Assembly: GCA_947496235.1 (NCBI GenBank)
Contig: CANMCE010000003.1
Span: 310,001 to 374,000 of the forward strand
Reading direction: 5' to 3'
Length of the DNA: 64,000 nt
DNA from: an uncultured Glaciecola sp.
Lineage (GTDB): Bacteria; Pseudomonadota; Gammaproteobacteria; Enterobacterales; Alteromonadaceae
Part shown: in pieces, positions 1 to 64,000 of the stretch
Numbering within the stretch: position 1 is the first letter of the stretch
How the letters are laid out: each line of letters begins with the position of its first letter
The notes under the pieces: generated by a model
What the model saw: only the letters and a program-made list of their open reading frames with translations
Databases searched by the model: none
What the model was told of the DNA's origin: nothing
Position numbers and translations under genes: made by a program

Positions 1-2
1 AG

Positions 3-1268
3 CCCCAACTTGGGACATTTATGAGTACGGGGATCAGCGGCTTATGGAATGACTTAAATGAACCAGCAAATAACTTCATGCCGGATGCAATGTTTAATTT
101 TGACGGTGATATACGCGGTCAAACTGAATCGCGAAATCTATATGCCAACTATGTGAACCGCACTGCCTACGAGTCGCAGTTAGCATTGCGTCCGAATATA
201 CGACCATGGAATTTTTCTCGGGGAGGATACTCTGGTATTCAACGTTATGCGCATACTTGGGGTGGCGATGCGTGGAGTGGTTACGAAAGTATTCGTGTTT
301 CCATTCAAATGAGCATAAGTATGGGAATCAGTGGCCAAAACCAATTCGGCCATGACATGGGTGGCTTTTTAGAATCTCCAGATGCGGAGTTATTTACACG
401 GTGGATGGAGTTTTCTTTGTTTACTCCTTTATTTCGCAACCATTCTGCAAATATCACAGCACCTCGTGAGCCTTGGCTTTTCGGTGAACCTCACACTAGC
501 CGATTGCGCGATTTAGTGAAATGGCGCTATCGTTTATTGCCTTATATTTACACACTGTTTGAAGAAGCACATCGCACAGGGCGTCCTGTTTTAATGCCAA
601 CTTTCTTTTTCCATGAAGAAGATCCCATCACTTATAATCAAGACACAGAGTTCTTATTTGGGCCCAATCTATTAGTCGCGCCAGTATTTACCGAAAATAC
701 AGCAAGCCGAACGCTTTATCTGCCTGAAAACAGCGAATGGGTATATTTTTACACCGATCAAGTGTTTCAGGGTGGTCAGTATGTCACTGTACCTGCGCCA
801 CTAGGACAGCCTCCATTATTTGTTCGTAAAGGTGGTATTATCCCCACGGGTGAAGTAGGTAAATCTACAGATGATCCGAATAAAGGCGAAGATTTAACAG
901 TAGATTTCTATCCCACTGAATATAGCCAATACACTTTATATGAAGACGACGGAAAAACCTTTGACTATCAACAAGGGGAATATCTGAGAACTCACTTTAG
1001 CTTGCAACAAAGTATCGATAGTTTACAATTGACTGTAAATCGATTGGACGGTGACTACTTACCGCAGCAAAGAGCATTATTGTTAAGAGTGCATCTGCAA
1101 GAAAACAAACCTAGTCAAGTGCAATTAAACAGTGCTTCGTTGCCAGAATATCCCAGCGAGGAAGATTTAAAAGCAGTTGCTAGTGGTTGGTTTTACGATG
1201 AAATTAACGGTATTTTGTCAATCAAAAGCCCAGACGCTCCATTACTCTTATTTGAGACAACACCCTAA
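3..1268 (+). CDS. GH31 alpha-glucosidase family glycosidase, 5' end missing
   Basis: Glycoside hydrolase family 31 enzyme (alpha-glucosidase or alpha-xylosidase type), which cleaves alpha-linked terminal sugars by a retaining mechanism. The frame is already open at base 3, so the ATG at 21 is internal and the N-terminal half lies outside the window. Counting from that ATG, the nucleophile motif WNDLNEP is at residues 9-15 (Asp11) and the acid/base region, WGGD, has Asp83. The (beta/alpha)8 barrel is followed by the usual C-terminal beta domains, with a DUF5110-like part (about residues 290-400). There is no signal for export because the N-terminus is absent. The stop codon abuts a broken deacetylase-gene fragment on the other strand, so the 3' end lies at a rearrangement boundary. 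Family assignment is firm; substrate is unknown. Confidence 0.93.
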   Translation, partial: PQLGTFMSTGISGLWNDLNEPANNFMPDAMFNFDGDIRGQTESRNLYANYVNRTAYESQLALRPNIRPWNFSRGGYSGIQRYAHTWGGDAWSGYESIRVSIQMSISMGISGQNQFGHDMGGFLESPDAELFTRWMEFSLFTPLFRNHSANITAPREPWLFGEPHTSRLRDLVKWRYRLLPYIYTLFEEAHRTGRPVLMPTFFFHEEDPITYNQDTEFLFGPNLLVAPVFTENTASRTLYLPENSEWVYFYTDQVFQGGQYVTVPAPLGQPPLFVRKGGIIPTGEVGKSTDDPNKGEDLTVDFYPTEYSQYTLYEDDGKTFDYQQGEYLRTHFSLQQSIDSLQLTVNRLDGDYLPQQRALLLRVHLQENKPSQVQLNSASLPEYPSEEDLKAVASGWFYDEINGILSIKSPDAPLLLFETTP

Positions 1269-1455
1269 ATGTGTGCTACCACACTTCTCGCTAGCGCACT
1301 TAGCGCGTAGCCGCCTTCTAACATGCTTACGACTCGTCCTTGGGCATGATTTTTTGCTACCTCACAAATCTTATGGGTAAGTTCAACTTTCTCTTTACAC
1401 ACTGTTTTAAGCACCAGCCACTATAGGCGATAAAAATGCACCTAAGATGATGATA
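1266..1455 (-). pseudogene. Remnant of a histone-deacetylase gene 3' end
   Basis: Read on the minus strand, about 1268-1380 encodes the last ~37 codons of the deacetylase found intact at 2136-3059, with one amino-acid change (R to H) and stop after ...VVAHI. About ten other codon differences in this stretch are synonymous. The more upstream part (about 1381-1455) matches 2388-2462 of the intact gene, but roughly 113 bp between the two blocks are deleted and the frame contains stops. It cannot make a protein. The excess of synonymous changes suggests it diverged as part of a working gene before it was broken, rather than decaying after a local duplication. Confidence 0.85.
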
Positions 1456-1654
1456 GACGAGAATCGAGAAAATTAAAGAATGTGTAAAATATTCTTAATA
1501 TGATGAAAAACATCGCCATATGACTCATTTGATAACCTAACAATAATATAAATACGCTATAAAAATCATTCACATATAAAGCTTTAATTGATTTAAGCAA
1601 TTGGCACTTTTATTGAATTCATTGAGATACACACTTTGAATATTTATTTAAGTC

Positions 1655-1678
1655 GGTCAATAGGTCAATAGGTCAATT
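1655..1678 (+). repeat. Three tandem copies of an 8-bp unit at a ribosome binding site
   Basis: GGTCAATA occurs at 1655-1662 and 1663-1670, followed by GGTCAATT at 1671-1678, immediately before the ATG at 1679. The AGG inside the last two units is the only Shine-Dalgarno-like sequence available, so copy number could shift the spacing between it and the start codon. Confidence 0.75.
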
Positions 1679-2038
1679 ATGAAACTCGCAAAAAAACATG
1701 CTTTTATAGGTTGTGTAGGAATTTTGGTTTTTTCAGCCGCATCGGTGGCTGCCGTGGGTGCCATACAAGATGAGAATATGCTGAAAGAAGGCTTTGGCAT
1801 AAACACTGTAACAAAAGTTACAACTGATAAAGATTTAGAGGCTCTGTCGTCATTTGAGGCTGAGTTCTCTAACACAGAGTTTAATATGTCAGAGCGTAAT
1901 CACAAGCTTCGTCACCAACGGATTGCGGAAATTATAGAAGAATCTAGAGAACTCTACCGTTCTAATAGTCCTAAATTAGCAGAGAATCACATTGCGCTAG
2001 CTAGAAGTGGTCTTGAATATCATCTAAGCCAACTTTGA
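1679..2038 (+). CDS. Small membrane-anchored or secreted protein, unknown
   Basis: I do not recognise this 119-residue protein. Residues 1-8 are basic and about 9-30 are hydrophobic and small-residue rich, consistent with an uncleaved signal anchor or a signal peptide. The remainder is charged and helix-prone, with a C-terminal region (about residues 70-119) that resembles an alpha-helical hairpin (…IAEIIEESRELY…ENHIALARSGLEYHL). It stands alone between the broken and intact copies of the deacetylase 3' end, so it may have arrived with, or been trapped by, the rearrangement. The start is chosen because the hydrophobic segment begins there; the ribosome binding site is weak. Confidence 0.6.
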   Translation: MKLAKKHAFIGCVGILVFSAASVAAVGAIQDENMLKEGFGINTVTKVTTDKDLEALSSFEAEFSNTEFNMSERNHKLRHQRIAEIIEESRELYRSNSPKLAENHIALARSGLEYHLSQL

Positions 2039-2135
2039 TCAGAGGAGTTAGTTCCGATGTTATTAGGTGAATGGTCCCCATAGATTTTATAAGCATCTAG
2101 TTAGGTCTCAAACACCTTCGTCGTTTTTAACTCGG

Positions 2136-3059
2136 CTAATCTAAGAGTACTTTAATGTGTGCTACTACGCTTCTAGCCAAAGCGCTTAGCGCATAGCCGC
2201 CTTCTAACATGCTTACTACTCGTCCTTGAGCATGATTTTTTGCTACCTCACAAATCTTGCGGGTAAGATAGGCATAATCATCTTCAACTAAACGAAGATG
2301 CCCCAAATCATCCTCTGCATGGGCGTCAAAGCCGGCTGAAATAAATACTAATTCTGGCGCAAATTCATCTAAAGCCTGCCACCAAAGATCAACTTTCTCT
2401 CTATACACACTGCCTTGAGTACCAGCATCTATAGGCACATTTATGATGTGCTTAGGAGTCTCCCCGTCCCCAGTAAATGGATAAAAAGGATGCTGAAAAG
2501 AACTGCAGAACATTATTCTAGGATCGTCTTTAACAATATCTTCAGTACCATTTCCATGGTGAACATCGAAATCCACGATCGCAACCCGAGATAAATTATA
2601 TTTTTTCAACGCGTATTTTGCTGCAATAGCAATGTTGTTAAATAAACAAAAGCCTGATGAAGAAGCGTAACCAGCATGGTGACCTGGCGGTCTTACCGCA
2701 CAAAATACACTAGGTGCGTCACCCTGCATAACCAAATCAACGGCGTCACGACCAGCACCAGCGGCATAAAGGGCGGCATTTAACGTATGTTCCATCATGA
2801 TGGTATCGTCATCAATCCAAATGCGCTCGTCTTTTTCTCTTGGGGCGGAATCAAACACATGCTGAACAAATTTTGGATCATGGGCTAGGATCAAGGTATC
2901 AAAAGACGCTGGTTTGGCATCCGCGAATCGAACCACTAATTCTAAACCAGAGGCAATAATCTGATCGTTTATTTTGTGCAACCGCATGGGATGTTCAGGA
3001 TGCTCAGGATCCATGTTGTGTAGCGTGCACTTAGGACTCCCGATTATGGTAATGGTCAT
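2136..3059 (-). CDS. Histone deacetylase family protein (AcuC/HdaH-like)
   Basis: Zn-dependent deacetylase of the arginase/deacetylase fold, 307 residues, which is typical for bacterial class II-like members. Visible motifs: RPPGHHAG (His127/His128 pair), the metal-binding DFDVHHGNGT with Asp165 and His167, and SAGFDAH with Asp245. It probably removes acetyl groups from protein lysines or from small acetylated amines in the cytoplasm. It follows the acetyl-CoA hydrolase/GNAT fusion gene by 28 bp and is likely co-transcribed with it, which suggests a lysine acetylation/deacetylation pair like AcuA/AcuC of Bacillus. A degenerate second copy of its 3' end lies at 1266-1455. Family is firm; substrate is inferred. 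Confidence 0.92.
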   Translation of the reverse strand: MTITIIGSPKCTLHNMDPEHPEHPMRLHKINDQIIASGLELVVRFADAKPASFDTLILAHDPKFVQHVFDSAPREKDERIWIDDDTIMMEHTLNAALYAAGAGRDAVDLVMQGDAPSVFCAVRPPGHHAGYASSSGFCLFNNIAIAAKYALKKYNLSRVAIVDFDVHHGNGTEDIVKDDPRIMFCSSFQHPFYPFTGDGETPKHIINVPIDAGTQGSVYREKVDLWWQALDEFAPELVFISAGFDAHAEDDLGHLRLVEDDYAYLTRKICEVAKNHAQGRVVSMLEGGYALSALARSVVAHIKVLLD

Positions 3060-3087
3060 GCAAAACTCCTTAAATTATGTGCAACGC

Positions 3088-4932
3088 TTATTCTTGTAAG
3101 TATTTGATTAATTCAATTTCGCCAGGATCTGGATTAAAAACACGTTTGAATCCAAACTTTTCAAAAACCGCTAACATGGGTTTGTTTTCGGATTTCACTA
3201 TTGCAAACATTTTCTTAATTCCACGTTTCGACGCAATATCAATCATGGTGCTAAGCAGACGCTTAGCCATGCCTTTTCCATGCAGATTTTCACGGGTTAC
3301 AAAGGCTACTTCGCATGCATTTTCCTCTGGATAAAGGTAGTAACGCCCCACCGCTTCAATACGAATTTTCGAGCCCTCTTGACGCACTATGGTTAACGCA
3401 ATGTCTTTACTTTGATCTACACTGACCAAGTCGCATGATTTTTCCCTGGTCATGCCTTGAGGCACATAATTATAGCGTAGCCTGACCGTGTCCTTGGTGT
3501 GGGAATAAAAGAACTCTTGCAAACGTCTTTCGTCCGCAGGGTTTAGTGGACGCAAATAGAATACATCATCATCAATCACATGCTTGAGTAGTTGCACGTC
3601 ACCAAGTTCAGGAATATCGGTAGGCGTATGTTTTTGGTAATTAGGTACCCAAAATTGCTGACGAATTTGGCTAAGCAATTCTTCACGAAACTTGGGATGA
3701 GCAACTCTCAATAGTTCCAACGCTCGTTCACGAACACTCTTGCCTTTTAAGCTCGCAATGCCAAACTCAGTCACTACATAGTGTACGTTTCCGCGCGATG
3801 TTACTACACCAGCACCCTCACTTAAGGTCGCCACAATGCGAGAGACTTCACCGTTTTTTGCGGTTGATGGTAAGGCAATAATGGACTTTCCATTTTTACT
3901 TTTAGAGGCACCATGCACAAAATCAACTTGTCCGCCAATTCCTGAATAAAACTTATAACCAATGGAATCGGCAACGACCTGACCACTCAAATCCACTTGA
4001 AGCGCTGAGTTTATACTCACCATATTGGCATTTTTTGCAATATTGGCTGACTTATTCACATAAGCACTGGGATAAAACTCAATATGGGGATTCATGTCGA
4101 TAAAATCATATAACCGTTTGGTACCCATGCAGAAACTGGTCACTGTTTTGCCTGGGTGGAAGGTTTTCGCTCTGTTATTTACCACCCCGGCTTTAATTAA
4201 ATCCATCACCCCATCACTGATCATTTCACTGTGAATGCCTAGATTTTTACGGCTATGCAAATATTGCATTACCACATCTGGAATTTTACCAATGCCAAGC
4301 TGTAAAGTAGCGCCGTCTTCTACTAGCATAGCCACATACTGACCTATACGTTCAATAATTTTGGTGTTTTCCCCAACCTTGACTTCCGGTAAAGGTTGTC
4401 GAGCTTCGATGCAGGCTGAAAATTCGCTGATGTGTAAAAACGAGTGGCCACAAGTACGGGGCATTTCGGGGTTAACTTGGGCAATAATATGTTTAGCCGA
4501 ACGAGCAGCCGCCATCACTATATCTACGGATACGCCTAATGAACAAAACCCTAACTCATCTGGCGGCGACACCATAATCAAGGCTGCGTTTAAAGGTAGA
4601 GTCTCGTTGCTAAATAAACTGGAAATTTCGGATAAAAAGCACGGCGTATAGTCAGCACGCCCTTCATCCACTGCTTGACGTACTTTTTTCCCGTGGATAA
4701 AAAATGTATTTATTTTAAATCTATCTTTATACTGAGGCTCAGCCCAGCGATCTTCGGATACAGTGCCTATGTGCACCATTTCTAGATCGCGGATATTTTT
4801 GGCGTCATCAATTAAGCTGTCGGTTAAGGCATTAGGTACGGCGATATTAGAGCCAATAAATATACGATCTCCGGACTTGATTAACTCAGACCATTCTACT
4901 TTATTTGAGAATTGAGATTTTATTGATTGCAT
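3088..4932 (-). CDS. Acetyl-CoA hydrolase/transferase fused to a GNAT acetyltransferase
   Basis: 614-residue two-part protein. Residues about 1-440 are an acetyl-CoA hydrolase/CoA-transferase (family including 4-hydroxybutyrate and succinyl-CoA:acetate CoA-transferases), with the conserved segment VVTEFGIASLKGKS near residue 390. Residues about 455-614 form a GNAT N-acetyltransferase, with the acetyl-CoA pyrophosphate loop HGKGMAKRL and the C-terminal 'ENKPMLAVFEKFGFKR' segment typical of the fold. The fusion is known in proteobacteria. One half can release or move the acyl group of acetyl-CoA, the other can transfer it to an amine. The gene heads an apparent operon with the deacetylase 28 bp downstream; it starts at ATG 4932, with 216 bp separating it from the divergent next gene. 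Confidence 0.92.
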   Translation of the reverse strand: MQSIKSQFSNKVEWSELIKSGDRIFIGSNIAVPNALTDSLIDDAKNIRDLEMVHIGTVSEDRWAEPQYKDRFKINTFFIHGKKVRQAVDEGRADYTPCFLSEISSLFSNETLPLNAALIMVSPPDELGFCSLGVSVDIVMAAARSAKHIIAQVNPEMPRTCGHSFLHISEFSACIEARQPLPEVKVGENTKIIERIGQYVAMLVEDGATLQLGIGKIPDVVMQYLHSRKNLGIHSEMISDGVMDLIKAGVVNNRAKTFHPGKTVTSFCMGTKRLYDFIDMNPHIEFYPSAYVNKSANIAKNANMVSINSALQVDLSGQVVADSIGYKFYSGIGGQVDFVHGASKSKNGKSIIALPSTAKNGEVSRIVATLSEGAGVVTSRGNVHYVVTEFGIASLKGKSVRERALELLRVAHPKFREELLSQIRQQFWVPNYQKHTPTDIPELGDVQLLKHVIDDDVFYLRPLNPADERRLQEFFYSHTKDTVRLRYNYVPQGMTREKSCDLVSVDQSKDIALTIVRQEGSKIRIEAVGRYYLYPEENACEVAFVTRENLHGKGMAKRLLSTMIDIASKRGIKKMFAIVKSENKPMLAVFEKFGFKRVFNPDPGEIELIKYLQE

Positions 4933-5148
4933 AATTGTCTAGTCAGCTTTCTATGATTGGATTATGGTAACAAATTGATAGGCAACAATATTGATCTGAA
5001 ACTATATTTGACTGCGCAATCACATATTACCGAAATAACAGTTTGTAACTTATGTTTACAATTGCACAATTGACGAAATTAGCAAATTGATTAATGCTTA
5101 GACAATAGTCGCAAGGATAACTAAAACGCAATTTTCAGGAATATCAGC

Positions 5149-5811
5149 ATGCAAAGCCAGATTAAATTAGAAGATAGACCCATTGAACAAGTTCGAGAAG
5201 AGACGATAGATACGCTAATTTATAATTACAGCCATGCAGTTATTTCAGAAGAGGCTTTCGAGCGCCGATTGGACATTGCCACTGTATCCACTTCTCATCA
5301 AGAGATTGTAGATCAAGCTAAAGATCTTCATCCACCAAAGGATGATAGCATTAAGCAGCAACAAGCGCGCCAATTTGAAACTACCTATGACGCTAGTGCT
5401 AAAAGTGATGATGACAAAATCGTATCTGTTCTATCAACCTCAAGTAAAAGCGGTAGTTGGATTGTACCCAAAGAAATCACCTGTATTAGTGTATTAGGCG
5501 AAATTAAATTGGACTTTTCAAATGCGATATTCACCTCTCCCAATGTCACCATTAAAGTCTATTCTATTCTTAGCAGCGATAAACTTTATGTGCCTGAAAA
5601 CATCAACGTTTCTACTTCTGTCATTAATATACTCAGTGGTGTTGACGATCATTTAGCGACTGTTGCCGGGCGACAAGCCCCCCATATTCGTGTAAAAGGT
5701 GTAGGTCTATTAACCGCCATCAAGGTTAAAGTGAAAAAAACCATGAAAGAAAAATTTGTGGCTTTTGCTAACCAAATGAAAGATCTATTTAACGACACTA
5801 AATCGTATTAA
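5149..5811 (+). CDS. LiaF-like / DUF1707 domain protein
   Basis: 220-residue protein. Residues about 1-60 resemble the short DUF1707/SHOCT-type helical domain (LIYNYSHAVISEEAFERRL). Residues about 95-165 resemble the beta-helical C-terminal domain of LiaF-type 'cell wall-active antibiotics response' proteins (VLGEIKLDF..., then repeated VTIKVYSIL/INVSTSVINIL strands). In Firmicutes such domains sense or modulate envelope stress; here no transmembrane segment is visible, so it is probably cytoplasmic or peripheral. It is monocistronic, with a weak purine-rich ribosome binding site (AGGAA at about 5137). Function in this organism is unknown. Confidence 0.75.
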   Translation: MQSQIKLEDRPIEQVREETIDTLIYNYSHAVISEEAFERRLDIATVSTSHQEIVDQAKDLHPPKDDSIKQQQARQFETTYDASAKSDDDKIVSVLSTSSKSGSWIVPKEITCISVLGEIKLDFSNAIFTSPNVTIKVYSILSSDKLYVPENINVSTSVINILSGVDDHLATVAGRQAPHIRVKGVGLLTAIKVKVKKTMKEKFVAFANQMKDLFNDTKSY

Positions 5812-5850
5812 ATCTATCGAAAACGAACTTCTATTTGAAAATTATATAGA

Positions 5851-6027
5851 GCGTCTTAAAATTCCCAGCTTTCAATCGCTTTTTGGGTTGAGATGGAACG
5901 GGCCATTTAAAAGACGCTGTGAACCCATCCATGGGCGCTCTGCGAAATCATCCATGATTTCGAAGCTTTTAAATGGCCCGTTCCATAACAACTTTTATGC
6001 GCTTAAAAGCCAGAAATTTTAAGACGC
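5851..6027. repeat. 177-bp element with nested inverted repeats (MITE-like)
   Basis: Perfect 13-bp terminal inverted repeats lie at 5851-5863 and 6015-6027. Inside them a perfect 21-bp inverted repeat pairs 5893-5913 with 5966-5986, and the 52-bp core holds two small palindromes, one at CCCATCCATGGG and one at CGAAATCATCCATGATTTCG. The whole can fold as one long cruciform or RNA hairpin with branched tip. It has no ORF. It lies between two genes in the same direction and might terminate the upstream transcript. The 'catccatg' style palindromes resemble the short interspersed repeats I associate with Alteromonadales genomes. Confidence 0.8.
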
Positions 6028-6083
6028 TAAATGGGCTTATTTTCACATTAGAAGTTTAATGTACATTTAGAATTAGGAGATTT

Positions 6084-6524
6084 ATGCGTTATTTACACAC
6101 CATGGTAAGAGTAAAAGATTTAGATGCGTCACTGCACTTTTATTGTGATTTACTTGGTTTAAAAGAAATTAATCGTTATGACAACGAGGGTGGTCGATTT
6201 ACTCTTGTGTTTTTAGCCGCGCCTGAAGACGAAGAACGCGCTAAAAAAGAAAAAGCGCCCATGGTGGAATTGACCTATAACTGGGATACAGAAGATTATG
6301 ACGGCGGCCGTAACTTTGGTCATCTCGCTTATGTTGTGGATGATATTTACGCCTTGTGTGAAAAGTTTCAAAACGCTGGTGTGACTATCAACCGCCCGCC
6401 AAGAGATGGCCATATGGCCTTTGTTCGCTCCCCTGATAATATTTCTATTGAGCTTTTGCAAAAAGGCGATGCACTTGCGCCCCAAGAGCCTTGGGCGAGT
6501 ATGGAAAATACCGGAAGTTGGTAG
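6084..6524 (+). CDS. gloA: Glyoxalase I (lactoylglutathione lyase), VOC family
   Basis: Converts the hemithioacetal of methylglyoxal and glutathione to S-lactoylglutathione, the first step of methylglyoxal detoxification. The 146-residue protein has the four metal ligands of the small Ni/Co-type enzyme in the expected order and spacing: His5, Glu62, His80 and Glu123. The two beta-alpha-beta-beta-beta halves are recognisable (HTMVRVKDLDASLHFY and GHLAYVVDDIYALCEKF). It is slightly longer than E. coli GloA (135 residues). The start follows a good ribosome binding site (AGGAG). The gene is monocistronic and is followed by a strong bidirectional terminator. Confidence 0.9.
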   Translation: MRYLHTMVRVKDLDASLHFYCDLLGLKEINRYDNEGGRFTLVFLAAPEDEERAKKEKAPMVELTYNWDTEDYDGGRNFGHLAYVVDDIYALCEKFQNAGVTINRPPRDGHMAFVRSPDNISIELLQKGDALAPQEPWASMENTGSW

Positions 6525-6531
6525 TTGAAAC

Positions 6532-6562
6532 AAAAAAGCGTTGCCTGAGCAACGCTTTTTTA
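6532..6562. terminator. Bidirectional terminator between gloA and the TPR gene
   Basis: Hairpin AAAAGCGTTGC / GCAACGCTTTT with a CTGA loop, A-run on the left and T-run on the right, between convergent genes; it can stop transcripts from both sides. Confidence 0.9.
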
Positions 6563-6592
6563 TGTCTATCCACTAGTGGTCATGCGCTAATG

Positions 6593-7909
6593 TCATGGCG
6601 CAGAATTTAAGCTTTGTTGCGCTTCAAATGTGGTGCGTTCACGACCAACAAATTGCTTCCATTGACGAGCAGAAGCTCGGCTTTGAGGAAACTCTTCCGC
6701 TTTCGATAACATCTCAATAGCTTCAGCAAACTGGCGTTTACTGTAGAGGGCCAATCCTAATACCATGTAGTTGTTACCAGGATTACGCAGATTACCTTTT
6801 TCATTTGCTTTATTTGCAGATGCAATAGCTTTATCAAAACGATCAGTGTTGTAATAGAGCAGTGCTAACTGCGCATCTAATACCCCATCATCAGATAATT
6901 CAGCTGCTTTCTCATAAGCGATAATGGCTTTCTCGTCTTCTTTCGCCGACTGCCAAGATTGCGCTAAGAATTCCATATTGCGCTTGTTAGCTTCTAATAT
7001 TCCTTCTTCTATCGCTTGATCCATCAAACGTGCACCTTTATACGGAACACCATTGAAGTAGTAGAGTTGCGCTAACATAAAGGTATCACCAGGCGAGGTT
7101 ACAAAACCTCTCTGATAGGCGATTTCCATGGTCGCTAGCTGCTTATCCCCTTGTTCCAACTCGCCATACATACCAGCTAATTGGATCCAGTATTTTGGCG
7201 CATCATACAAACGAATGAGTTTAGCTATGATGTCTTTGACTTTTTCAGGCTGTTTTAGCTCAAAGTAGATAGCACGTTGCAATACTAACCAGTTTTCATC
7301 CGGTAAATAGCCAGCAGCTTCATGATCAGCAATGGCTTGTTCCAAAATAGAAATCGCTTCTTCATAACGCTTACCTTGATACAAGGCTTGTGCTTTTAAC
7401 ACCAAATTTTTCGGCGGAATATCACCACTTGCTAAACCTTCCCAGCGATTCAAGTAATCCACCACAGCATCATAGTTACCCTGTACCATGTTTAACTGAG
7501 CCAAACTGTATAAAGCAGTTTGTTCAAATCCAACAGGGATTGGCGATTGGGAGACTGCCTTTTCAAACGCTTCTATAGTTTTAGCGTAGTCTTCTTGTTC
7601 GTAATAAATAAAGCCGTAGAAATTGTACATAGTGGCAATTTCATATGCATTCATACTATCCATTTTGGATTTTACTACATCCAAAATTTCAACTGCTTCT
7701 ACTGTGTTACCTTGATCGTTTGCCTCTTGAGCGCGAGACAATTGTTCGAATACTTTGGCTCGCAATGTAGGCACACGGCGAGTTTTCACTTCGCTTTCTT
7801 GCGCCACAGCTGAACTTAACGATATAACGCCGTTGCCAATAGACCCCGTCCACAATGTCACGGAAAGCAAGCAAAATGCAAGGCCAGTAAAGAGTGAATG
7901 AATTTTCAT
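6593..7909 (-). CDS. TPR protein of the TonB energising operon
   Basis: 438-residue exported protein, last gene of the six-gene TonB operon. Residues 1-36 form a signal peptide-like hydrophobic segment ending near VAQE. The rest is a solenoid of tetratricopeptide-like repeats, for example EIATMYNFYGFIYYEQEDYA followed by KTIEAFEKAV, and later LALLYYNTDRFDKAIASANKA. It is probably periplasmic, and by position it may support contacts between TonB, ExbB/ExbD and the outer-membrane receptors. The gene begins 19 bp after tonB with a strong GGAG ribosome binding site and ends before a strong terminator. This TPR partner is common in Alteromonadales TonB operons, but its exact role is not settled. 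Confidence 0.85.
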   Translation of the reverse strand: MKIHSLFTGLAFCLLSVTLWTGSIGNGVISLSSAVAQESEVKTRRVPTLRAKVFEQLSRAQEANDQGNTVEAVEILDVVKSKMDSMNAYEIATMYNFYGFIYYEQEDYAKTIEAFEKAVSQSPIPVGFEQTALYSLAQLNMVQGNYDAVVDYLNRWEGLASGDIPPKNLVLKAQALYQGKRYEEAISILEQAIADHEAAGYLPDENWLVLQRAIYFELKQPEKVKDIIAKLIRLYDAPKYWIQLAGMYGELEQGDKQLATMEIAYQRGFVTSPGDTFMLAQLYYFNGVPYKGARLMDQAIEEGILEANKRNMEFLAQSWQSAKEDEKAIIAYEKAAELSDDGVLDAQLALLYYNTDRFDKAIASANKANEKGNLRNPGNNYMVLGLALYSKRQFAEAIEMLSKAEEFPQSRASARQWKQFVGRERTTFEAQQSLNSAP

Positions 7910-7928
7910 ATTATTTGCTCCTTACCCG

Positions 7929-8534
7929 TTAGTTAAGTTCAAAGGTAACCTGGGTTTGCACCCCGGCCACATCAACGGCTTCGCCGTTAATAATCCGCGC
8001 TTTGTACTTATAACCTAGCACAGAATTAATTGCCGCTTGTTCAAAAATCCCTTCGGGTTCAGCTTTCACTACCACAGGGTCTTTTACTGTACCAAGTTTA
8101 GTCACAGTGAATTCCACTATTACGTAGCCTTGAATCCCACGCTGCATTGCGCGCCTTGGATACACAGCTTGCTGTCTAGCAATTGGTACAAAGTCACCAT
8201 CACCAGCACCTAGACTTGCACCACCTTCCAGACCAACATCTGCCGAGACATCAGCAGAGAAATCCATACCAGCACTTCCTGCATCCGGAGAACTAGACTC
8301 CATCGGCGGAGCCTGCATTTGTGGCGGTGGCTGCTCTGGTTTAGGCGGCTTACGCGGTTTTCTATCTTTTTGTTCTACCTGCTCTTCTTGTTTAACACGC
8401 ACAAAATCAAGTACTTTCCCCTGCGGCGGTTCACCCATTTCACCGCCACCAGTCTTGATTAAGTACTGCATTACAAAGAATAACCCCAAGGTTATTGCAG
8501 CAGCACAAAATAATGCAATGATGAATCTAATCAT
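7929..8534 (-). CDS. tonB: TonB-family energy transducer
   Basis: 201-residue inner-membrane protein spanning the periplasm, which transmits proton-motive force to outer-membrane receptors. The N-terminal transmembrane helix is residues about 4-26. It is followed by a charged and proline-rich linker (KPRKPPKPEQPPPQ), then a Gly/Ser/Asp-rich stretch, and a C-terminal TonB domain (about 115-201) with the YPRRAMQRGIQGYVIVEFTV core. It is shorter than E. coli TonB (239 residues), like the TonB2 class of Vibrio. It lies 4 bp after exbD and 19 bp before the TPR gene. A PHO-box-like site precedes the operon, so it is probably made under phosphate limitation. Confidence 0.93.
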   Translation of the reverse strand: MIRFIIALFCAAAITLGLFFVMQYLIKTGGGEMGEPPQGKVLDFVRVKQEEQVEQKDRKPRKPPKPEQPPPQMQAPPMESSSPDAGSAGMDFSADVSADVGLEGGASLGAGDGDFVPIARQQAVYPRRAMQRGIQGYVIVEFTVTKLGTVKDPVVVKAEPEGIFEQAAINSVLGYKYKARIINGEAVDVAGVQTQVTFELN

Positions 8535-8538
8535 GATC

Positions 8539-8946
8539 CTAAGGCTCTTGTGCTGCTATAGATACGTCTTCGATGCCTGCAGCTCTGGCTGCATCCATAA
8601 CCTTGATTAACACTTCAGTGGTAGATTTTCTATCTGCTTGAATTACCACAGTACCTTGGGGGTTTTCCGCGTATAAACGTTCAATGTTAGCCTGTACAGC
8701 GCGCGCATCTACTTTACGTTTATTGATCCAGATTTCACCTTTGTCACTGATCGCAACCAAAATACTCGCTCTATCTTTTTTAACAGCAGTAGCGGCATCA
8801 GGTCTATTAACGTCTATACCTGCTTCTTTTACGAATGAGGCTGTTACGATAAAGAAGATAAGCATGATAAATACAACGTCCAACATGGGCGTCATGTCGA
8901 TCGTGGCTTCTTCTTCGTCAACTAAGTTTTGAAAATGTTGCTTCAT
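8539..8946 (-). CDS. exbD: Biopolymer transport protein ExbD
   Basis: 135-residue ExbD/TolR-type protein, the proton-conducting partner of ExbB. The single transmembrane segment (about residues 20-42) carries the essential aspartate Asp23 within TPMLDVVFIMLIFF, equivalent to Asp25 of E. coli ExbD. The C-terminal periplasmic domain (about 60-133) has the expected VAISDKGEIWINKRKV and VVIQADRKSTTEVLIKVMD segments. It sits 24 bp after exbB and 4 bp before tonB, which suggests coupled translation and fixed stoichiometry. Confidence 0.94.
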   Translation of the reverse strand: MKQHFQNLVDEEEATIDMTPMLDVVFIMLIFFIVTASFVKEAGIDVNRPDAATAVKKDRASILVAISDKGEIWINKRKVDARAVQANIERLYAENPQGTVVIQADRKSTTEVLIKVMDAARAAGIEDVSIAAQEP

Positions 8947-8970
8947 ATAATTATTCCTTACTGCTGACTA

Positions 8971-9498
8971 TTAGCCAATGTCGCGATCTAACTGTAATTC
9001 ATCTTCTAAGTGCATACGCTCGGTCTTGGATACTCTTGCTAACCAAGTTGAAGCAAACACACCGGATAACGCGCCTACCATACCCGCCATCGTTGGTATA
9101 GTTGCCTTGGATACACCAGAGGCCATTGAACGAGCGTTCCCTGAACCTGTCATTGCCATTACATCAAATACTTCAATCATACCGGTTACCGTTCCCATTA
9201 ATCCCAGTAATGGGCAAAGCGCGACTAACGCTTGGATAATTGGAACACCTGCATTTAACCTTATGCTGACTCGTGAAATGTAAGCAGAACGAATTTGTTC
9301 TGCATTCCAGGATTTACGATCTTTTCGTTCTAGCCAGCTAGTAATAATGTGCTTTTTAAACGCACGATGTGTGGTATTGACATAAAATACACGTTCTAAG
9401 ATGAGCAGCCACATCACGAATATCAGCACACCGATGTAGACAAGTACTGTCCCACCGGTCTCTGTAAAATCGCGAATTGCTTCTAAAAACTCAATCAT
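8971..9498 (-). CDS. exbB: ExbB-type proton channel protein (short form)
   Basis: 175-residue MotA/TolQ/ExbB family member with three transmembrane segments (about 15-37, 90-115 and 130-155). The conserved core LCPLLGLMGTVTGMIEVF lies in the second helix, and AGMVGALSGVFAST in the third. It is the short 'ExbB2' type used with TonB2/TtpC systems. It starts 14 bp after the long TtpC-like gene and precedes exbD by 24 bp. Presence of both long and short ExbB paralogues in one operon is the hallmark of this system class. Confidence 0.93.
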   Translation of the reverse strand: MIEFLEAIRDFTETGGTVLVYIGVLIFVMWLLILERVFYVNTTHRAFKKHIITSWLERKDRKSWNAEQIRSAYISRVSIRLNAGVPIIQALVALCPLLGLMGTVTGMIEVFDVMAMTGSGNARSMASGVSKATIPTMAGMVGALSGVFASTWLARVSKTERMHLEDELQLDRDIG

Positions 9499-9512
9499 CG
9501 TGTAACCTTTAT

Positions 9513-10901
9513 TTATTGGTTAGCTGTTTTTTCAGCGCGCTCAGCAATAACGCCAGCAGCTTGTTCTTGCAATACATATACAATGTTCTTACTACGCGTG
9601 TTTAAGATTGCGTAAAGTAAGGTCATTGGAATTGCCACAACTAGACCTAAAACGGTAGTTACCAAGGCAGTTGAGATACCACCGGCCATTAATTTAGGGT
9701 CACCGGTTCCGAACAAAGTAATTTGTTGGAAGGTGATAATCATACCGGTAACAGTACCTAGTAACCCCATAAGCGGTGCTACTACAGAAATAATCTTGAT
9801 GATTGTCAGGAAGCGCCCTAATTTAGGTACTTCGCCTAAAATAGCTTCCGTTAAATGTAGCTCTAAAGACTCTGTATCAGCATGTGGATATTTGTCACGC
9901 ACTTGCATCACACGACCTAGTGGATTGCTGTCTTTGAACTCATCTGATTTAAGTTGCTTATTTACGCCAAGCTGGGTAATAGAAAGGCCAACCAAACGAA
10001 CCAAGGCAAGAGCCAAACCTATGGCGCCCACAATCAGAATAATGTATCCAACAATACCACCTTGCTCTACACGCTCTTTTAAACTCGGTGCTTGTACTAA
10101 TAAACCAAGAATTGAACCACCAGTAGGATCAAGGCCAAATTGCACTAACTCGCCATCAGAGGCTTCCAACTCTTCAATTGAGCTTAAAAATCTTGGTTGC
10201 GGCTGACGAATTAACTCAGCGACAGTTTCAGTCACACTGTCATAATCCAAATATTTGCCATTAGCGACTAAAGCAAAAGGACCTACACGAGTAATTTCTT
10301 TATTTACTTTAGAGCCACCAGCTTCAACAACTTCTGCAGTGAATTTGGTTACTTTTCCAGATTCAGTCATTTCACGTTGGATTTCAAACCAAACGCGCTC
10401 AATCTCTTCAATTGAGGCTAACTTAGAGCTATTGCCCATAGATTGTGCCATTTCATCTAAAAATTCAGCACGACCAGGGATTTGAGCAGAAATCACAGAG
10501 TTGTAGAATTTGTTTTTAGTGTCACCAGCAACTTGCTGTAGAACACCAAACAATTCTTTAAGTGAACCAAGTCGGTTATCTAAAGCACCGTTTAAGTCAG
10601 CTAATTTAAATTCATTTTCTTCGAATTGTGTTTCTAGCTGCTCAGATTGACGCAATAAAGCATCACGTCTAGCGGTGGTTTCTCTTAAAATTCTTTCTTG
10701 TTCAGCACGCTGGGAAACAAAGTCTGCTTCACGTTGTTTATTTTGCTGAGTTTGAGCAAATTTACCTTCTTCAAGTTGCTTCAATAGAGCATCTAAATCT
10801 AATGCTTTGTCGCTGTCTTGCGCAAGTACACCAAAAGACAAGATACCTGCAGCAGCAATAGTTGCAGCTTTGCCGACCAATGAATAAAACGTTGATTTCA
10901 T
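9513..10901 (-). CDS. TtpC-like long ExbB protein (MotA/TolQ/ExbB domain)
   Basis: 462-residue inner-membrane protein. It begins with a signal-peptide-like segment (about 1-27), followed by a long periplasmic coiled coil (about 32-125, rich in Q/E/R/L) and a periplasmic domain. The C-terminal third is a MotA/TolQ/ExbB domain with three transmembrane segments (about 283-305, 365-390 and 405-435), including APLMGLLGTVTGMIITFQ. This architecture matches TtpC, which is needed with TonB2-ExbB2-ExbD2 in Vibrio. It sits 11 bp after the DUF3450 gene. The family is clear; the mechanical role of the coiled coil is inferred. Confidence 0.9.
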   Translation of the reverse strand: MKSTFYSLVGKAATIAAAGILSFGVLAQDSDKALDLDALLKQLEEGKFAQTQQNKQREADFVSQRAEQERILRETTARRDALLRQSEQLETQFEENEFKLADLNGALDNRLGSLKELFGVLQQVAGDTKNKFYNSVISAQIPGRAEFLDEMAQSMGNSSKLASIEEIERVWFEIQREMTESGKVTKFTAEVVEAGGSKVNKEITRVGPFALVANGKYLDYDSVTETVAELIRQPQPRFLSSIEELEASDGELVQFGLDPTGGSILGLLVQAPSLKERVEQGGIVGYIILIVGAIGLALALVRLVGLSITQLGVNKQLKSDEFKDSNPLGRVMQVRDKYPHADTESLELHLTEAILGEVPKLGRFLTIIKIISVVAPLMGLLGTVTGMIITFQQITLFGTGDPKLMAGGISTALVTTVLGLVVAIPMTLLYAILNTRSKNIVYVLQEQAAGVIAERAEKTANQ

Positions 10902-10912
10902 CTTTTTTTCCC

Positions 10913-11677
10913 TTAGTCAGTAATTGCTACTGGCACCATTAATAAATCAGGTGCAAGTTGTTTCTTAGCAATTCGTAAACCTTTAGTTACTTGTGTACGG
11001 TAACTAGAGTCTAATTCTTCCCATTGTTGGGTGCTCTTGTTCCAAACGCCTTGGCGGCTTTGATCACGGGTTTGATAAAGCAAAGCTGTTCTACCTATAC
11101 GTAGAAAATCTACCGCTACTTGTTCGCCATCAATTGGTTGCAAACCAGCGTAGGCTTCAATTGTTCTGCCATAATCCATTTCGATTTGGAAAGCTTCCAT
11201 TACGCGGCGGAATTTTTCAGAAGGTGCAATGTTTGCTTGTTCCATTAGTGCTTTAAGATCAGTGATGCGGTCGGTACGCTCTTCTGATAAGAAAGGCATG
11301 TCTAACGCGATAAACTGTTCTAAACCGTCGATCATGTTTATCATTAATGGTGTGATCTGGCGCTCGATAACACTTACTTCATCGATAGCGTCATTCAGAT
11401 CTACCATCTCTTGTTCTTGGTTAGAAATTTGTTTGCGAAGTTGACCGTTATAAACTTCTAAGCCTTCAATTTCTTTTAGCAATGTTTTGTATTGCTGGAG
11501 TTTACTGTCGATCTGGCCAGCAATATTGTCGATTGTTTTCTGTGACTGTGCAGCAGATTCATTAATTTCGGTGGCAACTTGTTTTGCAGGCTCCAAATAC
11601 TGGTCTTCCTGCGCCAAAGCTGAAAACGATAAGGTTCCCGCTACAGCAATTGCCCCCAATGTAGATAACACCTTCAT
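10913..11677 (-). CDS. DUF3450 domain protein, first gene of the TonB operon
   Basis: 254-residue periplasmic protein with a signal peptide (cut likely after SFSALA, about residue 22) and a coiled-coil N-terminal half (about 35-105), matching DUF3450. The C-terminal half is mixed alpha/beta, with VAVDFLRIGRTALLYQTRD and a Trp-rich VWNKSTQQWEEL segment. DUF3450 proteins regularly precede TtpC/ExbB/ExbD/TonB genes in Alteromonadales and Vibrionales, so it is presumably an accessory of that machine. A PHO-box-like site lies 63 bp before its start, suggesting that it marks the operon promoter. Confidence 0.88.
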   Translation of the reverse strand: MKVLSTLGAIAVAGTLSFSALAQEDQYLEPAKQVATEINESAAQSQKTIDNIAGQIDSKLQQYKTLLKEIEGLEVYNGQLRKQISNQEQEMVDLNDAIDEVSVIERQITPLMINMIDGLEQFIALDMPFLSEERTDRITDLKALMEQANIAPSEKFRRVMEAFQIEMDYGRTIEAYAGLQPIDGEQVAVDFLRIGRTALLYQTRDQSRQGVWNKSTQQWEELDSSYRTQVTKGLRIAKKQLAPDLLMVPVAITD

Positions 11678-11740
11678 ACAAATTCCTAGAATGTTAATAT
11701 TGAGATATAGATTTAGACGAGCAGAGGATAGGAATTTTCT

Positions 11741-11758
11741 GTGACAGTTTTATTACAA
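11741..11758 (-). promoter_or_regulatory. PHO-box-like site upstream of the TonB operon
   Basis: On the minus strand: TTGTAAT-AAAA-CTGTCAC, which matches 16 of 18 positions of the E. coli PhoB operator pattern CTGTCAT-AWAW-CTGTMAY. It is 63 bp before the DUF3450 start codon and in the right orientation. Confidence 0.75.
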
Positions 11759-11860
11759 AACTTTAGGAAATAAACACGGTAACAAATATGTCATATTCGG
11801 AGAGTTTTTAGACAGCTTTTAATAACTGAATAGTCGTACTACCTAACACTTGATAAAAAA

Positions 11861-11891
11861 AACGCTATTTACCTTTTGGGTAAATAGCGTT
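11861..11891 (-). terminator. Terminator after the TonB-dependent receptor gene
   Basis: Perfect 13-bp stem (AACGCTATTTACC / GGTAAATAGCGTT) with a short loop, followed on the minus strand by eight T residues; separates the receptor gene from the TonB operon. Confidence 0.92.
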
Positions 11892-11912
11892 GATTAATCA
11901 CATGGGAGAAGA

Positions 11913-14558
11913 TTAATTAAAATCGTATCGATAAGTTAAACTAAAGGCCATACCGCGAGTTTCCGACCGCAGCAAGGTATCTTCAAATTCCAATTCCTTA
12001 TCTTGATTCAACATATTCTGCCATTTAAATGTTACCACTGTATTAAAGTCTGGGAAGAATTTATAAACCAAATCCAAAGAATGAAACGGTTTTTCATAGC
12101 TATCATCAAACCCATCAATACCAGGGATTAGAATACGATCACCAAATACGTTATAAACTAGAGACGCAGAATGTTCACCATTGTCTGAGTCAAAACCTAC
12201 TTGCATGTTAGCTACATATTCGGAATGACCTGTAAGCCTTCTAGTGGTATTGGTAATGGCGGCTGAAACACCTGTTTGCTCAACAATCTTTTGGCGATCT
12301 AATACAATTTCAGAATCACTCAATGTCAGGTTGCCAGATACAAACATGTTATCCCAGATGCCTTGACCGAATATTTCCAATCCTTGTAAAAATTCAACTT
12401 CAACACCATAAACTTCACCAGATTCAGCATTGGCAATACGAATCAAAGGCGGACCATCCTGCGCTGGAGACTGAACTGATTCAATTGGCGAATCCATATC
12501 TTTGTAGAATATACCAACTGAAAGGTTGTTTCCGGCTTCACGATACCATTCCCAACGCAAATCATAGTTGATAACAGAGGTAGTTCTAACACCTGGCGTA
12601 CCCGCAATTGGGAAATCCGTTAATGGATCAATATAGGTCGCTGAAGACACTTCCCTTAAATCAGGGCGTACTACAGTTTCACCAATTGAAGCTCTAAATT
12701 GCATGTCTTGACTTAGGAAGTAAGTCACAGCTACTGCAGGATAGAAATCATCTTCTTGGAAAGCTAATTGACTACGGTCAGCTTCATCCGGCAAATCAAT
12801 CTGATTTGATCTAGGATCGAAAGGCACAACAGCCTGACGGAAGTCTTCCCAACGAACGCCACCAGTAAAACGCCATTTGTTAGCATAAAAGAAATCACTT
12901 TCGAAATAGTAAGCATCCACTTTTACGCCAGCAACATAATCGTCACCTGCAATTGTAGTATCACGAATCACTGCAGTTTGATTAAAATCTGCAGTATCTA
13001 GCACTTGATCACTAAAAATGTCACCAAACACTGAACCTTCTAATAAGCTACTATCAGCAAAGGCACGGGTACTTATATCAAACCGGCGATTCTCTGCTGT
13101 TCTGGCTTTTGTTAAGAAATCAGCGCCGGCTTTAAATTCCATTTCCCAATCGCTAACGATAAGAGGAAATGTAAAGTTGTAGCCGAAGTTCTCAACTCTA
13201 TCGTGTAGAATTTGGAAAGAATAACGCCCTGCTGTAGGTGCATTGGTTAAACTGATCTCATTATCTCGATCAAAAATCCCATCGCCATTGTCATCTTCAA
13301 TAACAAACCTTGCTTCGAAATTGCCCGGTGCATCACGATACGAACGACCTTCAGAATAACGCCAATCAAAGCCTAAGTAATTTAACTCAGGAAAGGTATG
13401 GATACCTTTTAGCTGATTAACAAATAAACGTCTTTCTTCATACTCAGTGCTGATATCACGTATTCTAAAACCTTCCGCTTGAGATAAGTTTTCGGTGTTA
13501 CCGTATTGCTCTTTAATCTCATCACGAGTGTCGTTTAGCATAATTACGCTGTAATCAACGGTGTGATTACGATTATAGTCAATCCCTGTGTTAAACAAAG
13601 TCGACCATTTTACCGAACGTTCTGTTGAACGCACTTCATCGAAAAAGCGCACAATCACAACTTCGTCTTGTACCCTATCCGCTTGTTGTAATTCGTACTC
13701 TTCAGACACTTGAGTCTTAGCGTCATAACCTGTGGTTAATAAAAAGCCTAAACGCCATTTATTGTCTAAGTCATAGCTATTACCAAAGGCAAAATCGAAT
13801 TTACCGTCTGGTCCTATGCTTTTTTCAAACGGGTCATAATCGCGTTTCACTTGTGAAAACAGGCCTAAAGCGACATCTTGGTCAAGATTATCCAAGAAAT
13901 CCTTGTTTGCCCATCGCTCTTGAATCGCTAAAGGAGCGGCTCTAGATCCGTCATCTTGACCTCTCCAGTCATTACCACCGCCGTTATAATCAAGCCCATT
14001 ACTCGAGTTTTCAGAATTATAACCTGTACCTACTGCAACATTCAGAATCAAATCTGTCGGTATAGTTTTCAAGCGAATATCAACATTACCACCACCAAAA
14101 GATGCTGGCATTGAAGGAGAGTACGATTTTTGAACAGATAAACTTTCAATGATTTGAGACGGGAACAAATCTAACGGAATTACGTTTCTTGTTGGATCAG
14201 GTGAAGGCACAGAAGACGCATTTAATTGCGTACTTGAATAACGCTCACCCAAACCACGAACATAAATAAATTTGCCATCAACCAAGGTCAAACCTGTGAC
14301 ACGACGAAGGGCTGCCGCAGCATCGCTGTCACCTGTTCTTGAAATTTGTTCGGCCCCTAAAATATCAGCAACGAAAGCTTGATTCTTACGCTCTTCTAAT
14401 ACTGCTGTAGCTGTACCTTTAAGACGAGTACCAGTGGTCACCACTTCATCAATAACTTCTTCGTCTTCCTGTGCTTGCACAGAAGGTATAAGACTAAATG
14501 CAGCTAGCATTGCTAGACTTAGTTGCTTTAGTGGAAACCTATTGTCAGGCTTATACAT
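11913..14558 (-). CDS. TonB-dependent outer-membrane receptor in the phosphate block
   Basis: 881-residue receptor. Signal peptide about 1-29 (cut after VQA). A TonB-box-like stretch (EEVIDEVVTTG) is at about 32-43. The plug domain (about 45-170) has the typical LRRVTGLTLVDGKFIYVRGLG segment in two parts and a FGGGNVDIRLKT end. The 22-stranded barrel closes with Tyr/Phe-rich strands (...FSLTYRYDFN). It takes up an unknown ligand across the outer membrane using TonB energy. It follows the two-fold repeated lipoprotein gene by about 100 bp and a weak hairpin, and lies between PhoB-associated genes and the TonB operon. A phosphorus-containing ligand is therefore likely but not shown. No PHO-box was seen in its own leader. 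Confidence 0.9.
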   Translation of the reverse strand: MYKPDNRFPLKQLSLAMLAAFSLIPSVQAQEDEEVIDEVVTTGTRLKGTATAVLEERKNQAFVADILGAEQISRTGDSDAAAALRRVTGLTLVDGKFIYVRGLGERYSSTQLNASSVPSPDPTRNVIPLDLFPSQIIESLSVQKSYSPSMPASFGGGNVDIRLKTIPTDLILNVAVGTGYNSENSSNGLDYNGGGNDWRGQDDGSRAAPLAIQERWANKDFLDNLDQDVALGLFSQVKRDYDPFEKSIGPDGKFDFAFGNSYDLDNKWRLGFLLTTGYDAKTQVSEEYELQQADRVQDEVVIVRFFDEVRSTERSVKWSTLFNTGIDYNRNHTVDYSVIMLNDTRDEIKEQYGNTENLSQAEGFRIRDISTEYEERRLFVNQLKGIHTFPELNYLGFDWRYSEGRSYRDAPGNFEARFVIEDDNGDGIFDRDNEISLTNAPTAGRYSFQILHDRVENFGYNFTFPLIVSDWEMEFKAGADFLTKARTAENRRFDISTRAFADSSLLEGSVFGDIFSDQVLDTADFNQTAVIRDTTIAGDDYVAGVKVDAYYFESDFFYANKWRFTGGVRWEDFRQAVVPFDPRSNQIDLPDEADRSQLAFQEDDFYPAVAVTYFLSQDMQFRASIGETVVRPDLREVSSATYIDPLTDFPIAGTPGVRTTSVINYDLRWEWYREAGNNLSVGIFYKDMDSPIESVQSPAQDGPPLIRIANAESGEVYGVEVEFLQGLEIFGQGIWDNMFVSGNLTLSDSEIVLDRQKIVEQTGVSAAITNTTRRLTGHSEYVANMQVGFDSDNGEHSASLVYNVFGDRILIPGIDGFDDSYEKPFHSLDLVYKFFPDFNTVVTFKWQNMLNQDKELEFEDTLLRSETRGMAFSLTYRYDFN

Positions 14559-14609
14559 AACTACCCTCTTTACCTGTTGATCTTTAAATTTAATTTTACT
14601 TTTTTACAA

Positions 14610-14640
14610 CAAAGTGCGCTGCAATAACTGCAGCGCACTT
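14610..14640 (-). terminator. Hairpin between lipoprotein and receptor genes
   Basis: Stem AAGTGCGCTGCA / TGCAGCGCACTT with an ATAAC loop. The T-run after it on the minus strand is poor (TTTGTTG), so it may act as an attenuator or mRNA-stabilising hairpin that lowers receptor relative to lipoprotein expression rather than a full terminator. Confidence 0.65.
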
Positions 14641-14660
14641 TATCTAAGGCTCGCGCCGAT

Positions 14661-17432
14661 TTAAAGACCTACAGTCCAGCCGGCCGTCCAATCATCATCT
14701 GCACCTTTAACAGCACCGATAAAGTCAACGTCTGTAAAGAAGCTATCAACAGCTGTTAAATCAGCTGAAGGCGTTGCATCAGTAGTGAAGTAACCATCAA
14801 CTACCGCTGTTCCATCTGTAAAGATAGTGGTGTTTGGTTGAGCAGCTACCCAAGCAGTAGTATCAAAACCAGCTGAATCTCTCACCGCTTCACCACAAGA
14901 AATGACTGAGTTTTCAAATCTTAAACCGTTAGCGTTAGTACCATCAACATTGGCTAATAATGTAGCGTCGTCAACTAAGTCAAGTTCGAAACACTCACCC
15001 ATTCCAGTAGGACCAGTGATAACAAAGTTAAACAACTGAGCATTGGTTTGGTCACGCAATAACACACCCTCAGAATCATCTGTACCATCATAGGTGTTTC
15101 CGATAATGGTCATATTTGCCACTAGTGGGTTAGAGAATGCAGTACCAGAACCGCCATCACCGTCACCTTCAATACCACGGTTAGCATCTGAGTTATCTTC
15201 AGCATGTTTAACTAGCACGAATTGTAACTTACCTACGTAACCGTTGTCCCAGTCAACTGAGTCATCTTGAATACCGGTTAAAACTAGGTATTTAGCATTT
15301 ACGTTACCGCCGAAGAATTCAACACCATCGTCAGCATTTTTGTGCACTTGAAGATATTCAATAAGGGTGCCCGAACCAACACCACCAAAAGTGATACCGT
15401 TAAGTTCATTATCCGGTGCGATTTCGAAACCGCCGTGCATAACGCGTACATAGCGAAGTGTACCAGAGTTATCTTCAGTATCAGTTCCACCAAATACAGC
15501 ACCTTCTTGCGCACCTTCCACTTGAAGTGAACAAGCAGAACCGTCGGTAGGACATTTAGTTGAAGGCGCGTTACCTAACAAGATCATGCCGCCCCATTGA
15601 CCTGCTGCACCATTTGCCAATCCAGCTTCAACACCATTCGCAACGTGGTCACGAGATGTAAAAGTTATAGGGTTACTTGAAGTACCGTCTGCAACAATGC
15701 GTGAACCACGGCTTACCACTAGATAGTCATTACCAGAAGCGCCATAAACTACAACACCTGGATCAACTGTTAATGTTGCGCTATTTTCATTATCGCCACC
15801 AACAAATACTGCGCCATCAAGAGCATAATGGTTGCCTGCAGTTAAACGAAGATTTGAGGTAATGCGACCTGAAATCTGACAAGTGTTAGTTGAACCGTCA
15901 ACTGAAGGGATTGTAGTAGTACCTGAAGGACAGCCTGATTGTGATTGTACAACTTCAATTGTAGCGCCACCAAAACCAAATGCCCAACCTTGTCTCCAAT
16001 CATCAGCACCCACAGCACCCACAAATTCGTTAGTATCGAAGAAAGAATCTAAGGTAGATGGATTACCACCAGCTGTGCGAAGTGTACTTTGAGCCGTTAG
16101 CGTACCGTCTTGGTTAAGACCTAGGTTTGCACGGTTTTCAAACGCAATTAATTGGTTGCCATCTTGATCAGTAGTGAACCAAGTTTCTAAGTTAACAACA
16201 TCATTGCCAAAGTTAAACGGTTCTGAACAAGAGATAACAGAGTTTGAAATCGTGATACCACCGTTAGTTAGGTTACCTTGAACAGTATCATCAGTATCCA
16301 TTTCTAAACACTCGCCCATACCTTCAGGACCAGTGATTAGCATGTTCATGATGCGTGCACCCGTTTGGTCACGAAGTAAAACACCTTCAGAATCGTCTTC
16401 ACCGTCGAATTCGTTACCAATGATGGTAATGTTTGCAACCATAGGTAGAGAGAAGTTTGTGCCGTCACCACCGTCACCATCACCTTCAATACCGCGGTTT
16501 GCGTCTGAGCTATCAGCAGCATGTTCAATATAAACATATTGCAACTTACCGTTATAGCCGTTATCCCAGTCTACAGAATCGTCTTGAATAGAAGTTAAAA
16601 CAAGGTGTTTAGCGTTTACAGAGCCACCGAAGAATTCTACACCGTCGTCAGCATTAGCATGTACTTGTACATAATCAACTTCAGTACCAGAACCTACACC
16701 ACCAAAAGTGATACCGTTAAGTTCGTTGTCTGGTGCAATCTCAAAACCAGCGTACTTAATTACGAAATAACGCAAAATACCTGAATCATCAGCGCTATCT
16801 GTGCCGCCAAATACTGCACCTTCTTGAACACCTTCAACTTGAAGTGAACATGTAGAACCGTCAGTTGGGCATTTAGTAGATGGAGCGTTACCTAGGATAA
16901 CTAAACCACCCCATTGGCCTGCAGATACTTCATCACCAATAACATCGTTGTAAGAAGTCATTATGATTGGACTGTTTGCTGTACCTTCCGCTTCGATCTG
17001 CGAATCACGGCTAACTACTAAGTAGTCGGCACCGCGGCTACCGAAAATGATGGTGCCCTCTTCAATTTCTAATACAACGCTATCAGCTTTGTCATTACCA
17101 ACAAAAACCGGACCTTCTAGCGCCCAAACAGTGTCGTTAGTTAAACGAATTACACCATTGTTTGTGTCATCGGCGACTAGTCGACCAGAAAGCGTGCGTA
17201 CTTCCACAGATTGACCAAGAGCAGTTGAAACTTCACTTGAAAGGAAGCTGTTAGATTCACCTGGTTTAGTGTCATCTGGAGTTGTTGGCGTTTGGCCGCC
17301 ACCGTTATTTGTTACGCTATTATCACTGTTATCGATAATATCGCCTTCTGAAATATTAATATCACCACCACATGCTGCTAGTGTGATTGTTGCAGCTAGT
17401 GCTGATACTTTAAAAAGTCCGTTAAGTTTCAT
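14661..17432 (-). CDS. Large lipoprotein built of two homologous halves, partner of the receptor
   Basis: 923-residue exported lipoprotein. The lipobox TLAAC puts the acylated Cys at residue 21, followed by an acidic and Thr/Pro-rich spacer. The mature chain contains two very similar domains (about 82-400 and 521-838), each with the same landmarks: LVVSR..S.I.A.GT, QWGG(L/M)(V/I)(I/L)LGNAPSTKCPTDG, FEIAPDNELNGITFGGVGSG, DDGVEFFGG and SDANRGIEGDGDGG. The regular short strands suggest right-handed beta-helix or parallel beta-solenoid folds, and the Asp-rich loops could bind metal ions. The cysteine pairs may form disulfides. It lies directly upstream of a TonB receptor and downstream of phoBR-pstS, with a PHO-box-like site 59 bp ahead. 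It may be a surface capture protein for the receptor. The family has no function that I can name. Confidence 0.85.
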   Translation of the reverse strand: MKLNGLFKVSALAATITLAACGGDINISEGDIIDNSDNSVTNNGGGQTPTTPDDTKPGESNSFLSSEVSTALGQSVEVRTLSGRLVADDTNNGVIRLTNDTVWALEGPVFVGNDKADSVVLEIEEGTIIFGSRGADYLVVSRDSQIEAEGTANSPIIMTSYNDVIGDEVSAGQWGGLVILGNAPSTKCPTDGSTCSLQVEGVQEGAVFGGTDSADDSGILRYFVIKYAGFEIAPDNELNGITFGGVGSGTEVDYVQVHANADDGVEFFGGSVNAKHLVLTSIQDDSVDWDNGYNGKLQYVYIEHAADSSDANRGIEGDGDGGDGTNFSLPMVANITIIGNEFDGEDDSEGVLLRDQTGARIMNMLITGPEGMGECLEMDTDDTVQGNLTNGGITISNSVISCSEPFNFGNDVVNLETWFTTDQDGNQLIAFENRANLGLNQDGTLTAQSTLRTAGGNPSTLDSFFDTNEFVGAVGADDWRQGWAFGFGGATIEVVQSQSGCPSGTTTIPSVDGSTNTCQISGRITSNLRLTAGNHYALDGAVFVGGDNENSATLTVDPGVVVYGASGNDYLVVSRGSRIVADGTSSNPITFTSRDHVANGVEAGLANGAAGQWGGMILLGNAPSTKCPTDGSACSLQVEGAQEGAVFGGTDTEDNSGTLRYVRVMHGGFEIAPDNELNGITFGGVGSGTLIEYLQVHKNADDGVEFFGGNVNAKYLVLTGIQDDSVDWDNGYVGKLQFVLVKHAEDNSDANRGIEGDGDGGSGTAFSNPLVANMTIIGNTYDGTDDSEGVLLRDQTNAQLFNFVITGPTGMGECFELDLVDDATLLANVDGTNANGLRFENSVISCGEAVRDSAGFDTTAWVAAQPNTTIFTDGTAVVDGYFTTDATPSADLTAVDSFFTDVDFIGAVKGADDDWTAGWTVGL

Positions 17433-17491
17433 TCGATTCTCCGATGAGATTGGTCGTTAATACAAAAACGCCAAAATCCTATCGCAGTAAA

Positions 17492-17509
17492 GTGACAGAA
17501 TTGTTACAT
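17492..17509 (-). promoter_or_regulatory. PHO-box-like site upstream of the two-domain lipoprotein gene
   Basis: On the minus strand: ATGTAAC-AATT-CTGTCAC, 14 of 18 positions matching the PhoB operator pattern, with a perfect second half-site; 59 bp before the start codon. Confidence 0.6.
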
Positions 17510-17516
17510 TAGTTTA

Positions 17517-17534
17517 CTGTCACAAAAGTTTCAC
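17517..17534 (+). promoter_or_regulatory. Second, oppositely oriented PHO-box-like site
   Basis: On the plus strand: CTGTCAC-AAAA-GTTTCAC, 15 of 18 positions. It is next to the preceding site but points away from the lipoprotein gene, toward the end of the pstS-like gene; its role, if any, is unclear. Confidence 0.45.
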
Positions 17535-17563
17535 ACAAAACTTTAACCTATTGATTTATATGT

Positions 17564-18556
17564 TTATTTTAAATTACCAGACAAAAGTCTAAGTTGTCGT
17601 TCAAGTGCTCGACCGGTTACTGGATAGTAGTTTGTAGAGCTTACTAAAGACTGCCCTTCTGCTGATAAAACAAAGCGTAAGAAGGTATCTTCGAGGGTTG
17701 GTAGAGGTTGTTCTGGTGGTTTGTTAACCACTATGTATAAAAAGCGGGTAAATGGATAATGGTTGGCATTAATGTCTTTGGCATTAGGTAGGTAGTAGTT
17801 TTCTCCATCTTGGCTTATCGCGATAGGCTTCACATTTCGGTTTTGCGGTCCCAAAGCGGCGTAACCTATGCCACCTATACTAGCAGCCACAGACTGCACG
17901 ATAGACGAAGATGAAGGCATTTCATTGGTAGTTACCGCATAATCGCCGCCACAGAGAGCAAGTTTTTTAAATAGGTCGTAAGTTCCGGACGCTGAATTTC
18001 GACCAAAGATTTGAATTTGGCGATGAGCGCCAAATTTTTTCACCCCAAGTTGCTCCCAACTCACTATAGACTCGCGATACCCGCAAAATCGAGTTGCCGA
18101 AAATATTGCATCTACTTGCGCAATGGTAAGCCTTTCAATAGGGTTGCTGCGTTCGGTGTATATACTTATGGCATCAATAGCAACGATAAGGGCTGTGGGT
18201 GGATAACCATATTGGCGAATAAAACGATCGATTTCCACTTCTGTTAAGGCGCGACTCATAGGACCAATACTGGCTGTTCCTTGAGTAAGTGCCTGAGAGG
18301 CGGTTGCAGAACCCGTGGCTTGCATTTGAAATTTTACGTGGGGGTAGTATTGTTGAAACTGGTCAGCCCAAATCGCCATTAAATTTGCCAAGGTATCAGA
18401 ACCGATGGAAGTCACACTACCAAATACCCCAGGCGTATTTTTATAATCTTCGGGTAAAGTGACAGTATCAGATTGTTGCCCATTACTAGTTGCAACCAGA
18501 AACAGCGTGCAGCAAAAAAATCCGATTTTCATCCAGGCTAGGCTTGGGTTAGACAT
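17564..18556 (-). CDS. PstS-like phosphate-binding periplasmic protein
   Basis: 330-residue substrate-binding protein of the PBP-like type II fold used by phosphate ABC transporters. The signal peptide is about residues 1-27 (ends TSNGQ). The conserved start of the mature domain, GSDTLANLMAIWADQF, and the ligand-binding SASGTYDLFKKL segment are present, as is TASQALTQGTASIGPMSR. It begins 3 bp after phoR, so it is probably translated from the phoB-phoR transcript. No pstCAB genes are in the window, so it either serves a transporter encoded elsewhere or acts as a phosphate sensor or scavenger for PhoR. The family is clear; the transporter link is not. Confidence 0.85.
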   Translation of the reverse strand: MSNPSLAWMKIGFFCCTLFLVATSNGQQSDTVTLPEDYKNTPGVFGSVTSIGSDTLANLMAIWADQFQQYYPHVKFQMQATGSATASQALTQGTASIGPMSRALTEVEIDRFIRQYGYPPTALIVAIDAISIYTERSNPIERLTIAQVDAIFSATRFCGYRESIVSWEQLGVKKFGAHRQIQIFGRNSASGTYDLFKKLALCGGDYAVTTNEMPSSSSIVQSVAASIGGIGYAALGPQNRNVKPIAISQDGENYYLPNAKDINANHYPFTRFLYIVVNKPPEQPLPTLEDTFLRFVLSAEGQSLVSSTNYYPVTGRALERQLRLLSGNLK

Positions 18557-18559
18557 AGC

Positions 18560-19867
18560 TTAATTGTTATTCTCAGCCACAAGTTCTTGAGGTAAAACAA
18601 AGGAAAACTCGCTTCCCTTCCCTAAAGTACTTTCAATTTCAAAGTTAGCATTATGATGATGAAGTACGTGCTTTACAATAGAGAGGCCTAATCCAGATCC
18701 ACCCGTTTTACGACTTCTGGCTTTATCTACCCGATAAAAGCGCTCTGTAAGTCGTCTTAAGTGCTTATCTTCAATGCCTTCACCATTATCGATAACCGCA
18801 AAATAAGCGCCATTGGCACGCCGTTTCCATATCACTTGAATATGGCCTTGATTTGGAGTGTAGTGAATTGCATTAAATATCAAATTTGAACATGCACTTC
18901 GAAGTTCTGTTTCTACCCCATAGACACACAAGTCTTGGTCAATATTAAATTCGATTTTATGTTGCTTGTCTTTATTTAAAGCGGCTGCTTCTGCATTTAA
19001 TTGTTTAAACATAGAAGGCATATCAATCACTTTCTCAAAAATACGTTCAGAACTGGACTCAATACGAGAAAGTATCAACAAATCTTCAATCAAGGCGCGC
19101 ATTCTTTGAGATTGTGCACCCATTTCAGAAATCGCTTTTTGCACTATAGGTTGGGTATCTTCAACGCTAGATTCAAGCACTTCTAAATAACCATTGATTA
19201 CAGTCAAAGGCGTTTTTAATTCGTGGGACACATTGGCCACAAAATCTTTACGCATTTCTTCTAAATGAGACACTCGGGATACGTCTCGCACAATCAACAA
19301 TAACTGGTCTTCACCGTATTGCATCATACGATATTCAAAGGTTTTAAAGGGGTTGGTAGGGGCAGGAATTTCGATTGGATATTGAAAATTCCCAGCTTCC
19401 AAATATTCGACAAACTCAGGATTTCGGATCAGATTATCAATCCGTCGCCCGTTGTCATCAGGCCATCGTAAGCCTAATTCAATTCTAGCGTTACGATTAC
19501 ACCATATAATTCTAGCATTGCTGTCAATGACCACAACAGCATCTGGCAAAGCCTCAGAACCTTCTCGAAAACGTTTTACCAATTGGCCTAAATTTTTGCG
19601 TTTGTTACGATTTCGTCGTTGTAAATGGTAAACCCCTTCGTATATGTGATGCCATATGCCAGGTGCGCTGGGTGGCGACATAGTGCGACTTTGCCAAAGC
19701 CACTTGGTAAGTCGATATAGATGCACATAGTTCACCAATAACAAAACGGCTAACGCAATTAATAACGCAAGGGTAATATTATCTATGTATAGCCCAATCA
19801 ACAGGCTCACGAAGATGTAAACGCAAAAGCGCTTAGCCGTTCGTGACCAAGATTGAGGATAATACAT
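18560..19867 (-). CDS. phoR: Phosphate regulon sensor histidine kinase PhoR
   Basis: 435-residue membrane kinase that phosphorylates PhoB when phosphate is scarce. Two closely spaced N-terminal transmembrane segments (about 14-27 and 30-50) leave almost no periplasmic loop, as in E. coli PhoR. A PAS domain follows (about 100-200). The H-box is VSHELKTPLTVING with phospho-acceptor His215. The ATPase domain has NLIFNAIHYTPNQG, DNGEGIEDKHL and GGSGLGLSIVKH. The gene starts 24 bp after phoB and ends 3 bp before the pstS-like gene, forming one operon. Confidence 0.95.
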   Translation of the reverse strand: MYYPQSWSRTAKRFCVYIFVSLLIGLYIDNITLALLIALAVLLLVNYVHLYRLTKWLWQSRTMSPPSAPGIWHHIYEGVYHLQRRNRNKRKNLGQLVKRFREGSEALPDAVVVIDSNARIIWCNRNARIELGLRWPDDNGRRIDNLIRNPEFVEYLEAGNFQYPIEIPAPTNPFKTFEYRMMQYGEDQLLLIVRDVSRVSHLEEMRKDFVANVSHELKTPLTVINGYLEVLESSVEDTQPIVQKAISEMGAQSQRMRALIEDLLILSRIESSSERIFEKVIDMPSMFKQLNAEAAALNKDKQHKIEFNIDQDLCVYGVETELRSACSNLIFNAIHYTPNQGHIQVIWKRRANGAYFAVIDNGEGIEDKHLRRLTERFYRVDKARSRKTGGSGLGLSIVKHVLHHHNANFEIESTLGKGSEFSFVLPQELVAENNN

Positions 19868-19891
19868 AGAGTTACCTAGTGGAAATTCACA

Positions 19892-20581
19892 TTAGAGTTT
19901 GGTCGAAAATCTATAACCAGAACCACGCACGGTTTGAATCATCGCATCATGTTGATGTTTAGATATCGCCTTTCGCAAACGTCGAATATGCACATCCACG
20001 GTACGATCTTCTACATACACATTAGTGCCCCAAACGTTATCTAGCAGTTGCTCTCGGCTATAAACACGTTCTGGATGGGTCATAAAAAAGTGCAATAACT
20101 TAAATTCAGTTGGGCCCATATCCACAGCATCACCATTGCTTGATACTCGATGGGAAACAGGCTCTAAAATAAGCCCATCAAATTCTATCGGTTCTTCCTT
20201 AGACGTTGGCGTTACCCGGCGCATTACTGCTTTGATTCGCGCGAGTAATTCTTTCGGCGAAAATGGCTTTGTAACGTAATCATCAGCGCCAGCTTCTAAG
20301 CCTCGGATTTTATCGTCTTCTTCACTGCGCGCCGTTAACATTATAACGGGAATGTCTTTGGCAATATCATGTTGTTTGAGTTTTTTAGCTAATTGAACGC
20401 CGCTACCTCCTGGTAACATCCAATCTAACAAAATTAAATCGGGATAAGGTTCTTTAATCTTATCTAAGCCAACATCATAATCTTCAGCTTCTTCAACTGT
20501 AAAACCCGCCTGCTCTAACACAAAACTTAGCATGTCTCTGATAGGGGCTTCGTCTTCAACTAACAAAATAGTACGCGACAT
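19892..20581 (-). CDS. phoB: Phosphate regulon response regulator PhoB
   Basis: 229-residue OmpR-type regulator. The receiver domain (1-120) has the acidic pair Glu9/Asp10, phospho-acceptor Asp53 in [11 protein letters not shown], and KPF at the end. The winged-helix DNA-binding domain (about 130-229) has [14 protein letters not shown] and [12 protein letters not shown]. The start is set at [11 protein letters not shown] (20581), where the family begins; in-frame ATGs at 20599 and 20668 would add up to 29 residues lacking homology and would place the start beyond a PHO-box-like site. Probably autoregulated. Confidence 0.95.
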
Positions 20582-20631
20582 TTTTTTCACTCGTGTCATA
20601 TTTAAAACCGACCGTATTATTAGAGTGATCT

Positions 20632-20649
20632 GTGACAGTTTTATGAAAC
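20632..20649 (-). promoter_or_regulatory. PHO-box-like site upstream of phoB
   Basis: On the minus strand: GTTTCAT-AAAA-CTGTCAC, 16 of 18 positions of the PhoB operator pattern; 50 bp before the phoB start codon used here. Supports autoregulation. Confidence 0.8.
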
Positions 20650-20682
20650 ATTGCACAAAAGATGTCAAGTTATCTCCTTGTT

Positions 20683-20700
20683 TTTTCAGTTTTATGACAA
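20683..20700 (-). promoter_or_regulatory. Second PHO-box-like site upstream of phoB
   Basis: On the minus strand: TTGTCAT-AAAA-CTGAAAA, 15 of 18 positions; 33 bp further upstream than the first site (three helical turns), on the same DNA face. Confidence 0.55.
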
Positions 20701-20792
20701 AAAAATTGCAAAACCGTACTAAATACGGTTTGTAAGTACGGCTAAGGATTGATAATCTCTCGCGCCTATTTTTAACAACCTAATGACGATCT

Positions 20793-21686
20793 ATGTGGTT
20801 TAAAAACGTAAAAATATATAAATTCACCCAAGATTTTTCTCTAAATACTGATACCTTGCAAAGTCAGTTGGAACAAATGCAGTTCAAACCCTGCGGAAGC
20901 CAAGAATCTCAATCAATGGGCTTTGTAAATCCTGTGCCCAACGGCGAACTCTTATTTCACGCTGCTAATGACGCAGTAGCAGTGACTTTAAAACGTCAAG
21001 AAAGAATATTGCCAGCCAGCGTGGTTAATGCTGAATTGAGCGAACGCGTCGCTAAAATTGAATTAGAAACAGGATCACCTGTTGGTAAAAAAGCCCAAAA
21101 AGATCTTAAAGAAGATATTATTCAGCAATTATTACCTAGAGCTTTTACTAAGTCTGCTAAGACTAACGCCATTATTTTACTGACAGAGCAACTTGTGATT
21201 GTGGATGCCAGCAGTGACAAAGCCGCGGAAGTGATTTTAGCTTGTTTACGCAAGTGTCTTGGCTCTTTGCCAGTAGTGCCTTTTGTGAAATCACAGCAAC
21301 AACACATTTTAACCGATTGGTTAAAACATGATGCACCTGAAGGTTTCGAACTCTTAGATGAAGCAGAATTTAAGTCAACTGCCGATGATGGCGCCATTGT
21401 GCGAGTGAAAAAACAAGACTTAGATGCTGATGAAGTTCTAGCCCATATTCAAGCGGGTAAATTAGTGGAAAAAATCGCCCTTAGCTTCAAAGAGCGTTTA
21501 ACCTGTGTACTTGCAGAAGATTTGAGTATAAAGCGACTAAAATTTACGGATTTAGTTATGCAAGAAAACGAAGATATCCCTAAGGATGAAGTAGCCGCTA
21601 AGTTTGACGCAGACTTTGCGCTATTCTGTGCTGAAATCGCAGATTTTATCCAAGCACTTAAAACTATTTTTGCCGAACAAGATTGA
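20793..21686 (+). CDS. rdgC: Recombination-associated protein RdgC
   Basis: 297-residue toroidal DNA-binding protein (E. coli 303 residues) that binds duplex DNA without sequence specificity and limits RecA loading. The family start MWFKNVKIYKF is present, followed by the conserved NGELLFHAANDAVAVTLKRQERILPASVV region, here quoted only in part as GELLFHAAND. The C-terminal half is helical and acidic. It is divergent from phoB and monocistronic, with a bidirectional terminator after it. Confidence 0.95.
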   Translation: MWFKNVKIYKFTQDFSLNTDTLQSQLEQMQFKPCGSQESQSMGFVNPVPNGELLFHAANDAVAVTLKRQERILPASVVNAELSERVAKIELETGSPVGKKAQKDLKEDIIQQLLPRAFTKSAKTNAIILLTEQLVIVDASSDKAAEVILACLRKCLGSLPVVPFVKSQQQHILTDWLKHDAPEGFELLDEAEFKSTADDGAIVRVKKQDLDADEVLAHIQAGKLVEKIALSFKERLTCVLAEDLSIKRLKFTDLVMQENEDIPKDEVAAKFDADFALFCAEIADFIQALKTIFAEQD

Positions 21687-21712
21687 TTCGGCATTCAATA
21701 GCTATGACTTAC

Positions 21713-21744
21713 AAAAAAGCCCAGATGAAAATTCTGGGCTTTTT
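21713..21744. terminator. Bidirectional terminator between rdgC and the HDOD gene
   Basis: Hairpin AAAAGCCCAGA / TCTGGGCTTTT flanked by A-run and T-run, between convergent genes. Confidence 0.92.
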
Positions 21745-21772
21745 GCAATAACTTTAAGAAGACGCGCTATTT

Positions 21773-22606
21773 TTAAGCAAAAATAGCCTTAGCGTTATCT
21801 CTTAGTTCAATAAATTCGTCAGATTGAAATTCTTCAATATCATCAAATGCGCCGCGTTTTTGCTCGGTAGTTAGTACATCATCCGCATCTTCGATTGCAC
21901 CTACTAAAGCACCACCTATTCTTAAAAAATCTAAGTAGCTGATTTTTGGCGTGCTGTATTCAAAGTTACGCCAATGTTCCGCTGACTCAATGAAAACATC
22001 GTTAAATTGCCATTGACGCATGATGCTACCGCCAATGCGCCCCGCTAATTTATCAATTGCAACATCTAAAAAGGTAGGGTTAGCAAATACACTGTCGTGT
22101 CTTTCAGCTTCAGTTAATACCGGTAACGCACCAATATCTGCAACCAGAGCACAAAGCGTCATAGTATCTAGGCTCATGCTTTTATCTTTAGTTTTACGTT
22201 GATATAAGATCATCGCCGCCATAGCGTTAGCGACTATATCAACGATTTGGTCCCACTTAGCTGCCATGTATTTTTTCACAACTTCATTTTTAGAAACAAA
22301 AAGTTGCTCCATGGCTAGTGCCGTCGCAATATTTTTCACTTGCGCTAAACCAATACGGGTCACCGCTTGAGTAGTTGAGGTTACTTTAACTGTTCTTCCA
22401 AGGTAAGCACTATTACTGATCTTAATCATTCTTGCACTTAACGAAGGATCTTGTCCCACAACATCCGCCATTCCGTTCAGGTTGATATTAGGGTCATCTG
22501 CCGCTTTACGCACTTTAAGCGCAATTGCAGGTAAGGTAGGTAACACTAAGGTATCGTTGTTGATTTTCTCGACAAGTATAGTGAGCAATGCATTCTGTGT
22601 TGACAT
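21773..22606 (-). CDS. HDOD domain signalling protein
   Basis: 277-residue protein, mostly one HDOD domain (about 15-215), a metal-dead relative of HD phosphohydrolases found in signalling proteins. The family signature LPTLPAIALKVRKAADDPN at about 22-40 and SLSARMIKISNSAYLG at about 55-70 are clear, followed by IGLAQVKNIATALAM. No effector domain is attached. Such proteins often work downstream of c-di-GMP or chemosensory systems; the specific role is unknown. Monocistronic. Confidence 0.9.
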   Translation of the reverse strand: MSTQNALLTILVEKINNDTLVLPTLPAIALKVRKAADDPNINLNGMADVVGQDPSLSARMIKISNSAYLGRTVKVTSTTQAVTRIGLAQVKNIATALAMEQLFVSKNEVVKKYMAAKWDQIVDIVANAMAAMILYQRKTKDKSMSLDTMTLCALVADIGALPVLTEAERHDSVFANPTFLDVAIDKLAGRIGGSIMRQWQFNDVFIESAEHWRNFEYSTPKISYLDFLRIGGALVGAIEDADDVLTTEQKRGAFDDIEEFQSDEFIELRDNAKAIFA

Positions 22607-22714
22607 GTAAGCGCCTTTTCATTCACTAGATTTTACGCGATTTTTCCAAACTCGGTGTTTCCAAGCTGATTCCACGATAAGTTTAAAATATCTATGTTGA
22701 AATGCTATAAAAAA

Positions 22715-23080
22715 CTATTCAACCTTTAGTCTATCCTGGTAAGGCGGCCATCCTAGTGGCTTGCCAGCTAAAACATGCAAATGAATGTGGTACACGGTCT
22801 GTCCACCGTCATTATTACAGTTCATGACTGTCCTAAATCCTTGTTCAGCAACACCCAAATCATAACAAATTTTCGATGCTACACGATGCATATACCCAAC
22901 AACCGCTTCGTCTTCTACACCAATATCATTCGTAGTAGCAATAGGTGTTTTAGGAATTACCAAGAAATGTATCGGTGCCTGTGGATTGATGTCCTTAAAT
23001 GCGAGCACACGATCATCTTCAAATAATATATCGGCAGGAATCTCTTTATTTATAATTTTTGTGAAGATAGTTTCAGACAT
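22715..23080 (-). CDS. hinT: HIT family nucleotide hydrolase HinT
   Basis: 121-residue purine nucleoside phosphoramidase of the histidine triad family. The triad HIHLHV places His98, His100 and His102 in the active site, with His102-type nucleophile function expected for the middle member. The N-terminal TIFTKIINKEIPADILFED start is standard, here quoted as IINKEIPADI. It is the last gene of a folB-folK-uppP-hinT run, 15 bp after uppP, with a strong GGAG ribosome binding site. Confidence 0.94.
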   Translation of the reverse strand: MSETIFTKIINKEIPADILFEDDRVLAFKDINPQAPIHFLVIPKTPIATTNDIGVEDEAVVGYMHRVASKICYDLGVAEQGFRTVMNCNNDGGQTVYHIHLHVLAGKPLGWPPYQDRLKVE

Positions 23081-23095
23081 TTTTTTCTCCTTTGG

Positions 23096-23896
23096 TTAAC
23101 CAAACACGAAAAACAGCAGTATAGCGCCCAGTGCAAGCCGGTAAATAACAAAAGGCAGCATTCCAATTTTTGAAATCCAACTTAAAAATAAATAAATACA
23201 AGTGTATGCAGCGACAAAAGAAAAACCCGCGCCATACAATAACGCTGTCCAGTCCACACCAACGTCTGCTTTCAGCAAGTCTAGGGTTGAAAATAGCCCA
23301 GCGGCTAAAATAATGGGTATCGATAATAGGAAAGAAAAACGGGCGCATGCTTCCCGAGTTAACCCCATCATTAAACCGGCTGTCATGGTGATACCTGAGC
23401 GCGAAGTACCGGGAATAATTGCCAATGCTTGGGATAAACCAATGATAATAGTTTCTTTTAAGCCTATATGCTTGATTTCTTTCACTCGTTTCGCTTTTGC
23501 ATCGGCGTACCATAACAACAAACCAAAGACGATTGTGGTGATCGCAATAACCAGCGCAGAGCGCGCATTTACTTCAATCCAGTCTTTCATCAAAAAACCA
23601 AACAATCCGGCCGGAATAGTACCCAAAATCACCCACCAAGCTAATTTGCTATCTGTTGATTGTTGCTTAGTAAACCCTTGACCGAACCAAGCTATAGTTA
23701 AACGAACTATGTCTTGCCTAAAGTAAATCATAACAGCTAACAGGCTACCCACATGAACAGCTACATCAAAAGCTAAGCCTTGATTGTGCCAGCCTAAAAT
23801 TTCAGCCGGTAAAATTAAGTGCGCAGAACTCGATATTGGCAAAAATTCCGTTAGACCTTGAATAATTGCTAAAATAATAATTTCAAACAGGGTCAT
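23096..23896 (-). CDS. uppP: Undecaprenyl-diphosphatase UppP (BacA)
   Basis: 266-residue multi-pass membrane enzyme that removes one phosphate from undecaprenyl diphosphate, recycling the lipid carrier for peptidoglycan and other envelope polymers; overproduction gives bacitracin resistance. The motifs GLTEFLPISSSAHLIL (about 14-29) and PGTSRSGITMTAGL (about 167-180) carry the catalytic Glu, Ser and Arg residues of the family. About eight hydrophobic segments are visible. The start overlaps the folK stop by 4 bp (ATGA), so translation is coupled. Confidence 0.96.
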   Translation of the reverse strand: MTLFEIIILAIIQGLTEFLPISSSAHLILPAEILGWHNQGLAFDVAVHVGSLLAVMIYFRQDIVRLTIAWFGQGFTKQQSTDSKLAWWVILGTIPAGLFGFLMKDWIEVNARSALVIAITTIVFGLLLWYADAKAKRVKEIKHIGLKETIIIGLSQALAIIPGTSRSGITMTAGLMMGLTREACARFSFLLSIPIILAAGLFSTLDLLKADVGVDWTALLYGAGFSFVAAYTCIYLFLSWISKIGMLPFVIYRLALGAILLFFVFG

Positions 23897-24396
23897 TGTT
23901 TTAATTCACTCCATGAAACATCTATTTGCCATAGTTTTTGCTTGGCATCGTTAAATTTACTCCACAACATCTTATAGCTCTGATTAGCCAAAGGGTGATG
24001 GACATCAGGTGCTAAATCCGCTAGGGGCTTTAGTACAAAAGCATTGTATAAAATTTCTTCTCTCGGCAGAACTACAGGCGATTGACAAATTACATCATCA
24101 AAGGTGAGTAAATCTAAATCCAGTGTTCGATCGGAAAATTTTGCACTATTGCGGGTTCGTCCGCACATAGATTCAATCTTTTTCAGTCTAGTTACTACCT
24201 GCGCTATATTTAAATCGGTATAGGCTAAAACCACCAAATTAAAAAAGCTTTCTCCGGTAAAACCCACGGCTTCACTTTCATATACAGGTGAACACTGAAT
24301 ACCATCAAAATGCTGACTTAGCATGGCGATGCCTTTGCGCGTATTTTCTGCTTTATTAACGTTAGAGCCTACGCTGATAAATATTTTATGCGACAT
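23893..24396 (-). CDS. folK: 6-hydroxymethyl-7,8-dihydropterin pyrophosphokinase FolK
   Basis: 167-residue cytosolic enzyme that transfers pyrophosphate from ATP to 6-hydroxymethyl-dihydropterin in folate synthesis. The N-terminal SVGSNVNKAENTRKGIAML, the GFTGESFFNLVV segment and the signature RTLDLDLLTFDD (substrate and Mg ligands, about 105-116) are present. It begins directly after the folB stop (TGAATG) and overlaps uppP by 4 bp, so the pathway neighbours folB and folK are co-expressed. Confidence 0.95.
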   Translation of the reverse strand: MSHKIFISVGSNVNKAENTRKGIAMLSQHFDGIQCSPVYESEAVGFTGESFFNLVVLAYTDLNIAQVVTRLKKIESMCGRTRNSAKFSDRTLDLDLLTFDDVICQSPVVLPREEILYNAFVLKPLADLAPDVHHPLANQSYKMLWSKFNDAKQKLWQIDVSWSELKQ

Positions 24397-24753
24397 TCAG
24401 TTTTTCGATCTTCGAATCGTAATACCTACGCCTTCCGCGTTAGCTATTATATCGGGTTTGTTTAAGGTAAGCGTTAATTGGCTAATATTGAAATTGTCAA
24501 AAAGCGCCTCACTCATTGCTTCGCCAAGGGCCTCTAACAGTAAAAATTTACTTTTAGTCGCGATTTCACCCAGCTTTTCTGCGACTGCACCATAATCTAT
24601 AGTGTCTTCCACCTTATCTGATTTACCTGCCAGACTAAGATCTGCTGCTAATTCGAGATCTACAATTACTCGTTGCGGTGAATGACGTTCAAATTCATAC
24701 ACACCAATCAAAGAACGCAACTCTAAGCCTTTAATAAAAACGGAATCTTTCAT
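24397..24753 (-). CDS. folB: Dihydroneopterin aldolase FolB
   Basis: 118-residue tunnelling-fold enzyme converting dihydroneopterin to 6-hydroxymethyl-dihydropterin, the FolK substrate. The start at MKDSVFIKGLELRSLIGVYE is chosen because the family begins there; a longer frame up to 24864 adds 37 unconserved residues and would overlap the divergent plsY start. The catalytic region IGVYEFERHSPQ (Glu, Tyr) and TIDYGAVAEKL are visible. It heads the folB-folK-uppP-hinT run and is 101 bp from divergent plsY. Confidence 0.94.
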   Translation of the reverse strand: MKDSVFIKGLELRSLIGVYEFERHSPQRVIVDLELAADLSLAGKSDKVEDTIDYGAVAEKLGEIATKSKFLLLEALGEAMSEALFDNFNISQLTLTLNKPDIIANAEGVGITIRRSKN

Positions 24754-24854
24754 AAATCTAAGAACATCCAAAACCAGTGCAATATAGGCTGGAAATTGAT
24801 TAATCAGTTTAGTACTCTTGCGCGTTAGTGTAACTAATTGGCTATTGCAAGTAT

Positions 24855-25445
24855 ATGACAACATGGATTGTTTTTTTCATTCTGATGGCATATCTCGCTG
24901 GCTCTATCTCCAGTGCAGTACTCGTTTGCAAATTATTTGGCAAACCTGATCCACGCACCCAAGGCTCAAAAAATCCAGGAACCACTAATGTGCTTCGAGT
25001 AGCGGGAAAAATTCCTGCGGCCTTGGTATTGTTTTTCGATGTTTTAAAAGGTGCCATCCCCACTTATGGCGCTTTTTTGGCAGGTATTCCTGATTGGTCG
25101 TTAGGGCTAGTTGCAATAAGTGCATGTTTGGGCCACATGTATCCCTTATTCTTTGGATTTAAAGGGGGCAAAGCGGTTGCTACAGCATTAGGCGCAATGT
25201 TGCCAATGGGCTGGCCTTTGGCGGTAGTATTATTAAGTACTTGGGTCATAGTCGCTAGGCTAACCCGTTATTCCTCTTTGGCGGCTATAATAACCGTAAT
25301 AGTCGCGCCTATTGCGACCTATTTATACAAACCGCAATTTACCTTATCCGTGTTGATGCTGACTATTTTAATCTTAGCGAAACACAGAGGTAACTTGTTA
25401 CGTCTTTTAAAAGGCCAAGAATCTCGCTTTACACCAAAATCTTAA
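24855..25445 (+). CDS. plsY: Acyl-phosphate:glycerol-3-phosphate acyltransferase PlsY
   Basis: 196-residue inner-membrane enzyme that acylates glycerol-3-phosphate in the first step of phospholipid synthesis. The three conserved loops are recognisable: SISSAVLVCKLFG with DPRTQGSKNPGTTNVLR (about 34-50), KGGKAVATALG (about 98-108), and the late KHRGNLLRLLKGQE (about 177-190). About five transmembrane helices. It is divergent from folB and convergent with tsaD, 11 bp apart, without a clear terminator between them. Confidence 0.95.
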   Translation: MTTWIVFFILMAYLAGSISSAVLVCKLFGKPDPRTQGSKNPGTTNVLRVAGKIPAALVLFFDVLKGAIPTYGAFLAGIPDWSLGLVAISACLGHMYPLFFGFKGGKAVATALGAMLPMGWPLAVVLLSTWVIVARLTRYSSLAAIITVIVAPIATYLYKPQFTLSVLMLTILILAKHRGNLLRLLKGQESRFTPKS

Positions 25446-25456
25446 TAATTGAGTAT

Positions 25457-26470
25457 TCAAATAGGCTTTAGATCTTCCAGTGGCCACCTTGGCAGAGAAC
25501 GACAATCTAGTTCTGTGGTTTCACCTGCAACTAATCGTTGACACCCCACATAGGCAATCATAGCGCCATTATCGGTGCAGTATTCAAAGCTTGGATAAGC
25601 AACTTCAAAACCTTCTTTTTTGCTCGCAGCTTCAAAAGTAGCGCGTAATCGTTTATTCGCAGCCACTCCACCCGCCATAACTAGACGTTTCAAACCGGTT
25701 TGCTTTAATGCTCGGCGACATTTAATTAATAAGGTATCCACTATGGCTTGCTCGAAAGCCAGCGCAATATTAGCTTTACTTTGATGATCTTGCTGGGAAT
25801 CGCGAATGGTATTAGCGGCAAAGGTCTTTAATCCACTAAAACTGAAATCCAAGCCTGGTCTATCTGTCATTGGACGCGGAAACTTATAAATACCTGCTTC
25901 TCCCTGTTCAGCTAACTTAGCCAACATCGGGCCACCAGGGTAATCCAAACCCAGTAATTTCGCAGTTTTGTCAAAAGCCTCCCCTGCGGCGTCATCAACA
26001 GATTCACCCAGTACTTTATATTGACCAATACCTTTTACCTCTACCAGCATTGAATGCCCGCCTGATACCAAAAGCGCAACAAAGGGAAATTGAGGAGGAT
26101 TTTCATCGAGCATAGGTGCCAATAAATGACCTTCCATATGGTGTACACCTATCATAGGCACTTGCCACGCATAGGCCAAAGCTCGGGCCATGGATGAACC
26201 TACTAGTAAGGCGCCGATAAGACCTGGGCCTCTAGTGTATGCAATACCTTGTATATCAGATTTAGCAATCTTGGCTTTTTCAAGTGTTCGCTTAACCAAA
26301 GGCACAATTTTACGAACATGATCTCTGGATGCTAATTCTGGCACCACACCACCATAGTCTGCATGAAGTTTAATTTGGCTATAAAGTTCTTGTGATATTA
26401 ATCCCTGATCACTGTCGTAAACGGCGATTCCTGTCTCATCACAAGATGTTTCAATCCCCAAAACTTTCAT
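25457..26470 (-). CDS. tsaD: tRNA threonylcarbamoyladenosine transferase subunit TsaD
   Basis: 337-residue ASKHA-fold enzyme that, with TsaB and TsaE, transfers the threonylcarbamoyl group to A37 of ANN-decoding tRNAs. The family start [19 protein letters not shown], the metal-binding HMEGH (His111, His115) and the nucleotide-binding [10 protein letters not shown] and [12 protein letters not shown] segments are present. It is essential in most bacteria. It is divergent from rpsU, a gene order conserved through gammaproteobacteria. Confidence 0.97.
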
Positions 26471-26585
26471 CTAATCCCCAATAGTTTAATGCGTTAATAT
26501 ATTTACTCTGTTACAATGCTTGGCAATGATACCGCAAAATACATTAGTCAGAGCAAGCTATTTTTAGACTTTATTCTGTTTTTGT

Positions 26586-26608
26586 CCTTTACAAACGATT
26601 TGTAAAGG
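26586..26608. promoter_or_regulatory. Perfect 10-bp inverted repeat in the rpsU leader region
   Basis: CCTTTACAAA and its exact complement TTTGTAAAGG, separated by CGA, 90 bp before the rpsU start. It looks like a protein operator or short RNA hairpin. It lacks a T-run and so is not a terminator of tsaD, which is transcribed away from it. Confidence 0.6.
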
Positions 26609-26697
26609 AGTACTATTTCGCACCATTTTTTAGCCCGGGTAATTAAATTAACGCTCAGAAATACCCGGTTGATTTAATTTCTTGAGGTGATTAATTA

Positions 26698-26913
26698 ATG
26701 CCAATTGTTAAAGTAAAAGATAACGAACCGTTTGACGTCGCACTAAGAAGATTCAAACGTTCATGTGAAAAAGCAGGCGTACTTTCTGAAGTTCGTCGTC
26801 GTGAGTTCTTCGAAAAACCTACGTGGGAACGTAAGCGTAAGAAAGCTGCGGCTAAAAAACGTCACATGAAAAAATTGGCGCGTGAAAATGCACGTCGCGT
26901 GAAGCTTTACTAA
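26698..26913 (+). CDS. rpsU: 30S ribosomal protein S21
   Basis: 71-residue small-subunit protein, exact family length, strongly basic ([20 protein letters not shown]). The conserved start [20 protein letters not shown] is present. First gene of the macromolecular synthesis set rpsU-(yqeY)-dnaG-rpoD. A terminator-like hairpin follows, as in E. coli, so that dnaG is made at lower level than S21. Confidence 0.97.
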
Positions 26914-26935
26914 GCACTCACCGAACAATTTTCAG

Positions 26936-26963
26936 AAAAAGGCGTCCATCGGCGCCTTTTTTT
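26936..26963 (+). terminator. Terminator or attenuator after rpsU
   Basis: Stem AAAAAGGCG / CGCCTTTTT, loop TCCATCGG, then T-run. Probably partial, lowering transcription into yqeY-dnaG. Confidence 0.85.
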
Positions 26964-27010
26964 GTGCCAAAATATCTAAAACAAGAAAAACCAACACGAG
27001 GGAAAAATAG

Positions 27011-27454
27011 ATGTCGTTGTTACTACAACTTAAAGACGCGCAAAAAGATGCCATGCGCGCTAAGGACAAACTTACATTAGGAACACTTCGTATGGCATTG
27101 GCCGCAGTCAAACAAAAAGAAGTAGACGAACGTGTTGAAGTGACTGATGAAGATGTATTGCAAATACTGACTAAACTAATAAAGCAACGTCAGGAAGCCG
27201 CTACCCAATTTGAAAAAGGTAATCGTCAAGATTTAGCCGATCAGGAAAAAGCTGAAATTGAAGTATTACAAAAGTTTTTACCTGAACAACTAAGCGACGA
27301 CGAAATCAAAGCCATAGTAGAAAAAGCTATTGCTGACACAGGTGCCGATAATATCCGTGATATGGGCAAAGTGATGGGTAAGGTAAAACCACAATTGCAA
27401 GGCCGCGCCGACATGGGCAAAGTCAGTGGCATGATTAAAGGTCAACTTAGCTAA
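27011..27454 (+). CDS. GatB/YqeY domain protein
   Basis: 147-residue cytosolic helical protein of the YqeY family, related to the tRNA-contacting tail of GatB amidotransferase. The conserved LGTLRMALAAVKQKEVDER start region and the C-terminal MGKVMGKVKPQLQGRADMG are clear. Its biochemical role is not established; a contribution to tRNA amidation has been proposed from homology. It is placed between rpsU and dnaG, 17 bp before dnaG, as in many gammaproteobacteria. Confidence 0.93.
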   Translation: MSLLLQLKDAQKDAMRAKDKLTLGTLRMALAAVKQKEVDERVEVTDEDVLQILTKLIKQRQEAATQFEKGNRQDLADQEKAEIEVLQKFLPEQLSDDEIKAIVEKAIADTGADNIRDMGKVMGKVKPQLQGRADMGKVSGMIKGQLS

Positions 27455-27471
27455 ATACAAGGATTGGCCAA

Positions 27472-29241
27472 ATGGCTGGGCGTATCCCTAAAGATTTTAT
27501 CGAAGACTTAGTCGCGCGTGCAGATATTGTTGACGTAATCGACAGTCGTGTAAAATTAAAAAAAGCAGGCCGTAATTATCAGGCCTGTTGCCCATTTCAT
27601 TCGGAAAAAACTCCATCATTTAGCGTTAGCCAAGAAAAACAATTTTTTTACTGTTTTGGTTGTGGTGCCAAAGGCAATGTCATCGGCTTTCTAATGGATT
27701 ACGACAGACTAGAGTTTGTCGAGGCAGTCGAAGAGCTGGCTGGGCAACTGGGCATGGAAGTGCCTAGAGAACAAGGCAATACACCTAGTATACCTCAACG
27801 CTCGAAGTCTGAACGAGAATCCGATTATCAATTAATGGATAATGTCGCTCGATTTTATGCCCAACAATTAAAGTCCAATGCCAATAGCCAACAGGTGATT
27901 GACTATTTAAAAGGCCGTGGATTATCTGGTGAAATCGTCAAACATTGGGGTATTGGTTATGCACCCGATGAATGGGATGCTGTACTGACCCAATTTGGCA
28001 GTCAAGCTGAGCAACAAAAACAACTGCTTGCATTAAAGCTCATCAATGAAAATGATAACAAAAGACGGTATGACTTTTTCCGTCACCGTTTAATGTTCCC
28101 AATTTTAGATAAACGCGGACGAACCATTGCCTTTGGTGGTCGAATAATCGAAGGCGACGGCCCCAAATATTTAAACTCTCCAGAGACTAGAATTTTCCAT
28201 AAAGGCTATGAACTTTATGGCTTGTATCAAGCACGACAAGCTAATCGTCACCTTGATCGTTTATTAGTGGTCGAAGGTTATATGGATGTAGTAGCGCTTT
28301 CGCAATTTGAGATAAATTATGCAGTAGCTGCTTTGGGAACAGCAACAACGCCAGAGCATATACAGACGATGTTTAAGTCGACCAATGAGATTGTGTGTTG
28401 TTACGATGGAGATAGAGCTGGTAAAGACGCTGCTTGGCGAGCATTAGAAAACGCTTTGGCCTATCTGAAAGATGGCGTGGTAATGAAGTTTCTTTTTCTC
28501 CCCGACGGTGAAGACCCGGATACCATGGTACGTAAAGAAGGCAAAGAGGCTTTTGAACAGCGTATTCAAGAGGCTATGCCGCTATCAAAATTCTTATTTA
28601 GCACTATGTTGGCCCGTCATTCAGTTAAAAGTATTGAAGGAAAAGCCAGCTTGAAAGCTGAAGCAGAACCCTTGATACAACAAGTCATCGGTGAGAATCA
28701 AAAAGATATGTTGATGTCGCAATTGAATGAGATATGCGGCGACGGTCATCGTTTTAAGCAGTCTTTAGATGTCAAAAAGGCAAAACAATACCAAAAACCC
28801 AATGATACCAACTATCAGAAAGTCGACATGAAACTATCCCCCGTGCGTTTGATGCTCCGCTTATTGTTGGATAGTCCAGATCTTCCGACCCGTGTCCCCA
28901 AAGTAAAATTGGAAGCCTTTGCTGAGGACCAAAGTACCGGTATGCGTATGTTGCAAGAAGTATATCAGTACTGTATCAGACACCCTAAAGCCACGACAGC
29001 GGTCATGCTAGAGTCATTTAGAGAACACCCATTAGGGAACGCATTGGGCAAATTATTATCTATCGAATTACAAGACAACATAAATGTCGAAACTGAATAC
29101 GTCGCCTGTTTTAAGACCCTATTGCGGCAATATTTTGATTCTAGATTAAATGAATTGTACCAATTAGAGAAAAACACCGGTCTTAGTGAAGCGCAATCTC
29201 AAGAACTGGCCTTGTTAATTCGGAAAAAGTCCCAATTGTAA
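27472..29241 (+). CDS. dnaG: DNA primase DnaG
   Basis: 589-residue primase that lays down RNA primers at the replication fork. The N-terminal zinc ribbon has Cys40, His43, Cys61 and Cys64, the same positions as in E. coli. The RNA polymerase/TOPRIM domain (about 120-370) shows VVEGYMDVVAL (acidic Glu) and CYDGDRAGKDAA (DxD pair). The C-terminal helicase-binding domain (about 440-589) is less conserved. It starts 17 bp after yqeY with an AAGGA ribosome binding site (tACAAGGATT). Confidence 0.97.
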   Translation: MAGRIPKDFIEDLVARADIVDVIDSRVKLKKAGRNYQACCPFHSEKTPSFSVSQEKQFFYCFGCGAKGNVIGFLMDYDRLEFVEAVEELAGQLGMEVPREQGNTPSIPQRSKSERESDYQLMDNVARFYAQQLKSNANSQQVIDYLKGRGLSGEIVKHWGIGYAPDEWDAVLTQFGSQAEQQKQLLALKLINENDNKRRYDFFRHRLMFPILDKRGRTIAFGGRIIEGDGPKYLNSPETRIFHKGYELYGLYQARQANRHLDRLLVVEGYMDVVALSQFEINYAVAALGTATTPEHIQTMFKSTNEIVCCYDGDRAGKDAAWRALENALAYLKDGVVMKFLFLPDGEDPDTMVRKEGKEAFEQRIQEAMPLSKFLFSTMLARHSVKSIEGKASLKAEAEPLIQQVIGENQKDMLMSQLNEICGDGHRFKQSLDVKKAKQYQKPNDTNYQKVDMKLSPVRLMLRLLLDSPDLPTRVPKVKLEAFAEDQSTGMRMLQEVYQYCIRHPKATTAVMLESFREHPLGNALGKLLSIELQDNINVETEYVACFKTLLRQYFDSRLNELYQLEKNTGLSEAQSQELALLIRKKSQL

Positions 29242-29295
29242 AATCCAGTGAATGCTTTTTTTGAGCAAAATTTGAGTAAAGAATGTAGAAAGACT

Positions 29296-29340
29296 AACCT
29301 ATAATTTAGGTGGAATTTTAACCATCCTTTATGCTATACT
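29296..29340 (+). promoter_or_regulatory. Possible rpoD promoters between dnaG and rpoD
   Basis: Two -10-like hexamers, TATAAT at 29300-29305 and TATACT at 29335-29340, lie in the 224-bp gap; neither has a good -35 at standard spacing. In relatives rpoD has its own promoters here, but I cannot say which hexamer is used. Confidence 0.4.
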
Positions 29341-29366
29341 GTCTAATTCGCTGAAAGGTGGTAGTA

Positions 29367-29408
29367 CGAGTGCTAACTGACTGAAAAGTCAACCAAGTAG
29401 CAGACTCG
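29367..29408 (+). promoter_or_regulatory. Nested stem-loop in the rpoD leader
   Basis: An outer stem pairs CGAGT (29367-29371) with ACTCG (29404-29408) and GCTA (29372-29375) with TAGC (29398-29401). An inner stem GACT/AGTC closes a GAAA tetraloop (29379-29390). It ends 58 bp before the rpoD start. No T-run follows, so it is not a terminator. Confidence 0.5.
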
Positions 29409-29465
29409 AATTGAGAGCAAATTTGACGTTTTCTTCAAATGTCATAACAACGTGTAAGGTATACT

Positions 29466-31295
29466 GTGCAGAGCAAGCAATCCCAGATTAAACTCCTGAT
29501 TGCCAAAGGCAAAGAACAAGGTTATTTAACTTTTTCTGAAGTGAATGATCACTTACCTGCAGATATCGTCGATTCGGATCAGATCGAAGATATCATTCGC
29601 ATGATAAACGATATGGGTATTCAAGTGTTTGAATCGGCACCCGATTCAGACGAACTATTAATGCAAGAATCTACCACGGATGAAGATGTTGCAGAAGCTG
29701 CTGCCCAGGCATTAGCAACGGTAGAAAGTGAAATAGGTAGAACTACTGACCCAGTACGTATGTACATGCGTGAAATGGGGACAGTGGAACTTCTTACCAG
29801 AGAAGGCGAGATTGAGATCGCCAAACGAATTGAAGATGGTATCAATCAGGTGCAATGTTCTGTTGCAGAATATCCTGAAGCCATTACTTATCTGCTTGAT
29901 CAGTGGGATCTGTATGAAGCGGAAGAAATCCGCTTGAGTGACATCATATTAGGCTTCGTTGATCCTAACGAAGAAGATGTAGCGCCAACAGCAACGCACA
30001 TTGGTTCTGAACTATCCGATGATGATCTTGATGATGAAGATGATGATGGTAGTGACGAAGACGATGAAGAAGAGGATGACAACAGTGTTGATCCTGAACT
30101 TGCGCGTGAAAAATTCGCAGAATTAAGAGAGCAATACACCAAAGCCAGAGCCGTTATCGAGCAAAAAGGCCGAGCTCACGCTGATGCGAAAAAACAAATC
30201 GCATCACTAAGCGATGTGTTTAAAGAATTCAGATTAGTACCAAAGCAATTTGACCGCATGGTTAAAAACATGCGCGATATGATGGACAGAGTTCGTATTC
30301 AAGAACGTCTTGTTATGAAATTCTGTGTTGTTAAAGCTAAGATGCCGAAGAAAGACTTTATTCATAAGTTTGCTGGCAACGAAACTGTGACTGATTGGTT
30401 ATTTGAAGCGCTAGAGTCTGATGCTCCTTACATAGATAAACTGAATGAGTACAGAGAAGAAATCGAGCGTTGCATCAGTAAAATGAATACGGTTGAGCAA
30501 GAAACTGGCTTAAACATTCATGATATCAAAGACATCAACCGTCGCATGTCTATCGGTGAAGCCAAAGCTCGACGTGCTAAGAAAGAAATGGTTGAAGCTA
30601 ACTTGCGTTTGGTAATTTCAATCGCGAAAAAGTACACCAACCGTGGATTACAATTCTTGGATCTGATTCAAGAAGGTAATATCGGTTTGATGAAAGCGGT
30701 AGATAAATTTGAATACCGTCGTGGTTATAAGTTCTCAACTTATGCTACATGGTGGATTCGTCAGGCGATTACGCGCTCTATTGCGGACCAAGCACGTACG
30801 ATTCGTATTCCGGTGCATATGATTGAAACAATCAACAAGCTGAATAGAATCTCGCGTCAAATGTTGCAAGAAATGGGTCGTGAACCTACGCCAGAAGAAT
30901 TGTCAGAACGCATGGTAATGCCAGAAGATAAGATCCGTAAGGTGTTAAAAATTGCGAAAGAGCCAATTTCAATGGAAACGCCCATTGGTGATGATGAAGA
31001 TTCGCATCTTGGTGACTTTATAGAGGATGTGACTATTACACAACCTCTAGATTCTGCTACTGGCAACAGCTTGAAGAATGCAACCCAAGAAGTGCTTGCA
31101 GGCTTAACAGCTCGTGAAGCTAAAGTACTGCGTATGCGTTTCGGTATTGATATGAACACCGACCATACTTTGGAAGAAGTGGGTAAACAGTTCGATGTTA
31201 CCCGTGAGCGGATTCGTCAAATTGAAGCCAAGGCGTTACGCAAATTAAGACATCCAAGTCGGTCAGAGTCATTAAAATCCTTCTTGGACGAATAA
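29466..31295 (+). CDS. rpoD: RNA polymerase sigma-70 factor RpoD
   Basis: 609-residue primary sigma factor (E. coli 613). Region 1.1 is at about 5-80. Region 1.2, with [20 protein letters not shown], is at about 96-130. The nonconserved acidic stretch is at about 180-205, with runs of Asp/Glu. Regions 2.1-2.4 are at about 375-450 ([20 protein letters not shown] and [15 protein letters not shown]), and region 4.2 at about 565-600 ([20 protein letters not shown]). The start has GTAAGG upstream. A strong terminator follows. Confidence 0.97.
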
Positions 31296-31306
31296 GTTCT
31301 AACAAA

Positions 31307-31333
31307 GAAAAGGCGCTTTTAAGCGCCTTTTTT
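31307..31333 (+). terminator. Terminator after rpoD
   Basis: Stem AAAAGGCGCTT / AAGCGCCTTTT with a two-base loop and a T-run, 12 bp after the stop. Confidence 0.93.
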
Positions 31334-31384
31334 ATGGTTATAATAAGGTAATGGATGATGATGCTGGATCAAAAGGAGATTTAT

Positions 31385-31654
31385 ATGGGTGTGTCTTACT
31401 TCATTGTGTTTCTGCTGTTGTTTTTTGTTATGAATGTCCTACCTTGGGTGCTCGCTCTTATTTCTAGGAAAACTTCAGGCAATAATAAAGTCATTTGGTT
31501 TTTAATGTCATTTTTCTTATCTTGGCTAGGGTTTATTGTCTATTACTTCATTGTAGTTAAGCCTGAATGGAAGGCGAAATTAGAAAGAAACAAACCAAAG
31601 AGGATTTTGCGAAACGAAAATGGCATGCCAATTAAAATGTATGATAAATCTTAA
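31385..31654 (+). CDS. Small membrane protein with two transmembrane segments, unknown
   Basis: 89-residue protein with hydrophobic segments at about 3-25 and 37-58, and a basic C-terminal tail (KAKLERNKPKRILRNENG). It resembles small two-helix membrane proteins of the superinfection-immunity/PLD-N type but I cannot assign a family. The start at 31385 is preferred over the ATGs at 31355-31361 because AAGGAG lies 7 bp before it. It sits alone after the rpoD terminator. Confidence 0.65.
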   Translation: MGVSYFIVFLLLFFVMNVLPWVLALISRKTSGNNKVIWFLMSFFLSWLGFIVYYFIVVKPEWKAKLERNKPKRILRNENGMPIKMYDKS

Positions 31655-31753
31655 TACGAGTCTGGGTTTAATACACAATTAGTTTTTGGTTTTGTTATCG
31701 CTACAAGTATTAGAAAATCAGTATTGTGGTGCACTACTAGGAAATCTCAAACC

Positions 31754-32236
31754 CTATAAATTGGTGTACAGCATAGCAACATTGCACCTTTCGTAATGAC
31801 TGCCGAATTCCTCCATAATACCAACATCATGTACAAATCCATTTTTCTCATAGAGATGAATCGCGGCTTCACAGGCTGTATTGGTTAGCAAATAAAGGCG
31901 TTTTATGTTGGGTTGAGCTTGAGCTTGAGCAAGCACGTATTGTAATAATTGTTCCCCTACCTTTAAGCCTCTGGCACTATTTGACACACCCATTTTGGTT
32001 AATTCAAAATCACCCTCGCTACTTTTCATTAGAGCGCAGGTACCTATGATGCCCAAGGACGCATGCTCAGCAAACCATATATAGCCGCCCTTTTGAATGA
32101 TGTATTCTTCAGGATTTTCTAACACTTGAACATCAATGGGCTCTAATCGGAACATTTGAGTTATCCATTCTCTATTTATGTTTGTGAAATGATGTTTCAA
32201 TTTAGGGTTGAAAGCTAAAAAAGTAATCTGTGACAT
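31754..32236 (-). CDS. GNAT family N-acetyltransferase
   Basis: 160-residue single-domain acetyltransferase. Motif A, with the acetyl-CoA binding SARGLKVGEQLLQYVLAQA, is at about 88-106 and motif B, NTACEAAIHLYEKNGFV, at about 118-134. Substrate unknown; the family acts on amino groups of proteins, peptides, amino acids or drugs. Monocistronic, convergent with the small membrane-protein gene. Confidence 0.88.
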   Translation of the reverse strand: MSQITFLAFNPKLKHHFTNINREWITQMFRLEPIDVQVLENPEEYIIQKGGYIWFAEHASLGIIGTCALMKSSEGDFELTKMGVSNSARGLKVGEQLLQYVLAQAQAQPNIKRLYLLTNTACEAAIHLYEKNGFVHDVGIMEEFGSHYERCNVAMLYTNL

Positions 32237-32389
32237 GTTTATTTGCCATCTAAAGGCTGTGAATTAAGCTGAAATTATTGACCCTAGAATTTCTCATTTT
32301 ATTCATACTTTTGTACAGATATTTTTGAAAGTTTTACAGATTATTTGCTAAGGATAATTATTTTATTAATATATTCAATATGTTACAAA

Positions 32390-32406
32390 TGGCATTTAAA
32401 TCGCAT
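32390..32406 (+). promoter_or_regulatory. Sigma-54-like -24/-12 site upstream of the BON gene
   Basis: TGGCATTTAAATCGCAT has GG and GC separated by exactly 10 bp, as in the consensus TGGCACG-N4-TTGCA. The -12 element is TCGCA rather than TTGCA. Transcription would start about 25 bp before the ATG at 32442. Confidence 0.5.
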
Positions 32407-32441
32407 ATTCAAAATCGACTAGACAACAAAGGAGAGTCGAT

Positions 32442-33020
32442 ATGTTTAAACGCACATTAACAGCAATTGCAATCTCAGGTATGTTAACAACTTCTGCTAT
32501 GGCTTCTGACGGTAAAAATGACTGGAAAGAAGATGCAATGGACGCTTGGATTGATGGTAAAGCTGAAGCAACTTTGTTATTCAACGGTAATTTAGATTCA
32601 TTTGACATCAATACGGATGTAGAAGACGGCGTAGTAACGCTAACGGGTAAAGTCGATAACGACGTGGACAAAGAATTAGCATCAGAGCTTATCCTAGGCA
32701 TTGACGGTGTTGCCCGTGTAGATAACATGTTAACTGTTACTAGAGTACATTCAGATGAGATGGATGATGATGATGAAATGACAGCATTTACCGACGCTAA
32801 GATTGGTACCGTCATTAAATCACGCTATTTATTCAATAGCGAAGTACCGGGTATGGACATTGACGTAGACGTCGAAAACAAAGAAGTGACCTTAAATGGT
32901 AAGGTTAAATCTAAGGAAATAAGTCAATTGGCTGAACAAATTGCTAAAAATGCCAACGACGTTTCTAAAGTCGTAAACAATTTAACGATTGAAGACGACA
33001 TGGATAATCAAGCAGAATAA
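32442..33020 (+). CDS. Periplasmic protein with two BON domains (OsmY-like)
   Basis: 192-residue protein with a signal peptide (about 1-21, cut after AMA). Two BON domains, about 40-105 (INTDVEDGVVTLTGKVDND) and about 118-183 (IDVDVENKEVTLNGKVKSK), each with the conserved central Gly and hydrophobic VxLxGxV pattern. BON domains bind phospholipid membranes, and OsmY-type proteins protect the envelope under osmotic stress. A good GGAGAG ribosome binding site is present. It converges with the phosphorelay operon and shares a terminator with it. Confidence 0.9.
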   Translation: MFKRTLTAIAISGMLTTSAMASDGKNDWKEDAMDAWIDGKAEATLLFNGNLDSFDINTDVEDGVVTLTGKVDNDVDKELASELILGIDGVARVDNMLTVTRVHSDEMDDDDEMTAFTDAKIGTVIKSRYLFNSEVPGMDIDVDVENKEVTLNGKVKSKEISQLAEQIAKNANDVSKVVNNLTIEDDMDNQAE

Positions 33021-33038
33021 TAGTTTCTGATAATTGAG

Positions 33039-33063
33039 AAAAGCCCGCCTCGCGGGCTTTTTC
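33039..33063. terminator. Terminator between the BON gene and the hybrid kinase gene
   Basis: Stem AAAAGCCCGC / GCGGGCTTTT with a CTC loop, T-run on the plus strand and a short A-run on its left, just 5 bp before the hybrid-kinase stop; serves mainly the BON transcript. Confidence 0.88.
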
Positions 33064-33068
33064 ATTTG

Positions 33069-34994
33069 TCACTGACTAAAAACCTCAGCAAGCTTATCCT
33101 TTGTGACTGGCTTTACGATAAATTCAGCAATATTGTACTCAGTTGAATATTGCAGATTTGGCTGCTCACCACTTATTACGAAAAGAGGTGAATGTGGATG
33201 ATGTTGGCGAATAGCACTTAAAAGTGCAGCCCCGCCACCGTCTGGCAGATTTAAATCAGAGACTACAGTCAACTCACCATCTGCATGTTTCTGAAGGTTT
33301 TTGTAAGCATCGGTGGCAGAGTGAGCGACACTTACTTGATATCCCAGTTGAGTCAACAACATCTTCATTATCATGGCAGCGTCTTCGTCATCCTCAATCA
33401 ACAACATCGAATTTGGTAACGCTTTCACTTGTTCATTTTGTGATTGAACTGTTAGGTACTTGGTCAATACTCGGTAAAATATCTCACTATCTATGGGTTT
33501 AGTAATCAATCCGTTAAAGCCTAAGCTAATCAGTTCATCCTGAATACTAAAGGTGCTTCCAGCGGTCATCGCCAATACTTTACATTCGATCCCAGCTTGT
33601 TGAATATTTTGAATCGTTTCCTGCCCAGTCATTCCAGGCATTTGCAGATCCATCAACACTAGATCATATTTGTACCCTTCTAATAGTTCGATTGCCCTTC
33701 TACCATTTTTGGCAAACTCTACTTCAGCACCTGTATTTTTGACCAACTGACCGACCAATTGGCGGATTTCAAAAATATCATCCACCACAAGTACCTTGCC
33801 GTTAAGACTAGGAACATGCTGGGATTTTTTAGTGTATTGCTCAGTAGAGAAGTCGAAAACTTCTTTTATGCTTTCCGGTGTAATTTGAATAGGTACATCA
33901 ATATGGAAACAGGTGCCCTTGCCTATTTCACTCGTTGCTGTAAGGCTACCATTCATACGTTGGATAATTTCGGCACTGATAGAAAGCCCTAACCCAGCGC
34001 CACCGGACTTTCTTTTTGATACATCTTCAAGCTGAGAAAATGGTTTAAAAATTTCGTCGAGTTTGTTTTCTGCAATACCAATTCCAGAGTCTTGAATATC
34101 AATGGATAATCTAGGTTCAGTTTCACCATGTTGCTGTAAGGTTAGTCTCACTTCTCCTTGATCAGTAAACTTTATCGCATTGCCTAGAATATTCAAAAGT
34201 ACCTGTTTACAGCGGGTTTCGTCTAAAAGCGGGCGATTATCCACTGGTTGTTTGGATTCGAAAACTAGGTTTATACCTTTATCTGCCGCGGCGACTGTTA
34301 ATAAACCGTAGATATCGACCAGCATTTGACGTAAATCGCATGGTTGTCGATGGAGTTCAAATTTATCTGCTAACAATTTAGATAAATCCAACACATCATT
34401 TAACAGACTCAATAAATGACGTCCGTTTTTTTGAATAATTTTTAGCTCTTTATTTACTGGTGCTGTTATGGGGTTTTCCAGCAACAGATCAGCATAACCC
34501 AAAATAGAGGTTAAAGGTGTTCTTAACTCATGGGATAAATGCGAAATGAACCTATCTTTAGCTAAGTTTTCGGATTCTATTTGTTGATTTCGAATACGGC
34601 TAAATTCAAGCGCTTTACGCGACACCGCATAACTAATAGATTTTTCAAACGTTGGTGAATCTATGGCTGCCTTCGGAATGTAATCTTGGGCACCTTTTCT
34701 AATTACTTTTTTCGCGATATCGTCATCGCTTTGTCCGGTTAATAAGATTATTGGAGTGCTAACTTGTTTTTCTTCTAATGCCACCAAGACATCGATGCCA
34801 GTAAAAGAACCGAGAAAGAAATCTAACAAACAAAGGTCATAATGGTTATTCGACAATTTTTCCACAATCGCAGAAAAATCCGTTTCTACGGTAAAATCTC
34901 CGTCAGTCACCATCAATTGACTTAGACGATCTTGGATGATGAAAACATCATCTTCATCGTCGTCGGCAATTAATATACGCTTAATAGATTCCAT
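33069..34994 (-). CDS. Hybrid histidine kinase: receiver-kinase-receiver-receiver
   Basis: 641-residue soluble signalling protein without transmembrane segments. Order: receiver 1 (about 5-125, Asp58 in LLDFFLG); dimerisation domain with HLSHELRTPLTSILGY, His155; ATPase domain (about 255-370, with NAIKFTDQG, DSGIGIAENKLDEIF and GGAGLGLSIS); receiver 2 (about 400-512, Asp449 in LMDLQMPGMTG); receiver 3 (about 528-640, Asp580 in VVSDLNLPDGGG). All phospho-acceptors are intact. Receiver 1 at the N-terminus means its input is phosphorylation by another kinase, probably the one encoded two genes upstream. It is the last gene of the five-gene relay operon, 11 bp after the single-receiver gene. Confidence 0.93.
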   Translation of the reverse strand: MESIKRILIADDDEDDVFIIQDRLSQLMVTDGDFTVETDFSAIVEKLSNNHYDLCLLDFFLGSFTGIDVLVALEEKQVSTPIILLTGQSDDDIAKKVIRKGAQDYIPKAAIDSPTFEKSISYAVSRKALEFSRIRNQQIESENLAKDRFISHLSHELRTPLTSILGYADLLLENPITAPVNKELKIIQKNGRHLLSLLNDVLDLSKLLADKFELHRQPCDLRQMLVDIYGLLTVAAADKGINLVFESKQPVDNRPLLDETRCKQVLLNILGNAIKFTDQGEVRLTLQQHGETEPRLSIDIQDSGIGIAENKLDEIFKPFSQLEDVSKRKSGGAGLGLSISAEIIQRMNGSLTATSEIGKGTCFHIDVPIQITPESIKEVFDFSTEQYTKKSQHVPSLNGKVLVVDDIFEIRQLVGQLVKNTGAEVEFAKNGRRAIELLEGYKYDLVLMDLQMPGMTGQETIQNIQQAGIECKVLAMTAGSTFSIQDELISLGFNGLITKPIDSEIFYRVLTKYLTVQSQNEQVKALPNSMLLIEDDEDAAMIMKMLLTQLGYQVSVAHSATDAYKNLQKHADGELTVVSDLNLPDGGGAALLSAIRQHHPHSPLFVISGEQPNLQYSTEYNIAEFIVKPVTKDKLAEVFSQ

Positions 34995-35005
34995 TCAATT
35001 CTCAA

Positions 35006-35458
35006 CTATTCAAGATTACCGGGCAAATTTGCCCATTCGTACCAATAATCATTTAAGGTTTGCATTAACTTCACCAAATCTTCAAAACTGGAAGGCTTTG
35101 AAAAGTAGCCAGAAGCCCCCAAGGCGTATCCTTGCTGTATGTCTTCGATTTCTTGAGACGTTGATAAAATGATAACGGGAATAGCTTTAAATTTTTCGTG
35201 CTCTTTTAAGGCTTTTAGCACTTCTCTGCCGTCCATGATGGGCATATTTAAATCCAACAAGATGATATTGGGCACTTTTAAATCTTGCTGCTGTTCTAGA
35301 TCGTTTAAATAGTCCAATAAGGCTTTGCCATCTTTAACAACCCGCAGATCGTGCTGAATGCCTGCACTACTCATGGCATCTTGAGTTAATAAAATATCAT
35401 CGTCATCGTCATCTGCCAATAAAATGGTAAATGGCAAGTTACTGAGCTCTTTTCTCAT
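35006..35458 (-). CDS. Single-domain response regulator (Rcp/CheY-like)
   Basis: 150-residue stand-alone receiver with acidic cluster LLADDDDDD (about 13-21), phospho-acceptor Asp69 in LLDLNMPIMDG, and conserved STS and KPSS further on. The insertion before Asp69 (LNDLEQQQDLKVPN) is typical of the Rcp1-like group that partners HWE or phytochrome-type kinases. No output domain, so it probably shuttles phosphate between kinase and hybrid. The start overlaps the kinase stop by 4 bp (ATGA). Confidence 0.93.
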   Translation of the reverse strand: MRKELSNLPFTILLADDDDDDILLTQDAMSSAGIQHDLRVVKDGKALLDYLNDLEQQQDLKVPNIILLDLNMPIMDGREVLKALKEHEKFKAIPVIILSTSQEIEDIQQGYALGASGYFSKPSSFEDLVKLMQTLNDYWYEWANLPGNLE

Positions 35459-36954
35459 AAATTTTCTCTGGAGTCTAAACTCAACTCGCTATTATCTAAA
35501 GGCAGGTAAACGTGGAATTTCGCCCCCTCATCTTCTACTGCTTCGGCTTTAATTACACCATTATGTCTTTCCACTATACGACGACAAATTGATAAGCCTA
35601 TGCCAGTCCCTTGATATTGTTGTTTACCATGTAAACGTTGAAAAGGCGCAAATATTTTGTCCGAGTAAGCTTGGTCAAAACCTATTCCATTATCAATTAC
35701 ACTAATCTTAACCCAGTTTTTGAAAATAAACTCTGCTTGTTCCTCGGGTTGGTCAATTTCTTCTACTTTGATACGCACTTTAGGGTTTTCAGATTTTGAA
35801 CTGAATTTCACCGCGTTATTTAGTAAGTTATAAAAAAGTTGTTGCATCTGCATTGGATCAGCTTGAAGTTTAGGTAAAACGTCAGCTTCAATGTTTACAT
35901 GCGCCTCTGAAATAGCTTCAACAAGGTCTTCTTTTATGTCACTTACTATTTTATTTAGATCGACTTTTTCAAAGGGTTTACCCTGTGTATTTACACGTGA
36001 AAATTCAAGTAAATCACTAATTAATTTACTCATACGTTCTGCAGCATTTAACATGCGATTTAAGTAGTCGTTTCCTCGCTGATCCATGACCTCATGGCAG
36101 TGTGCGTGCAATCTTTCTCCAAATGCACGAATTTTTCTAAGGGGTTCCTGTAAATCATGGGAAGCAACAAAGGCAAAATCTTCTAATTCTCTGTTACTTC
36201 TTGCGAGTTCTTGAGAATATAAAGATAGCTCTTTTGTTCTGTCTTCTACCGCACGCGCAAGTTCTATGTTTCTAAGTTCAATTTGACGGCGTTGATTAAG
36301 CTGCTCTCTCACTAAATAACGTGCCAGTAAAAGAATGCACAGGGTCGCTAAAAAACTGACGCCAAAAAATATCCACTGATTGCGCGCTGATTCTTTGATC
36401 GCAAACTGGAGTTTACCGATGTTTTCCTTACGCATTTTTTCTTCATTTTGCGCCAGTTTAGAAAATATGTCGTCATACTCTTGATGCTTAGACTCACTGA
36501 AAATATGACTAGCAAAGATATTTCTATTTTGAATTGGGGCTTCTTTTAGCTTTTTGAGTGATATATCGATGTCGAGCACGTAGGTCGATAAGGATATCAA
36601 CATTCTGTCTATTAACCCTTGCTGATACGCCATTTCGCTTTTTTGTGCTTGCAGTGCTTTGATATTCATTGATAACTTGGTTCGATTATCTTCTAACAAT
36701 TTAGTATCGATATTTTGTACCGAAAATACGGTGTTAGAAATTACCCTATCCATGTTCAACACGGCCACGTGAAGATCTTCTATGGCGACAAGTACATCCC
36801 CTGAATTACGAATACTGTCTTGTAAGCTTTCAAACTCATTAAGATTGGCTCTGGATAAAAAAGCATTAATACTGACAATGCAAATCAATACTGCTGACAA
36901 TACCATCCAAGTTAATGGCGATATTTTATTTTTCGGGATATTACTCTTTATCAT
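35455..36954 (-). CDS. Membrane sensor histidine kinase with CHASE3-like sensor
   Basis: 499-residue kinase. A transmembrane helix at about 12-34, an all-helical periplasmic region of about 150 residues (CHASE3-like), and a second helix at about 193-215. A cytoplasmic coiled coil (about 220-260) leads to the H-box VASHDLQEPLRKIRAFGERL with His266, of the type seen in phytochrome-like kinases. The ATPase domain has NLLNNAVKFSSKSENPKVRI (quoted in part), DNGIGFDQAYSDKIF and GTGIGLSICRRI. It overlaps the orphan phosphotransfer gene upstream by 14 bp and the receiver gene downstream by 4 bp. The signal is unknown. Confidence 0.94.
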   Translation of the reverse strand: MIKSNIPKNKISPLTWMVLSAVLICIVSINAFLSRANLNEFESLQDSIRNSGDVLVAIEDLHVAVLNMDRVISNTVFSVQNIDTKLLEDNRTKLSMNIKALQAQKSEMAYQQGLIDRMLISLSTYVLDIDISLKKLKEAPIQNRNIFASHIFSESKHQEYDDIFSKLAQNEEKMRKENIGKLQFAIKESARNQWIFFGVSFLATLCILLLARYLVREQLNQRRQIELRNIELARAVEDRTKELSLYSQELARSNRELEDFAFVASHDLQEPLRKIRAFGERLHAHCHEVMDQRGNDYLNRMLNAAERMSKLISDLLEFSRVNTQGKPFEKVDLNKIVSDIKEDLVEAISEAHVNIEADVLPKLQADPMQMQQLFYNLLNNAVKFSSKSENPKVRIKVEEIDQPEEQAEFIFKNWVKISVIDNGIGFDQAYSDKIFAPFQRLHGKQQYQGTGIGLSICRRIVERHNGVIKAEAVEDEGAKFHVYLPLDNSELSLDSRENL

Positions 36955-37168
36955 CCAGCGTCGCTTCTACTTGTTCGAATAAACTTTGTAAGCCATTTGA
37001 ACAATCTTTGCTATGTTGAATAATTTTATCTGCTGCCTCGACAATGTCTTTTTCAATGGGATTCCCAGCAACTAACATCTTAATCAATTCAGCCTGCATA
37101 CTTATGCCATTCATAGGTTTTCGCAGGTCATGAACCTGTTTAGATACTTCTGCTTTGGAAATAGCCAT
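36941..37168 (-). CDS. Free-standing dimerisation/histidine-phosphotransfer (HisKA-like) protein
   Basis: Only 75 residues. The segment VHDLRKPMNGISMQAELIKM (about 12-31) reads as an H-box, with His13 in the place of the phosphorylated histidine of HisKA kinases and the usual Pro six residues later (HDLRKP). The rest is a predicted second helix (about 40-68), so the whole protein equals a two-helix DHp domain with no ATPase domain. It lies between the NtrC-type regulator (start/stop overlap TAATG) and the membrane kinase (14-bp overlap). I infer a phosphotransfer or kinase-inhibiting partner; the homology is by pattern only and His13 is the key residue. Confidence 0.7.
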   Translation of the reverse strand: MAISKAEVSKQVHDLRKPMNGISMQAELIKMLVAGNPIEKDIVEAADKIIQHSKDCSNGLQSLFEQVEATLDDKE

Positions 37169-38493
37169 TAGATGTCTTCTCCATAAGCATGCAAACGGTT
37201 GTATAAGGTTTTTGTGCTAATGCCTAACATATCAGCGGCCATACTCTTGTTTCCATCGACCTCTTTTAGCGTCGCATAAATAAGGGATTTTTCAACATCC
37301 TCTATGGTTCTGCCGGCTTCAATTCCCTTAGGCTGTTTTGATTTAACACTGGCAAAAGGCGATTCGAAGTTTTCTGGAAATTGCAGTTCTTTGGAGCCAG
37401 GGTCACTAAGTATGAAAGCTCTATGAATGGCATGTCTTAACTCGCGGACGTTGCCTGGCCAGCCATAGTTTTGCAACATAGTTAACTGACTTTTTGATAA
37501 TTTGTAAGCTTGATCATGTTGGCGATTTAATTCCTCTACAAACGCATTCGCTAGCAAAGGAATGTCTTCGATTCTTGAGCGTAAGGGGGGGATTTCTATC
37601 GGAAATACAGCCAACCTAAAATAAATATCTTCTCTGAGCACGTTGTCTTCTGCAATACTTTGTAAATCTCTGTTGGTAGCACTGACTACTCGACAATTAA
37701 CGCTTATTTCTTGAGTACCGCCCACACGGGTAAGTCTATTTGTCTCTAATACTCTAAGTAAGTTAGGTTGCATATCGATGGGCATTTCTGTTACTTCGTC
37801 TAAAAACAAAGTACCTTTGTTGGCTCGCTCAAATACACCTCTTTTTTGCCCCACCGCGCCAGTGAAAGCGCCTTTTTCGTGACCAAAAAGCTCACTGCCA
37901 ATTAATTCTTTCGAGAAACCACCACAGTTAGTGAATATTAAATCACCTTCTGGCTGACTTGCATTATGGATTGCATGCGCTACCAACTCTTTACCAGCCC
38001 CACTTTCTCCCATTAGCATAACGTTGGCGTCACTTTGAGCTACGCGCTCGATCATGGTGTAAAGTTTCTGCATAGGTGCTGACTCACCAATTAAACAACC
38101 AAAATGCAACTCAGTCTTTTCCGTGGTCTTTTTACTTTTTTTAGATTTGCTACTTAATACAAGTTCTATATCTTCTCGTTGAATTGGCTTCATCAAATAA
38201 TCCACATTGGGACCGACCAACTCACTTATGGTTTTTTTGATTTTGGGATTACCGGTAATAAAGGTAACTTTGGGTAATTTGCTCTTGGTTTTTAAATGCT
38301 CATATACATGTAAACCAGAGCCATCAGGTAACATAAAATCAATAAACACATGATCAAATTCGTTAAGATCTAACCACTCTTTGGCATCGGCAACAGAGTC
38401 GGATATAGACGGATGATGCCCCAAATGCTCGAGCAATTTTCCCATAATAGTGTTGAATTCGGGATCATCATCCACGACCAGTATTGATTTCAT
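37168..38493 (-). CDS. Sigma-54-dependent response regulator (NtrC family)
   Basis: 441-residue transcription activator. Receiver (1-110) with acidic residues Asp8-Asp10 and phospho-acceptor Asp52 in FIDFMLPDGSG. AAA+ domain (about 132-370) with Walker A GESGAGKE (162-169), the sigma-54-contacting loop GAFTGA (208-213) and Walker B GTLFLDEVTEM. Fis-type helix-turn-helix at the C-terminus (NKSMAADMLGISTKTLYNRL). Intact GAFTGA means it should activate RpoN promoters. It is the first gene of the relay operon; sigma-54-like sites precede the BON and DUF1328 genes that flank the operon. Confidence 0.95.
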   Translation of the reverse strand: MKSILVVDDDPEFNTIMGKLLEHLGHHPSISDSVADAKEWLDLNEFDHVFIDFMLPDGSGLHVYEHLKTKSKLPKVTFITGNPKIKKTISELVGPNVDYLMKPIQREDIELVLSSKSKKSKKTTEKTELHFGCLIGESAPMQKLYTMIERVAQSDANVMLMGESGAGKELVAHAIHNASQPEGDLIFTNCGGFSKELIGSELFGHEKGAFTGAVGQKRGVFERANKGTLFLDEVTEMPIDMQPNLLRVLETNRLTRVGGTQEISVNCRVVSATNRDLQSIAEDNVLREDIYFRLAVFPIEIPPLRSRIEDIPLLANAFVEELNRQHDQAYKLSKSQLTMLQNYGWPGNVRELRHAIHRAFILSDPGSKELQFPENFESPFASVKSKQPKGIEAGRTIEDVEKSLIYATLKEVDGNKSMAADMLGISTKTLYNRLHAYGEDI

Positions 38494-38618
38494 TCCTTTC
38501 GCCTATTTAATTTTTATTCTGTTAAGAAATATTTACGCTTTTTGCTGGGGCCCAGATCAACTTTTCCAGCACAAATAATTTGCCTCAACTTAGCATAAAT
38601 AACTCATTAAAAACAAAA

Positions 38619-38648
38619 AAAAGACCAATCTATTAGGATTGGTCTTTT
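38619..38648 (-). terminator. Terminator after the small lipoprotein gene
   Basis: Stem AAAAGACCAATC / GATTGGTCTTTT followed on the minus strand by more T residues. Confidence 0.92.
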
Positions 38649-38668
38649 ACGTCCGAAAGATCGATTGA

Positions 38669-38881
38669 TTAACAATCGTCGTCTTCCATTCCAGTTTCTT
38701 CTTTAGCTTCTTCACACGCATCCTCAAGCTCGTTACCTGCGTCATCAGCAGCATCTTGGATGTTTTCAACCGTGCGGTCAAATTCTTCACCTGCATCTTC
38801 TGCCGGACCATCTTCACATGCAGCCAATAAACCGATTGAAAGTGCTACTGTAAGTGCCATTAAAATTTTCTTAAACTTCAT
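38669..38881 (-). CDS. Small acidic lipoprotein (entericidin-like size)
   Basis: 70 residues with a signal peptide and lipobox LLAAC (acylated Cys22). The mature 49 residues are strongly acidic (EEFDRTVENIQDAADDAGNE) and helix-prone, with two further cysteines near the C-terminus (EDACEEAK and DDDC) that could pair. It is probably a membrane-bound stress protein, resembling in size and company the entericidin/YgdI-type lipoproteins found with DUF1328, CsbD and BON genes. It lies 63 bp after the DUF1328 gene and may share its transcript. Family not identified. Confidence 0.75.
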   Translation of the reverse strand: MKFKKILMALTVALSIGLLAACEDGPAEDAGEEFDRTVENIQDAADDAGNELEDACEEAKEETGMEDDDC

Positions 38882-38944
38882 TTGATTATCCCTCTTTTAA
38901 AATTAAAACGTCTTGTTTCTAATGAATTAACATTTAGTAAATGG

Positions 38945-39121
38945 TTACACTCTCGGCTTTTTGCCTCTTAAAGCGCCAGCCACTAGCGAAATCACTAACA
39001 ATGCAAGAAATACGAAAAACAAAATCTGTGCGATACTACTAGCCGCGCCTGCAATGCCACCAAAACCAAAAACTGCTGCGATAATTGCTACGATGAAAAA
39101 AGTAATTGCCCAACCTAACAT
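38945..39121 (-). CDS. DUF1328 (YtjA-like) small membrane protein
   Basis: 58 residues, two hydrophobic segments (about 4-25 and 30-50) with the family pattern [20 protein letters not shown] and [17 protein letters not shown], and a basic tail. Members are small stress-induced membrane proteins of unknown mechanism. The start at MLGW (39121) is chosen because AAGGAGA precedes it by 6 bp; an upstream ATG at 39160 lacks one. A sigma-54-like site lies about 54 bp before the start. Confidence 0.9.
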
Positions 39122-39174
39122 GGTATTCTCCTTAGTTGTCTTATTAAGATAATTACACATTCACTTTTCCATTA

Positions 39175-39189
39175 GCTAATTTAATGCCA
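39175..39189 (-). promoter_or_regulatory. Sigma-54-like site upstream of the DUF1328 gene
   Basis: On the minus strand TGGCATTAAATTAGC: GG and GC exactly 10 bp apart, and the first element is identical to that before the BON gene (TGGCAT). The -12 element (TAGC) departs from TTGC. Confidence 0.42.
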
Positions 39190-39440
39190 TTATTTAACAT
39201 ACTGTTTTATAAAGAATATTTTTAAACTTCAATGGATTTATAAATTTCTGTGGAGAAGAAGATACACAAATGTGAGTAATTTTTTCCTAGCAGTAAGCGC
39301 AAAAATTACCGCGTCCTATATTTTGTAACTTAAGCAAAATAGGCAAGATTGGAAATAGAGTTGAATTAGCTGTTTTAACAAATAAGCTTGAGTCTGCCAT
39401 ACACCAACAGTAAAGTGCGCTAAGGGCTAATCACTGTCAA
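39190..39440. other. Gene-free stretch before the Nudix-like gene
   Basis: The 319 bp between the DUF1328 start (39121) and 39441 hold the sigma-54-like site at 39175-39189 and, further on, only a loose inverted repeat (GTAATTTTT at about 39275 and AAAAATTAC at about 39301). No ORF, RNA gene or terminator could be supported. Confidence 0.5.
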
Positions 39441-40004
39441 TTGATGACTATAATGAAAATTGATTTAAAACTTTTCCACTTTCTATTTATCCTTACGCTT
39501 TTATTAGGTTGTACAACCGAAGAAATGCCTGCGCCTAGTTGTAGAGTAGAAGCAGAGCAATTTAATGATTACAAAGCACCTGCAGCTTGCCTGATAAATT
39601 TAGGCGGCAAATTATTAGTTCTAAAACGTCCTGATGGAAAATTTGATATTCCAGTACGAAATAATTTTTCCGATGAAAGTGCACAATGTGCTGCCCACAG
39701 AGCGGTTTGGGAGGATACAGGATTAAATGTCGAAGTAGGGACTAATTTAGGCATTCTAAATCAAGAGCAAAATCTCTGGGTTTATGAGTGTGAATTAGAT
39801 GCTGGGTTTGATGGATCTGAAGAAGCTATACCTGTGCCTTATTGGGCTACGCAAGTTAAAGGTATTGGATTTATTGACCCCTTTGCCATTACTTTACACG
39901 AATGGCATAAGCCTGACGAATTTGTCAATGTAAGAGATGCATTTACTAAGCAAATTAAATACAAAGCAATGAAGCGATCAACCAGCAGTGATATTGATCA
40001 ATGA
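39441..40004 (+). CDS. Exported Nudix-like lipoprotein with a degenerate Nudix box
   Basis: 187 residues. A signal segment ends in the lipobox LLLGC (Cys24), so the protein is predicted to be a lipoprotein. The following domain has a Nudix fold pattern: GGKLLVLKRPDGKFDIP, then ESAQCAAHRAVWEDTGLNV where the canonical box is GX5EX7REUXEEXGU. Glu79, Arg87, Glu91, Asp92 and Gly94 fit, but the Glu after the Arg is Ala88 and the first Gly is missing, so hydrolysis may be lost or altered. Exported Nudix proteins are rare. The next gene starts 11 bp later with a strong ribosome binding site, so the two may be co-transcribed. The start could also be ATG 39453. Confidence 0.75.
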   Translation: MMTIMKIDLKLFHFLFILTLLLGCTTEEMPAPSCRVEAEQFNDYKAPAACLINLGGKLLVLKRPDGKFDIPVRNNFSDESAQCAAHRAVWEDTGLNVEVGTNLGILNQEQNLWVYECELDAGFDGSEEAIPVPYWATQVKGIGFIDPFAITLHEWHKPDEFVNVRDAFTKQIKYKAMKRSTSSDIDQ

Positions 40005-40015
40005 GGAGATAATTA

Positions 40016-41776
40016 ATGCCGCAATACAAAGCCCCCCTTGCCGATTTTCAGTTTTTACTTAATGACTGGCTGAATATCGAACAGCATTATCAAGAAGTTG
40101 GCGCCGAGGGCATGGATGCAGAATTGGTTTATGAAATTATCAATCAAGGTGCAAAATTCGCCGAAACTATCGTTGCCCCGTTAAACAGAGAAGGGGATGA
40201 ACAAGGCTGCAAACTGGAAAATGGCCAAGTCACTACACCCCATGGGTTTGCCGACGCATATCAGGAGTATGTCGCTAACGGTTGGAATGCCATGTTAGGC
40301 AACCCTGAATTTGATGGACAGGACCTGCCATACACCGCTGCTATACCTGTGCATGAGATGTTAAATTCAGCTAATTTGAGCTGGCGATTAACCACAATGC
40401 TGACAGAAAGCGCAGTATTGGCGATGAACAAACATGCTTCGCAGGAGTTAAAAGATCTGTATTTAGCCAAACTGATCAGCGGCGAATGGACTGGCACCAT
40501 GAACCTCACTGAGCCGCATGCAGGAACAGACCTCGCCCTATTGTCGACTAAAGCGGAACCACAGCGAGATGGCAGTTATAAGATTACTGGCAATAAAATT
40601 TTTATTACCGGAGGCGATCAAGATTGGACATCCAATATCATCCACTTAGTTTTGGCTCGATTACCTGATGCTCCAGCCGGTGTAAAAGGTATAAGTTTAT
40701 TTTTAGTACCTAAGTTTTTACTTGATGATAATGGCGAACCAGGTGCAGCTAATGCTGTAAGCGTTGGAAGCATTGAGAAGAAAATGGGAATTAAAGCTAG
40801 CCCTACTTGTGTGATGAACTACGATCAAGCGACAGGATGGCTAGTGGGCGAAGCGAATCAAGGCTTGGCTTGCATGTTTACTATGATGAATGACGCTCGC
40901 TTCCAAGTTGGCTTACAGGGACTTGGTACTAGCGAAGCCAGTTATCAGGGTGCATTAGAATACGCCAGAGAAAGATTGCAATCTCGCGCGCCGCAAGGCG
41001 TTCAGTCACCAGAAAGTAAAGCTGATGCGATTATAGCGCAACCAGATGTCAGAAAAATGCTACTGACACAAAAAGCTTTTACAGAAGGATGTCGTGCATT
41101 ATCGCTACTTTACGCGCAACAAATGGATGTAGAGAAATATGCTAGTGGCGAAACGGCGGAAAAAGCCAACCAAGTCATTGCATTCTTAACGCCTATTTGC
41201 AAAGGGTTTATGACTGATATTGCAACTGAGGTGACCAATTTAGGTGTTCAGGTATACGGTGGGCATGGATATATTCGCGAATGGGGCATGGAACAACTAG
41301 TAAGAGACACTAGGATCGCTCAGCTTTATGAAGGTACTAATGGTATCCAAGCCGCAGATTTAATCGGCCGAAAACTTACTCGTGATAAAGGCAAAATGCT
41401 AGCCGCCACAATAAGTCTATTGCAGCAACGAATTGATGCCATGCAAGAAAACGAGAATCAGCAAAAGGCGTTGCAACTCTTGCAAGAATGGCAAAATACC
41501 TCTGAAGCCTTGTTAGGTCTATCTGCTGTAGATGTTGCCGGCGCTGCGACTGACTATATGCATTACAGCTCTTATGTGATTTTAGGCATTTTATGGTTAG
41601 ATATGGCGTCATGTGCAAAAAGCACTAGCAACAATTTAATTGCTGCGGGCAAAAGTAAAACATGTGATTTTTACTTGAAACGATTGTTGCCCAGAAAAGA
41701 CCTTTATAAATCCGCTCTTTTAAGCTCAGCAGCAGATTTACTTGCAGTCGATGACCAAGAGTTTGACTATCACTAG
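40016..41776 (+). CDS. Acyl-CoA dehydrogenase (long form with C-terminal extension)
   Basis: 586-residue FAD enzyme that oxidises acyl-CoA at C2-C3 in fatty-acid breakdown, of the class carrying the extra 'acetyl-CoA dehydrogenase-like' C-terminal domain (about 460-586). The substrate/FAD segment MNLTEPHAGTDLALLSTKA is at about 161-179, and the catalytic loop region YEGTNGIQAADLIGRK (with the expected Glu base) at about 441-456. GGHGYIREWGMEQLVRD matches the active-site entrance motif. Ribosome binding site GAGGAG is at the expected distance. Chain-length specificity cannot be read from the sequence. Confidence 0.94.
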   Translation: MPQYKAPLADFQFLLNDWLNIEQHYQEVGAEGMDAELVYEIINQGAKFAETIVAPLNREGDEQGCKLENGQVTTPHGFADAYQEYVANGWNAMLGNPEFDGQDLPYTAAIPVHEMLNSANLSWRLTTMLTESAVLAMNKHASQELKDLYLAKLISGEWTGTMNLTEPHAGTDLALLSTKAEPQRDGSYKITGNKIFITGGDQDWTSNIIHLVLARLPDAPAGVKGISLFLVPKFLLDDNGEPGAANAVSVGSIEKKMGIKASPTCVMNYDQATGWLVGEANQGLACMFTMMNDARFQVGLQGLGTSEASYQGALEYARERLQSRAPQGVQSPESKADAIIAQPDVRKMLLTQKAFTEGCRALSLLYAQQMDVEKYASGETAEKANQVIAFLTPICKGFMTDIATEVTNLGVQVYGGHGYIREWGMEQLVRDTRIAQLYEGTNGIQAADLIGRKLTRDKGKMLAATISLLQQRIDAMQENENQQKALQLLQEWQNTSEALLGLSAVDVAGAATDYMHYSSYVILGILWLDMASCAKSTSNNLIAAGKSKTCDFYLKRLLPRKDLYKSALLSSAADLLAVDDQEFDYH

Positions 41777-41816
41777 TGTTTAGCTCGGATTAATTTTTTT
41801 TAGCCGCTTACATCAG

Positions 41817-43028
41817 TTAAGCGGCATTGATTTTACTTACCTTTGCTAACGCATACTGCAAATCATCTATTAAATCTGATGCATCCTCTAGACCAACAGA
41901 CAATCTAATCAAGCCTTCAGAAATACCATGTTCAGCTCTTTCTTCTGGACTGTATGTAGAATGTGTCATCGATGCAGGGTGTTGAATAAGTGATTCGGCA
42001 TCACCGAGTGAAACAGCACGTTGGATCAACTTTAAATGGTTCATGAAACTAGCGGCATCATGCAAATCGCCAGCAATTTCAAATGTAATAATCCCGCCTC
42101 CCATTCGCATTTGTTGCTTTGCTAATGCATATTGGGGAAAGCTTTCATGATGAGGGTACGTCATGTGCTTTACATTAGGGTGTTGATATAAGTATTGGGC
42201 AACTTTATTTGCATTTTCGCTATGCCTTTGCATCCTTAGTGATAAGGTTTTTATACCTCGCATAATCAGCATCGCGGTAAAAGGTGACATACAAGCGCCA
42301 GTCATGTCTTTTAACCCTTCAAGTCTGATGCGCTCCACCATGGCTTTGCTGCCCACTAAAACGCCGCCAATCAGATCTCCATGCCCACCCAAATACTTAG
42401 TTGCAGAATGCACAACAATATCGGCTCCCATAGTGACCGGCTGAGTTAACATCGGCGATGCGTAAGTATTATCAACCACTGTAGTCACATGGTATTTTTG
42501 CGCTAATTGGCAAACCCGTTGTATATCTACAATTCTCATATTTGGATTTGCTGGGGTTTCAAAATAGATGACTTTTGTATTTGGAGTAATTGTGGACTCA
42601 ATAGCATGAATATCCGTCATATCCACATGTCTTATGTTGACACCAAATTTTCCAAGTCCATGATGTAAAAAAGCGTATGTGCACCCGTAAATGGTGCTAT
42701 CCACAAGAATCTCATCGCCTGATTTTACCAATGTCCAAAGTGTCGCTGTTATGGCTCCAATGCCCGAGGCGGTAGCTAATCCAGCTTCTGCGCCTTCTAA
42801 ATTTGCCACTCTTTGCTCTAAAATACTCAACGTAGGGTTTGAAATGCGAGAATAAAAGTGTCCTTGAGTTTGCCCTGAGAAAAGATCAGCACCTTGTTGA
42901 ACCGACTCAAAGGTAAAAGTAGAGGATAAATGCATGGGGGGATTTAATGCCCCCGCATTTTCTTGTGACGAATATCCATGATGAATTGCTCGAGTTTCGA
43001 ATTTATAATCTTTGTTGTGGTTCGACAT
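41817..43028 (-). CDS. megL: Methionine gamma-lyase
   Basis: 403-residue PLP enzyme of the Cys/Met metabolism family that splits L-methionine into methanethiol, ammonia and 2-oxobutyrate. PLP lysine is Lys211 in SATKYLGGHGD. Tyr114 and Cys116 in TIYGCTYAFLHHG are at the same numbers as in Pseudomonas putida MGL; the Cys distinguishes gamma-lyases from cystathionine gamma-synthases. It is divergent from an Lrp-type regulator gene, as mdeA is from mdeR in P. putida. The gene is probably monocistronic. Methanethiol production links it to marine sulfur cycling. Confidence 0.9.
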   Translation of the reverse strand: MSNHNKDYKFETRAIHHGYSSQENAGALNPPMHLSSTFTFESVQQGADLFSGQTQGHFYSRISNPTLSILEQRVANLEGAEAGLATASGIGAITATLWTLVKSGDEILVDSTIYGCTYAFLHHGLGKFGVNIRHVDMTDIHAIESTITPNTKVIYFETPANPNMRIVDIQRVCQLAQKYHVTTVVDNTYASPMLTQPVTMGADIVVHSATKYLGGHGDLIGGVLVGSKAMVERIRLEGLKDMTGACMSPFTAMLIMRGIKTLSLRMQRHSENANKVAQYLYQHPNVKHMTYPHHESFPQYALAKQQMRMGGGIITFEIAGDLHDAASFMNHLKLIQRAVSLGDAESLIQHPASMTHSTYSPEERAEHGISEGLIRLSVGLEDASDLIDDLQYALAKVSKINAA

Positions 43029-43066
43029 ACCAGCCCTTAAATTCCAACTGTCAATTTAAGTATTTT

Positions 43067-43085
43067 ATGCTAAATTAATTAGCAT
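43067..43085. promoter_or_regulatory. Inverted repeat between megL and the Lrp-type gene
   Basis: ATGCTAA and TTAGCAT, 5 bp apart, midway in the 122-bp divergent gap; further half-sites AATGCTTTA and TTAGCATTTTA follow at about 43099 and 43120. A likely operator array for the adjacent Lrp-family protein. Confidence 0.6.
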
Positions 43086-43150
43086 TAAGTTCTCATTTAA
43101 TGCTTTAAAATAGGATTTTTTAGCATTTTATTTTAAAGAAATTCAGCTTT

Positions 43151-43606
43151 ATGGACAAAATCGACCGCAATATCCTACGGGAATTACAATCTAACGGAAG
43201 AATTACTAATCAAGAGTTAGCGGATAAAGTCAATTTAAGCCCATCCCCATGCTTGAGACGCGTTAAACTGTTAGAAGAAAAAGGTGTTATCAAAGGCTAT
43301 CATGCAGAAGTAGACAATGATGCCTATGGTCTTCCTATTATGGTGTTTGTCAGGGTTCAATTAGAAAGACATAGTGCTGACGTAGTCTCTCATTTTGAAA
43401 AGGAAATTGAGCTGATAGACAAAGTATTAGAATGCTTTGTTATGACTGGGCGCTCAGATTACCTATTAAAAGTAGCTGTAAAAGATCTTCATGATTACGA
43501 AACATTTGTGCGTAAACACTTGCACGCCATTGGAAATATTGCATCCATCGATACAAGTTTTGCTTATGGTACGGTCAAATCGACCCGTGTATTACCCTCG
43601 ATTTAA
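43151..43606 (+). CDS. Lrp/AsnC family transcriptional regulator
   Basis: 151-residue regulator with an N-terminal helix-turn-helix (about 5-50: ITNQELADKVNLSPSPCLRRV) and a C-terminal RAM ligand-binding domain (about 65-145, with FVMTGRSDYLLKVAVKDLHD). Lrp-family proteins form octamers and respond to amino acids. The divergent position beside megL suggests that it controls methionine breakdown, like MdeR. The gap carries a palindromic operator candidate. Confidence 0.93.
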   Translation: MDKIDRNILRELQSNGRITNQELADKVNLSPSPCLRRVKLLEEKGVIKGYHAEVDNDAYGLPIMVFVRVQLERHSADVVSHFEKEIELIDKVLECFVMTGRSDYLLKVAVKDLHDYETFVRKHLHAIGNIASIDTSFAYGTVKSTRVLPSI

Positions 43607-43669
43607 CACAAGCTTTTTTCAAAAATAATATAAATTGTTTATTTTTTAATCGTTTCGTGTATTATTCAC

Positions 43670-43685
43670 ATATACTTAAGTATAT
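43670..43685. promoter_or_regulatory. Perfect 16-bp palindrome upstream of the GGDEF gene
   Basis: ATATACTTAAGTATAT is identical to its own complement. It includes a TATACT -10-like hexamer, so a bound repressor would cover the promoter. About 78 bp before the start; a further hairpin (GTGGC-T6-CTC with GAGAAAAATCCCAC) lies just before the start codon at 43714-43750. Confidence 0.5.
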
Positions 43686-43762
43686 ATTAGACAAAATAAT
43701 AATAACGACAGAGTGGCTTTTTTCTCGTTTTCCAGAGAAAAATCCCACCTTATGGTGCGCAA

Positions 43763-44692
43763 ATGAAAATCTTCCTTATCTGTGAAAACGAAAAGCAGAG
43801 GGTGTGGCTAAAGGCGTCGTTAAATATGATACCTCAAGTCGATGATGTCATCCCGCATGAAAAAGGTTATGAATTGGAAGTTGAAGAAAATACCTTCAAT
43901 GCTTCCGCAATTGTTGTAACCCAAGAACAATTCGCGCCCTTAAGGCGCCAACTTTCTAAACAATATTCTGCAAAAGAGTTGCCCTGCCCTATTCTTGTGC
44001 TTAGTGACAGCTTTGATAGCTTTGATGTATCAGGTTATCGCAACTACACATTAGACGCATTCCCAACTCACGCGATAACCCCCGAGATCCTCACTTATTT
44101 GCTGAATACTTTAAAACGAGATTTTCGAAAAGATATAAGGCTTAAACGCTTAGCTCACTATGATGCTTTGACTGGCGCTTGCAATAGGCATCTGTTTAGT
44201 GACCGTGCCAAACAAGCCATCAGCGCAGCGCGGCGGCAACAAGAGTGTTTATCCTTTATGTATTTTGATTTAGATAAGTTTAAACAGGTGAACGATAAAT
44301 ACGGGCATTTGGTTGGCGACAAATATCTTAAGGCATTTGTAGAAGTGGTCAATAAAAATATCCGAGATATGGACACGTTGGGGCGATTAGGAGGCGATGA
44401 ATTTGGTTTGCTATTACCGAAATTAGATAAAGCCAATGCACTTAAAATGGCACAAAGAACCTTGAAAGCATTGAAGATGCCTCAGGAGATCGGTGATCAA
44501 AAATTAAGAATTGGGGCTTCTATTGGCATTGTTTCCTTCGGAAGTGAAGAAGAAATGGACCAGCTTACTTATAAAAACCTGATTGAGTTTGGTGACACTG
44601 CATTGTTTGAAGCGAAAAAGAAACCAGGAAGTCAGGTGCAGTCTTATAACTTTGCAACCAAAACCACAAAAAAACAAAAAGTCGCGGCCTAA
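43763..44692 (+). CDS. Diguanylate cyclase with a receiver-like N-terminal domain
   Basis: 309-residue protein. The C-terminal GGDEF domain (about 130-300) has the intact GGDEF at 210-214 and an RxxD inhibitory site RDMD at 201-204, so it should make c-di-GMP from GTP and be feedback-inhibited. The N-terminal region (1-120) has the alternating beta/alpha look of a receiver (KIFLICENE, PILVLSDSFDSFD) but no acidic pocket or phospho-Asp in a clear position, so it is a degenerate receiver. Monocistronic, with a strong terminator. Confidence 0.92.
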   Translation: MKIFLICENEKQRVWLKASLNMIPQVDDVIPHEKGYELEVEENTFNASAIVVTQEQFAPLRRQLSKQYSAKELPCPILVLSDSFDSFDVSGYRNYTLDAFPTHAITPEILTYLLNTLKRDFRKDIRLKRLAHYDALTGACNRHLFSDRAKQAISAARRQQECLSFMYFDLDKFKQVNDKYGHLVGDKYLKAFVEVVNKNIRDMDTLGRLGGDEFGLLLPKLDKANALKMAQRTLKALKMPQEIGDQKLRIGASIGIVSFGSEEEMDQLTYKNLIEFGDTALFEAKKKPGSQVQSYNFATKTTKKQKVAA

Positions 44693-44716
44693 ACTTAAAC
44701 TAAGCTTCATTAAAAC

Positions 44717-44744
44717 AAAAAAGCCCAGTTTTCACTGGGCTTTT
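44717..44744. terminator. Bidirectional terminator between the GGDEF and nuclease genes
   Basis: Stem AAAAGCCCAG / CTGGGCTTTT with a TTTTCA loop between convergent genes. Confidence 0.93.
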
Positions 44745-44765
44745 GCACATCTGTAAAACAATCGA

Positions 44766-47700
44766 TTATCGACTAAATTTACCTTTAATTAATTTGTTCA
44801 CAATACCTCGACCATTAGCTCGGTTACTGTTTCTATTAGCTAAATAATCAAGATAAGTGGCTAGCCATACAGCAGTATCAGCACGGTTGATGACACCATC
44901 TTCATTCATATCTGCTGCAGGATTATAACGTCTTTGTCCTTCGACTGAATTATAAGCTCGAACGATAATGACGTAATCTCGCAAGTTCAGAACACCATCG
45001 CCATTTAAGTCAGCACGTGCTACTGGATCTTCCAGATACACACTAACGATCAATGGATCATGGTCAGATGAACGATAAGGTGATTCATCATAGTACTGGT
45101 CTGGTTTTGGCGTACTGGTAGAGCGCATATCCAAGTTGTAGTCAAATACATCAACTTCAGATGCGTTTATATTCCACTCAGCAATACCTGTAACCACTTC
45201 TGCCGCGGCATCATTAGCAAGGATATAATCAAGGGTTCCTACTTGACCGCGGAACAAGTAACTGAATGCTTCGTCAGATTCAGCCGCAGCTAAAAGGTTT
45301 TGATAACCGCCCATTTCTAGTTCAACGATAGGATCTTCTTTAGCATAAGAGTTCAAGTCACCTACCACAAACACAGGCTCACCATCAAAGGTTTGCGCTA
45401 ACCATGCTTTAAGACCTATAGCAGCTCTAACGCGAGTTAGGTTGCAATTACCCTGTCCATTATCACTGTCATCACCAGCACCACAAGAACTACCTTTTGA
45501 CTTAAGGTGGTTAACGTTGACAACAAATGTTTTACCCGACTCTAGATGTTCAAATTGCTGGGCAAATGAAGGTCTATTGCGTGGTGTAAGGAACAATGGT
45601 CCATCGGCATCTTCAATAGAGTTATCAGAAGTCAATACCTGAACCGCTCCTACAGGAGATACTGCTGCGGGTTTATAAATAATGCCAACAGACTGAGAAC
45701 TGGTTGATTGTGCAGTTCCAGCATCAATAAAGGCATAAGTACCCTCTCCCATATACGCATTTAATTCATCGGTTAATTGCGCAATAGCACTTAAGGCGTC
45801 GTAACCATCGTTTTCAATTTCAATTAAACCAACAACGTCTGCATTAATTGAAGTAATGGCTGCTACAGTTTTAGCAATCTGACGCTCAAGTTCTTCTTGA
45901 GATTCTGGTCCAAACGAACTATCGAACTCTTCGCCTAAACCGTTCCCGTTAAAGAAATTCAATACGTTGAATGACGCAATCGTTAAGTTACCTTCCAATT
46001 CTGGAGCATAAGGACGTGCTTGTGATTCAGTCAATAAGTTAGAAACTGGACGTAAACGATAGTTACTAAAACCATAGTCTAAAATATACTGGCCACCAGA
46101 GAACACAGTGCTACCAAGTCGTAACGGATTGTAAGTCGCTAACTCGCCACCGAATGTATCTGGGATTTCACCATAACTTCCATCAGTTAAGTTATCCAGA
46201 ATAATGCCGTTTCTACCATTCAATGCTTCAAGTGCAAGCGCTTCTGCAGAACCCGGCGTGTGAATTTGGGTAGGTGTATACAACATTTCTGTTGATAGTA
46301 CTACTTCACCAAATCTAGCGTAGTTATAGTTATCACTTACAGTTAAATCTTGGCTATTTTCAACTAGCATGCTTTCTAGTGATTCCAGATCAAAACCTTC
46401 CGCAAACGGCAAGGTTAAGGCAACCGGGAATACACTAGCTTGACCACATACATCTGAAATTTCGTCTGCAGCGATACTGGTTTTATTGAATTGCTCAACC
46501 ACTGTGCCGAGCACTCGTACTTGGTCACCCACTAACAAACCTGACACATCGTCACTCAGTACAAACAAAGCTTCAGAAGTTGTGGCATCACCATCTTCAT
46601 CCGCCGGCTCTTCTTGAATGAAGAATCCGCCAATGGCTTCATTAATAGAGGTTACTACAGCTTCCACTACTACAGTTTCATTGGTTAAAGGAGAGCTTGA
46701 ACCGCTTCCTTGGATTTCAGAGATATAAGTCGCAGGGTCCAAACAAAGACCAATTTCTAATCCCGGCTCTTCTCCGCCATCGAACGGATAGTTACCTAGA
46801 CCATCGAAGGTGTCTTGGGCAAAACCTTCCCATTCAAGGCTTGGATCAAATACATCATCAGGATTTGTATCACCTTCGGTGACTGAAGTTAATCTTCGAA
46901 TAGTATTGTTTTGAGTACTGATAGGACTTGAACCCCAGCGGCTACCTGGATCAAAACCTACCTGCCCAATAGCATCTAAGACTTCATTGTCGGCATTAAA
47001 TAACACAACAGCGTCGTCACCGTTAAAACTTACCGCGCCCGTTAGAACATCTGCTACATCAGTAATCGCACCTGTTGCACCAGAGTTGGCGACTACGTAG
47101 ACGTCGTTTGCGAATAACGTACCGGTTAAGTTAATCGTACTGTTAGGAGTAGATGCACCATTGTTGTATATAGCAACGGAGTATCCATCAAGACTAACGT
47201 CTGCACCTGTTAAATTAACAATTTCTACGGCTTTGTTTAAACTTGAACCTTCGATGTATTCTGAGAAGAAAATGCCGCCCAATTGAATACTGAAAGAAGC
47301 TAATGGAATTTGTTCACCAGTGGTTACACCGTCAAGTGTATTAGGTGCTACAACTGTCCAGTTGCTAATATCAAAAGTACCGTCAGCAGTGGTGTTAGGA
47401 TTACGGTAAGCGTAAGAATCTAAATATTCCCAAGCTTGACCTGTACCATCGGTATTTTGGTCACCGTAGACATCAATTAATACACCATCGCAGAAAACTT
47501 CAACTGCATCATCGCCGTTGATGGCCATTGAACCTGAAGTGTAATCTGGCGCAAAACCAAAATAGGCTTCAAAGTTTGGTTCTTCAGTGGCTATATAGAT
47601 ATAGTCGCCAGCGCTGGCAGATACTGCAGGGAAAGTAAATTCTTGACCATCAGTACCACCGCCATTGTTTGCGCTACCTACGCCACAAGCGCTTAGATCA

Positions 47701-49334
47701 GCGATGTTTTGTGTAACAAAGAGCTCTATTGCTTTAGGTGTTCCACCTGAAAGTGTGCCGTCTACTACCGTTGTTAAAATAAGCGGTGCAGCAGATGGCG
47801 TTGGAGGATCGCCCGGATCACCTGGATCACCTGGGTCTCCCGGATCACCTGGATCTCCCGGATCGCCTGGATCGCCTGGATCGCCTGGATCGCCTGGATC
47901 TTGATCACAGTTTTCAGCAGTATAAATCGCATCAACAAAGCTTGGATTGTCAACGAATGGATTTCGATTTCCTTGATACTGATAAATTTTGTTATGTCTA
48001 TTCGCTTCAATATCGTCAACTGGATCCTGTTGATGCCATTGAATAAGCGTACAAAGCATACCTAATCTAGGCTCTCCAGGACCTGTAGTGGTGTTCACTA
48101 AAACTAGGTCTGGTGTGTCATCACCGGAAGCACCTTGGTAGCGAGTGTCCATATAGAACATCATACGTGCTACGTCACCTTTCACCTCGTCACGAGGTTC
48201 GAAAGAATCGTTATCTATGCGATTGATTGGAGATTCGCTCAATGGTGCATCTGAATTGTCATAATCTAAGTTACCACGTGAACTATTGATTGAAATATCC
48301 GTGGGACGAAGATGATGGATGTCAGTGTAACCGTCTTGAGAGTTTGAAGGGAATCCATGAGAATTCGGCCAACTATGTTCACGGTTCCAGTTATCTGGGT
48401 TCGAAGATTGACTACCGCTACCGTTAGTAAATTTACTTTGCGAACGACCAGAATAAAATAAGATCACGTTGTCAGAATTATTTGGGTCTTCGTCAGAAGC
48501 AGTCAACGCACTCCAAACTTGAGAATAAGACAAAGGCGTATGGCCTTGGGTTGCTTTATCTGTCAGTAAGGCTTTTACTTGTGCAGCGGGTAATCCATCG
48601 TTAATAGCATTAAATACGTCAGCATAGAAACTTAAAGAATCAAAAGAATCCGGATCAGCAATAGGTGATAAGTCTGGGCAGTTGAAACATGGAGCGACTA
48701 GCTCGCCATCTCCTGGGTCACCTGGGTCGCCCGGATCACCTGGGTCTCCTGGATCACCCGGATCGCCTGGGTCTAAATCAGTTGTGTGCTCACCTAGATT
48801 GCTGAAGTCGTCTTGCGGTAAAGCGGTAAATTCAACGCTAGGATCAAAGGCATTGAATTCGTCTGTATCGCCTGTTGTAATTTGAGGAATACGGATAATG
48901 GTTGCGTTTTGCGTAGACACACCACCGACATTCCACGATGAACCTGGGTCAACACCTAGTTGCCCTATCGCGTCTACTGTAACGCCATTGTTTGCCAAAA
49001 CAACAGTATCATCGCCGTTAAAAAAGTTACCAGAATTCGTTAGCTGGGCGACAGCTAATATGGCATCAGCAGCGTCATTATCTGCTACCACATAAGTTTC
49101 ACCCGGCGCTAACATGCCTGAAAGTGAAATACTATTACCAGCAGAAGTATTACCATTGAAGTAGAAATCGAGCGTGTAGGTACCTAAATCAACAGCAGCT
49201 TCACCTGCATTGTAAATTTCTACAGCTTTATTGTTCGATGATCCTTCAATGTATTCTGAAATAAAGACATTGGCGTGGGCGCTAGAAGCGGCTAGCATCG
49301 CCAACGATAGAGTCGTAAGGGTCTTTTTCATCAC
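44766..49334 (-). CDS. Secreted fusion nuclease: lamin-tail, endonuclease I, ExeM-type phosphodiesterase, dockerin-like repeats
   Basis: 1522 residues. Order: signal peptide (1-21); lamin-tail domain (about 22-135, FISEYIEGSSNNKAVEIYNA); linker of GDP repeats (about 187-210); endonuclease I domain (about 225-475) with NREHSWPNSHGF and DIHHLRPTD catalytic histidines; second GDP linker (about 477-509); two more lamin-tail-like domains (about 515-690 and 690-850); OB-fold region (about 870-1000); endonuclease/exonuclease/phosphatase domain (about 1115-1430) with IASFNVLNFF, GLIEIENDG, VVGDLNSYAKEDP and SSDHDP; two dockerin-like EF-hand repeats (about 1440-1500, DLNGDGVLN and DMNEDGVIN). Joining EndA/ExeS-like and ExeM-like nucleases in one chain would allow endo- and exo-attack on extracellular DNA. 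A PHO-box-like site is 66 bp upstream. All catalytic motifs appear intact. Confidence 0.9.
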   Translation of the reverse strand: MMKKTLTTLSLAMLAASSAHANVFISEYIEGSSNNKAVEIYNAGEAAVDLGTYTLDFYFNGNTSAGNSISLSGMLAPGETYVVADNDAADAILAVAQLTNSGNFFNGDDTVVLANNGVTVDAIGQLGVDPGSSWNVGGVSTQNATIIRIPQITTGDTDEFNAFDPSVEFTALPQDDFSNLGEHTTDLDPGDPGDPGDPGDPGDPGDPGDGELVAPCFNCPDLSPIADPDSFDSLSFYADVFNAINDGLPAAQVKALLTDKATQGHTPLSYSQVWSALTASDEDPNNSDNVILFYSGRSQSKFTNGSGSQSSNPDNWNREHSWPNSHGFPSNSQDGYTDIHHLRPTDISINSSRGNLDYDNSDAPLSESPINRIDNDSFEPRDEVKGDVARMMFYMDTRYQGASGDDTPDLVLVNTTTGPGEPRLGMLCTLIQWHQQDPVDDIEANRHNKIYQYQGNRNPFVDNPSFVDAIYTAENCDQDPGDPGDPGDPGDPGDPGDPGDPGDPGDPGDPPTPSAAPLILTTVVDGTLSGGTPKAIELFVTQNIADLSACGVGSANNGGGTDGQEFTFPAVSASAGDYIYIATEEPNFEAYFGFAPDYTSGSMAINGDDAVEVFCDGVLIDVYGDQNTDGTGQAWEYLDSYAYRNPNTTADGTFDISNWTVVAPNTLDGVTTGEQIPLASFSIQLGGIFFSEYIEGSSLNKAVEIVNLTGADVSLDGYSVAIYNNGASTPNSTINLTGTLFANDVYVVANSGATGAITDVADVLTGAVSFNGDDAVVLFNADNEVLDAIGQVGFDPGSRWGSSPISTQNNTIRRLTSVTEGDTNPDDVFDPSLEWEGFAQDTFDGLGNYPFDGGEEPGLEIGLCLDPATYISEIQGSGSSSPLTNETVVVEAVVTSINEAIGGFFIQEEPADEDGDATTSEALFVLSDDVSGLLVGDQVRVLGTVVEQFNKTSIAADEISDVCGQASVFPVALTLPFAEGFDLESLESMLVENSQDLTVSDNYNYARFGEVVLSTEMLYTPTQIHTPGSAEALALEALNGRNGIILDNLTDGSYGEIPDTFGGELATYNPLRLGSTVFSGGQYILDYGFSNYRLRPVSNLLTESQARPYAPELEGNLTIASFNVLNFFNGNGLGEEFDSSFGPESQEELERQIAKTVAAITSINADVVGLIEIENDGYDALSAIAQLTDELNAYMGEGTYAFIDAGTAQSTSSQSVGIIYKPAAVSPVGAVQVLTSDNSIEDADGPLFLTPRNRPSFAQQFEHLESGKTFVVNVNHLKSKGSSCGAGDDSDNGQGNCNLTRVRAAIGLKAWLAQTFDGEPVFVVGDLNSYAKEDPIVELEMGGYQNLLAAAESDEAFSYLFRGQVGTLDYILANDAAAEVVTGIAEWNINASEVDVFDYNLDMRSTSTPKPDQYYDESPYRSSDHDPLIVSVYLEDPVARADLNGDGVLNLRDYVIIVRAYNSVEGQRRYNPAADMNEDGVINRADTAVWLATYLDYLANRNSNRANGRGIVNKLIKGKFSR
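47808..47901. repeat. Tandem 9-bp repeat coding a Gly-Asp-Pro linker (second linker)
   Basis: About ten copies of a 9-bp unit like TCACCTGGA / TCGCCTGGA (plus strand), coding GDP repeats on the minus strand. Several consecutive units are identical, so copy number may vary by slippage without breaking the frame. Confidence 0.88.
48709..48775. repeat. Tandem 9-bp repeat coding a Gly-Asp-Pro linker (first linker)
   Basis: About seven copies of the same 9-bp unit, separating the first lamin-tail domain from the endonuclease I domain. Similar to the repeat at 47808-47901, so the two arrays could also recombine and delete the endonuclease I domain in frame. Confidence 0.88.
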
Positions 49335-49400
49335 ATAGGTCCATTTTTCATTATAGTAAAAATAACCTGCACCAAAGTACAGGTCATCTATGAACTATAT

Positions 49401-49418
49401 GTGACAAAATTTTGACGG
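49401..49418 (-). promoter_or_regulatory. PHO-box-like site upstream of the fusion nuclease
   Basis: On the minus strand: CCGTCAA-AATT-TTGTCAC, 14 of 18 positions of the PhoB operator pattern, 66 bp before the start codon, the same distance class as the other sites in this window. Confidence 0.55.
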
Positions 49419-49474
49419 TCTAGTCTAAAATTGAAATTTATTGATAACTTTTCGCAAAGATGTACTTGAAGATA

Positions 49475-49498
49475 AGGTGCCTAAGTCAGGCACCTCAA
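49475..49498 (-). terminator. Hairpin after the DUF3016 gene
   Basis: GAGGTGCCT / AGGCACCTT stem with a short loop, right after the DUF3016 stop on the minus strand; the T-run is weak (TTATCTT). Confidence 0.55.
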
Positions 49499-49501
49499 GC
49501 G

Positions 49502-50053
49502 CTACGCGGCTTTTACATCTTTAAATGTAGAATTGAACCAATCGGTCAACATTTTTTTCTCATAATAAAGCGGGCGGTCATTTCGGATAGAGCGAGGTCC
49601 TTCCAAAAATCCCATATCCTTAAGTTTAACATTTTCGGACATTAGGACTTCACCGGCTTGATCAATCAATTCATACGAAAATTGCATTCTAGGAATATCA
49701 ATACGACGAATTACTCTTACGTCATACATATTAGGATCATTAAACAGTGACATTCCAGCTCTTGTATCACCAGCCAAATCTAAATCTGTTACTTGCATTT
49801 TTAATTGATAACCTGCAGGTAACTCTGCGGTTAACTTTTCAAAATGCTTTTGAATAGTATTAAATACATAGCGACGATACTTTTCAGTACTGCTGATACG
49901 GTCTCGAACATCAGTAAAAGATTTAGGCTCTATCCATTCAATTCTTACAGAATTCTCTTCACTTTCTGTCACTACAGTTGAGGATTCTTCTTCAGCCGCT
50001 AATACATGGCTACTTGATAGAAGCAAGGCAAGGCTTAAGATTATTGGTTTCAT
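49502..50053 (-). CDS. DUF3016 domain protein
   Basis: 183 residues, signal peptide about 1-19 (cut after VLA), then a DUF3016 domain with RIEWIEPKSFTDVRDRISST and YQLKMQVTDLDLAGDTR. Family members are periplasmic proteins of unknown function found in Gammaproteobacteria; the TDLDLAG segment and strand pattern resemble lipoprotein-like GNA1162/DUF3016 folds. It is monocistronic and follows a weak ribosome binding site (GAGG before the start). No partner genes recognised. Confidence 0.85.
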   Translation of the reverse strand: MKPIILSLALLLSSSHVLAAEEESSTVVTESEENSVRIEWIEPKSFTDVRDRISSTEKYRRYVFNTIQKHFEKLTAELPAGYQLKMQVTDLDLAGDTRAGMSLFNDPNMYDVRVIRRIDIPRMQFSYELIDQAGEVLMSENVKLKDMGFLEGPRSIRNDRPLYYEKKMLTDWFNSTFKDVKAA

Positions 50054-50143
50054 AGAACACCCCCTTGAGGTAATTAGTAAGCTTAATTATAAACTAGCTA
50101 CTTAATATACGTTAATTTTTTCATTTTAGTTGCTTAACGTCGT

Positions 50144-50509
50144 TTATAAAGGTTTTGGCAAAATACCTGATTGCTCAATTAAACCACAAAATCGAGTAAG
50201 GTTTTCCCCAAACAAATACGGATTCTTATCCTCTGAAATACAATATCGTTGATGAAAAATATTAATTGAATCAACGTTTTCAGTTACTTCGATAACATAA
50301 TCTGTTTGATGCGGTTTCAGTGACATATTGTTGCGCATGAAATCATCTCGCAACGTCATTATCTTCTGTCTATCAGGCAAATTGATCACGGTACCTGTCC
50401 AACTTGAAAAAGTTTGACCAATACTCATAATTGCATCTCTTGCCCAGTTTGTTTGCAAGACCCAAATAATTAATAGCACTTGCACGACGATAATAATTTT
50501 GCGCCACAT
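50144..50509 (-). CDS. Small protein with N-terminal membrane anchor, unknown
   Basis: 121 residues. Hydrophobic segment at about 4-20 (KIIIVVQVLLIIWVLQ), then a predicted periplasmic part with a pair of cysteines (RYCISED and TRFCGLI) that may form a disulfide. I do not recognise the family. It lies 90 bp upstream of the DUF3016 gene in the same direction, and 222 bp from divergent ccoG. Confidence 0.65.
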   Translation of the reverse strand: MWRKIIIVVQVLLIIWVLQTNWARDAIMSIGQTFSSWTGTVINLPDRQKIMTLRDDFMRNNMSLKPHQTDYVIEVTENVDSINIFHQRYCISEDKNPYLFGENLTRFCGLIEQSGILPKPL

Positions 50510-50652
50510 GTATTAAGCCGTTCTCCTTTATACAACAGGGAGTTACTGTATATTGTGAATACTTCCTATTGTCAACGCTTACCTTCATTAGAGGGTATCT
50601 AATATTAAAAGTTCGTATGATGTTTAAATACAAAGAGTGAATGTTGATAATA

Positions 50653-50666
50653 TTGATCTCAGTTAA
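50653..50666 (+). promoter_or_regulatory. Weak FNR-box-like sequence before ccoG
   Basis: TTGAT-CTCA-GTTAA compared with FNR consensus TTGAT-N4-ATCAA; the left half is perfect, the right half matches 3 of 5. The position is about 65 bp before the start. Plausible because ccoG is often under FNR control, but weak. Confidence 0.28.
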
Positions 50667-50731
50667 TACTTTAGTGGTCAAACTTGTTATACTGTTGCAA
50701 AAGTCATAGTCGTATAGGAATTGCCTTACAC

Positions 50732-52171
50732 ATGAATGAAAAAATTAAGGTAAAGGACGTCACGCCGGTCAAGGTAGAAAAGCCAACGTCATCAGTTAAG
50801 AAACCCAATTATTCTGCCCGCAGTCGAATTTATGTCCGGGCTGTTGAAGGTATTTTCGAAAATATTAGGCGTTTCTTTGGACTCATTTTTCTTGGGGGCT
50901 TTGCTTTAGTCCCTTGGATTCCCTATGACGGTCAACAAGCTGTGCTTTTCAATATCGCGGAACAACGATTTAATATATTTTCTCTCACCTTGTGGCCCCA
51001 AGATTTAACCGTTTTAGCTTACATACTAATAGTTTCGGCATTTGCCTTATTTTTTGTAACCACCTTTGCTGGGCGAGTATGGTGTGGATTTATGTGTCCT
51101 CAAACCACCTGGACTTTTATTTACATCTGGTTTGAAGAAAAAATCGAAGGACCAAGAAATAAACGAATGAAGCTTGATCAGCGCAAAATGGACGCTGATA
51201 AGTTTATTCGTAAAACACTCAAGCATATCGCTTGGGTGGGAGTTGCATTACTGACGTCATTAACCTTTGTGGGTTACTTCACACCCATCGATCAGTTGTT
51301 TGTCGACTTTTTTACCCTTAATACCCCTTTCTGGATTGGTTTTTGGGTCATCTTCTTTACTGTTTGTACTTATGGTAACGCTGGATATATGCGAGAAATT
51401 ATGTGTACTCACATGTGTCCTTATGCGCGTTTTCAGTCTGCTATGTTTGACAAAGACACCTTTACTGTCTCTTACAACCCAACCCGAGGTGAAAAACGAG
51501 GTCCTAGAACTCGTAAAATGTCCCAAGAAGAAGTTCAAGCAAAAGGACTTGGTGATTGCATCGACTGTAACCTTTGCGTACAGGTCTGCCCCACCGGCAT
51601 AGACATTCGCAACGGACTTCAATATGAATGTATCAATTGTGGTTCTTGTGTGGACGCTTGTAATGGGGTGATGGACAAAATGGGATATGACAGAGGACTC
51701 ATCAGCTTCACGTCTGAACATCAACTTGCAGGTGGCACGACTAAAATTGTTCGACCTAAACTTATCGGCTATGCCATTGTTCTTACCCTCATGTGTAGTT
51801 TGTTAGTCTGGGATTTAGCCTCAAGAGTGCCCTTAGAGCTGGATATAATTCGTGACCGAAATTCTCTTGATCGGGAAAATATGGAAGGCTTTATTGAAAA
51901 TGTGTATACATTGAAAGTCCTTAATAAGTCTCAAGACGAAGCTACCTATACGATTTCGGTAGAAGGTTTACAAGATTCCAAATTTTATGGTGATCAGCAA
52001 GTGACCGTACCTGGCGGTGGTGTCTACACATTACCTGTCAGTATTGGGGTCTCTCCTGATAATCTTGAAGTTGGTACCCAAAAGATTTACATACACGTTA
52101 GTACTGTTACAGCACAAGGTGATACTATAGAGGTAAGCGAACCTACTACCTTTATATTTACCGGTGTCTGA
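50732..52171 (+). CDS. ccoG: Cytochrome c oxidase accessory protein CcoG (FixG/RdxA)
   Basis: 479-residue membrane ferredoxin that supplies reduced copper for cbb3 oxidase assembly. Start at MNEKIKVKDV (50732) is preferred; a frame open from 50684 adds 16 residues without a ribosome binding site. Four or five transmembrane helices, the FixH/NapH-like motif GRVWCGFMCPQTTW, and two ferredoxin clusters CIDCNLCVQVCP and CINCGSCVDAC. The C-terminal Ig-like domain is present. The cbb3 structural genes are not in the window. It overlaps srkA by 8 bp. Confidence 0.93.
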   Translation: MNEKIKVKDVTPVKVEKPTSSVKKPNYSARSRIYVRAVEGIFENIRRFFGLIFLGGFALVPWIPYDGQQAVLFNIAEQRFNIFSLTLWPQDLTVLAYILIVSAFALFFVTTFAGRVWCGFMCPQTTWTFIYIWFEEKIEGPRNKRMKLDQRKMDADKFIRKTLKHIAWVGVALLTSLTFVGYFTPIDQLFVDFFTLNTPFWIGFWVIFFTVCTYGNAGYMREIMCTHMCPYARFQSAMFDKDTFTVSYNPTRGEKRGPRTRKMSQEEVQAKGLGDCIDCNLCVQVCPTGIDIRNGLQYECINCGSCVDACNGVMDKMGYDRGLISFTSEHQLAGGTTKIVRPKLIGYAIVLTLMCSLLVWDLASRVPLELDIIRDRNSLDRENMEGFIENVYTLKVLNKSQDEATYTISVEGLQDSKFYGDQQVTVPGGGVYTLPVSIGVSPDNLEVGTQKIYIHVSTVTAQGDTIEVSEPTTFIFTGV

Positions 52172-53138
52172 TTTTAGTTTTAACCGATTAACGCCAGATC
52201 TTATTCTGGATGCCATAGAAAGCCTAGATGTCCGAGTTGACTCTGGGCTTTTAGCATTAAATAGCTACGAAAACCGCGTTTATCAATTTGCGCTGGAAGA
52301 CGGTAGGCGCTTGGTGGCTAAATTTTATCGCCCATCTCGCTGGTCTACAGAGCAAATTTTAGAAGAGCACAACTTTGCTTTAGAGCTGCAACAAGCCGAA
52401 TTACCTGTGGTAGCGCCGGCGCTTTTTGCAGGGCAAAGTTTGCATCAATATGACGGATATCAATTTGCGCTATTTCCTTCGGTTGGTGGACGACAGTTCG
52501 AGGTAGATAATTTAGATCAATTGGAGTGGATGGGACGCCTAATTGGCCGAATTCATGCCGTTGCAGCTAAACAAAACTTTCAGTTTCGACCACAAATTTC
52601 GATTCAAGATTACTTACAAAAACCATTGCTACAACTGCAAAACTCATCCATTGTACCTAGCCACCTGCATGAATCTTTTTTCACAATTTTAAAACTAGTA
52701 GTCGACAGCGCTAGCAGCAAATTCACGGATAATTATACCAGTATTAGGCTGCATGGTGATTGCCATCCAGGTAACATTTTGTGGCGCGACAGCCCTATTT
52801 TTGTGGATCTTGATGATTGTCGTCAAGGCCCGGCCATTCAAGATTTGTGGATGATGATGAATGGCGACAAACAGCAACAATTGCTGCAAATAGATACCTT
52901 AGTCAGTGCATACGAAGAATTTTATGACTTCAATCACCAAGAGCTAAGCCTAATTGAGCCATTAAGAGCGATGCGCATGGTTCACTATATGGCATGGCTA
53001 GATAAACGTTGGGAAGATCCCGCATTTCCAGTAGCATTTCCTTGGTTCGGTGAAGATAAGTACTGGGAAAATCAAATTCTCGCTTTGAAAGAAGAATTTG
53101 CTAATTTACAAGAACCCGCATTAAAGCTTCTCCCATAA
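52164..53138 (+). CDS. srkA: Stress response kinase A (YihE/SrkA)
   Basis: 324-residue protein kinase of the APH/choline-kinase fold that protects stressed cells from the MazEF/Cpx death pathway in E. coli. The catalytic loop LHGDCHPGNILW (about 203-214) and the metal site VDLDDCRQGP (about 219-228) are visible. The N-terminal LDVRVDSGLLALNSYENRVYQ start is typical, quoted in part. The start is GTG at 52164, overlapping ccoG's stop by 8 bp, so translation is probably coupled. In E. coli srkA is with dsbA; here dsbA is 2.3 kb further on. Confidence 0.94.
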   Translation: MSDFSFNRLTPDLILDAIESLDVRVDSGLLALNSYENRVYQFALEDGRRLVAKFYRPSRWSTEQILEEHNFALELQQAELPVVAPALFAGQSLHQYDGYQFALFPSVGGRQFEVDNLDQLEWMGRLIGRIHAVAAKQNFQFRPQISIQDYLQKPLLQLQNSSIVPSHLHESFFTILKLVVDSASSKFTDNYTSIRLHGDCHPGNILWRDSPIFVDLDDCRQGPAIQDLWMMMNGDKQQQLLQIDTLVSAYEEFYDFNHQELSLIEPLRAMRMVHYMAWLDKRWEDPAFPVAFPWFGEDKYWENQILALKEEFANLQEPALKLLP

Positions 53139-53189
53139 ATCATAAAACAAATTTAACCATTGTACTTTCTCGCTAACAAGGTATAGTGC

Positions 53190-53400
53190 CCGCCGTTGAG
53201 GTGCCCACTATTCTTGCAATAGTGCGTTAAACGGGAAACAGGTGCGATACCTGTGCTGCCCCCGCAACGGTAAACAACGTAAACTCATTAAGTATGTCGA
53301 AGGTTTCGATAGGTCAACCACTGTGTATGGAGCAAGATGTTTTTGCTGAACATGGGAAGGTCTTAGTTGAAGTTGTGAGCCCGGATACCGGCCTTGATAT
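53190..53400 (+). ncRNA. Cobalamin riboswitch
   Basis: Conserved core is clear: GAGGTGCC start (53198), ACGGGAAACAGGTGCG leading to CTGTGCTGCCCCCGCAACGG (53231-53270), GGGAAGG (53354-53360) and the B12-box-like region ending in CCCGGATACCGGCC (53380-53393). Size is usual for the class. It lies before a BtuB-type receptor gene, which should therefore be shut off when cobalamin is plentiful. Confidence 0.95.
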
Positions 53401-53403
53401 GGG

Positions 53404-53457
53404 TGTTTGAAATTCAAACAATTTGATTCATTGCTCGGGCGGAGCAATCAACAAGGA
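53404..53457 (+). promoter_or_regulatory. Riboswitch expression platform with start-site hairpin
   Basis: A first hairpin GTTTGAA / TTCAAAC (53404-53418) and a second TTGCTC-GGGCG-GAGCAA (53431-53447) stand between the aptamer and the ATG at 53463, with AAGGA at 53453-53457. No terminator T-run follows, so control is probably on translation, by occluding the ribosome binding site. Confidence 0.6.
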
Positions 53458-53462
53458 CAACA

Positions 53463-55346
53463 ATGAAAAACAATACTAGTATTGCGCTGATTTCATGCGC
53501 AACCAGCCTCCTTTGCCTTTCAACCGCAAACGCTGTAGAAACCATCACTATTACAAGCCCACGGACCCACATTCAGCAACAATGGGTGACAGGAAGCTAT
53601 GTCAGCATTGATAAAGCACAAATTGAAGCTTCTGGTGCAAACACAATCGCTGAGCTTTTATCCTCTGTTTCGGGAACCAACATATCAACGTCAGGGCCCT
53701 TAGGTGCGTTAACTGAAATAAGATTTCGTGGCAGTGAATCGAATCATGTTTTGGTGACCGTGGATGGCGTAGAAATTAATGATAATGCTCAAGGTGGGCT
53801 GATTGATTTAGCTCATCTTACTACCAATAACATTGAGCGCATCGAGATTTTAAAAGGTCCTCAAAGTGCATTATGGGGCAGTGCTGCAGTAAGTGGCATT
53901 ATCAACATAGTAACAAAAACCGGCAGTCAAACTAAGCGTTCCTCTTTAACAGCCGCGTATGGTAATGCTAATAGCTACCAGTTGTCGGCCAGTACATCAG
54001 CAGCATTCGACAAGGTTCATTACAGCGCAGGGTTATCTTATCTCCAAACAGATGGTCACAATATTTCCAGAGTGGGTGACGAAGATGACGGCTATGAAAA
54101 TTTGTCCTTTAATGGCAAAGTGACTTGGCAAATAAACACGGCAAATATTATTGATGCTAATTTTCGCTTTGTTGATTACACCAATGAATTTGATGAGGTG
54201 AGTTTTCTTACAGGATTACCAGCGGATGCTGATAATCAAACCGAAGGAAAGCAATATTCGGGCGCCTTGCGTTGGCAGTTTTCCTCTGAAAACAATATTT
54301 GGTCTCAAATCCTCACCTATCATGTTAGTCGAAACCGTAATGACAACCTAAGCGCTGGACTTGATACTGGTAGTACCATTGGCAAAAAACAACGCTTACT
54401 GTGGAACCATCAGTTTTCCATTACCGAAGATAGCATTGTTAATTTAGCTTACGAACATGTTGAAGAGGACTTTGAACAACGAGGACTTGCCACGCCTTAT
54501 GGTGATCCTAATCAAATTCAAGACACCACTTCAGATGCACTGATCGCAGACATTAATTATCAAGCTAACAACAGGATAAAACTCATTGCAAACTACAGGT
54601 TTGATAAAAACAGTGATTTTGACGACGCTGATAGTTACCGTCTTGGTACTAGAATACAATTATTAGATCAAGTGACCTTGTTTGCTAGCCAGGGTAAAGC
54701 GATTAAAAATCCTAGTTTTACTGAAAGATTTGGTTATTTCCCAGGTACATTTTTAGGTAACCCTGAATTAGAACCTGAACAAATAACAGGCTCAGAAATC
54801 GGTTTAACTTGGCTGAACAATCTATATTCTATGGAAATCAGCCTATTTAAAAACAAACTGGAAAATGAAATCCTTGGATTTGAATACGACATTGACTCTG
54901 GACTTTATACTGCAAAAAATGGGGAACTAAATACCCAACATAGAGGTCTAGATGTCAGGTTTTACCAAGAATTAGCAGATTTTCGTTGGCAGATAAGTTA
55001 TAGCTATTTGGATACACAAGGGCAGCAAAGTAAGCAATTACGTCGCTCTGCCCATTCTGGCAGCTTTTGGGTGAGTTATACGCTGGCGCCAAAGCATAAT
55101 GTTTATGTGCAAGCGGATTACACAGGTAGCAGGATGGATGTTTTTTATCCTCCCTATCCCTTGCCGTCAGAATTGGTTGCGCTTAAAGCATATTGGTTAA
55201 TCAATGCTAATTACCAATACAAATATAGCGAAAATCTGAGCTTAGCTATGAAGTTAGAAAATATCGCCGATAAAAGATATGAAAATGTGTTTGGATTTGT
55301 TGGCAAACCCTTTGGTCTAATGGCAAGTTTAACTTTCACTTGGTAA
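53463..55346 (+). CDS. btuB: BtuB-like TonB-dependent cobalamin receptor
   Basis: 627-residue outer-membrane receptor. Signal peptide 1-24 (cut after ANA), then VETITITSP, the likely TonB box. Plug domain about 40-155 with FRGSESNHVLVTVDGVEIND and LKGPQSALWGSAAVSGIINIVT (parts quoted), then a beta-barrel ending in FGLMASLTFTW. BtuB in E. coli is 614 residues. The preceding cobalamin riboswitch and the plug sequence make vitamin B12 the likely ligand. No other B12 genes are in the window. Confidence 0.92.
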   Translation: MKNNTSIALISCATSLLCLSTANAVETITITSPRTHIQQQWVTGSYVSIDKAQIEASGANTIAELLSSVSGTNISTSGPLGALTEIRFRGSESNHVLVTVDGVEINDNAQGGLIDLAHLTTNNIERIEILKGPQSALWGSAAVSGIINIVTKTGSQTKRSSLTAAYGNANSYQLSASTSAAFDKVHYSAGLSYLQTDGHNISRVGDEDDGYENLSFNGKVTWQINTANIIDANFRFVDYTNEFDEVSFLTGLPADADNQTEGKQYSGALRWQFSSENNIWSQILTYHVSRNRNDNLSAGLDTGSTIGKKQRLLWNHQFSITEDSIVNLAYEHVEEDFEQRGLATPYGDPNQIQDTTSDALIADINYQANNRIKLIANYRFDKNSDFDDADSYRLGTRIQLLDQVTLFASQGKAIKNPSFTERFGYFPGTFLGNPELEPEQITGSEIGLTWLNNLYSMEISLFKNKLENEILGFEYDIDSGLYTAKNGELNTQHRGLDVRFYQELADFRWQISYSYLDTQGQQSKQLRRSAHSGSFWVSYTLAPKHNVYVQADYTGSRMDVFYPPYPLPSELVALKAYWLINANYQYKYSENLSLAMKLENIADKRYENVFGFVGKPFGLMASLTFTW

Positions 55347-55487
55347 AATACTTTGTATTAATTTAGATAACGCGTTTGCTTATCAAGCGCGTTATAATGA
55401 TCTACGAATTTTTTAATCAGTATTAATGTCTAACTGTCATTTGCTCAGTATAAACATTAAAAATAGAATCAAAGGTTAGGACGTTAC

Positions 55488-56126
55488 ATGAAAAAAATCT
55501 TTTTGGGACTCTTCGTTGCTTTAATGGTGCCTTTACAAGCCATCGGTCAAGTAAATCTGTGGGAAGAAGGTGAGCACTACCAAGTATTGGATGAAAAGTT
55601 ATCATCAAAGCCAATAGTGAAAGAATATTTTTCTTTCTGGTGTCCTGCATGTTTTCGCTTTGAATCTATGGTAGGTGAATTACAACAACAACTTCCAGAA
55701 AAAGTAAAGTTTGAAAAAGTCCATGTAAATTTCATGGGATTTACCACCGAACCAATTCAAGATCACGCCACACTTGCAATGAAAATTGCAGAACGTTTGG
55801 ACAATGGTGATTTCCTAAAAAGCAGAATGTTTGACTACATACATGTGCAACAACAGGGTAAAAACATTTCATCCTTAGAAGATTTTCGCCGCTTATTTAT
55901 CGTAAATGGCGTTGAACCTGAAGAGTTTGATAAATACGCGAATGGCTTTGCTGGTAAAAGTTTATTAGTGAGGAATAATAACGATGTTAAGAAAAACAGA
56001 GCCTATTTAGGTAGCGTTCCAAATTTCATCGTTAACGGAAAATATCAAGTTTTACTAGGCGCTGAAGGATTAGAAACTTCTCAAGATTACATTGATTTAA
56101 TTCTGTGGTTGCTAGAGCAAAAATAG
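55488..56126 (+). CDS. dsbA: Thiol:disulfide interchange protein DsbA
   Basis: 212-residue periplasmic oxidase that inserts disulfides into exported proteins. Signal peptide about 1-20 (cut after AIG). The active site is CPAC (52-55), within FSFWCPACFRFES, where E. coli has CPHC; the changed dipeptide should shift redox properties toward less oxidising. The cis-Pro loop GSVPNFIVNGKY is present, as is an inserted helical domain. It has its own promoter region and a good terminator. Confidence 0.92.
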   Translation: MKKIFLGLFVALMVPLQAIGQVNLWEEGEHYQVLDEKLSSKPIVKEYFSFWCPACFRFESMVGELQQQLPEKVKFEKVHVNFMGFTTEPIQDHATLAMKIAERLDNGDFLKSRMFDYIHVQQQGKNISSLEDFRRLFIVNGVEPEEFDKYANGFAGKSLLVRNNNDVKKNRAYLGSVPNFIVNGKYQVLLGAEGLETSQDYIDLILWLLEQK

Positions 56127-56143
56127 TTTCCTTATGAAAAACA

Positions 56144-56172
56144 AAGGCAGCTTAATTTAAGCTGCCTTTTTT
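56144..56172 (+). terminator. Terminator after dsbA
   Basis: Stem AAAGGCAGCTT / AAGCTGCCTTT with AATT loop and T-run; bidirectional for the convergent SulP gene. Confidence 0.92.
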
Positions 56173-56186
56173 ATTGGCGACGTTAA

Positions 56187-57752
56187 TTAGGCCAATTCAT
56201 CTGAAGCGATGCGATAACGCGGATCTTCGTTAACATTAATTTCCACATATTCACCGGCTTTTTTCAGTAATTGGCGACACTCAGTACTTATGTGTCGAAT
56301 GTGCAGTGTCTTACCCTGCTCTTTATATTTGTCTGCTAAACCGTCTAAGGCATCAACGCCTGAGCTATCCCAGATTCTTGACTCTCTAAAGTCAATTACC
56401 ACATCTGCAGGATCATTTTGTGGATCAAAGATATCTCTAAAGTGCGACACTGACCCAAAAAATAAAGGGCCTTCTAAGTCATATACTTTCCAACCATCTT
56501 TATCGGTATGAGTCTTGGCGTTGATATGTGTTGCGTGTTTCCATGCAAACACTAACGCTGACACTATGACACCGACCACCACAGCAATGGCTAAATCGGC
56601 AATCACTGTCACAGCAGTTACCAAAAACAACACAAACGCGTCTTCTTTATTAATGCCTCGAATGATCCTAAAGCTCGCCCACTCAAAAGTCCCGATTACC
56701 ACCACAAACATTACCCCCACAAGGGCAGCAAGTGGGATCATCTCAATTAAGGGGGCTGCAAATAGAATAAATGCGAGCAATACAATGGCCGCTGTAATGC
56801 CAGATAAACGACCACGACCACCACTGTTAATGTTAATCATGCTTTGCCCGATCATGGCACATCCACCCATGCCGCCAAAGAATCCATTGACTGTATTGGC
56901 AACGCCTTGACCAACACATTCTTTATTTCCTCGGCCGCGAGTATCTGTCATTTCATCTATTAAGGATAAGGTCAGCAAAGACTCAATAAGACCTACTAAC
57001 GCCAAAATAATAGACGTAGGAAGAATGATATATAGAGTTTCTAAGGTAAAAGGAATTTCAGGAATCGCAAAACTCGGTAACTCACCCGCCAATGTTACAC
57101 CTGCTTTTTGGTCAGCAGGAACTGAATCTCGCACAAAATCTATCACCGTACGCGCTTCAAGATCTAAACCGTGCACCAACAATGTCACTGTTATAATGGC
57201 GACCAAAGATGCTGGTACCGCCTTGGTTAACTTTGGCAATAAATAGATAATCGCCATGGTTAATGTCACTAATCCTAACATCCAGTACAATAGGCTTCCT
57301 GACATCCATTGAGATTGCCCGACTGCAGTTTCAATTTTGAACTGACCTAATTGAGCTAAAAATATCACTATCGCCAAGCCATTTACAAAGCCTAGCATCA
57401 CAGGATAAGGTACTAACCGGATAAATTTCCCAAGCCTAAACACACCGGCTAAAATCTGAATTAAACCCGCCAAGACTACCGCAGCAAAAAGATATTGCAC
57501 CCCATGGTCCTTAACTAGAGCGACCATGACCACCGCCATTGCCCCTGTAGCACCAGAAATCATACCTGGACGCCCACCAATTGCCGAAGTAATTAACCCC
57601 ATCATGAAAGCAGCATACAATCCGACCATAGGCTCAACACCTGCGACGAATGCAAAAGCCACTGCTTCTGGCACTAATGCAAGAGCAACAGTAATGCCCG
57701 ACAGCAGGTCATTTTTTACGTTGCCTTGAGCACCGTTGAAATGATTAAACAT
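56187..57752 (-). CDS. SulP family anion transporter with STAS domain
   Basis: 521-residue inner-membrane transporter of the SLC26/SulP family (sulfate, bicarbonate, dicarboxylates). About 12-14 hydrophobic segments over residues 15-405, with the family hallmark [20 protein letters not shown] near residue 45 and [19 protein letters not shown] around 265-285. The C-terminal STAS domain (about 420-510) has [17 protein letters not shown]. The substrate is unknown; BicA-type bicarbonate uptake and sulfate uptake are both possible. Convergent with dsbA. Confidence 0.9.
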
Positions 57753-57849
57753 AAAAAAATCACGTATTGATTAACAAAGGAGCGCGAGTGTATCAAAAAT
57801 TCCACAGGTTTTCTTTTAACAGATTGTTAAATCTGAATAATGACTAAGT

Positions 57850-59073
57850 TCACACTCGCAAATCGATGAGTACTGTCGCTACAGCATATATGATCCCAGC
57901 AAGGACAACCAGCAAAGGAGAAAAGGATCGCCATTTAAACAAAGCAAACAACACGACCACGAAAAAGATATCGTTAGTGTGGGTTATTGCACTAGTAAAT
58001 ACAGGATTGACGAAAGCTGCACCGAGTAATCCGACAACACCCGCATTAACACCCGCTATCGCATTTTTAATAATTGAATACGCCTGTAATTTTTGCCAAA
58101 ACGGCAATACGCCCATTAGCAACAAAAATCCCGGTAAAAATATTGCGAATGTCGCAACACCCGCATTTAACAAAGGAAATCCTTGAGAATCAACACTAAA
58201 GCCTAAGTAAGCTGCAAATGAAAATAATGGTCCCGGAACACTTTGAGACGCGCCATAGCCAGCCAAAAAACTAGATTCGTCTAACCAATGATTAGCCACG
58301 GTAACATCTTGCAGAAGGGGTAATACAACATGCCCTCCACCAAATACCAGTGCCCCAGATTGGTAAAAGCCGGCGAATAAAGCGGCTAAATCAGCATCCT
58401 GATTAGGTGATGATTGTAAAACAAGGACAACACTAAGGGCTAATAGGGTAAAAAAAAGTGACAAGCAGAATCCGGCTGCACGCTTACTTACATTAAACCT
58501 TATCGATTGCTGTTCAACATTGTTGTGGTTAATTACCAGAGCGCCTGCGACTGCGGCAGCTAGCAAAACCGCGAGATGCACACTCAGATAAGGTAGCATC
58601 AAAATAATACCAGCACTTAAAATAGCAATCGTCTTTCTTTGCAGACCAACACATAAGTTTCGCCACATACCCCATACAGCGTCAGCAACAATGACCACAG
58701 CAGCCAATTTAAGTCCGTATACCAGCATATATTCAATATCCTGAGGTATGAGAGCAAGACTCTTAGCGAACAAAATGAGTAAAATAATAGAAGGAGCAGT
58801 AAAAGCGATAAAAGCTAAAATAGCGCCGCCCAAGTTAGCCCTGGCATAACCAATAGCGAATCCTAGCTGACTGCTAGCAGGTCCAGGTAGAAACTGACAC
58901 AGTGCAACCAGTTGCGAAAACTCATGATCTAACAACCATTTTTGTTTTACCACAAAGCTTTGTCTGAAGTAGCCAATATGAGCGGCCGGCCCTCCAAAGG
59001 ATGTACAGCCTAAATATAAAAAACGCCAGAAAATATCCATATAATTTTTAAATAACGCTGTAGCACTAGACAC
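57850..59073 (-). CDS. chrA: Chromate transporter ChrA
   Basis: 407-residue CHR family antiporter of the long type, with two homologous halves (about 10-200 and 215-405), each beginning with a Phe-Gly-Gly motif: FGGPAAHIGYFRQSF near residue 26 and FGGGHVVLPLLQDV near residue 248. About ten hydrophobic segments are visible. It pumps chromate out of the cell in known members, though some homologues may have other substrates. Monocistronic, with no regulator nearby. Confidence 0.92.
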   Translation of the reverse strand: MSSATALFKNYMDIFWRFLYLGCTSFGGPAAHIGYFRQSFVVKQKWLLDHEFSQLVALCQFLPGPASSQLGFAIGYARANLGGAILAFIAFTAPSIILLILFAKSLALIPQDIEYMLVYGLKLAAVVIVADAVWGMWRNLCVGLQRKTIAILSAGIILMLPYLSVHLAVLLAAAVAGALVINHNNVEQQSIRFNVSKRAAGFCLSLFFTLLALSVVLVLQSSPNQDADLAALFAGFYQSGALVFGGGHVVLPLLQDVTVANHWLDESSFLAGYGASQSVPGPLFSFAAYLGFSVDSQGFPLLNAGVATFAIFLPGFLLLMGVLPFWQKLQAYSIIKNAIAGVNAGVVGLLGAAFVNPVFTSAITHTNDIFFVVVLFALFKWRSFSPLLVVLAGIIYAVATVLIDLRV

Positions 59074-59290
59074 TAAAATAAATCCTCATAAGTCCCCACT
59101 TTTATGGGAAGAATTTGCTTAGATGCATGAATAAATTTCCCAATATTTTCAGAAACATCCTACCTTCTATTTCAAACCTTTGATTTTAAATACATTTTGG
59201 AATGGTCTCAAGTTTGCTTTTACCAGCTTAGAGTAATAATTATTGGCAGAAGCTGCTGCGCCATAAAAAGAACCATTATGAAGGGACATT

Positions 59291-60919
59291 ATGTTTATTG
59301 TTAAATATTATGCGTTAGTGTCAATACTGTTTTTTTCAGTTGGGATCTTTGTTGAAAGTATCTATTTTAAGGCAATTCTTTTCTGGATCAGTGCGTCTTT
59401 CGGGATCGTTACCATTGCCTATATTTTTGACATACCTAAAGTGTTTAGAAAAAACATTGATGGGAGAATTCCTTGGTACATAAAATGGTTAATGATGCCA
59501 TTTTTTTTATCCGCACAAATTTATAATGCATGGTCTAGAAAAACCGATTCCGTCCCCATCCTGCAAGAAATTACCTCAGACCTTTTTCTCGCTTGTCGTC
59601 TTTTTCCTTCCGACGTAGAAGCATTGAAAGAAAAAGACATTAGCGCGATATTCGATGCCACCTCTGAATTTGATGGACTCGGCAGTTCTTCAGCGTGGGA
59701 AGGCATGCATTATTACAACTTGCCTATTCTAGACCATAAAGCACCGCATAAATCAGACATTCAGCATGCGTTGTATTGGATCGACAATCAAATTTCTAGC
59801 GGTAACAAGGTGGTTGTTCATTGCGCTTTAGGTAGAGGGCGTTCAGTGTTAATAGTGGCGGCTTATTTGCTAGCGAAAAGTCATGCATCCAGTGTTGATG
59901 AAGCACTGTCGATTATTAGTTCAATTCGAGAAACCGCTCGTTTAAACAAGTTTCAAGATAAAAAACTTAATCGCATGCTGCAAGACGATCAATTGAAATT
60001 GAAAAAGCACATGACCTTGATCGCCAATCCTAAAGCCGGAGGTGGTAAATGGGTGGAAAACAAAGAACACATACTTGCATCGCTTTCGCCTCACTTTATG
60101 TTGCATATTGAAGAGACTGAAGCCGACACTGATGTAACTGCCCTAGTTGAGAAAAGGATTAAAGAAAAAGCCGATATTGTGGTGGCTTGTGGCGGTGATG
60201 GTACTGTGAATCAAGTTGCTCAAGCACTTGAAAATACTAACACGACTCTAGGCATCATTCCCTGCGGTACCACTAATGCGCTGGCCCATGTGCTACTGGG
60301 TTTTTCAACCAAGTTTGACGGCATTAATATCGCCTGTGATGCTTTAATTAATGGGAATAAAAAAGCCATGGACGTTATGCATTGTAATGATGAGCTCAGT
60401 ATTCTTGCAATAGGCTTAGGTTTCGAGCAACAAATGATTGAAAAAGCCAATCGTGAGGAAAAAGACTCTCACGGTGAATTGGCCTACCTGCACGGGATGA
60501 AAGAAGCGATTGAAGAAAATTCACCGATAAAAATGAAAATAATCATAGATGATAATGAAGTGTCTCATGAGGAATTTTCAAGTTTAGTTATTGCCAATGC
60601 AGCCCCTTCCACCACTGTGCTAGCCCAAGGTAATGGCAAACCGGATCCTTTCGACAATAAAATGGACGTTACCTTATTACTGCATAATGAAACGCCTATA
60701 AAATCTGTAGCATCTATGGGTGGAAAGGCCCTTGATTTAGACTTTGAATCTGACATTGAAGATGCTTGTGAGCATTGGTATGCAACCCATGTCCTACTGC
60801 AGACTGATTCCGACCAAAAGATTAAATATTCTATTGATGGAGAGCTTAGAGAATCTCAGAAAGTCGACATAAGGATCAACGCCAAAGCAGTGAATATTGT
60901 AGTAGCCGAAGATATATGA
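59291..60919 (+). CDS. Fusion of dual-specificity phosphatase and diacylglycerol-kinase-type lipid kinase
   Basis: 542 residues. Two transmembrane helices at about 5-25 and 27-45, anchoring it to the inner membrane. A dual-specificity/PTP-like phosphatase domain (about 85-230) has the P-loop HCALGRGRS (His177, Cys178, Arg184) and a general-acid candidate Asp148. A DAGK_cat/YegS-type kinase domain (about 240-365) has IANPKAGGG and GGDGTVNQVA (301-310), followed by a C-terminal beta domain (about 375-542). Its substrates are probably lipids: it might phosphorylate diacylglycerol or sphingosine-like lipids and dephosphorylate phosphatidylglycerophosphate-like substrates. The link of the two activities is inferred. 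GAAGGGAC is the ribosome binding site. Confidence 0.88.
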   Translation: MFIVKYYALVSILFFSVGIFVESIYFKAILFWISASFGIVTIAYIFDIPKVFRKNIDGRIPWYIKWLMMPFFLSAQIYNAWSRKTDSVPILQEITSDLFLACRLFPSDVEALKEKDISAIFDATSEFDGLGSSSAWEGMHYYNLPILDHKAPHKSDIQHALYWIDNQISSGNKVVVHCALGRGRSVLIVAAYLLAKSHASSVDEALSIISSIRETARLNKFQDKKLNRMLQDDQLKLKKHMTLIANPKAGGGKWVENKEHILASLSPHFMLHIEETEADTDVTALVEKRIKEKADIVVACGGDGTVNQVAQALENTNTTLGIIPCGTTNALAHVLLGFSTKFDGINIACDALINGNKKAMDVMHCNDELSILAIGLGFEQQMIEKANREEKDSHGELAYLHGMKEAIEENSPIKMKIIIDDNEVSHEEFSSLVIANAAPSTTVLAQGNGKPDPFDNKMDVTLLLHNETPIKSVASMGGKALDLDFESDIEDACEHWYATHVLLQTDSDQKIKYSIDGELRESQKVDIRINAKAVNIVVAEDI

Positions 60920-60994
60920 GCCTTGTTAAAGTGAAGAATCAATATTCACTACGCGTTATATGTCAATAATGCGTACATAAAGGAAGTAAGTAAT

Positions 60995-61600
60995 ATGAAC
61001 GCTTTTTTATATAGGGTCTTTAAAGGGCTTCTGACGATTTTACCTGTGTTTTTAACCTTGTATTTAATCGTTTGGCTAGGCTTGTCCATTGAAAATTTTG
61101 CGAAACCTTACCTAGATAGTCCTCTTTACTTTCCAGGTCTCGGCATCCTAGTTTCATTATTGGTGCTGTCAATCATTGGCATTTTGGTAAACGCTTATTT
61201 AATTGAAAGCTTGATTAATAAAATCAAAACCTACATAGAAAAGCTACCACTTATCAAAACCTTATACGGTGCGATAAGCGATGCTGTTGAATTATTTAAA
61301 GTAAGCAAACAAGAAAATCAAAAACGGGCGGTATTAGTCGAATTAGCAAAAGACGTGTTTGTGGTGGGCTTTATAACCGGTGAGCAAGCCACAAATCTAA
61401 TGTTTCCTGAAGGTGAAAAAGTCGCTGTGTACATACCTTTGAGTTATCAAATTGGCGGCTACACCATCTATATTTCCCCCAATCAAACCAAACCACTCAA
61501 CATTGACGTGGAAACCGCTATGCGGATTGCGGTTACTGGGGGCAATTCGATAAAAAGCAAAGTAGAGGATCTAAATGACAGTAGTAGAAAACATAATTGA
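60995..61600 (+). CDS. DUF502 family membrane protein
   Basis: 201-residue protein of DUF502, with two transmembrane segments (about 8-30 and 48-72), the conserved GxxLxxLPxFxxL-like start (GLLTILPVFLTLYLI) and a cytosolic C-terminal domain with FPEGEKVAVYIPLS and the glycine-rich AVTGGNSIKS end. Members are widespread; the function is not known. It lies 75 bp after the fusion-kinase gene in the same direction and may be co-expressed. Confidence 0.88.
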   Translation: MNAFLYRVFKGLLTILPVFLTLYLIVWLGLSIENFAKPYLDSPLYFPGLGILVSLLVLSIIGILVNAYLIESLINKIKTYIEKLPLIKTLYGAISDAVELFKVSKQENQKRAVLVELAKDVFVVGFITGEQATNLMFPEGEKVAVYIPLSYQIGGYTIYISPNQTKPLNIDVETAMRIAVTGGNSIKSKVEDLNDSSRKHN

Positions 61601-61620
61601 TAATTTATCCTCAGGAGGTA

Positions 61621-61752
61621 ATGAAAACCATTCATCAAAAGTGCTTAGCAGAAATTGCTGACTCAACCTTGTCGTTTAATGATTATTCGAAAGCCGCTTC
61701 CCGTGCAGGCTTTCGACGCTTGGCGGATGCCATGGTAGCCGCTGCATACTAA
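61621..61752 (+). CDS. Possible 43-residue small protein
   Basis: Frame MKTIHQKCLAEIADSTLSFN... ending ...RLADAMVAAAY, with a strong AGGAGG just before the ATG (the spacing of 2 bp is very short). It overlaps the 3' end of the topoisomerase gene by 4 bp, tail to tail. The composition is protein-like, and the C-terminal AASRAGFRRLADAMVAAA looks helical. I do not recognise it, and it may be chance. Confidence 0.35.
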   Translation: MKTIHQKCLAEIADSTLSFNDYSKAASRAGFRRLADAMVAAAY

Positions 61753-62774
61753 TCTTTCATCAGTTTGCGAGTATAACGCTCGCACGCTGATAAACTCTCC
61801 CAACCCAAGCCCTTTTTATAAAAGCGTTTAAATGTTTTTCCTGATTCAAAAATGTCATTTAATTTTTGCAGAACACTCGGATGAATATAGTATTTTCGAC
61901 AAACGCTGGGCGTATTGTTTAGCTCGTTTGCCACTAAAGACACTAATGCTGGGATAAACTCGCGATTTCCTTGCGTCTTGCTTATTTCAGCGGCCTGTTG
62001 TGCAAAAAATACCGCCAAACGGCTGGCAGCCCAGGTTCTAAAGAATTTACTGGAAAATTCATCGCCGATAATACGTTTTATACAAGTGTTGATATCGTCA
62101 TGGGTGAGTTTATGCCATTGGCCCTCTTGCTCATAGCGGAAAAATCGTTGACCGGGAATTTCCAAAAGGTCATCAATTTGTTCTTCTAAATTTTGATTAT
62201 AAATTTCAAATGTTTGGGGTTTATTGTGCTTCCCAGTAAAACTTAGTTGAAGGGAGTCTTCATCATGCTGGATGTGCCCAGTATTCAAAGTTGTTAATCC
62301 ATGGGTGCGGTACATTTTACTGTATTTTTCGTTCCCTATTCTGATACCAGTTTCATTTAGAATCATAATTGCTACTGCTATCACAGAGTCTTTCGAAAAA
62401 TCGTCTTTGCCCATCTGCTCCACACAAAAGCGCCTTAACTTTGGTAATCGACCGGCAAATTTAGCCAGTTTTGAGAATTTTTCTTTTTGTCTCTCTAATA
62501 GCCAATTGGGATGGTAGATATATTGTCTACGGTTTTTGGCGTCTATTCCCCTCGCTTGAATTTTGAAATCCTTATTATGGCAAATCGAGACATTTTGCCA
62601 GGCTGGCGGGATGGTGAGCTTTTTGATGCGTTGCTTTAACTCTGAGCAAGTGATCAAACTGCCATCTTGATAGTGGTAAGAAAACCCTTTTCCTCGAGAC
62701 CGGCGTACGATGCACCCAGTACAAAAATCTGATGATATTATATATTCCTGATTTGACTGAATTTTCGCATTCAT
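61749..62774 (-). CDS. DNA topoisomerase IB (eukaryotic/vaccinia-like)
   Basis: 341-residue type IB topoisomerase of the small bacterial kind, which relaxes both positive and negative supercoils without ATP. Catalytic residues: Arg145 in NETGIRIGNEKY, a Lys in FTGKHNK (about Lys182), Arg246 in FFRTWAASRLA, and the nucleophile Tyr296 in SVCRKYYIHPSVL. It lies 19 bp after the PPOX-fold gene in the same direction, so it is possibly co-transcribed with stress genes. No helicase or gyrase genes nearby. The family is firm. Confidence 0.93.
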   Translation of the reverse strand: MNAKIQSNQEYIISSDFCTGCIVRRSRGKGFSYHYQDGSLITCSELKQRIKKLTIPPAWQNVSICHNKDFKIQARGIDAKNRRQYIYHPNWLLERQKEKFSKLAKFAGRLPKLRRFCVEQMGKDDFSKDSVIAVAIMILNETGIRIGNEKYSKMYRTHGLTTLNTGHIQHDEDSLQLSFTGKHNKPQTFEIYNQNLEEQIDDLLEIPGQRFFRYEQEGQWHKLTHDDINTCIKRIIGDEFSSKFFRTWAASRLAVFFAQQAAEISKTQGNREFIPALVSLVANELNNTPSVCRKYYIHPSVLQKLNDIFESGKTFKRFYKKGLGWESLSACERYTRKLMKD

Positions 62775-62793
62775 CGGCAGTTTCTACCTTTTA

Positions 62794-63258
62794 CTATACC
62801 GCAATAACTTTATGCTCACCCATTTCCTCAGGATCTATTGTGATACCGGCTAGCATTTTGATTTTGGTGGACATCGACATGTCTTGTTTCCATATCTCAA
62901 GGGAACTAATGTCTAAGCGCACAACACGAAGTTCCTCATCTAAAATACCGTTTTCAAAAAATGCGCCTATTACCGGGGAGTAAAGTTCTTTGATAATCTC
63001 TTGGTCTTTCTCATGTTCCAAGTGACCCACAATGCTAGCAAAAACATTCTCCTTACAACTAACATATTGAGCGGTAGTTTTACCACCTGTAGCAATCCGA
63101 TTTTCACGACTTATAAAAAACCATATTTGCTTATAATTGCCTTCTCTAATGCAAGCTCGCATTGGCTCGCTGTGGTCAGCATTTCGGTTCAAACTTACCA
63201 TTACAGTGGCTTCTTCGTTCATCAATTCAAATAATTGCTTGTGTAGTGCGTTACTCAT
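62794..63258 (-). CDS. Pyridoxamine-5'-phosphate-oxidase-fold stress protein
   Basis: 154-residue split-barrel flavoprotein of the general-stress-protein-26 type. Recognisable segments: KQIWFFISRENRIATGG (flavin-binding strand region, about 43-60), FASIVGHLEHEKDQEIIKELY (about 72-92) and SPVIGAFFENG. The family reduces or binds flavins and is induced by stress. It is flanked by a hemerythrin-like gene (30 bp upstream) and topoisomerase IB (19 bp downstream) in the same direction. Confidence 0.85.
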   Translation of the reverse strand: MSNALHKQLFELMNEEATVMVSLNRNADHSEPMRACIREGNYKQIWFFISRENRIATGGKTTAQYVSCKENVFASIVGHLEHEKDQEIIKELYSPVIGAFFENGILDEELRVVRLDISSLEIWKQDMSMSTKIKMLAGITIDPEEMGEHKVIAV

Positions 63259-63288
63259 TTTGGCGTCCTCTATGATAAGAAATAAGGT

Positions 63289-63732
63289 CTATTGCTTTTC
63301 TAAATTCATTTCCATTTCTTCAACGTATTGATCTGCTAAGTTTTCCTTCTCTTTATTGCTTAATACTTTTCCTGCTTGCTGAAAAAACTCTTGCTCTTCC
63401 TCTTCCAAATGATGCAAGACTTTATGTTGCAGTTTCTTCATGGTGTTGAGCCAAGCTGGACTGTTCAACTCTATTTCATCTAACTGCTCAACAATTTCAT
63501 CTATTTCGTGATGCTCAGCAATGCCATGTCTTGATAATTCAATGGTTCTGTCTTGGTCAATTAAGGGTTTGTAGAAATGACGCTCCTCCGCGATTGCATG
63601 TGCATTTAATTCATGCTTCAACTGTTCGTAGAAGTCTGCCCGCATAGCAGAATTACCTTGTGTTTCAATTAGGGCTTTCATTAAAGCGCGCTGTTTATCA
63701 TGATCCTGTCGTAGTGCTTCAAAAATCTTCAT
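63289..63732 (-). CDS. Hemerythrin HHE domain protein
   Basis: 147-residue four-helix protein with a hemerythrin-like di-iron site; ligands visible as HDKQ (about His10), the NAHAIAEERHFYKPL segment (His/Glu pairs, about 49-63), HEIDEIVEQL and HHLEEEEQEFF. Possible roles are oxygen, nitric oxide or iron sensing, or repair of iron-sulfur clusters; none is shown. First gene of the run HHE-PPOX-TopIB transcribed leftward, and presumably a stress operon. Confidence 0.88.
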   Translation of the reverse strand: MKIFEALRQDHDKQRALMKALIETQGNSAMRADFYEQLKHELNAHAIAEERHFYKPLIDQDRTIELSRHGIAEHHEIDEIVEQLDEIELNSPAWLNTMKKLQHKVLHHLEEEEQEFFQQAGKVLSNKEKENLADQYVEEMEMNLEKQ

Positions 63733-64000
63733 CTAGCTCTCCAAATTCTGTCGCTATTTTTTTCGTCTCTAGATCTTTCTCAGCAAGAAGAGCGCCAATG
63801 GTCAGATTTAATTATCGATTTGTTTTTATTAAAGATTTACTGGAAGTGATTATATGTTGGTTTGAAACCGTGTAGTTTTTACAAAAGGATCTCGTAAGAT
63901 ATTCCAACCCACTGTATACGACTGACGAGCCACTCGATAGTGGTGTAATTTAAGTGCAATAGACTATTAGGTCGATATTTAGCATAAATTTAGTCTCACT
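63733..64000. other. Gene-free window end
   Basis: 268 bp upstream of the hemerythrin gene. A single ORF crosses it on the plus strand but it overlaps the hemerythrin gene on the opposite strand and shows no protein-like composition. No terminator or operator seen. Confidence 0.5.

Follow-up and report, generated by a model that had tools for sequence, protein, structure and literature searches.

In Caulobacter, the gene for a surface lipoprotein is followed by the gene for a TonB-dependent receptor and then by a type II secretion system. The lipoprotein, ElpS (CC0170), is made specifically in phosphate starvation, whereas expression of the receptor gene cc0171 is constitutive (PMC2996285). 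ElpS that had been re-folded or immunoprecipitated was without phosphatase activity, its production continued when cc0171 was deleted, and the available text of the report mentions no dedicated motor for the pair (PMC2996285). In Flavobacterium johnsoniae, the cluster PUSIV (Fjoh_0543-0546) encodes PhoR, PhoB, a TBDT and a lipoprotein, FII, which its authors relate to the Caulobacter lipoprotein; PUSIV is strongly induced by phosphate depletion and, according to the same authors, repressed under nitrogen and iron limitation (PMC8115612).

TonB energy supply is commonly treated either as tied to iron or as general. The TonB2 system of Vibrio is iron-induced and has a possible Fur site, and in Vibrio vulnificus its six genes serve the uptake of several siderophores (PMC6957404). 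The Vibrio TonB3 operon has the same genes in the same order, with a receptor gene at its start, and is apparently not iron-regulated. A TonB energiser operon under the control of phosphate and PhoB has been reported from P. aeruginosa (exbB2-exbD2-tonB4, PA0693-0695), where it is described as uncharacterised and also depends on the sigma factor VreI (PMC7035377, PMC4971064). That operon adjoins two-partner secretion and LapA secretion genes, and the available portions of these sources mention no ttpB, ttpC or ttpD.

Here we analyze a 64,000-nucleotide stretch of DNA from an uncultured Glaciecola sp. (hereafter the window), in which genes of both kinds stand side by side. We consider the block at 6593-20668 to be a Pho-regulon outer-membrane uptake machine, a reading to which we assign a probability of roughly 0.77. 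Its genes are as follows.

19892-20668, minus strand: phoB, response regulator (Pfam Response_reg and Trans_reg_C)
18560-19867, minus strand: phoR, sensor kinase (NCBIfam PRK11006.1, 537.8 bits against a cut-off of 390)
17564-18556, minus strand: PstS, phosphate-binding protein (TIGR02136, 204.1 bits, slightly below the cut-off of 206.6)
14661-17432, minus strand: ElpS-like lipoprotein, 923 aa (lipobox LAACGGD at residues 18-24)
11913-14558, minus strand: TonB-dependent receptor, partner of the lipoprotein (Pfam Plug and beta-barrel)
10913-11677, minus strand: ttpB-like, DUF3450 (PF11932, 295.3 bits)
9513-10901, minus strand: ttpC-like (MotA/TolQ/ExbB domain PF01618, 102 bits)
8971-9498, minus strand: exbB (PF01618, 75.8 bits)
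8539-8946, minus strand: exbD (PF02472, 111.3 bits)
7929-8534, minus strand: tonB (PF03544, 66.4 bits)
6593-7909, minus strand: ttpD-like TPR protein, closing the operon (several TPR families)

The initial annotation had proposed a compact operon of six genes (DUF3450, TtpC-like, ExbB, ExbD, TonB, TPR) adjoined by genes for PhoB, PhoR, a PstS-like protein, a receptor and a lipoprotein. Family matches and coordinates agree with this description: the gaps between the motor genes measure 4-24 bp, and the order ttpB-ttpC-exbB-exbD-tonB-ttpD is conserved in relatives. The N-terminal part of the TtpC-like protein gives an additional weak match to DUF3450 (PF11932, 24.4 bits), below the cut-off. As listed, the phoB open reading frame begins with TTG; the true start is probably an ATG at 20599 or 20581. 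PhoR has the usual PhoR and PAS domains and is the single copy detected in its genome (matches at E <= 1e-60), and the one full-length PstS detected is the one encoded here, with one weak partial match elsewhere. The same annotation had placed the whole chain from sensor to motor in one block. This part has to be given up because PstCAB-PhoU is encoded elsewhere, with PstCAB about 80 kb away. In the pstCAB-phoU region there is no PHO box at up to three mismatches, and a single four-mismatch site lies inside an open reading frame.

The lipoprotein is probably located on the cell surface. Pfam and NCBIfam searches with its 923 residues gave no match, and short relatives align with one half of the protein. 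In sequence searches against solved structures, all matches to the lipoprotein had E >= 0.47 and the receptor had none at E 0.001. With its lipobox, its adjoining receptor, and the gsp genes that come next in alphaproteobacterial relatives, the pair appears to match ElpS/CC0171, as judged from synteny and from relatives such as that of Brevundimonas (L181, 40% identity). The order lipoprotein, receptor, gsp genes, as in Caulobacter cc0170-cc0171-gspC, occurs at 14 loci. Where the Caulobacter pair precedes a type II secretion system, the window pair follows phoB-phoR-pstS and precedes a TonB motor. It also resembles the phoBR-linked pair of Flavobacterium, since PUSIV shares phoBR, receptor and lipoprotein with the window, although the available text on PUSIV mentions no TonB motor in the cluster. 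Psychroflexus (L172) likewise has a phoBR-linked pair.

The motor itself has the layout of Vibrio TonB2 and TonB3. A receptor gene precedes it, but a terminator and a PHO-box promoter of the motor's own stand between receptor and operon. In a tree built without any sequence named Vibrio TonB3, the window motor sides with the Aeromonas operon L255, which has a receptor in front, and away from Vibrio TonB2-type operons.

The PHO-box consensus CTGTCATWWWWCTGTCAY, that of E. coli, has 7 matches at up to three mismatches in the window against 1.3 expected, and none of 100 shuffles reached 7. An ExeM/NucH nuclease gene with a PHO-box-like site is also present in the window. The elements that bear on transcription of the block are these.

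20632-20649, minus strand: PHO-box-like site before phoB, two mismatches, with AATAAT 10 nt downstream
17517-17534, plus strand: PHO-box-like site on the opposite strand, upstream of the lipoprotein boxes
17481-17509, minus strand: overlapping pair of PHO-box-like sites upstream of the lipoprotein gene (17492-17509 and 17481-17498), three mismatches each
11861-11891, minus strand: intrinsic terminator following the receptor gene, with a stem of 13 pairs and a run of T
11741-11758, minus strand: PHO-box-like site of the motor operon, two mismatches (16/18), conserved
11725-11730, minus strand: TATCCT, -10-like hexamer exactly 10 nt past the motor-operon box

The motor-operon site noted in the initial annotation was recovered: on the minus strand it reads TTGTAATAAAACTGTCAC, and it lies 63 bp upstream of the ttpB ATG in the orientation of the gene. 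Each of the boxes before the lipoprotein, phoB and ttpB genes is followed, 10 nt on, by a -10-like hexamer, and the phoB box lies upstream of both candidate ATGs. We recognized a Pho-regulon promoter by a suitably placed PHO box that is followed after 10 nt by a -10 element; the layout before the motor shows both and fits direct activation by PhoB. The terminator (-17.4 kcal/mol, z -6.8) separates the receptor gene from this promoter. Across the genome, matches to the consensus are near background (98 versus 87 for the reversed consensus), which led us to reject a genome-wide scan as proof; a single site proves little, and conservation carries the argument. Among 16 other genome sites inspected, 4 had an open reading frame of at least 70 aa starting nearby in the same direction, and 2 of these 4 lay inside another open reading frame.

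The conservation of the box was examined in 59 genomes of the family, which carry two types of TtpB, that of the window being type-1. Counting same-strand sites with up to three mismatches in the 250 bp upstream of ttpB, we found a PHO box at 34 of 43 type-1 promoters and at 0 of 63 type-2 promoters. On these counts the phosphate control of the motor predicted by the initial annotation is well supported. The box is found at 27 of the 32 type-1 ttpB genes within 25 kb of a lipoprotein gene, and also at 7 of the 11 that lie more than 90 kb away or on another contig. Without recourse to the consensus, TGTCACA occurs in 29/43 type-1 and 0/63 type-2 upstream regions and the 7-mer CTATCCT in 12/43 and 0/63; a -10-like hexamer is prominent at offset 10 in the ttpB and phoB promoters. 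Matches to the reversed consensus are somewhat higher in type-1 too (6/43 versus 1/63), and in G222, whose motor is linked to the pair, the best site before ttpB has five mismatches.

Other genes of the block can be compared at the same threshold of three mismatches. Orthologs of phoB with 71-91% identity are present at 17 of 40 family loci, as well as in named Alteromonadaceae loci, and 10 of the 17 have a box, two further matches of 34% identity being left out of the count. Lipoprotein orthologs have a same-strand box in 22 of 40 cases, and in about half of the 40 there is a site on the opposite strand, some 90 bp upstream of the start. No box was found before the internal genes (TBDR 0/40, PhoR 0/17, TtpC 0/23, ExbB 0/22, TonB 0/21), and pstS has one in 1 of 12 cases. 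Outside Alteromonadaceae, a box precedes only 4 of 43 lipoprotein genes.

Type-1 motors and the lipoprotein are distributed together in the family. The motor is present in 43 of 46 lipoprotein-bearing genomes and in none of the 13 others, with a Fisher p of 1.4e-10 that overstates independence because the genomes are related. Type-2 motors occur in 58 of the 59 genomes. Three family genomes have the lipoprotein-receptor pair without a type-1 motor, and in other families of the order this holds for the lipoprotein in 17 of 18 lipoprotein-bearing genomes; the motor is therefore not obligatory. The receptor adjoins the lipoprotein in all 40 fetched family loci. Of the 80 named loci, 73 have a readable lipoprotein, and a receptor match was found in 69 of these.

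Of the 40 family loci fetched, 23 have the motor together with the pair, and in 9 of these the block also includes phoB and phoR. The arrangement, which the initial annotation expected to be unusual, recurs and is not unique. A phosphate-controlled TonB operon has a precedent in the P. aeruginosa operon, though a looser one (PMC7035377, PMC4971064). The window block, unlike that VreI-controlled operon, has no sigma factor gene at 6593-20668. The open-licence literature, as represented by the text available, yielded no report of a ttpB-type motor under phosphate control. The individual parts were already known; within that literature, the placing of a motor clade in the Pho regulon appears to be new. 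Among the bacteria that carry the motor are Alteromonas, Pseudoalteromonas and Colwellia relatives, which live in sea water and can meet phosphate scarcity there.

Under the uptake-machine reading, PhoR would activate PhoB when phosphate is low, and PhoB would bind the boxes recognized in the sequence before phoB, the lipoprotein-receptor pair and the motor operon. The ElpS-like lipoprotein may capture a phosphorus-containing substrate at the surface or present it to the receptor, and, to judge from its protein families, a dedicated TtpB-TtpC-ExbB-ExbD-TonB-TtpD complex powered by the proton gradient would pull the substrate into the periplasm, where PstS would pass phosphate to PstCAB. Because the cell has another motor that is built alike but lacks a PHO box, the phosphate motor would be an added, condition-specific unit. 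We infer its commitment to phosphorus from the co-occurrence with the lipoprotein and the published starvation induction of related lipoproteins. A motor clade in the phosphate regulon would provide phosphorus uptake with a power line of its own, assign a testable role to the ElpS-like lipoprotein-receptor pairs that starvation studies have brought to light in two phyla, and offer a lead for related TonB3-type motors.

What such a machine would carry divides this reading. We put at about even odds that the receptor imports organic phosphorus or fragments of phosphorylated polymers, from which enzymes outside the cell or in the periplasm would free phosphate. The nuclease with a PHO-box-like site in the window and a PhoX phosphatase gene adjoining the lipoprotein in L163 point this way, and in the available text of the Caulobacter and Flavobacterium studies the authors propose that receptors of this kind serve other phosphorus donors (PMC11208175, PMC8115612). 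Yet no phosphatase or phosphodiesterase was recognized among the cluster genes, the neighboring PstS and PhoBR handle phosphate, and in five named loci (L122, L136, L144, L180, L182) a run of four pst/phoU genes lies close to the lipoprotein gene. That the substrate pumped through the outer membrane is inorganic phosphate itself, with a surface lipoprotein that binds it and a TonB machine driven by the proton gradient and controlled by PhoB, is a more tentative proposal, and we regard it as rather unlikely. If true, high-affinity phosphate uptake in these marine bacteria would be active at both membranes, and passage of the outer one would not depend on diffusion through porins.

The absence of type-1 motors from all 13 family genomes that lack the lipoprotein makes it improbable that an ordinary all-purpose or iron TonB motor simply gained a PHO box and serves many receptors as an energy boost in starvation, even though TonB2 of V. 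vulnificus does serve several siderophores (PMC6957404) and the lipoprotein does without a type-1 motor in most of its hosts in other families. The nearly universal type-2 motor, with its promoters free of PHO boxes, argues in the same direction. So does the absence of a Fur site, which the initial annotation named, together with an iron response, as the sign of iron control: the 19-bp Fur consensus (PMC6957404) has no match at up to three mismatches anywhere in the window, and the best sites before type-1 ttpB genes have 6-9 mismatches of 19. Motor presence that closely tracks the lipoprotein in the family, together with an intact TonB C-terminal domain, leaves least credence for Tol-like envelope work, such as remodeling of membrane lipids in starvation; ExbB and ExbD do score with TolQ and TolR models as well, and no mechanism is established for TtpB, TtpC and TtpD. 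TonB-dependent receptors can signal, and with phoBR in the same cluster the lipoprotein-receptor-TonB unit might be a phosphate sensor reporting to PhoR instead of an importer. We hold this to be very unlikely, given the usual domains of PhoR, the lack of a sigma/anti-sigma pair among the cluster genes and the continued ElpS production after cc0171 deletion in the available Caulobacter account (PMC2996285).

Two groups of relatives were considered as further phosphate motors and rejected. Nine loci, L255 and L358-L365, which represent the Aeromonas TonB3-like motor and its relatives, were set aside because the stretches examined contain no lipoprotein and no PHO box at up to three mismatches before ttpB, the best site having five (L361); the receptor of L255 belongs to another subfamily, and the genomes of L358-L360 (G119, G100, G136) have the lipoprotein elsewhere. 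The Vibrio matches L252 and L253 had seemed phosphate-linked through a nearby PhoB/PhoR-like pair. That pair is only 34-35% like PhoB, and there is no PHO box, the best sites having at least six mismatches; the layout is like that of the peuRS-peuA-tonB2 locus named in PMC4141801.

The window (G000:C3:310001-374000) lies in an Alteromonadaceae-type genome. Among the named relatives found, Glaciecola pallidula is the closest, its ElpS-like lipoprotein sharing 75% identity. Genes on the minus strand follow the order phoB, phoR, pstS, lipoprotein, TonB-dependent receptor, terminator, ttpB (DUF3450), ttpC, exbB, exbD, tonB and a TPR gene. The six genes of this motor have an order identical to that of the TonB2 and TonB3 operons of Vibrio vulnificus, and work on that species showed that TonB2 function requires both ttpB2 and ttpD2 (PMC6957404). 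The receptor probably works with the motor as a pair.

A PHO-box-like site had been proposed in the initial annotation to precede this operon, and such a site is indeed present 63 bp upstream of the ttpB ATG, with two mismatches to the E. coli consensus. Further boxes in the window comprise overlapping ones before the lipoprotein gene and one before phoB, and PhoB would be expected to bind these sites. The hexamers located 10 nt downstream from the boxes are TATCCT (ttpB), AATAAT (phoB), and TAGGAT (lipoprotein). Among relatives that carry a box, the 34 ttpB promoters average 3.6 of 6 matches to TATAAT at this offset and the 9 phoB promoters average 4.7, and for both genes this is the best-scoring of all offsets. 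The 24 lipoprotein promoters average 3.0 at offset 10 and score slightly better at offset 8 (3.2). For these promoter sets, most other offsets yield 1-2.5 matches.

The window TtpB was searched against 59 Alteromonadaceae genomes spanning 52 genera, and the matches split clearly into two types; one additional weak fragment was excluded. Type-1, that of the window, includes 43 copies with 50-100% identity, one per genome. Type-2 includes 63 copies with 31-44% identity in 58 genomes, and the window's own genome has its copy on contig C23. PHO boxes precede 34 of 43 type-1 ttpB genes versus 0 of 63 type-2 genes. The reversed consensus finds 6/43 and 1/63. A consensus-free comparison of the upstream regions likewise distinguishes type-1 (n=43) from type-2 (n=63) by TGTCACA (29 vs 0), CTGTCAC (16 vs 0) and CTATCCT (12 vs 0). 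The type-1 box occurs in 27 of the 32 cases where the lipoprotein gene is within 25 kb, and in 7 of the 11 where it is more than 90 kb away or on another contig.

Presence of the type-1 motor tracks that of the lipoprotein: 43 genomes have both, three (G010, G045, and G047) have only the lipoprotein, none has only the motor, and 13 have neither. The corresponding p value of 1.4e-10 is too optimistic because the genomes are related, though 52 genera are covered.

Besides the window's own genome, 45 in the family encode the lipoprotein, and loci of up to 20 kb were fetched from 40 of them. Lipoprotein and receptor genes are adjacent in all 40, ttpB is present in 23, and a phoB ortholog in 17. 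The combination of phoB, phoR, lipoprotein, receptor, and motor occurs in only nine of the 40 (seven when pstS is included), and therefore the full block is recurrent but not universal. The complete cluster is also carried by the 238-kb Alteromonas macleodii plasmid pBGP9 (L256), predicted to be non-mobilizable, which suggests that the cluster may travel as a block.

Within 200 bp upstream on the same strand of these 40 loci, boxes with at most three mismatches precede phoB in 10/17 cases, the lipoprotein gene in 22/40, ttpB in 16/23 and pstS in 1/12; this count omits rows below about 38% identity or with short upstream regions, including two phoB matches at 34% and the type-2 copy of the window's own genome. 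The same interval holds no box before the receptor gene (0/40), phoR (0/17), ttpC (0/23), exbB (0/22) or tonB (0/21), and shuffled upstream regions average at most 0.15. The reversed consensus matches before 3/40 lipoprotein and 2/23 ttpB genes, and opposite-strand boxes precede 9/40 and 1/23. Among named loci, which overlap partly with the unnamed set in that some are the same genomes, those of the Alteromonadaceae kind have a box before 13/14 ttpB and 19/29 lipoprotein genes, and those of other taxa before only 4/43 lipoprotein genes.

At the order level, the lipoprotein was found in 32 of 197 genomes. Outside the family, only one (G222) of 18 lipoprotein-containing genomes has the type-1 motor, and so the lipoprotein and receptor can presumably function with a different motor. 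Intermediate ttpB operons (41-47% identity; L255 and L358-L365) have neither the lipoprotein in the stretch examined nor a PHO box with at most three mismatches; three of their genomes encode the lipoprotein elsewhere. In a midpoint-rooted tree of TtpB, TtpC, ExbB, and ExbD (49 tips), lipoprotein-linked motors form a group of 35 tips with support of 0.69, within which 33 tips group with support of 1.0; L370 lies adjacent. This grouping is not an independent test because the lipoprotein-linked tips were chosen via the lipoprotein. Aeromonas L255 and L358-L365 come next, and on the far side are operons L252-L254 of Vibrio and Salinivibrio together with the C23 operon of the window's own genome. 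In Vibrio loci L252 and L253, a TonB2-type operon that lacks a PHO box is preceded by a large ORF together with a two-component pair; these lie directly before the operon in L253, and two minus-strand ORFs intervene in L252. This block of regulator, receptor-sized ORF, and six-gene motor recalls the peuRS-peuA locus.

Phosphate-controlled receptors are already known (PMC11208175), as is the family of the lipoprotein. Pseudomonas aeruginosa is described as having PhoB/VreI-controlled exbB2-exbD2-tonB4 (PMC7035377, PMC4971064), and TonB3-type motors are reported to lack iron regulation and to have no known function (PMC6957404, PMC10734418). Among the open-licence papers searched, we found no report of a ttpB-type motor within the Pho regulon.

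A single PhoR (E <= 1e-60) and a single full-length PstS of the TIGR02136 type were found in the genome, and both are encoded in this cluster. The pstC-pstA-pstB-phoU genes are about 80 kb away (G000:C3:235861-241074; L381), with no PstS match alongside and no PHO box with at most three mismatches in that region. Divergent ORFs there resemble ppk/ppx, as recognised by eye only. Five TonB C-terminal matches occur in the genome. The transported substrate probably contains phosphorus. We lean slightly toward organic phosphorus or a mixture, rather than phosphate alone, because the same window encodes a probable Pho-controlled extracellular nuclease:

44766-49334, minus strand: ExeM/NucH-type extracellular nuclease with Endonuclease_1, lamin-tail, and Exo_endo_phos domains
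49401-49418, minus strand: PHO-box-like site of this nuclease gene, three mismatches, 66 bp before the start

From its domains and upstream site, this nuclease is possibly a further Pho-regulon member feeding on DNA phosphorus.

The lipoprotein carries a lipobox and is likely to reside at the cell surface. It had no match in Pfam, NCBIfam, or PHROG at E 0.001. Residues invariant among 57 aligned sequences include D262, D263, E266, D284, D285, and D288, and a role for them in a metal or phosphate site is speculative. Relatives appear to differ in how many repeat units they contain, and single-unit relatives align to one half of the protein. Lipoproteins of L125, L126, L127, L131, and L173 are longer, at about 1360 aa compared with 923 aa in the window; forms with a single unit, found elsewhere, measure about 530 aa.

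Named loci were surveyed as the best 80 of 534 confirmed stretches. The lipoprotein is readable in 73 of these 80, and 69 of the 73 have a receptor match within the DNA examined. Among the 80, exbD occurs in 19 and phoB-like plus phoR-like matches together in 19, with low identities in distant taxa. Four consecutive pst/phoU genes are near the lipoprotein gene in five loci (L122, L136, L144, L180, and L182), part of this set in two more (L068 and L120), and a PhoX phosphatase in L163. In fourteen of the 80, the lipoprotein and receptor genes are followed by gspD, which may be accompanied by gspC and gspE. This is the order given for Caulobacter cc0170-cc0171-gspC onward, and Caulobacter ElpS is reported to be produced specifically under phosphate starvation, with iron having no effect (PMC2996285). 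Psychroflexus L172 has the order lipoprotein, receptor, phoB, phoR. In Flavobacterium johnsoniae, phoBR is described alongside a receptor and the lipoprotein FII, which its authors linked to the Caulobacter protein, and both receptor and FII are reported to be strongly induced on phosphate depletion (PMC8115612). Relatives of the lipoprotein also occur on 65 putatively viral contigs from IMG/VR (L186-L250) and in three phage records, one of 635 kb; among viral-contig neighbors in L187 and L195, only two of five genes tested have a PHROG match.
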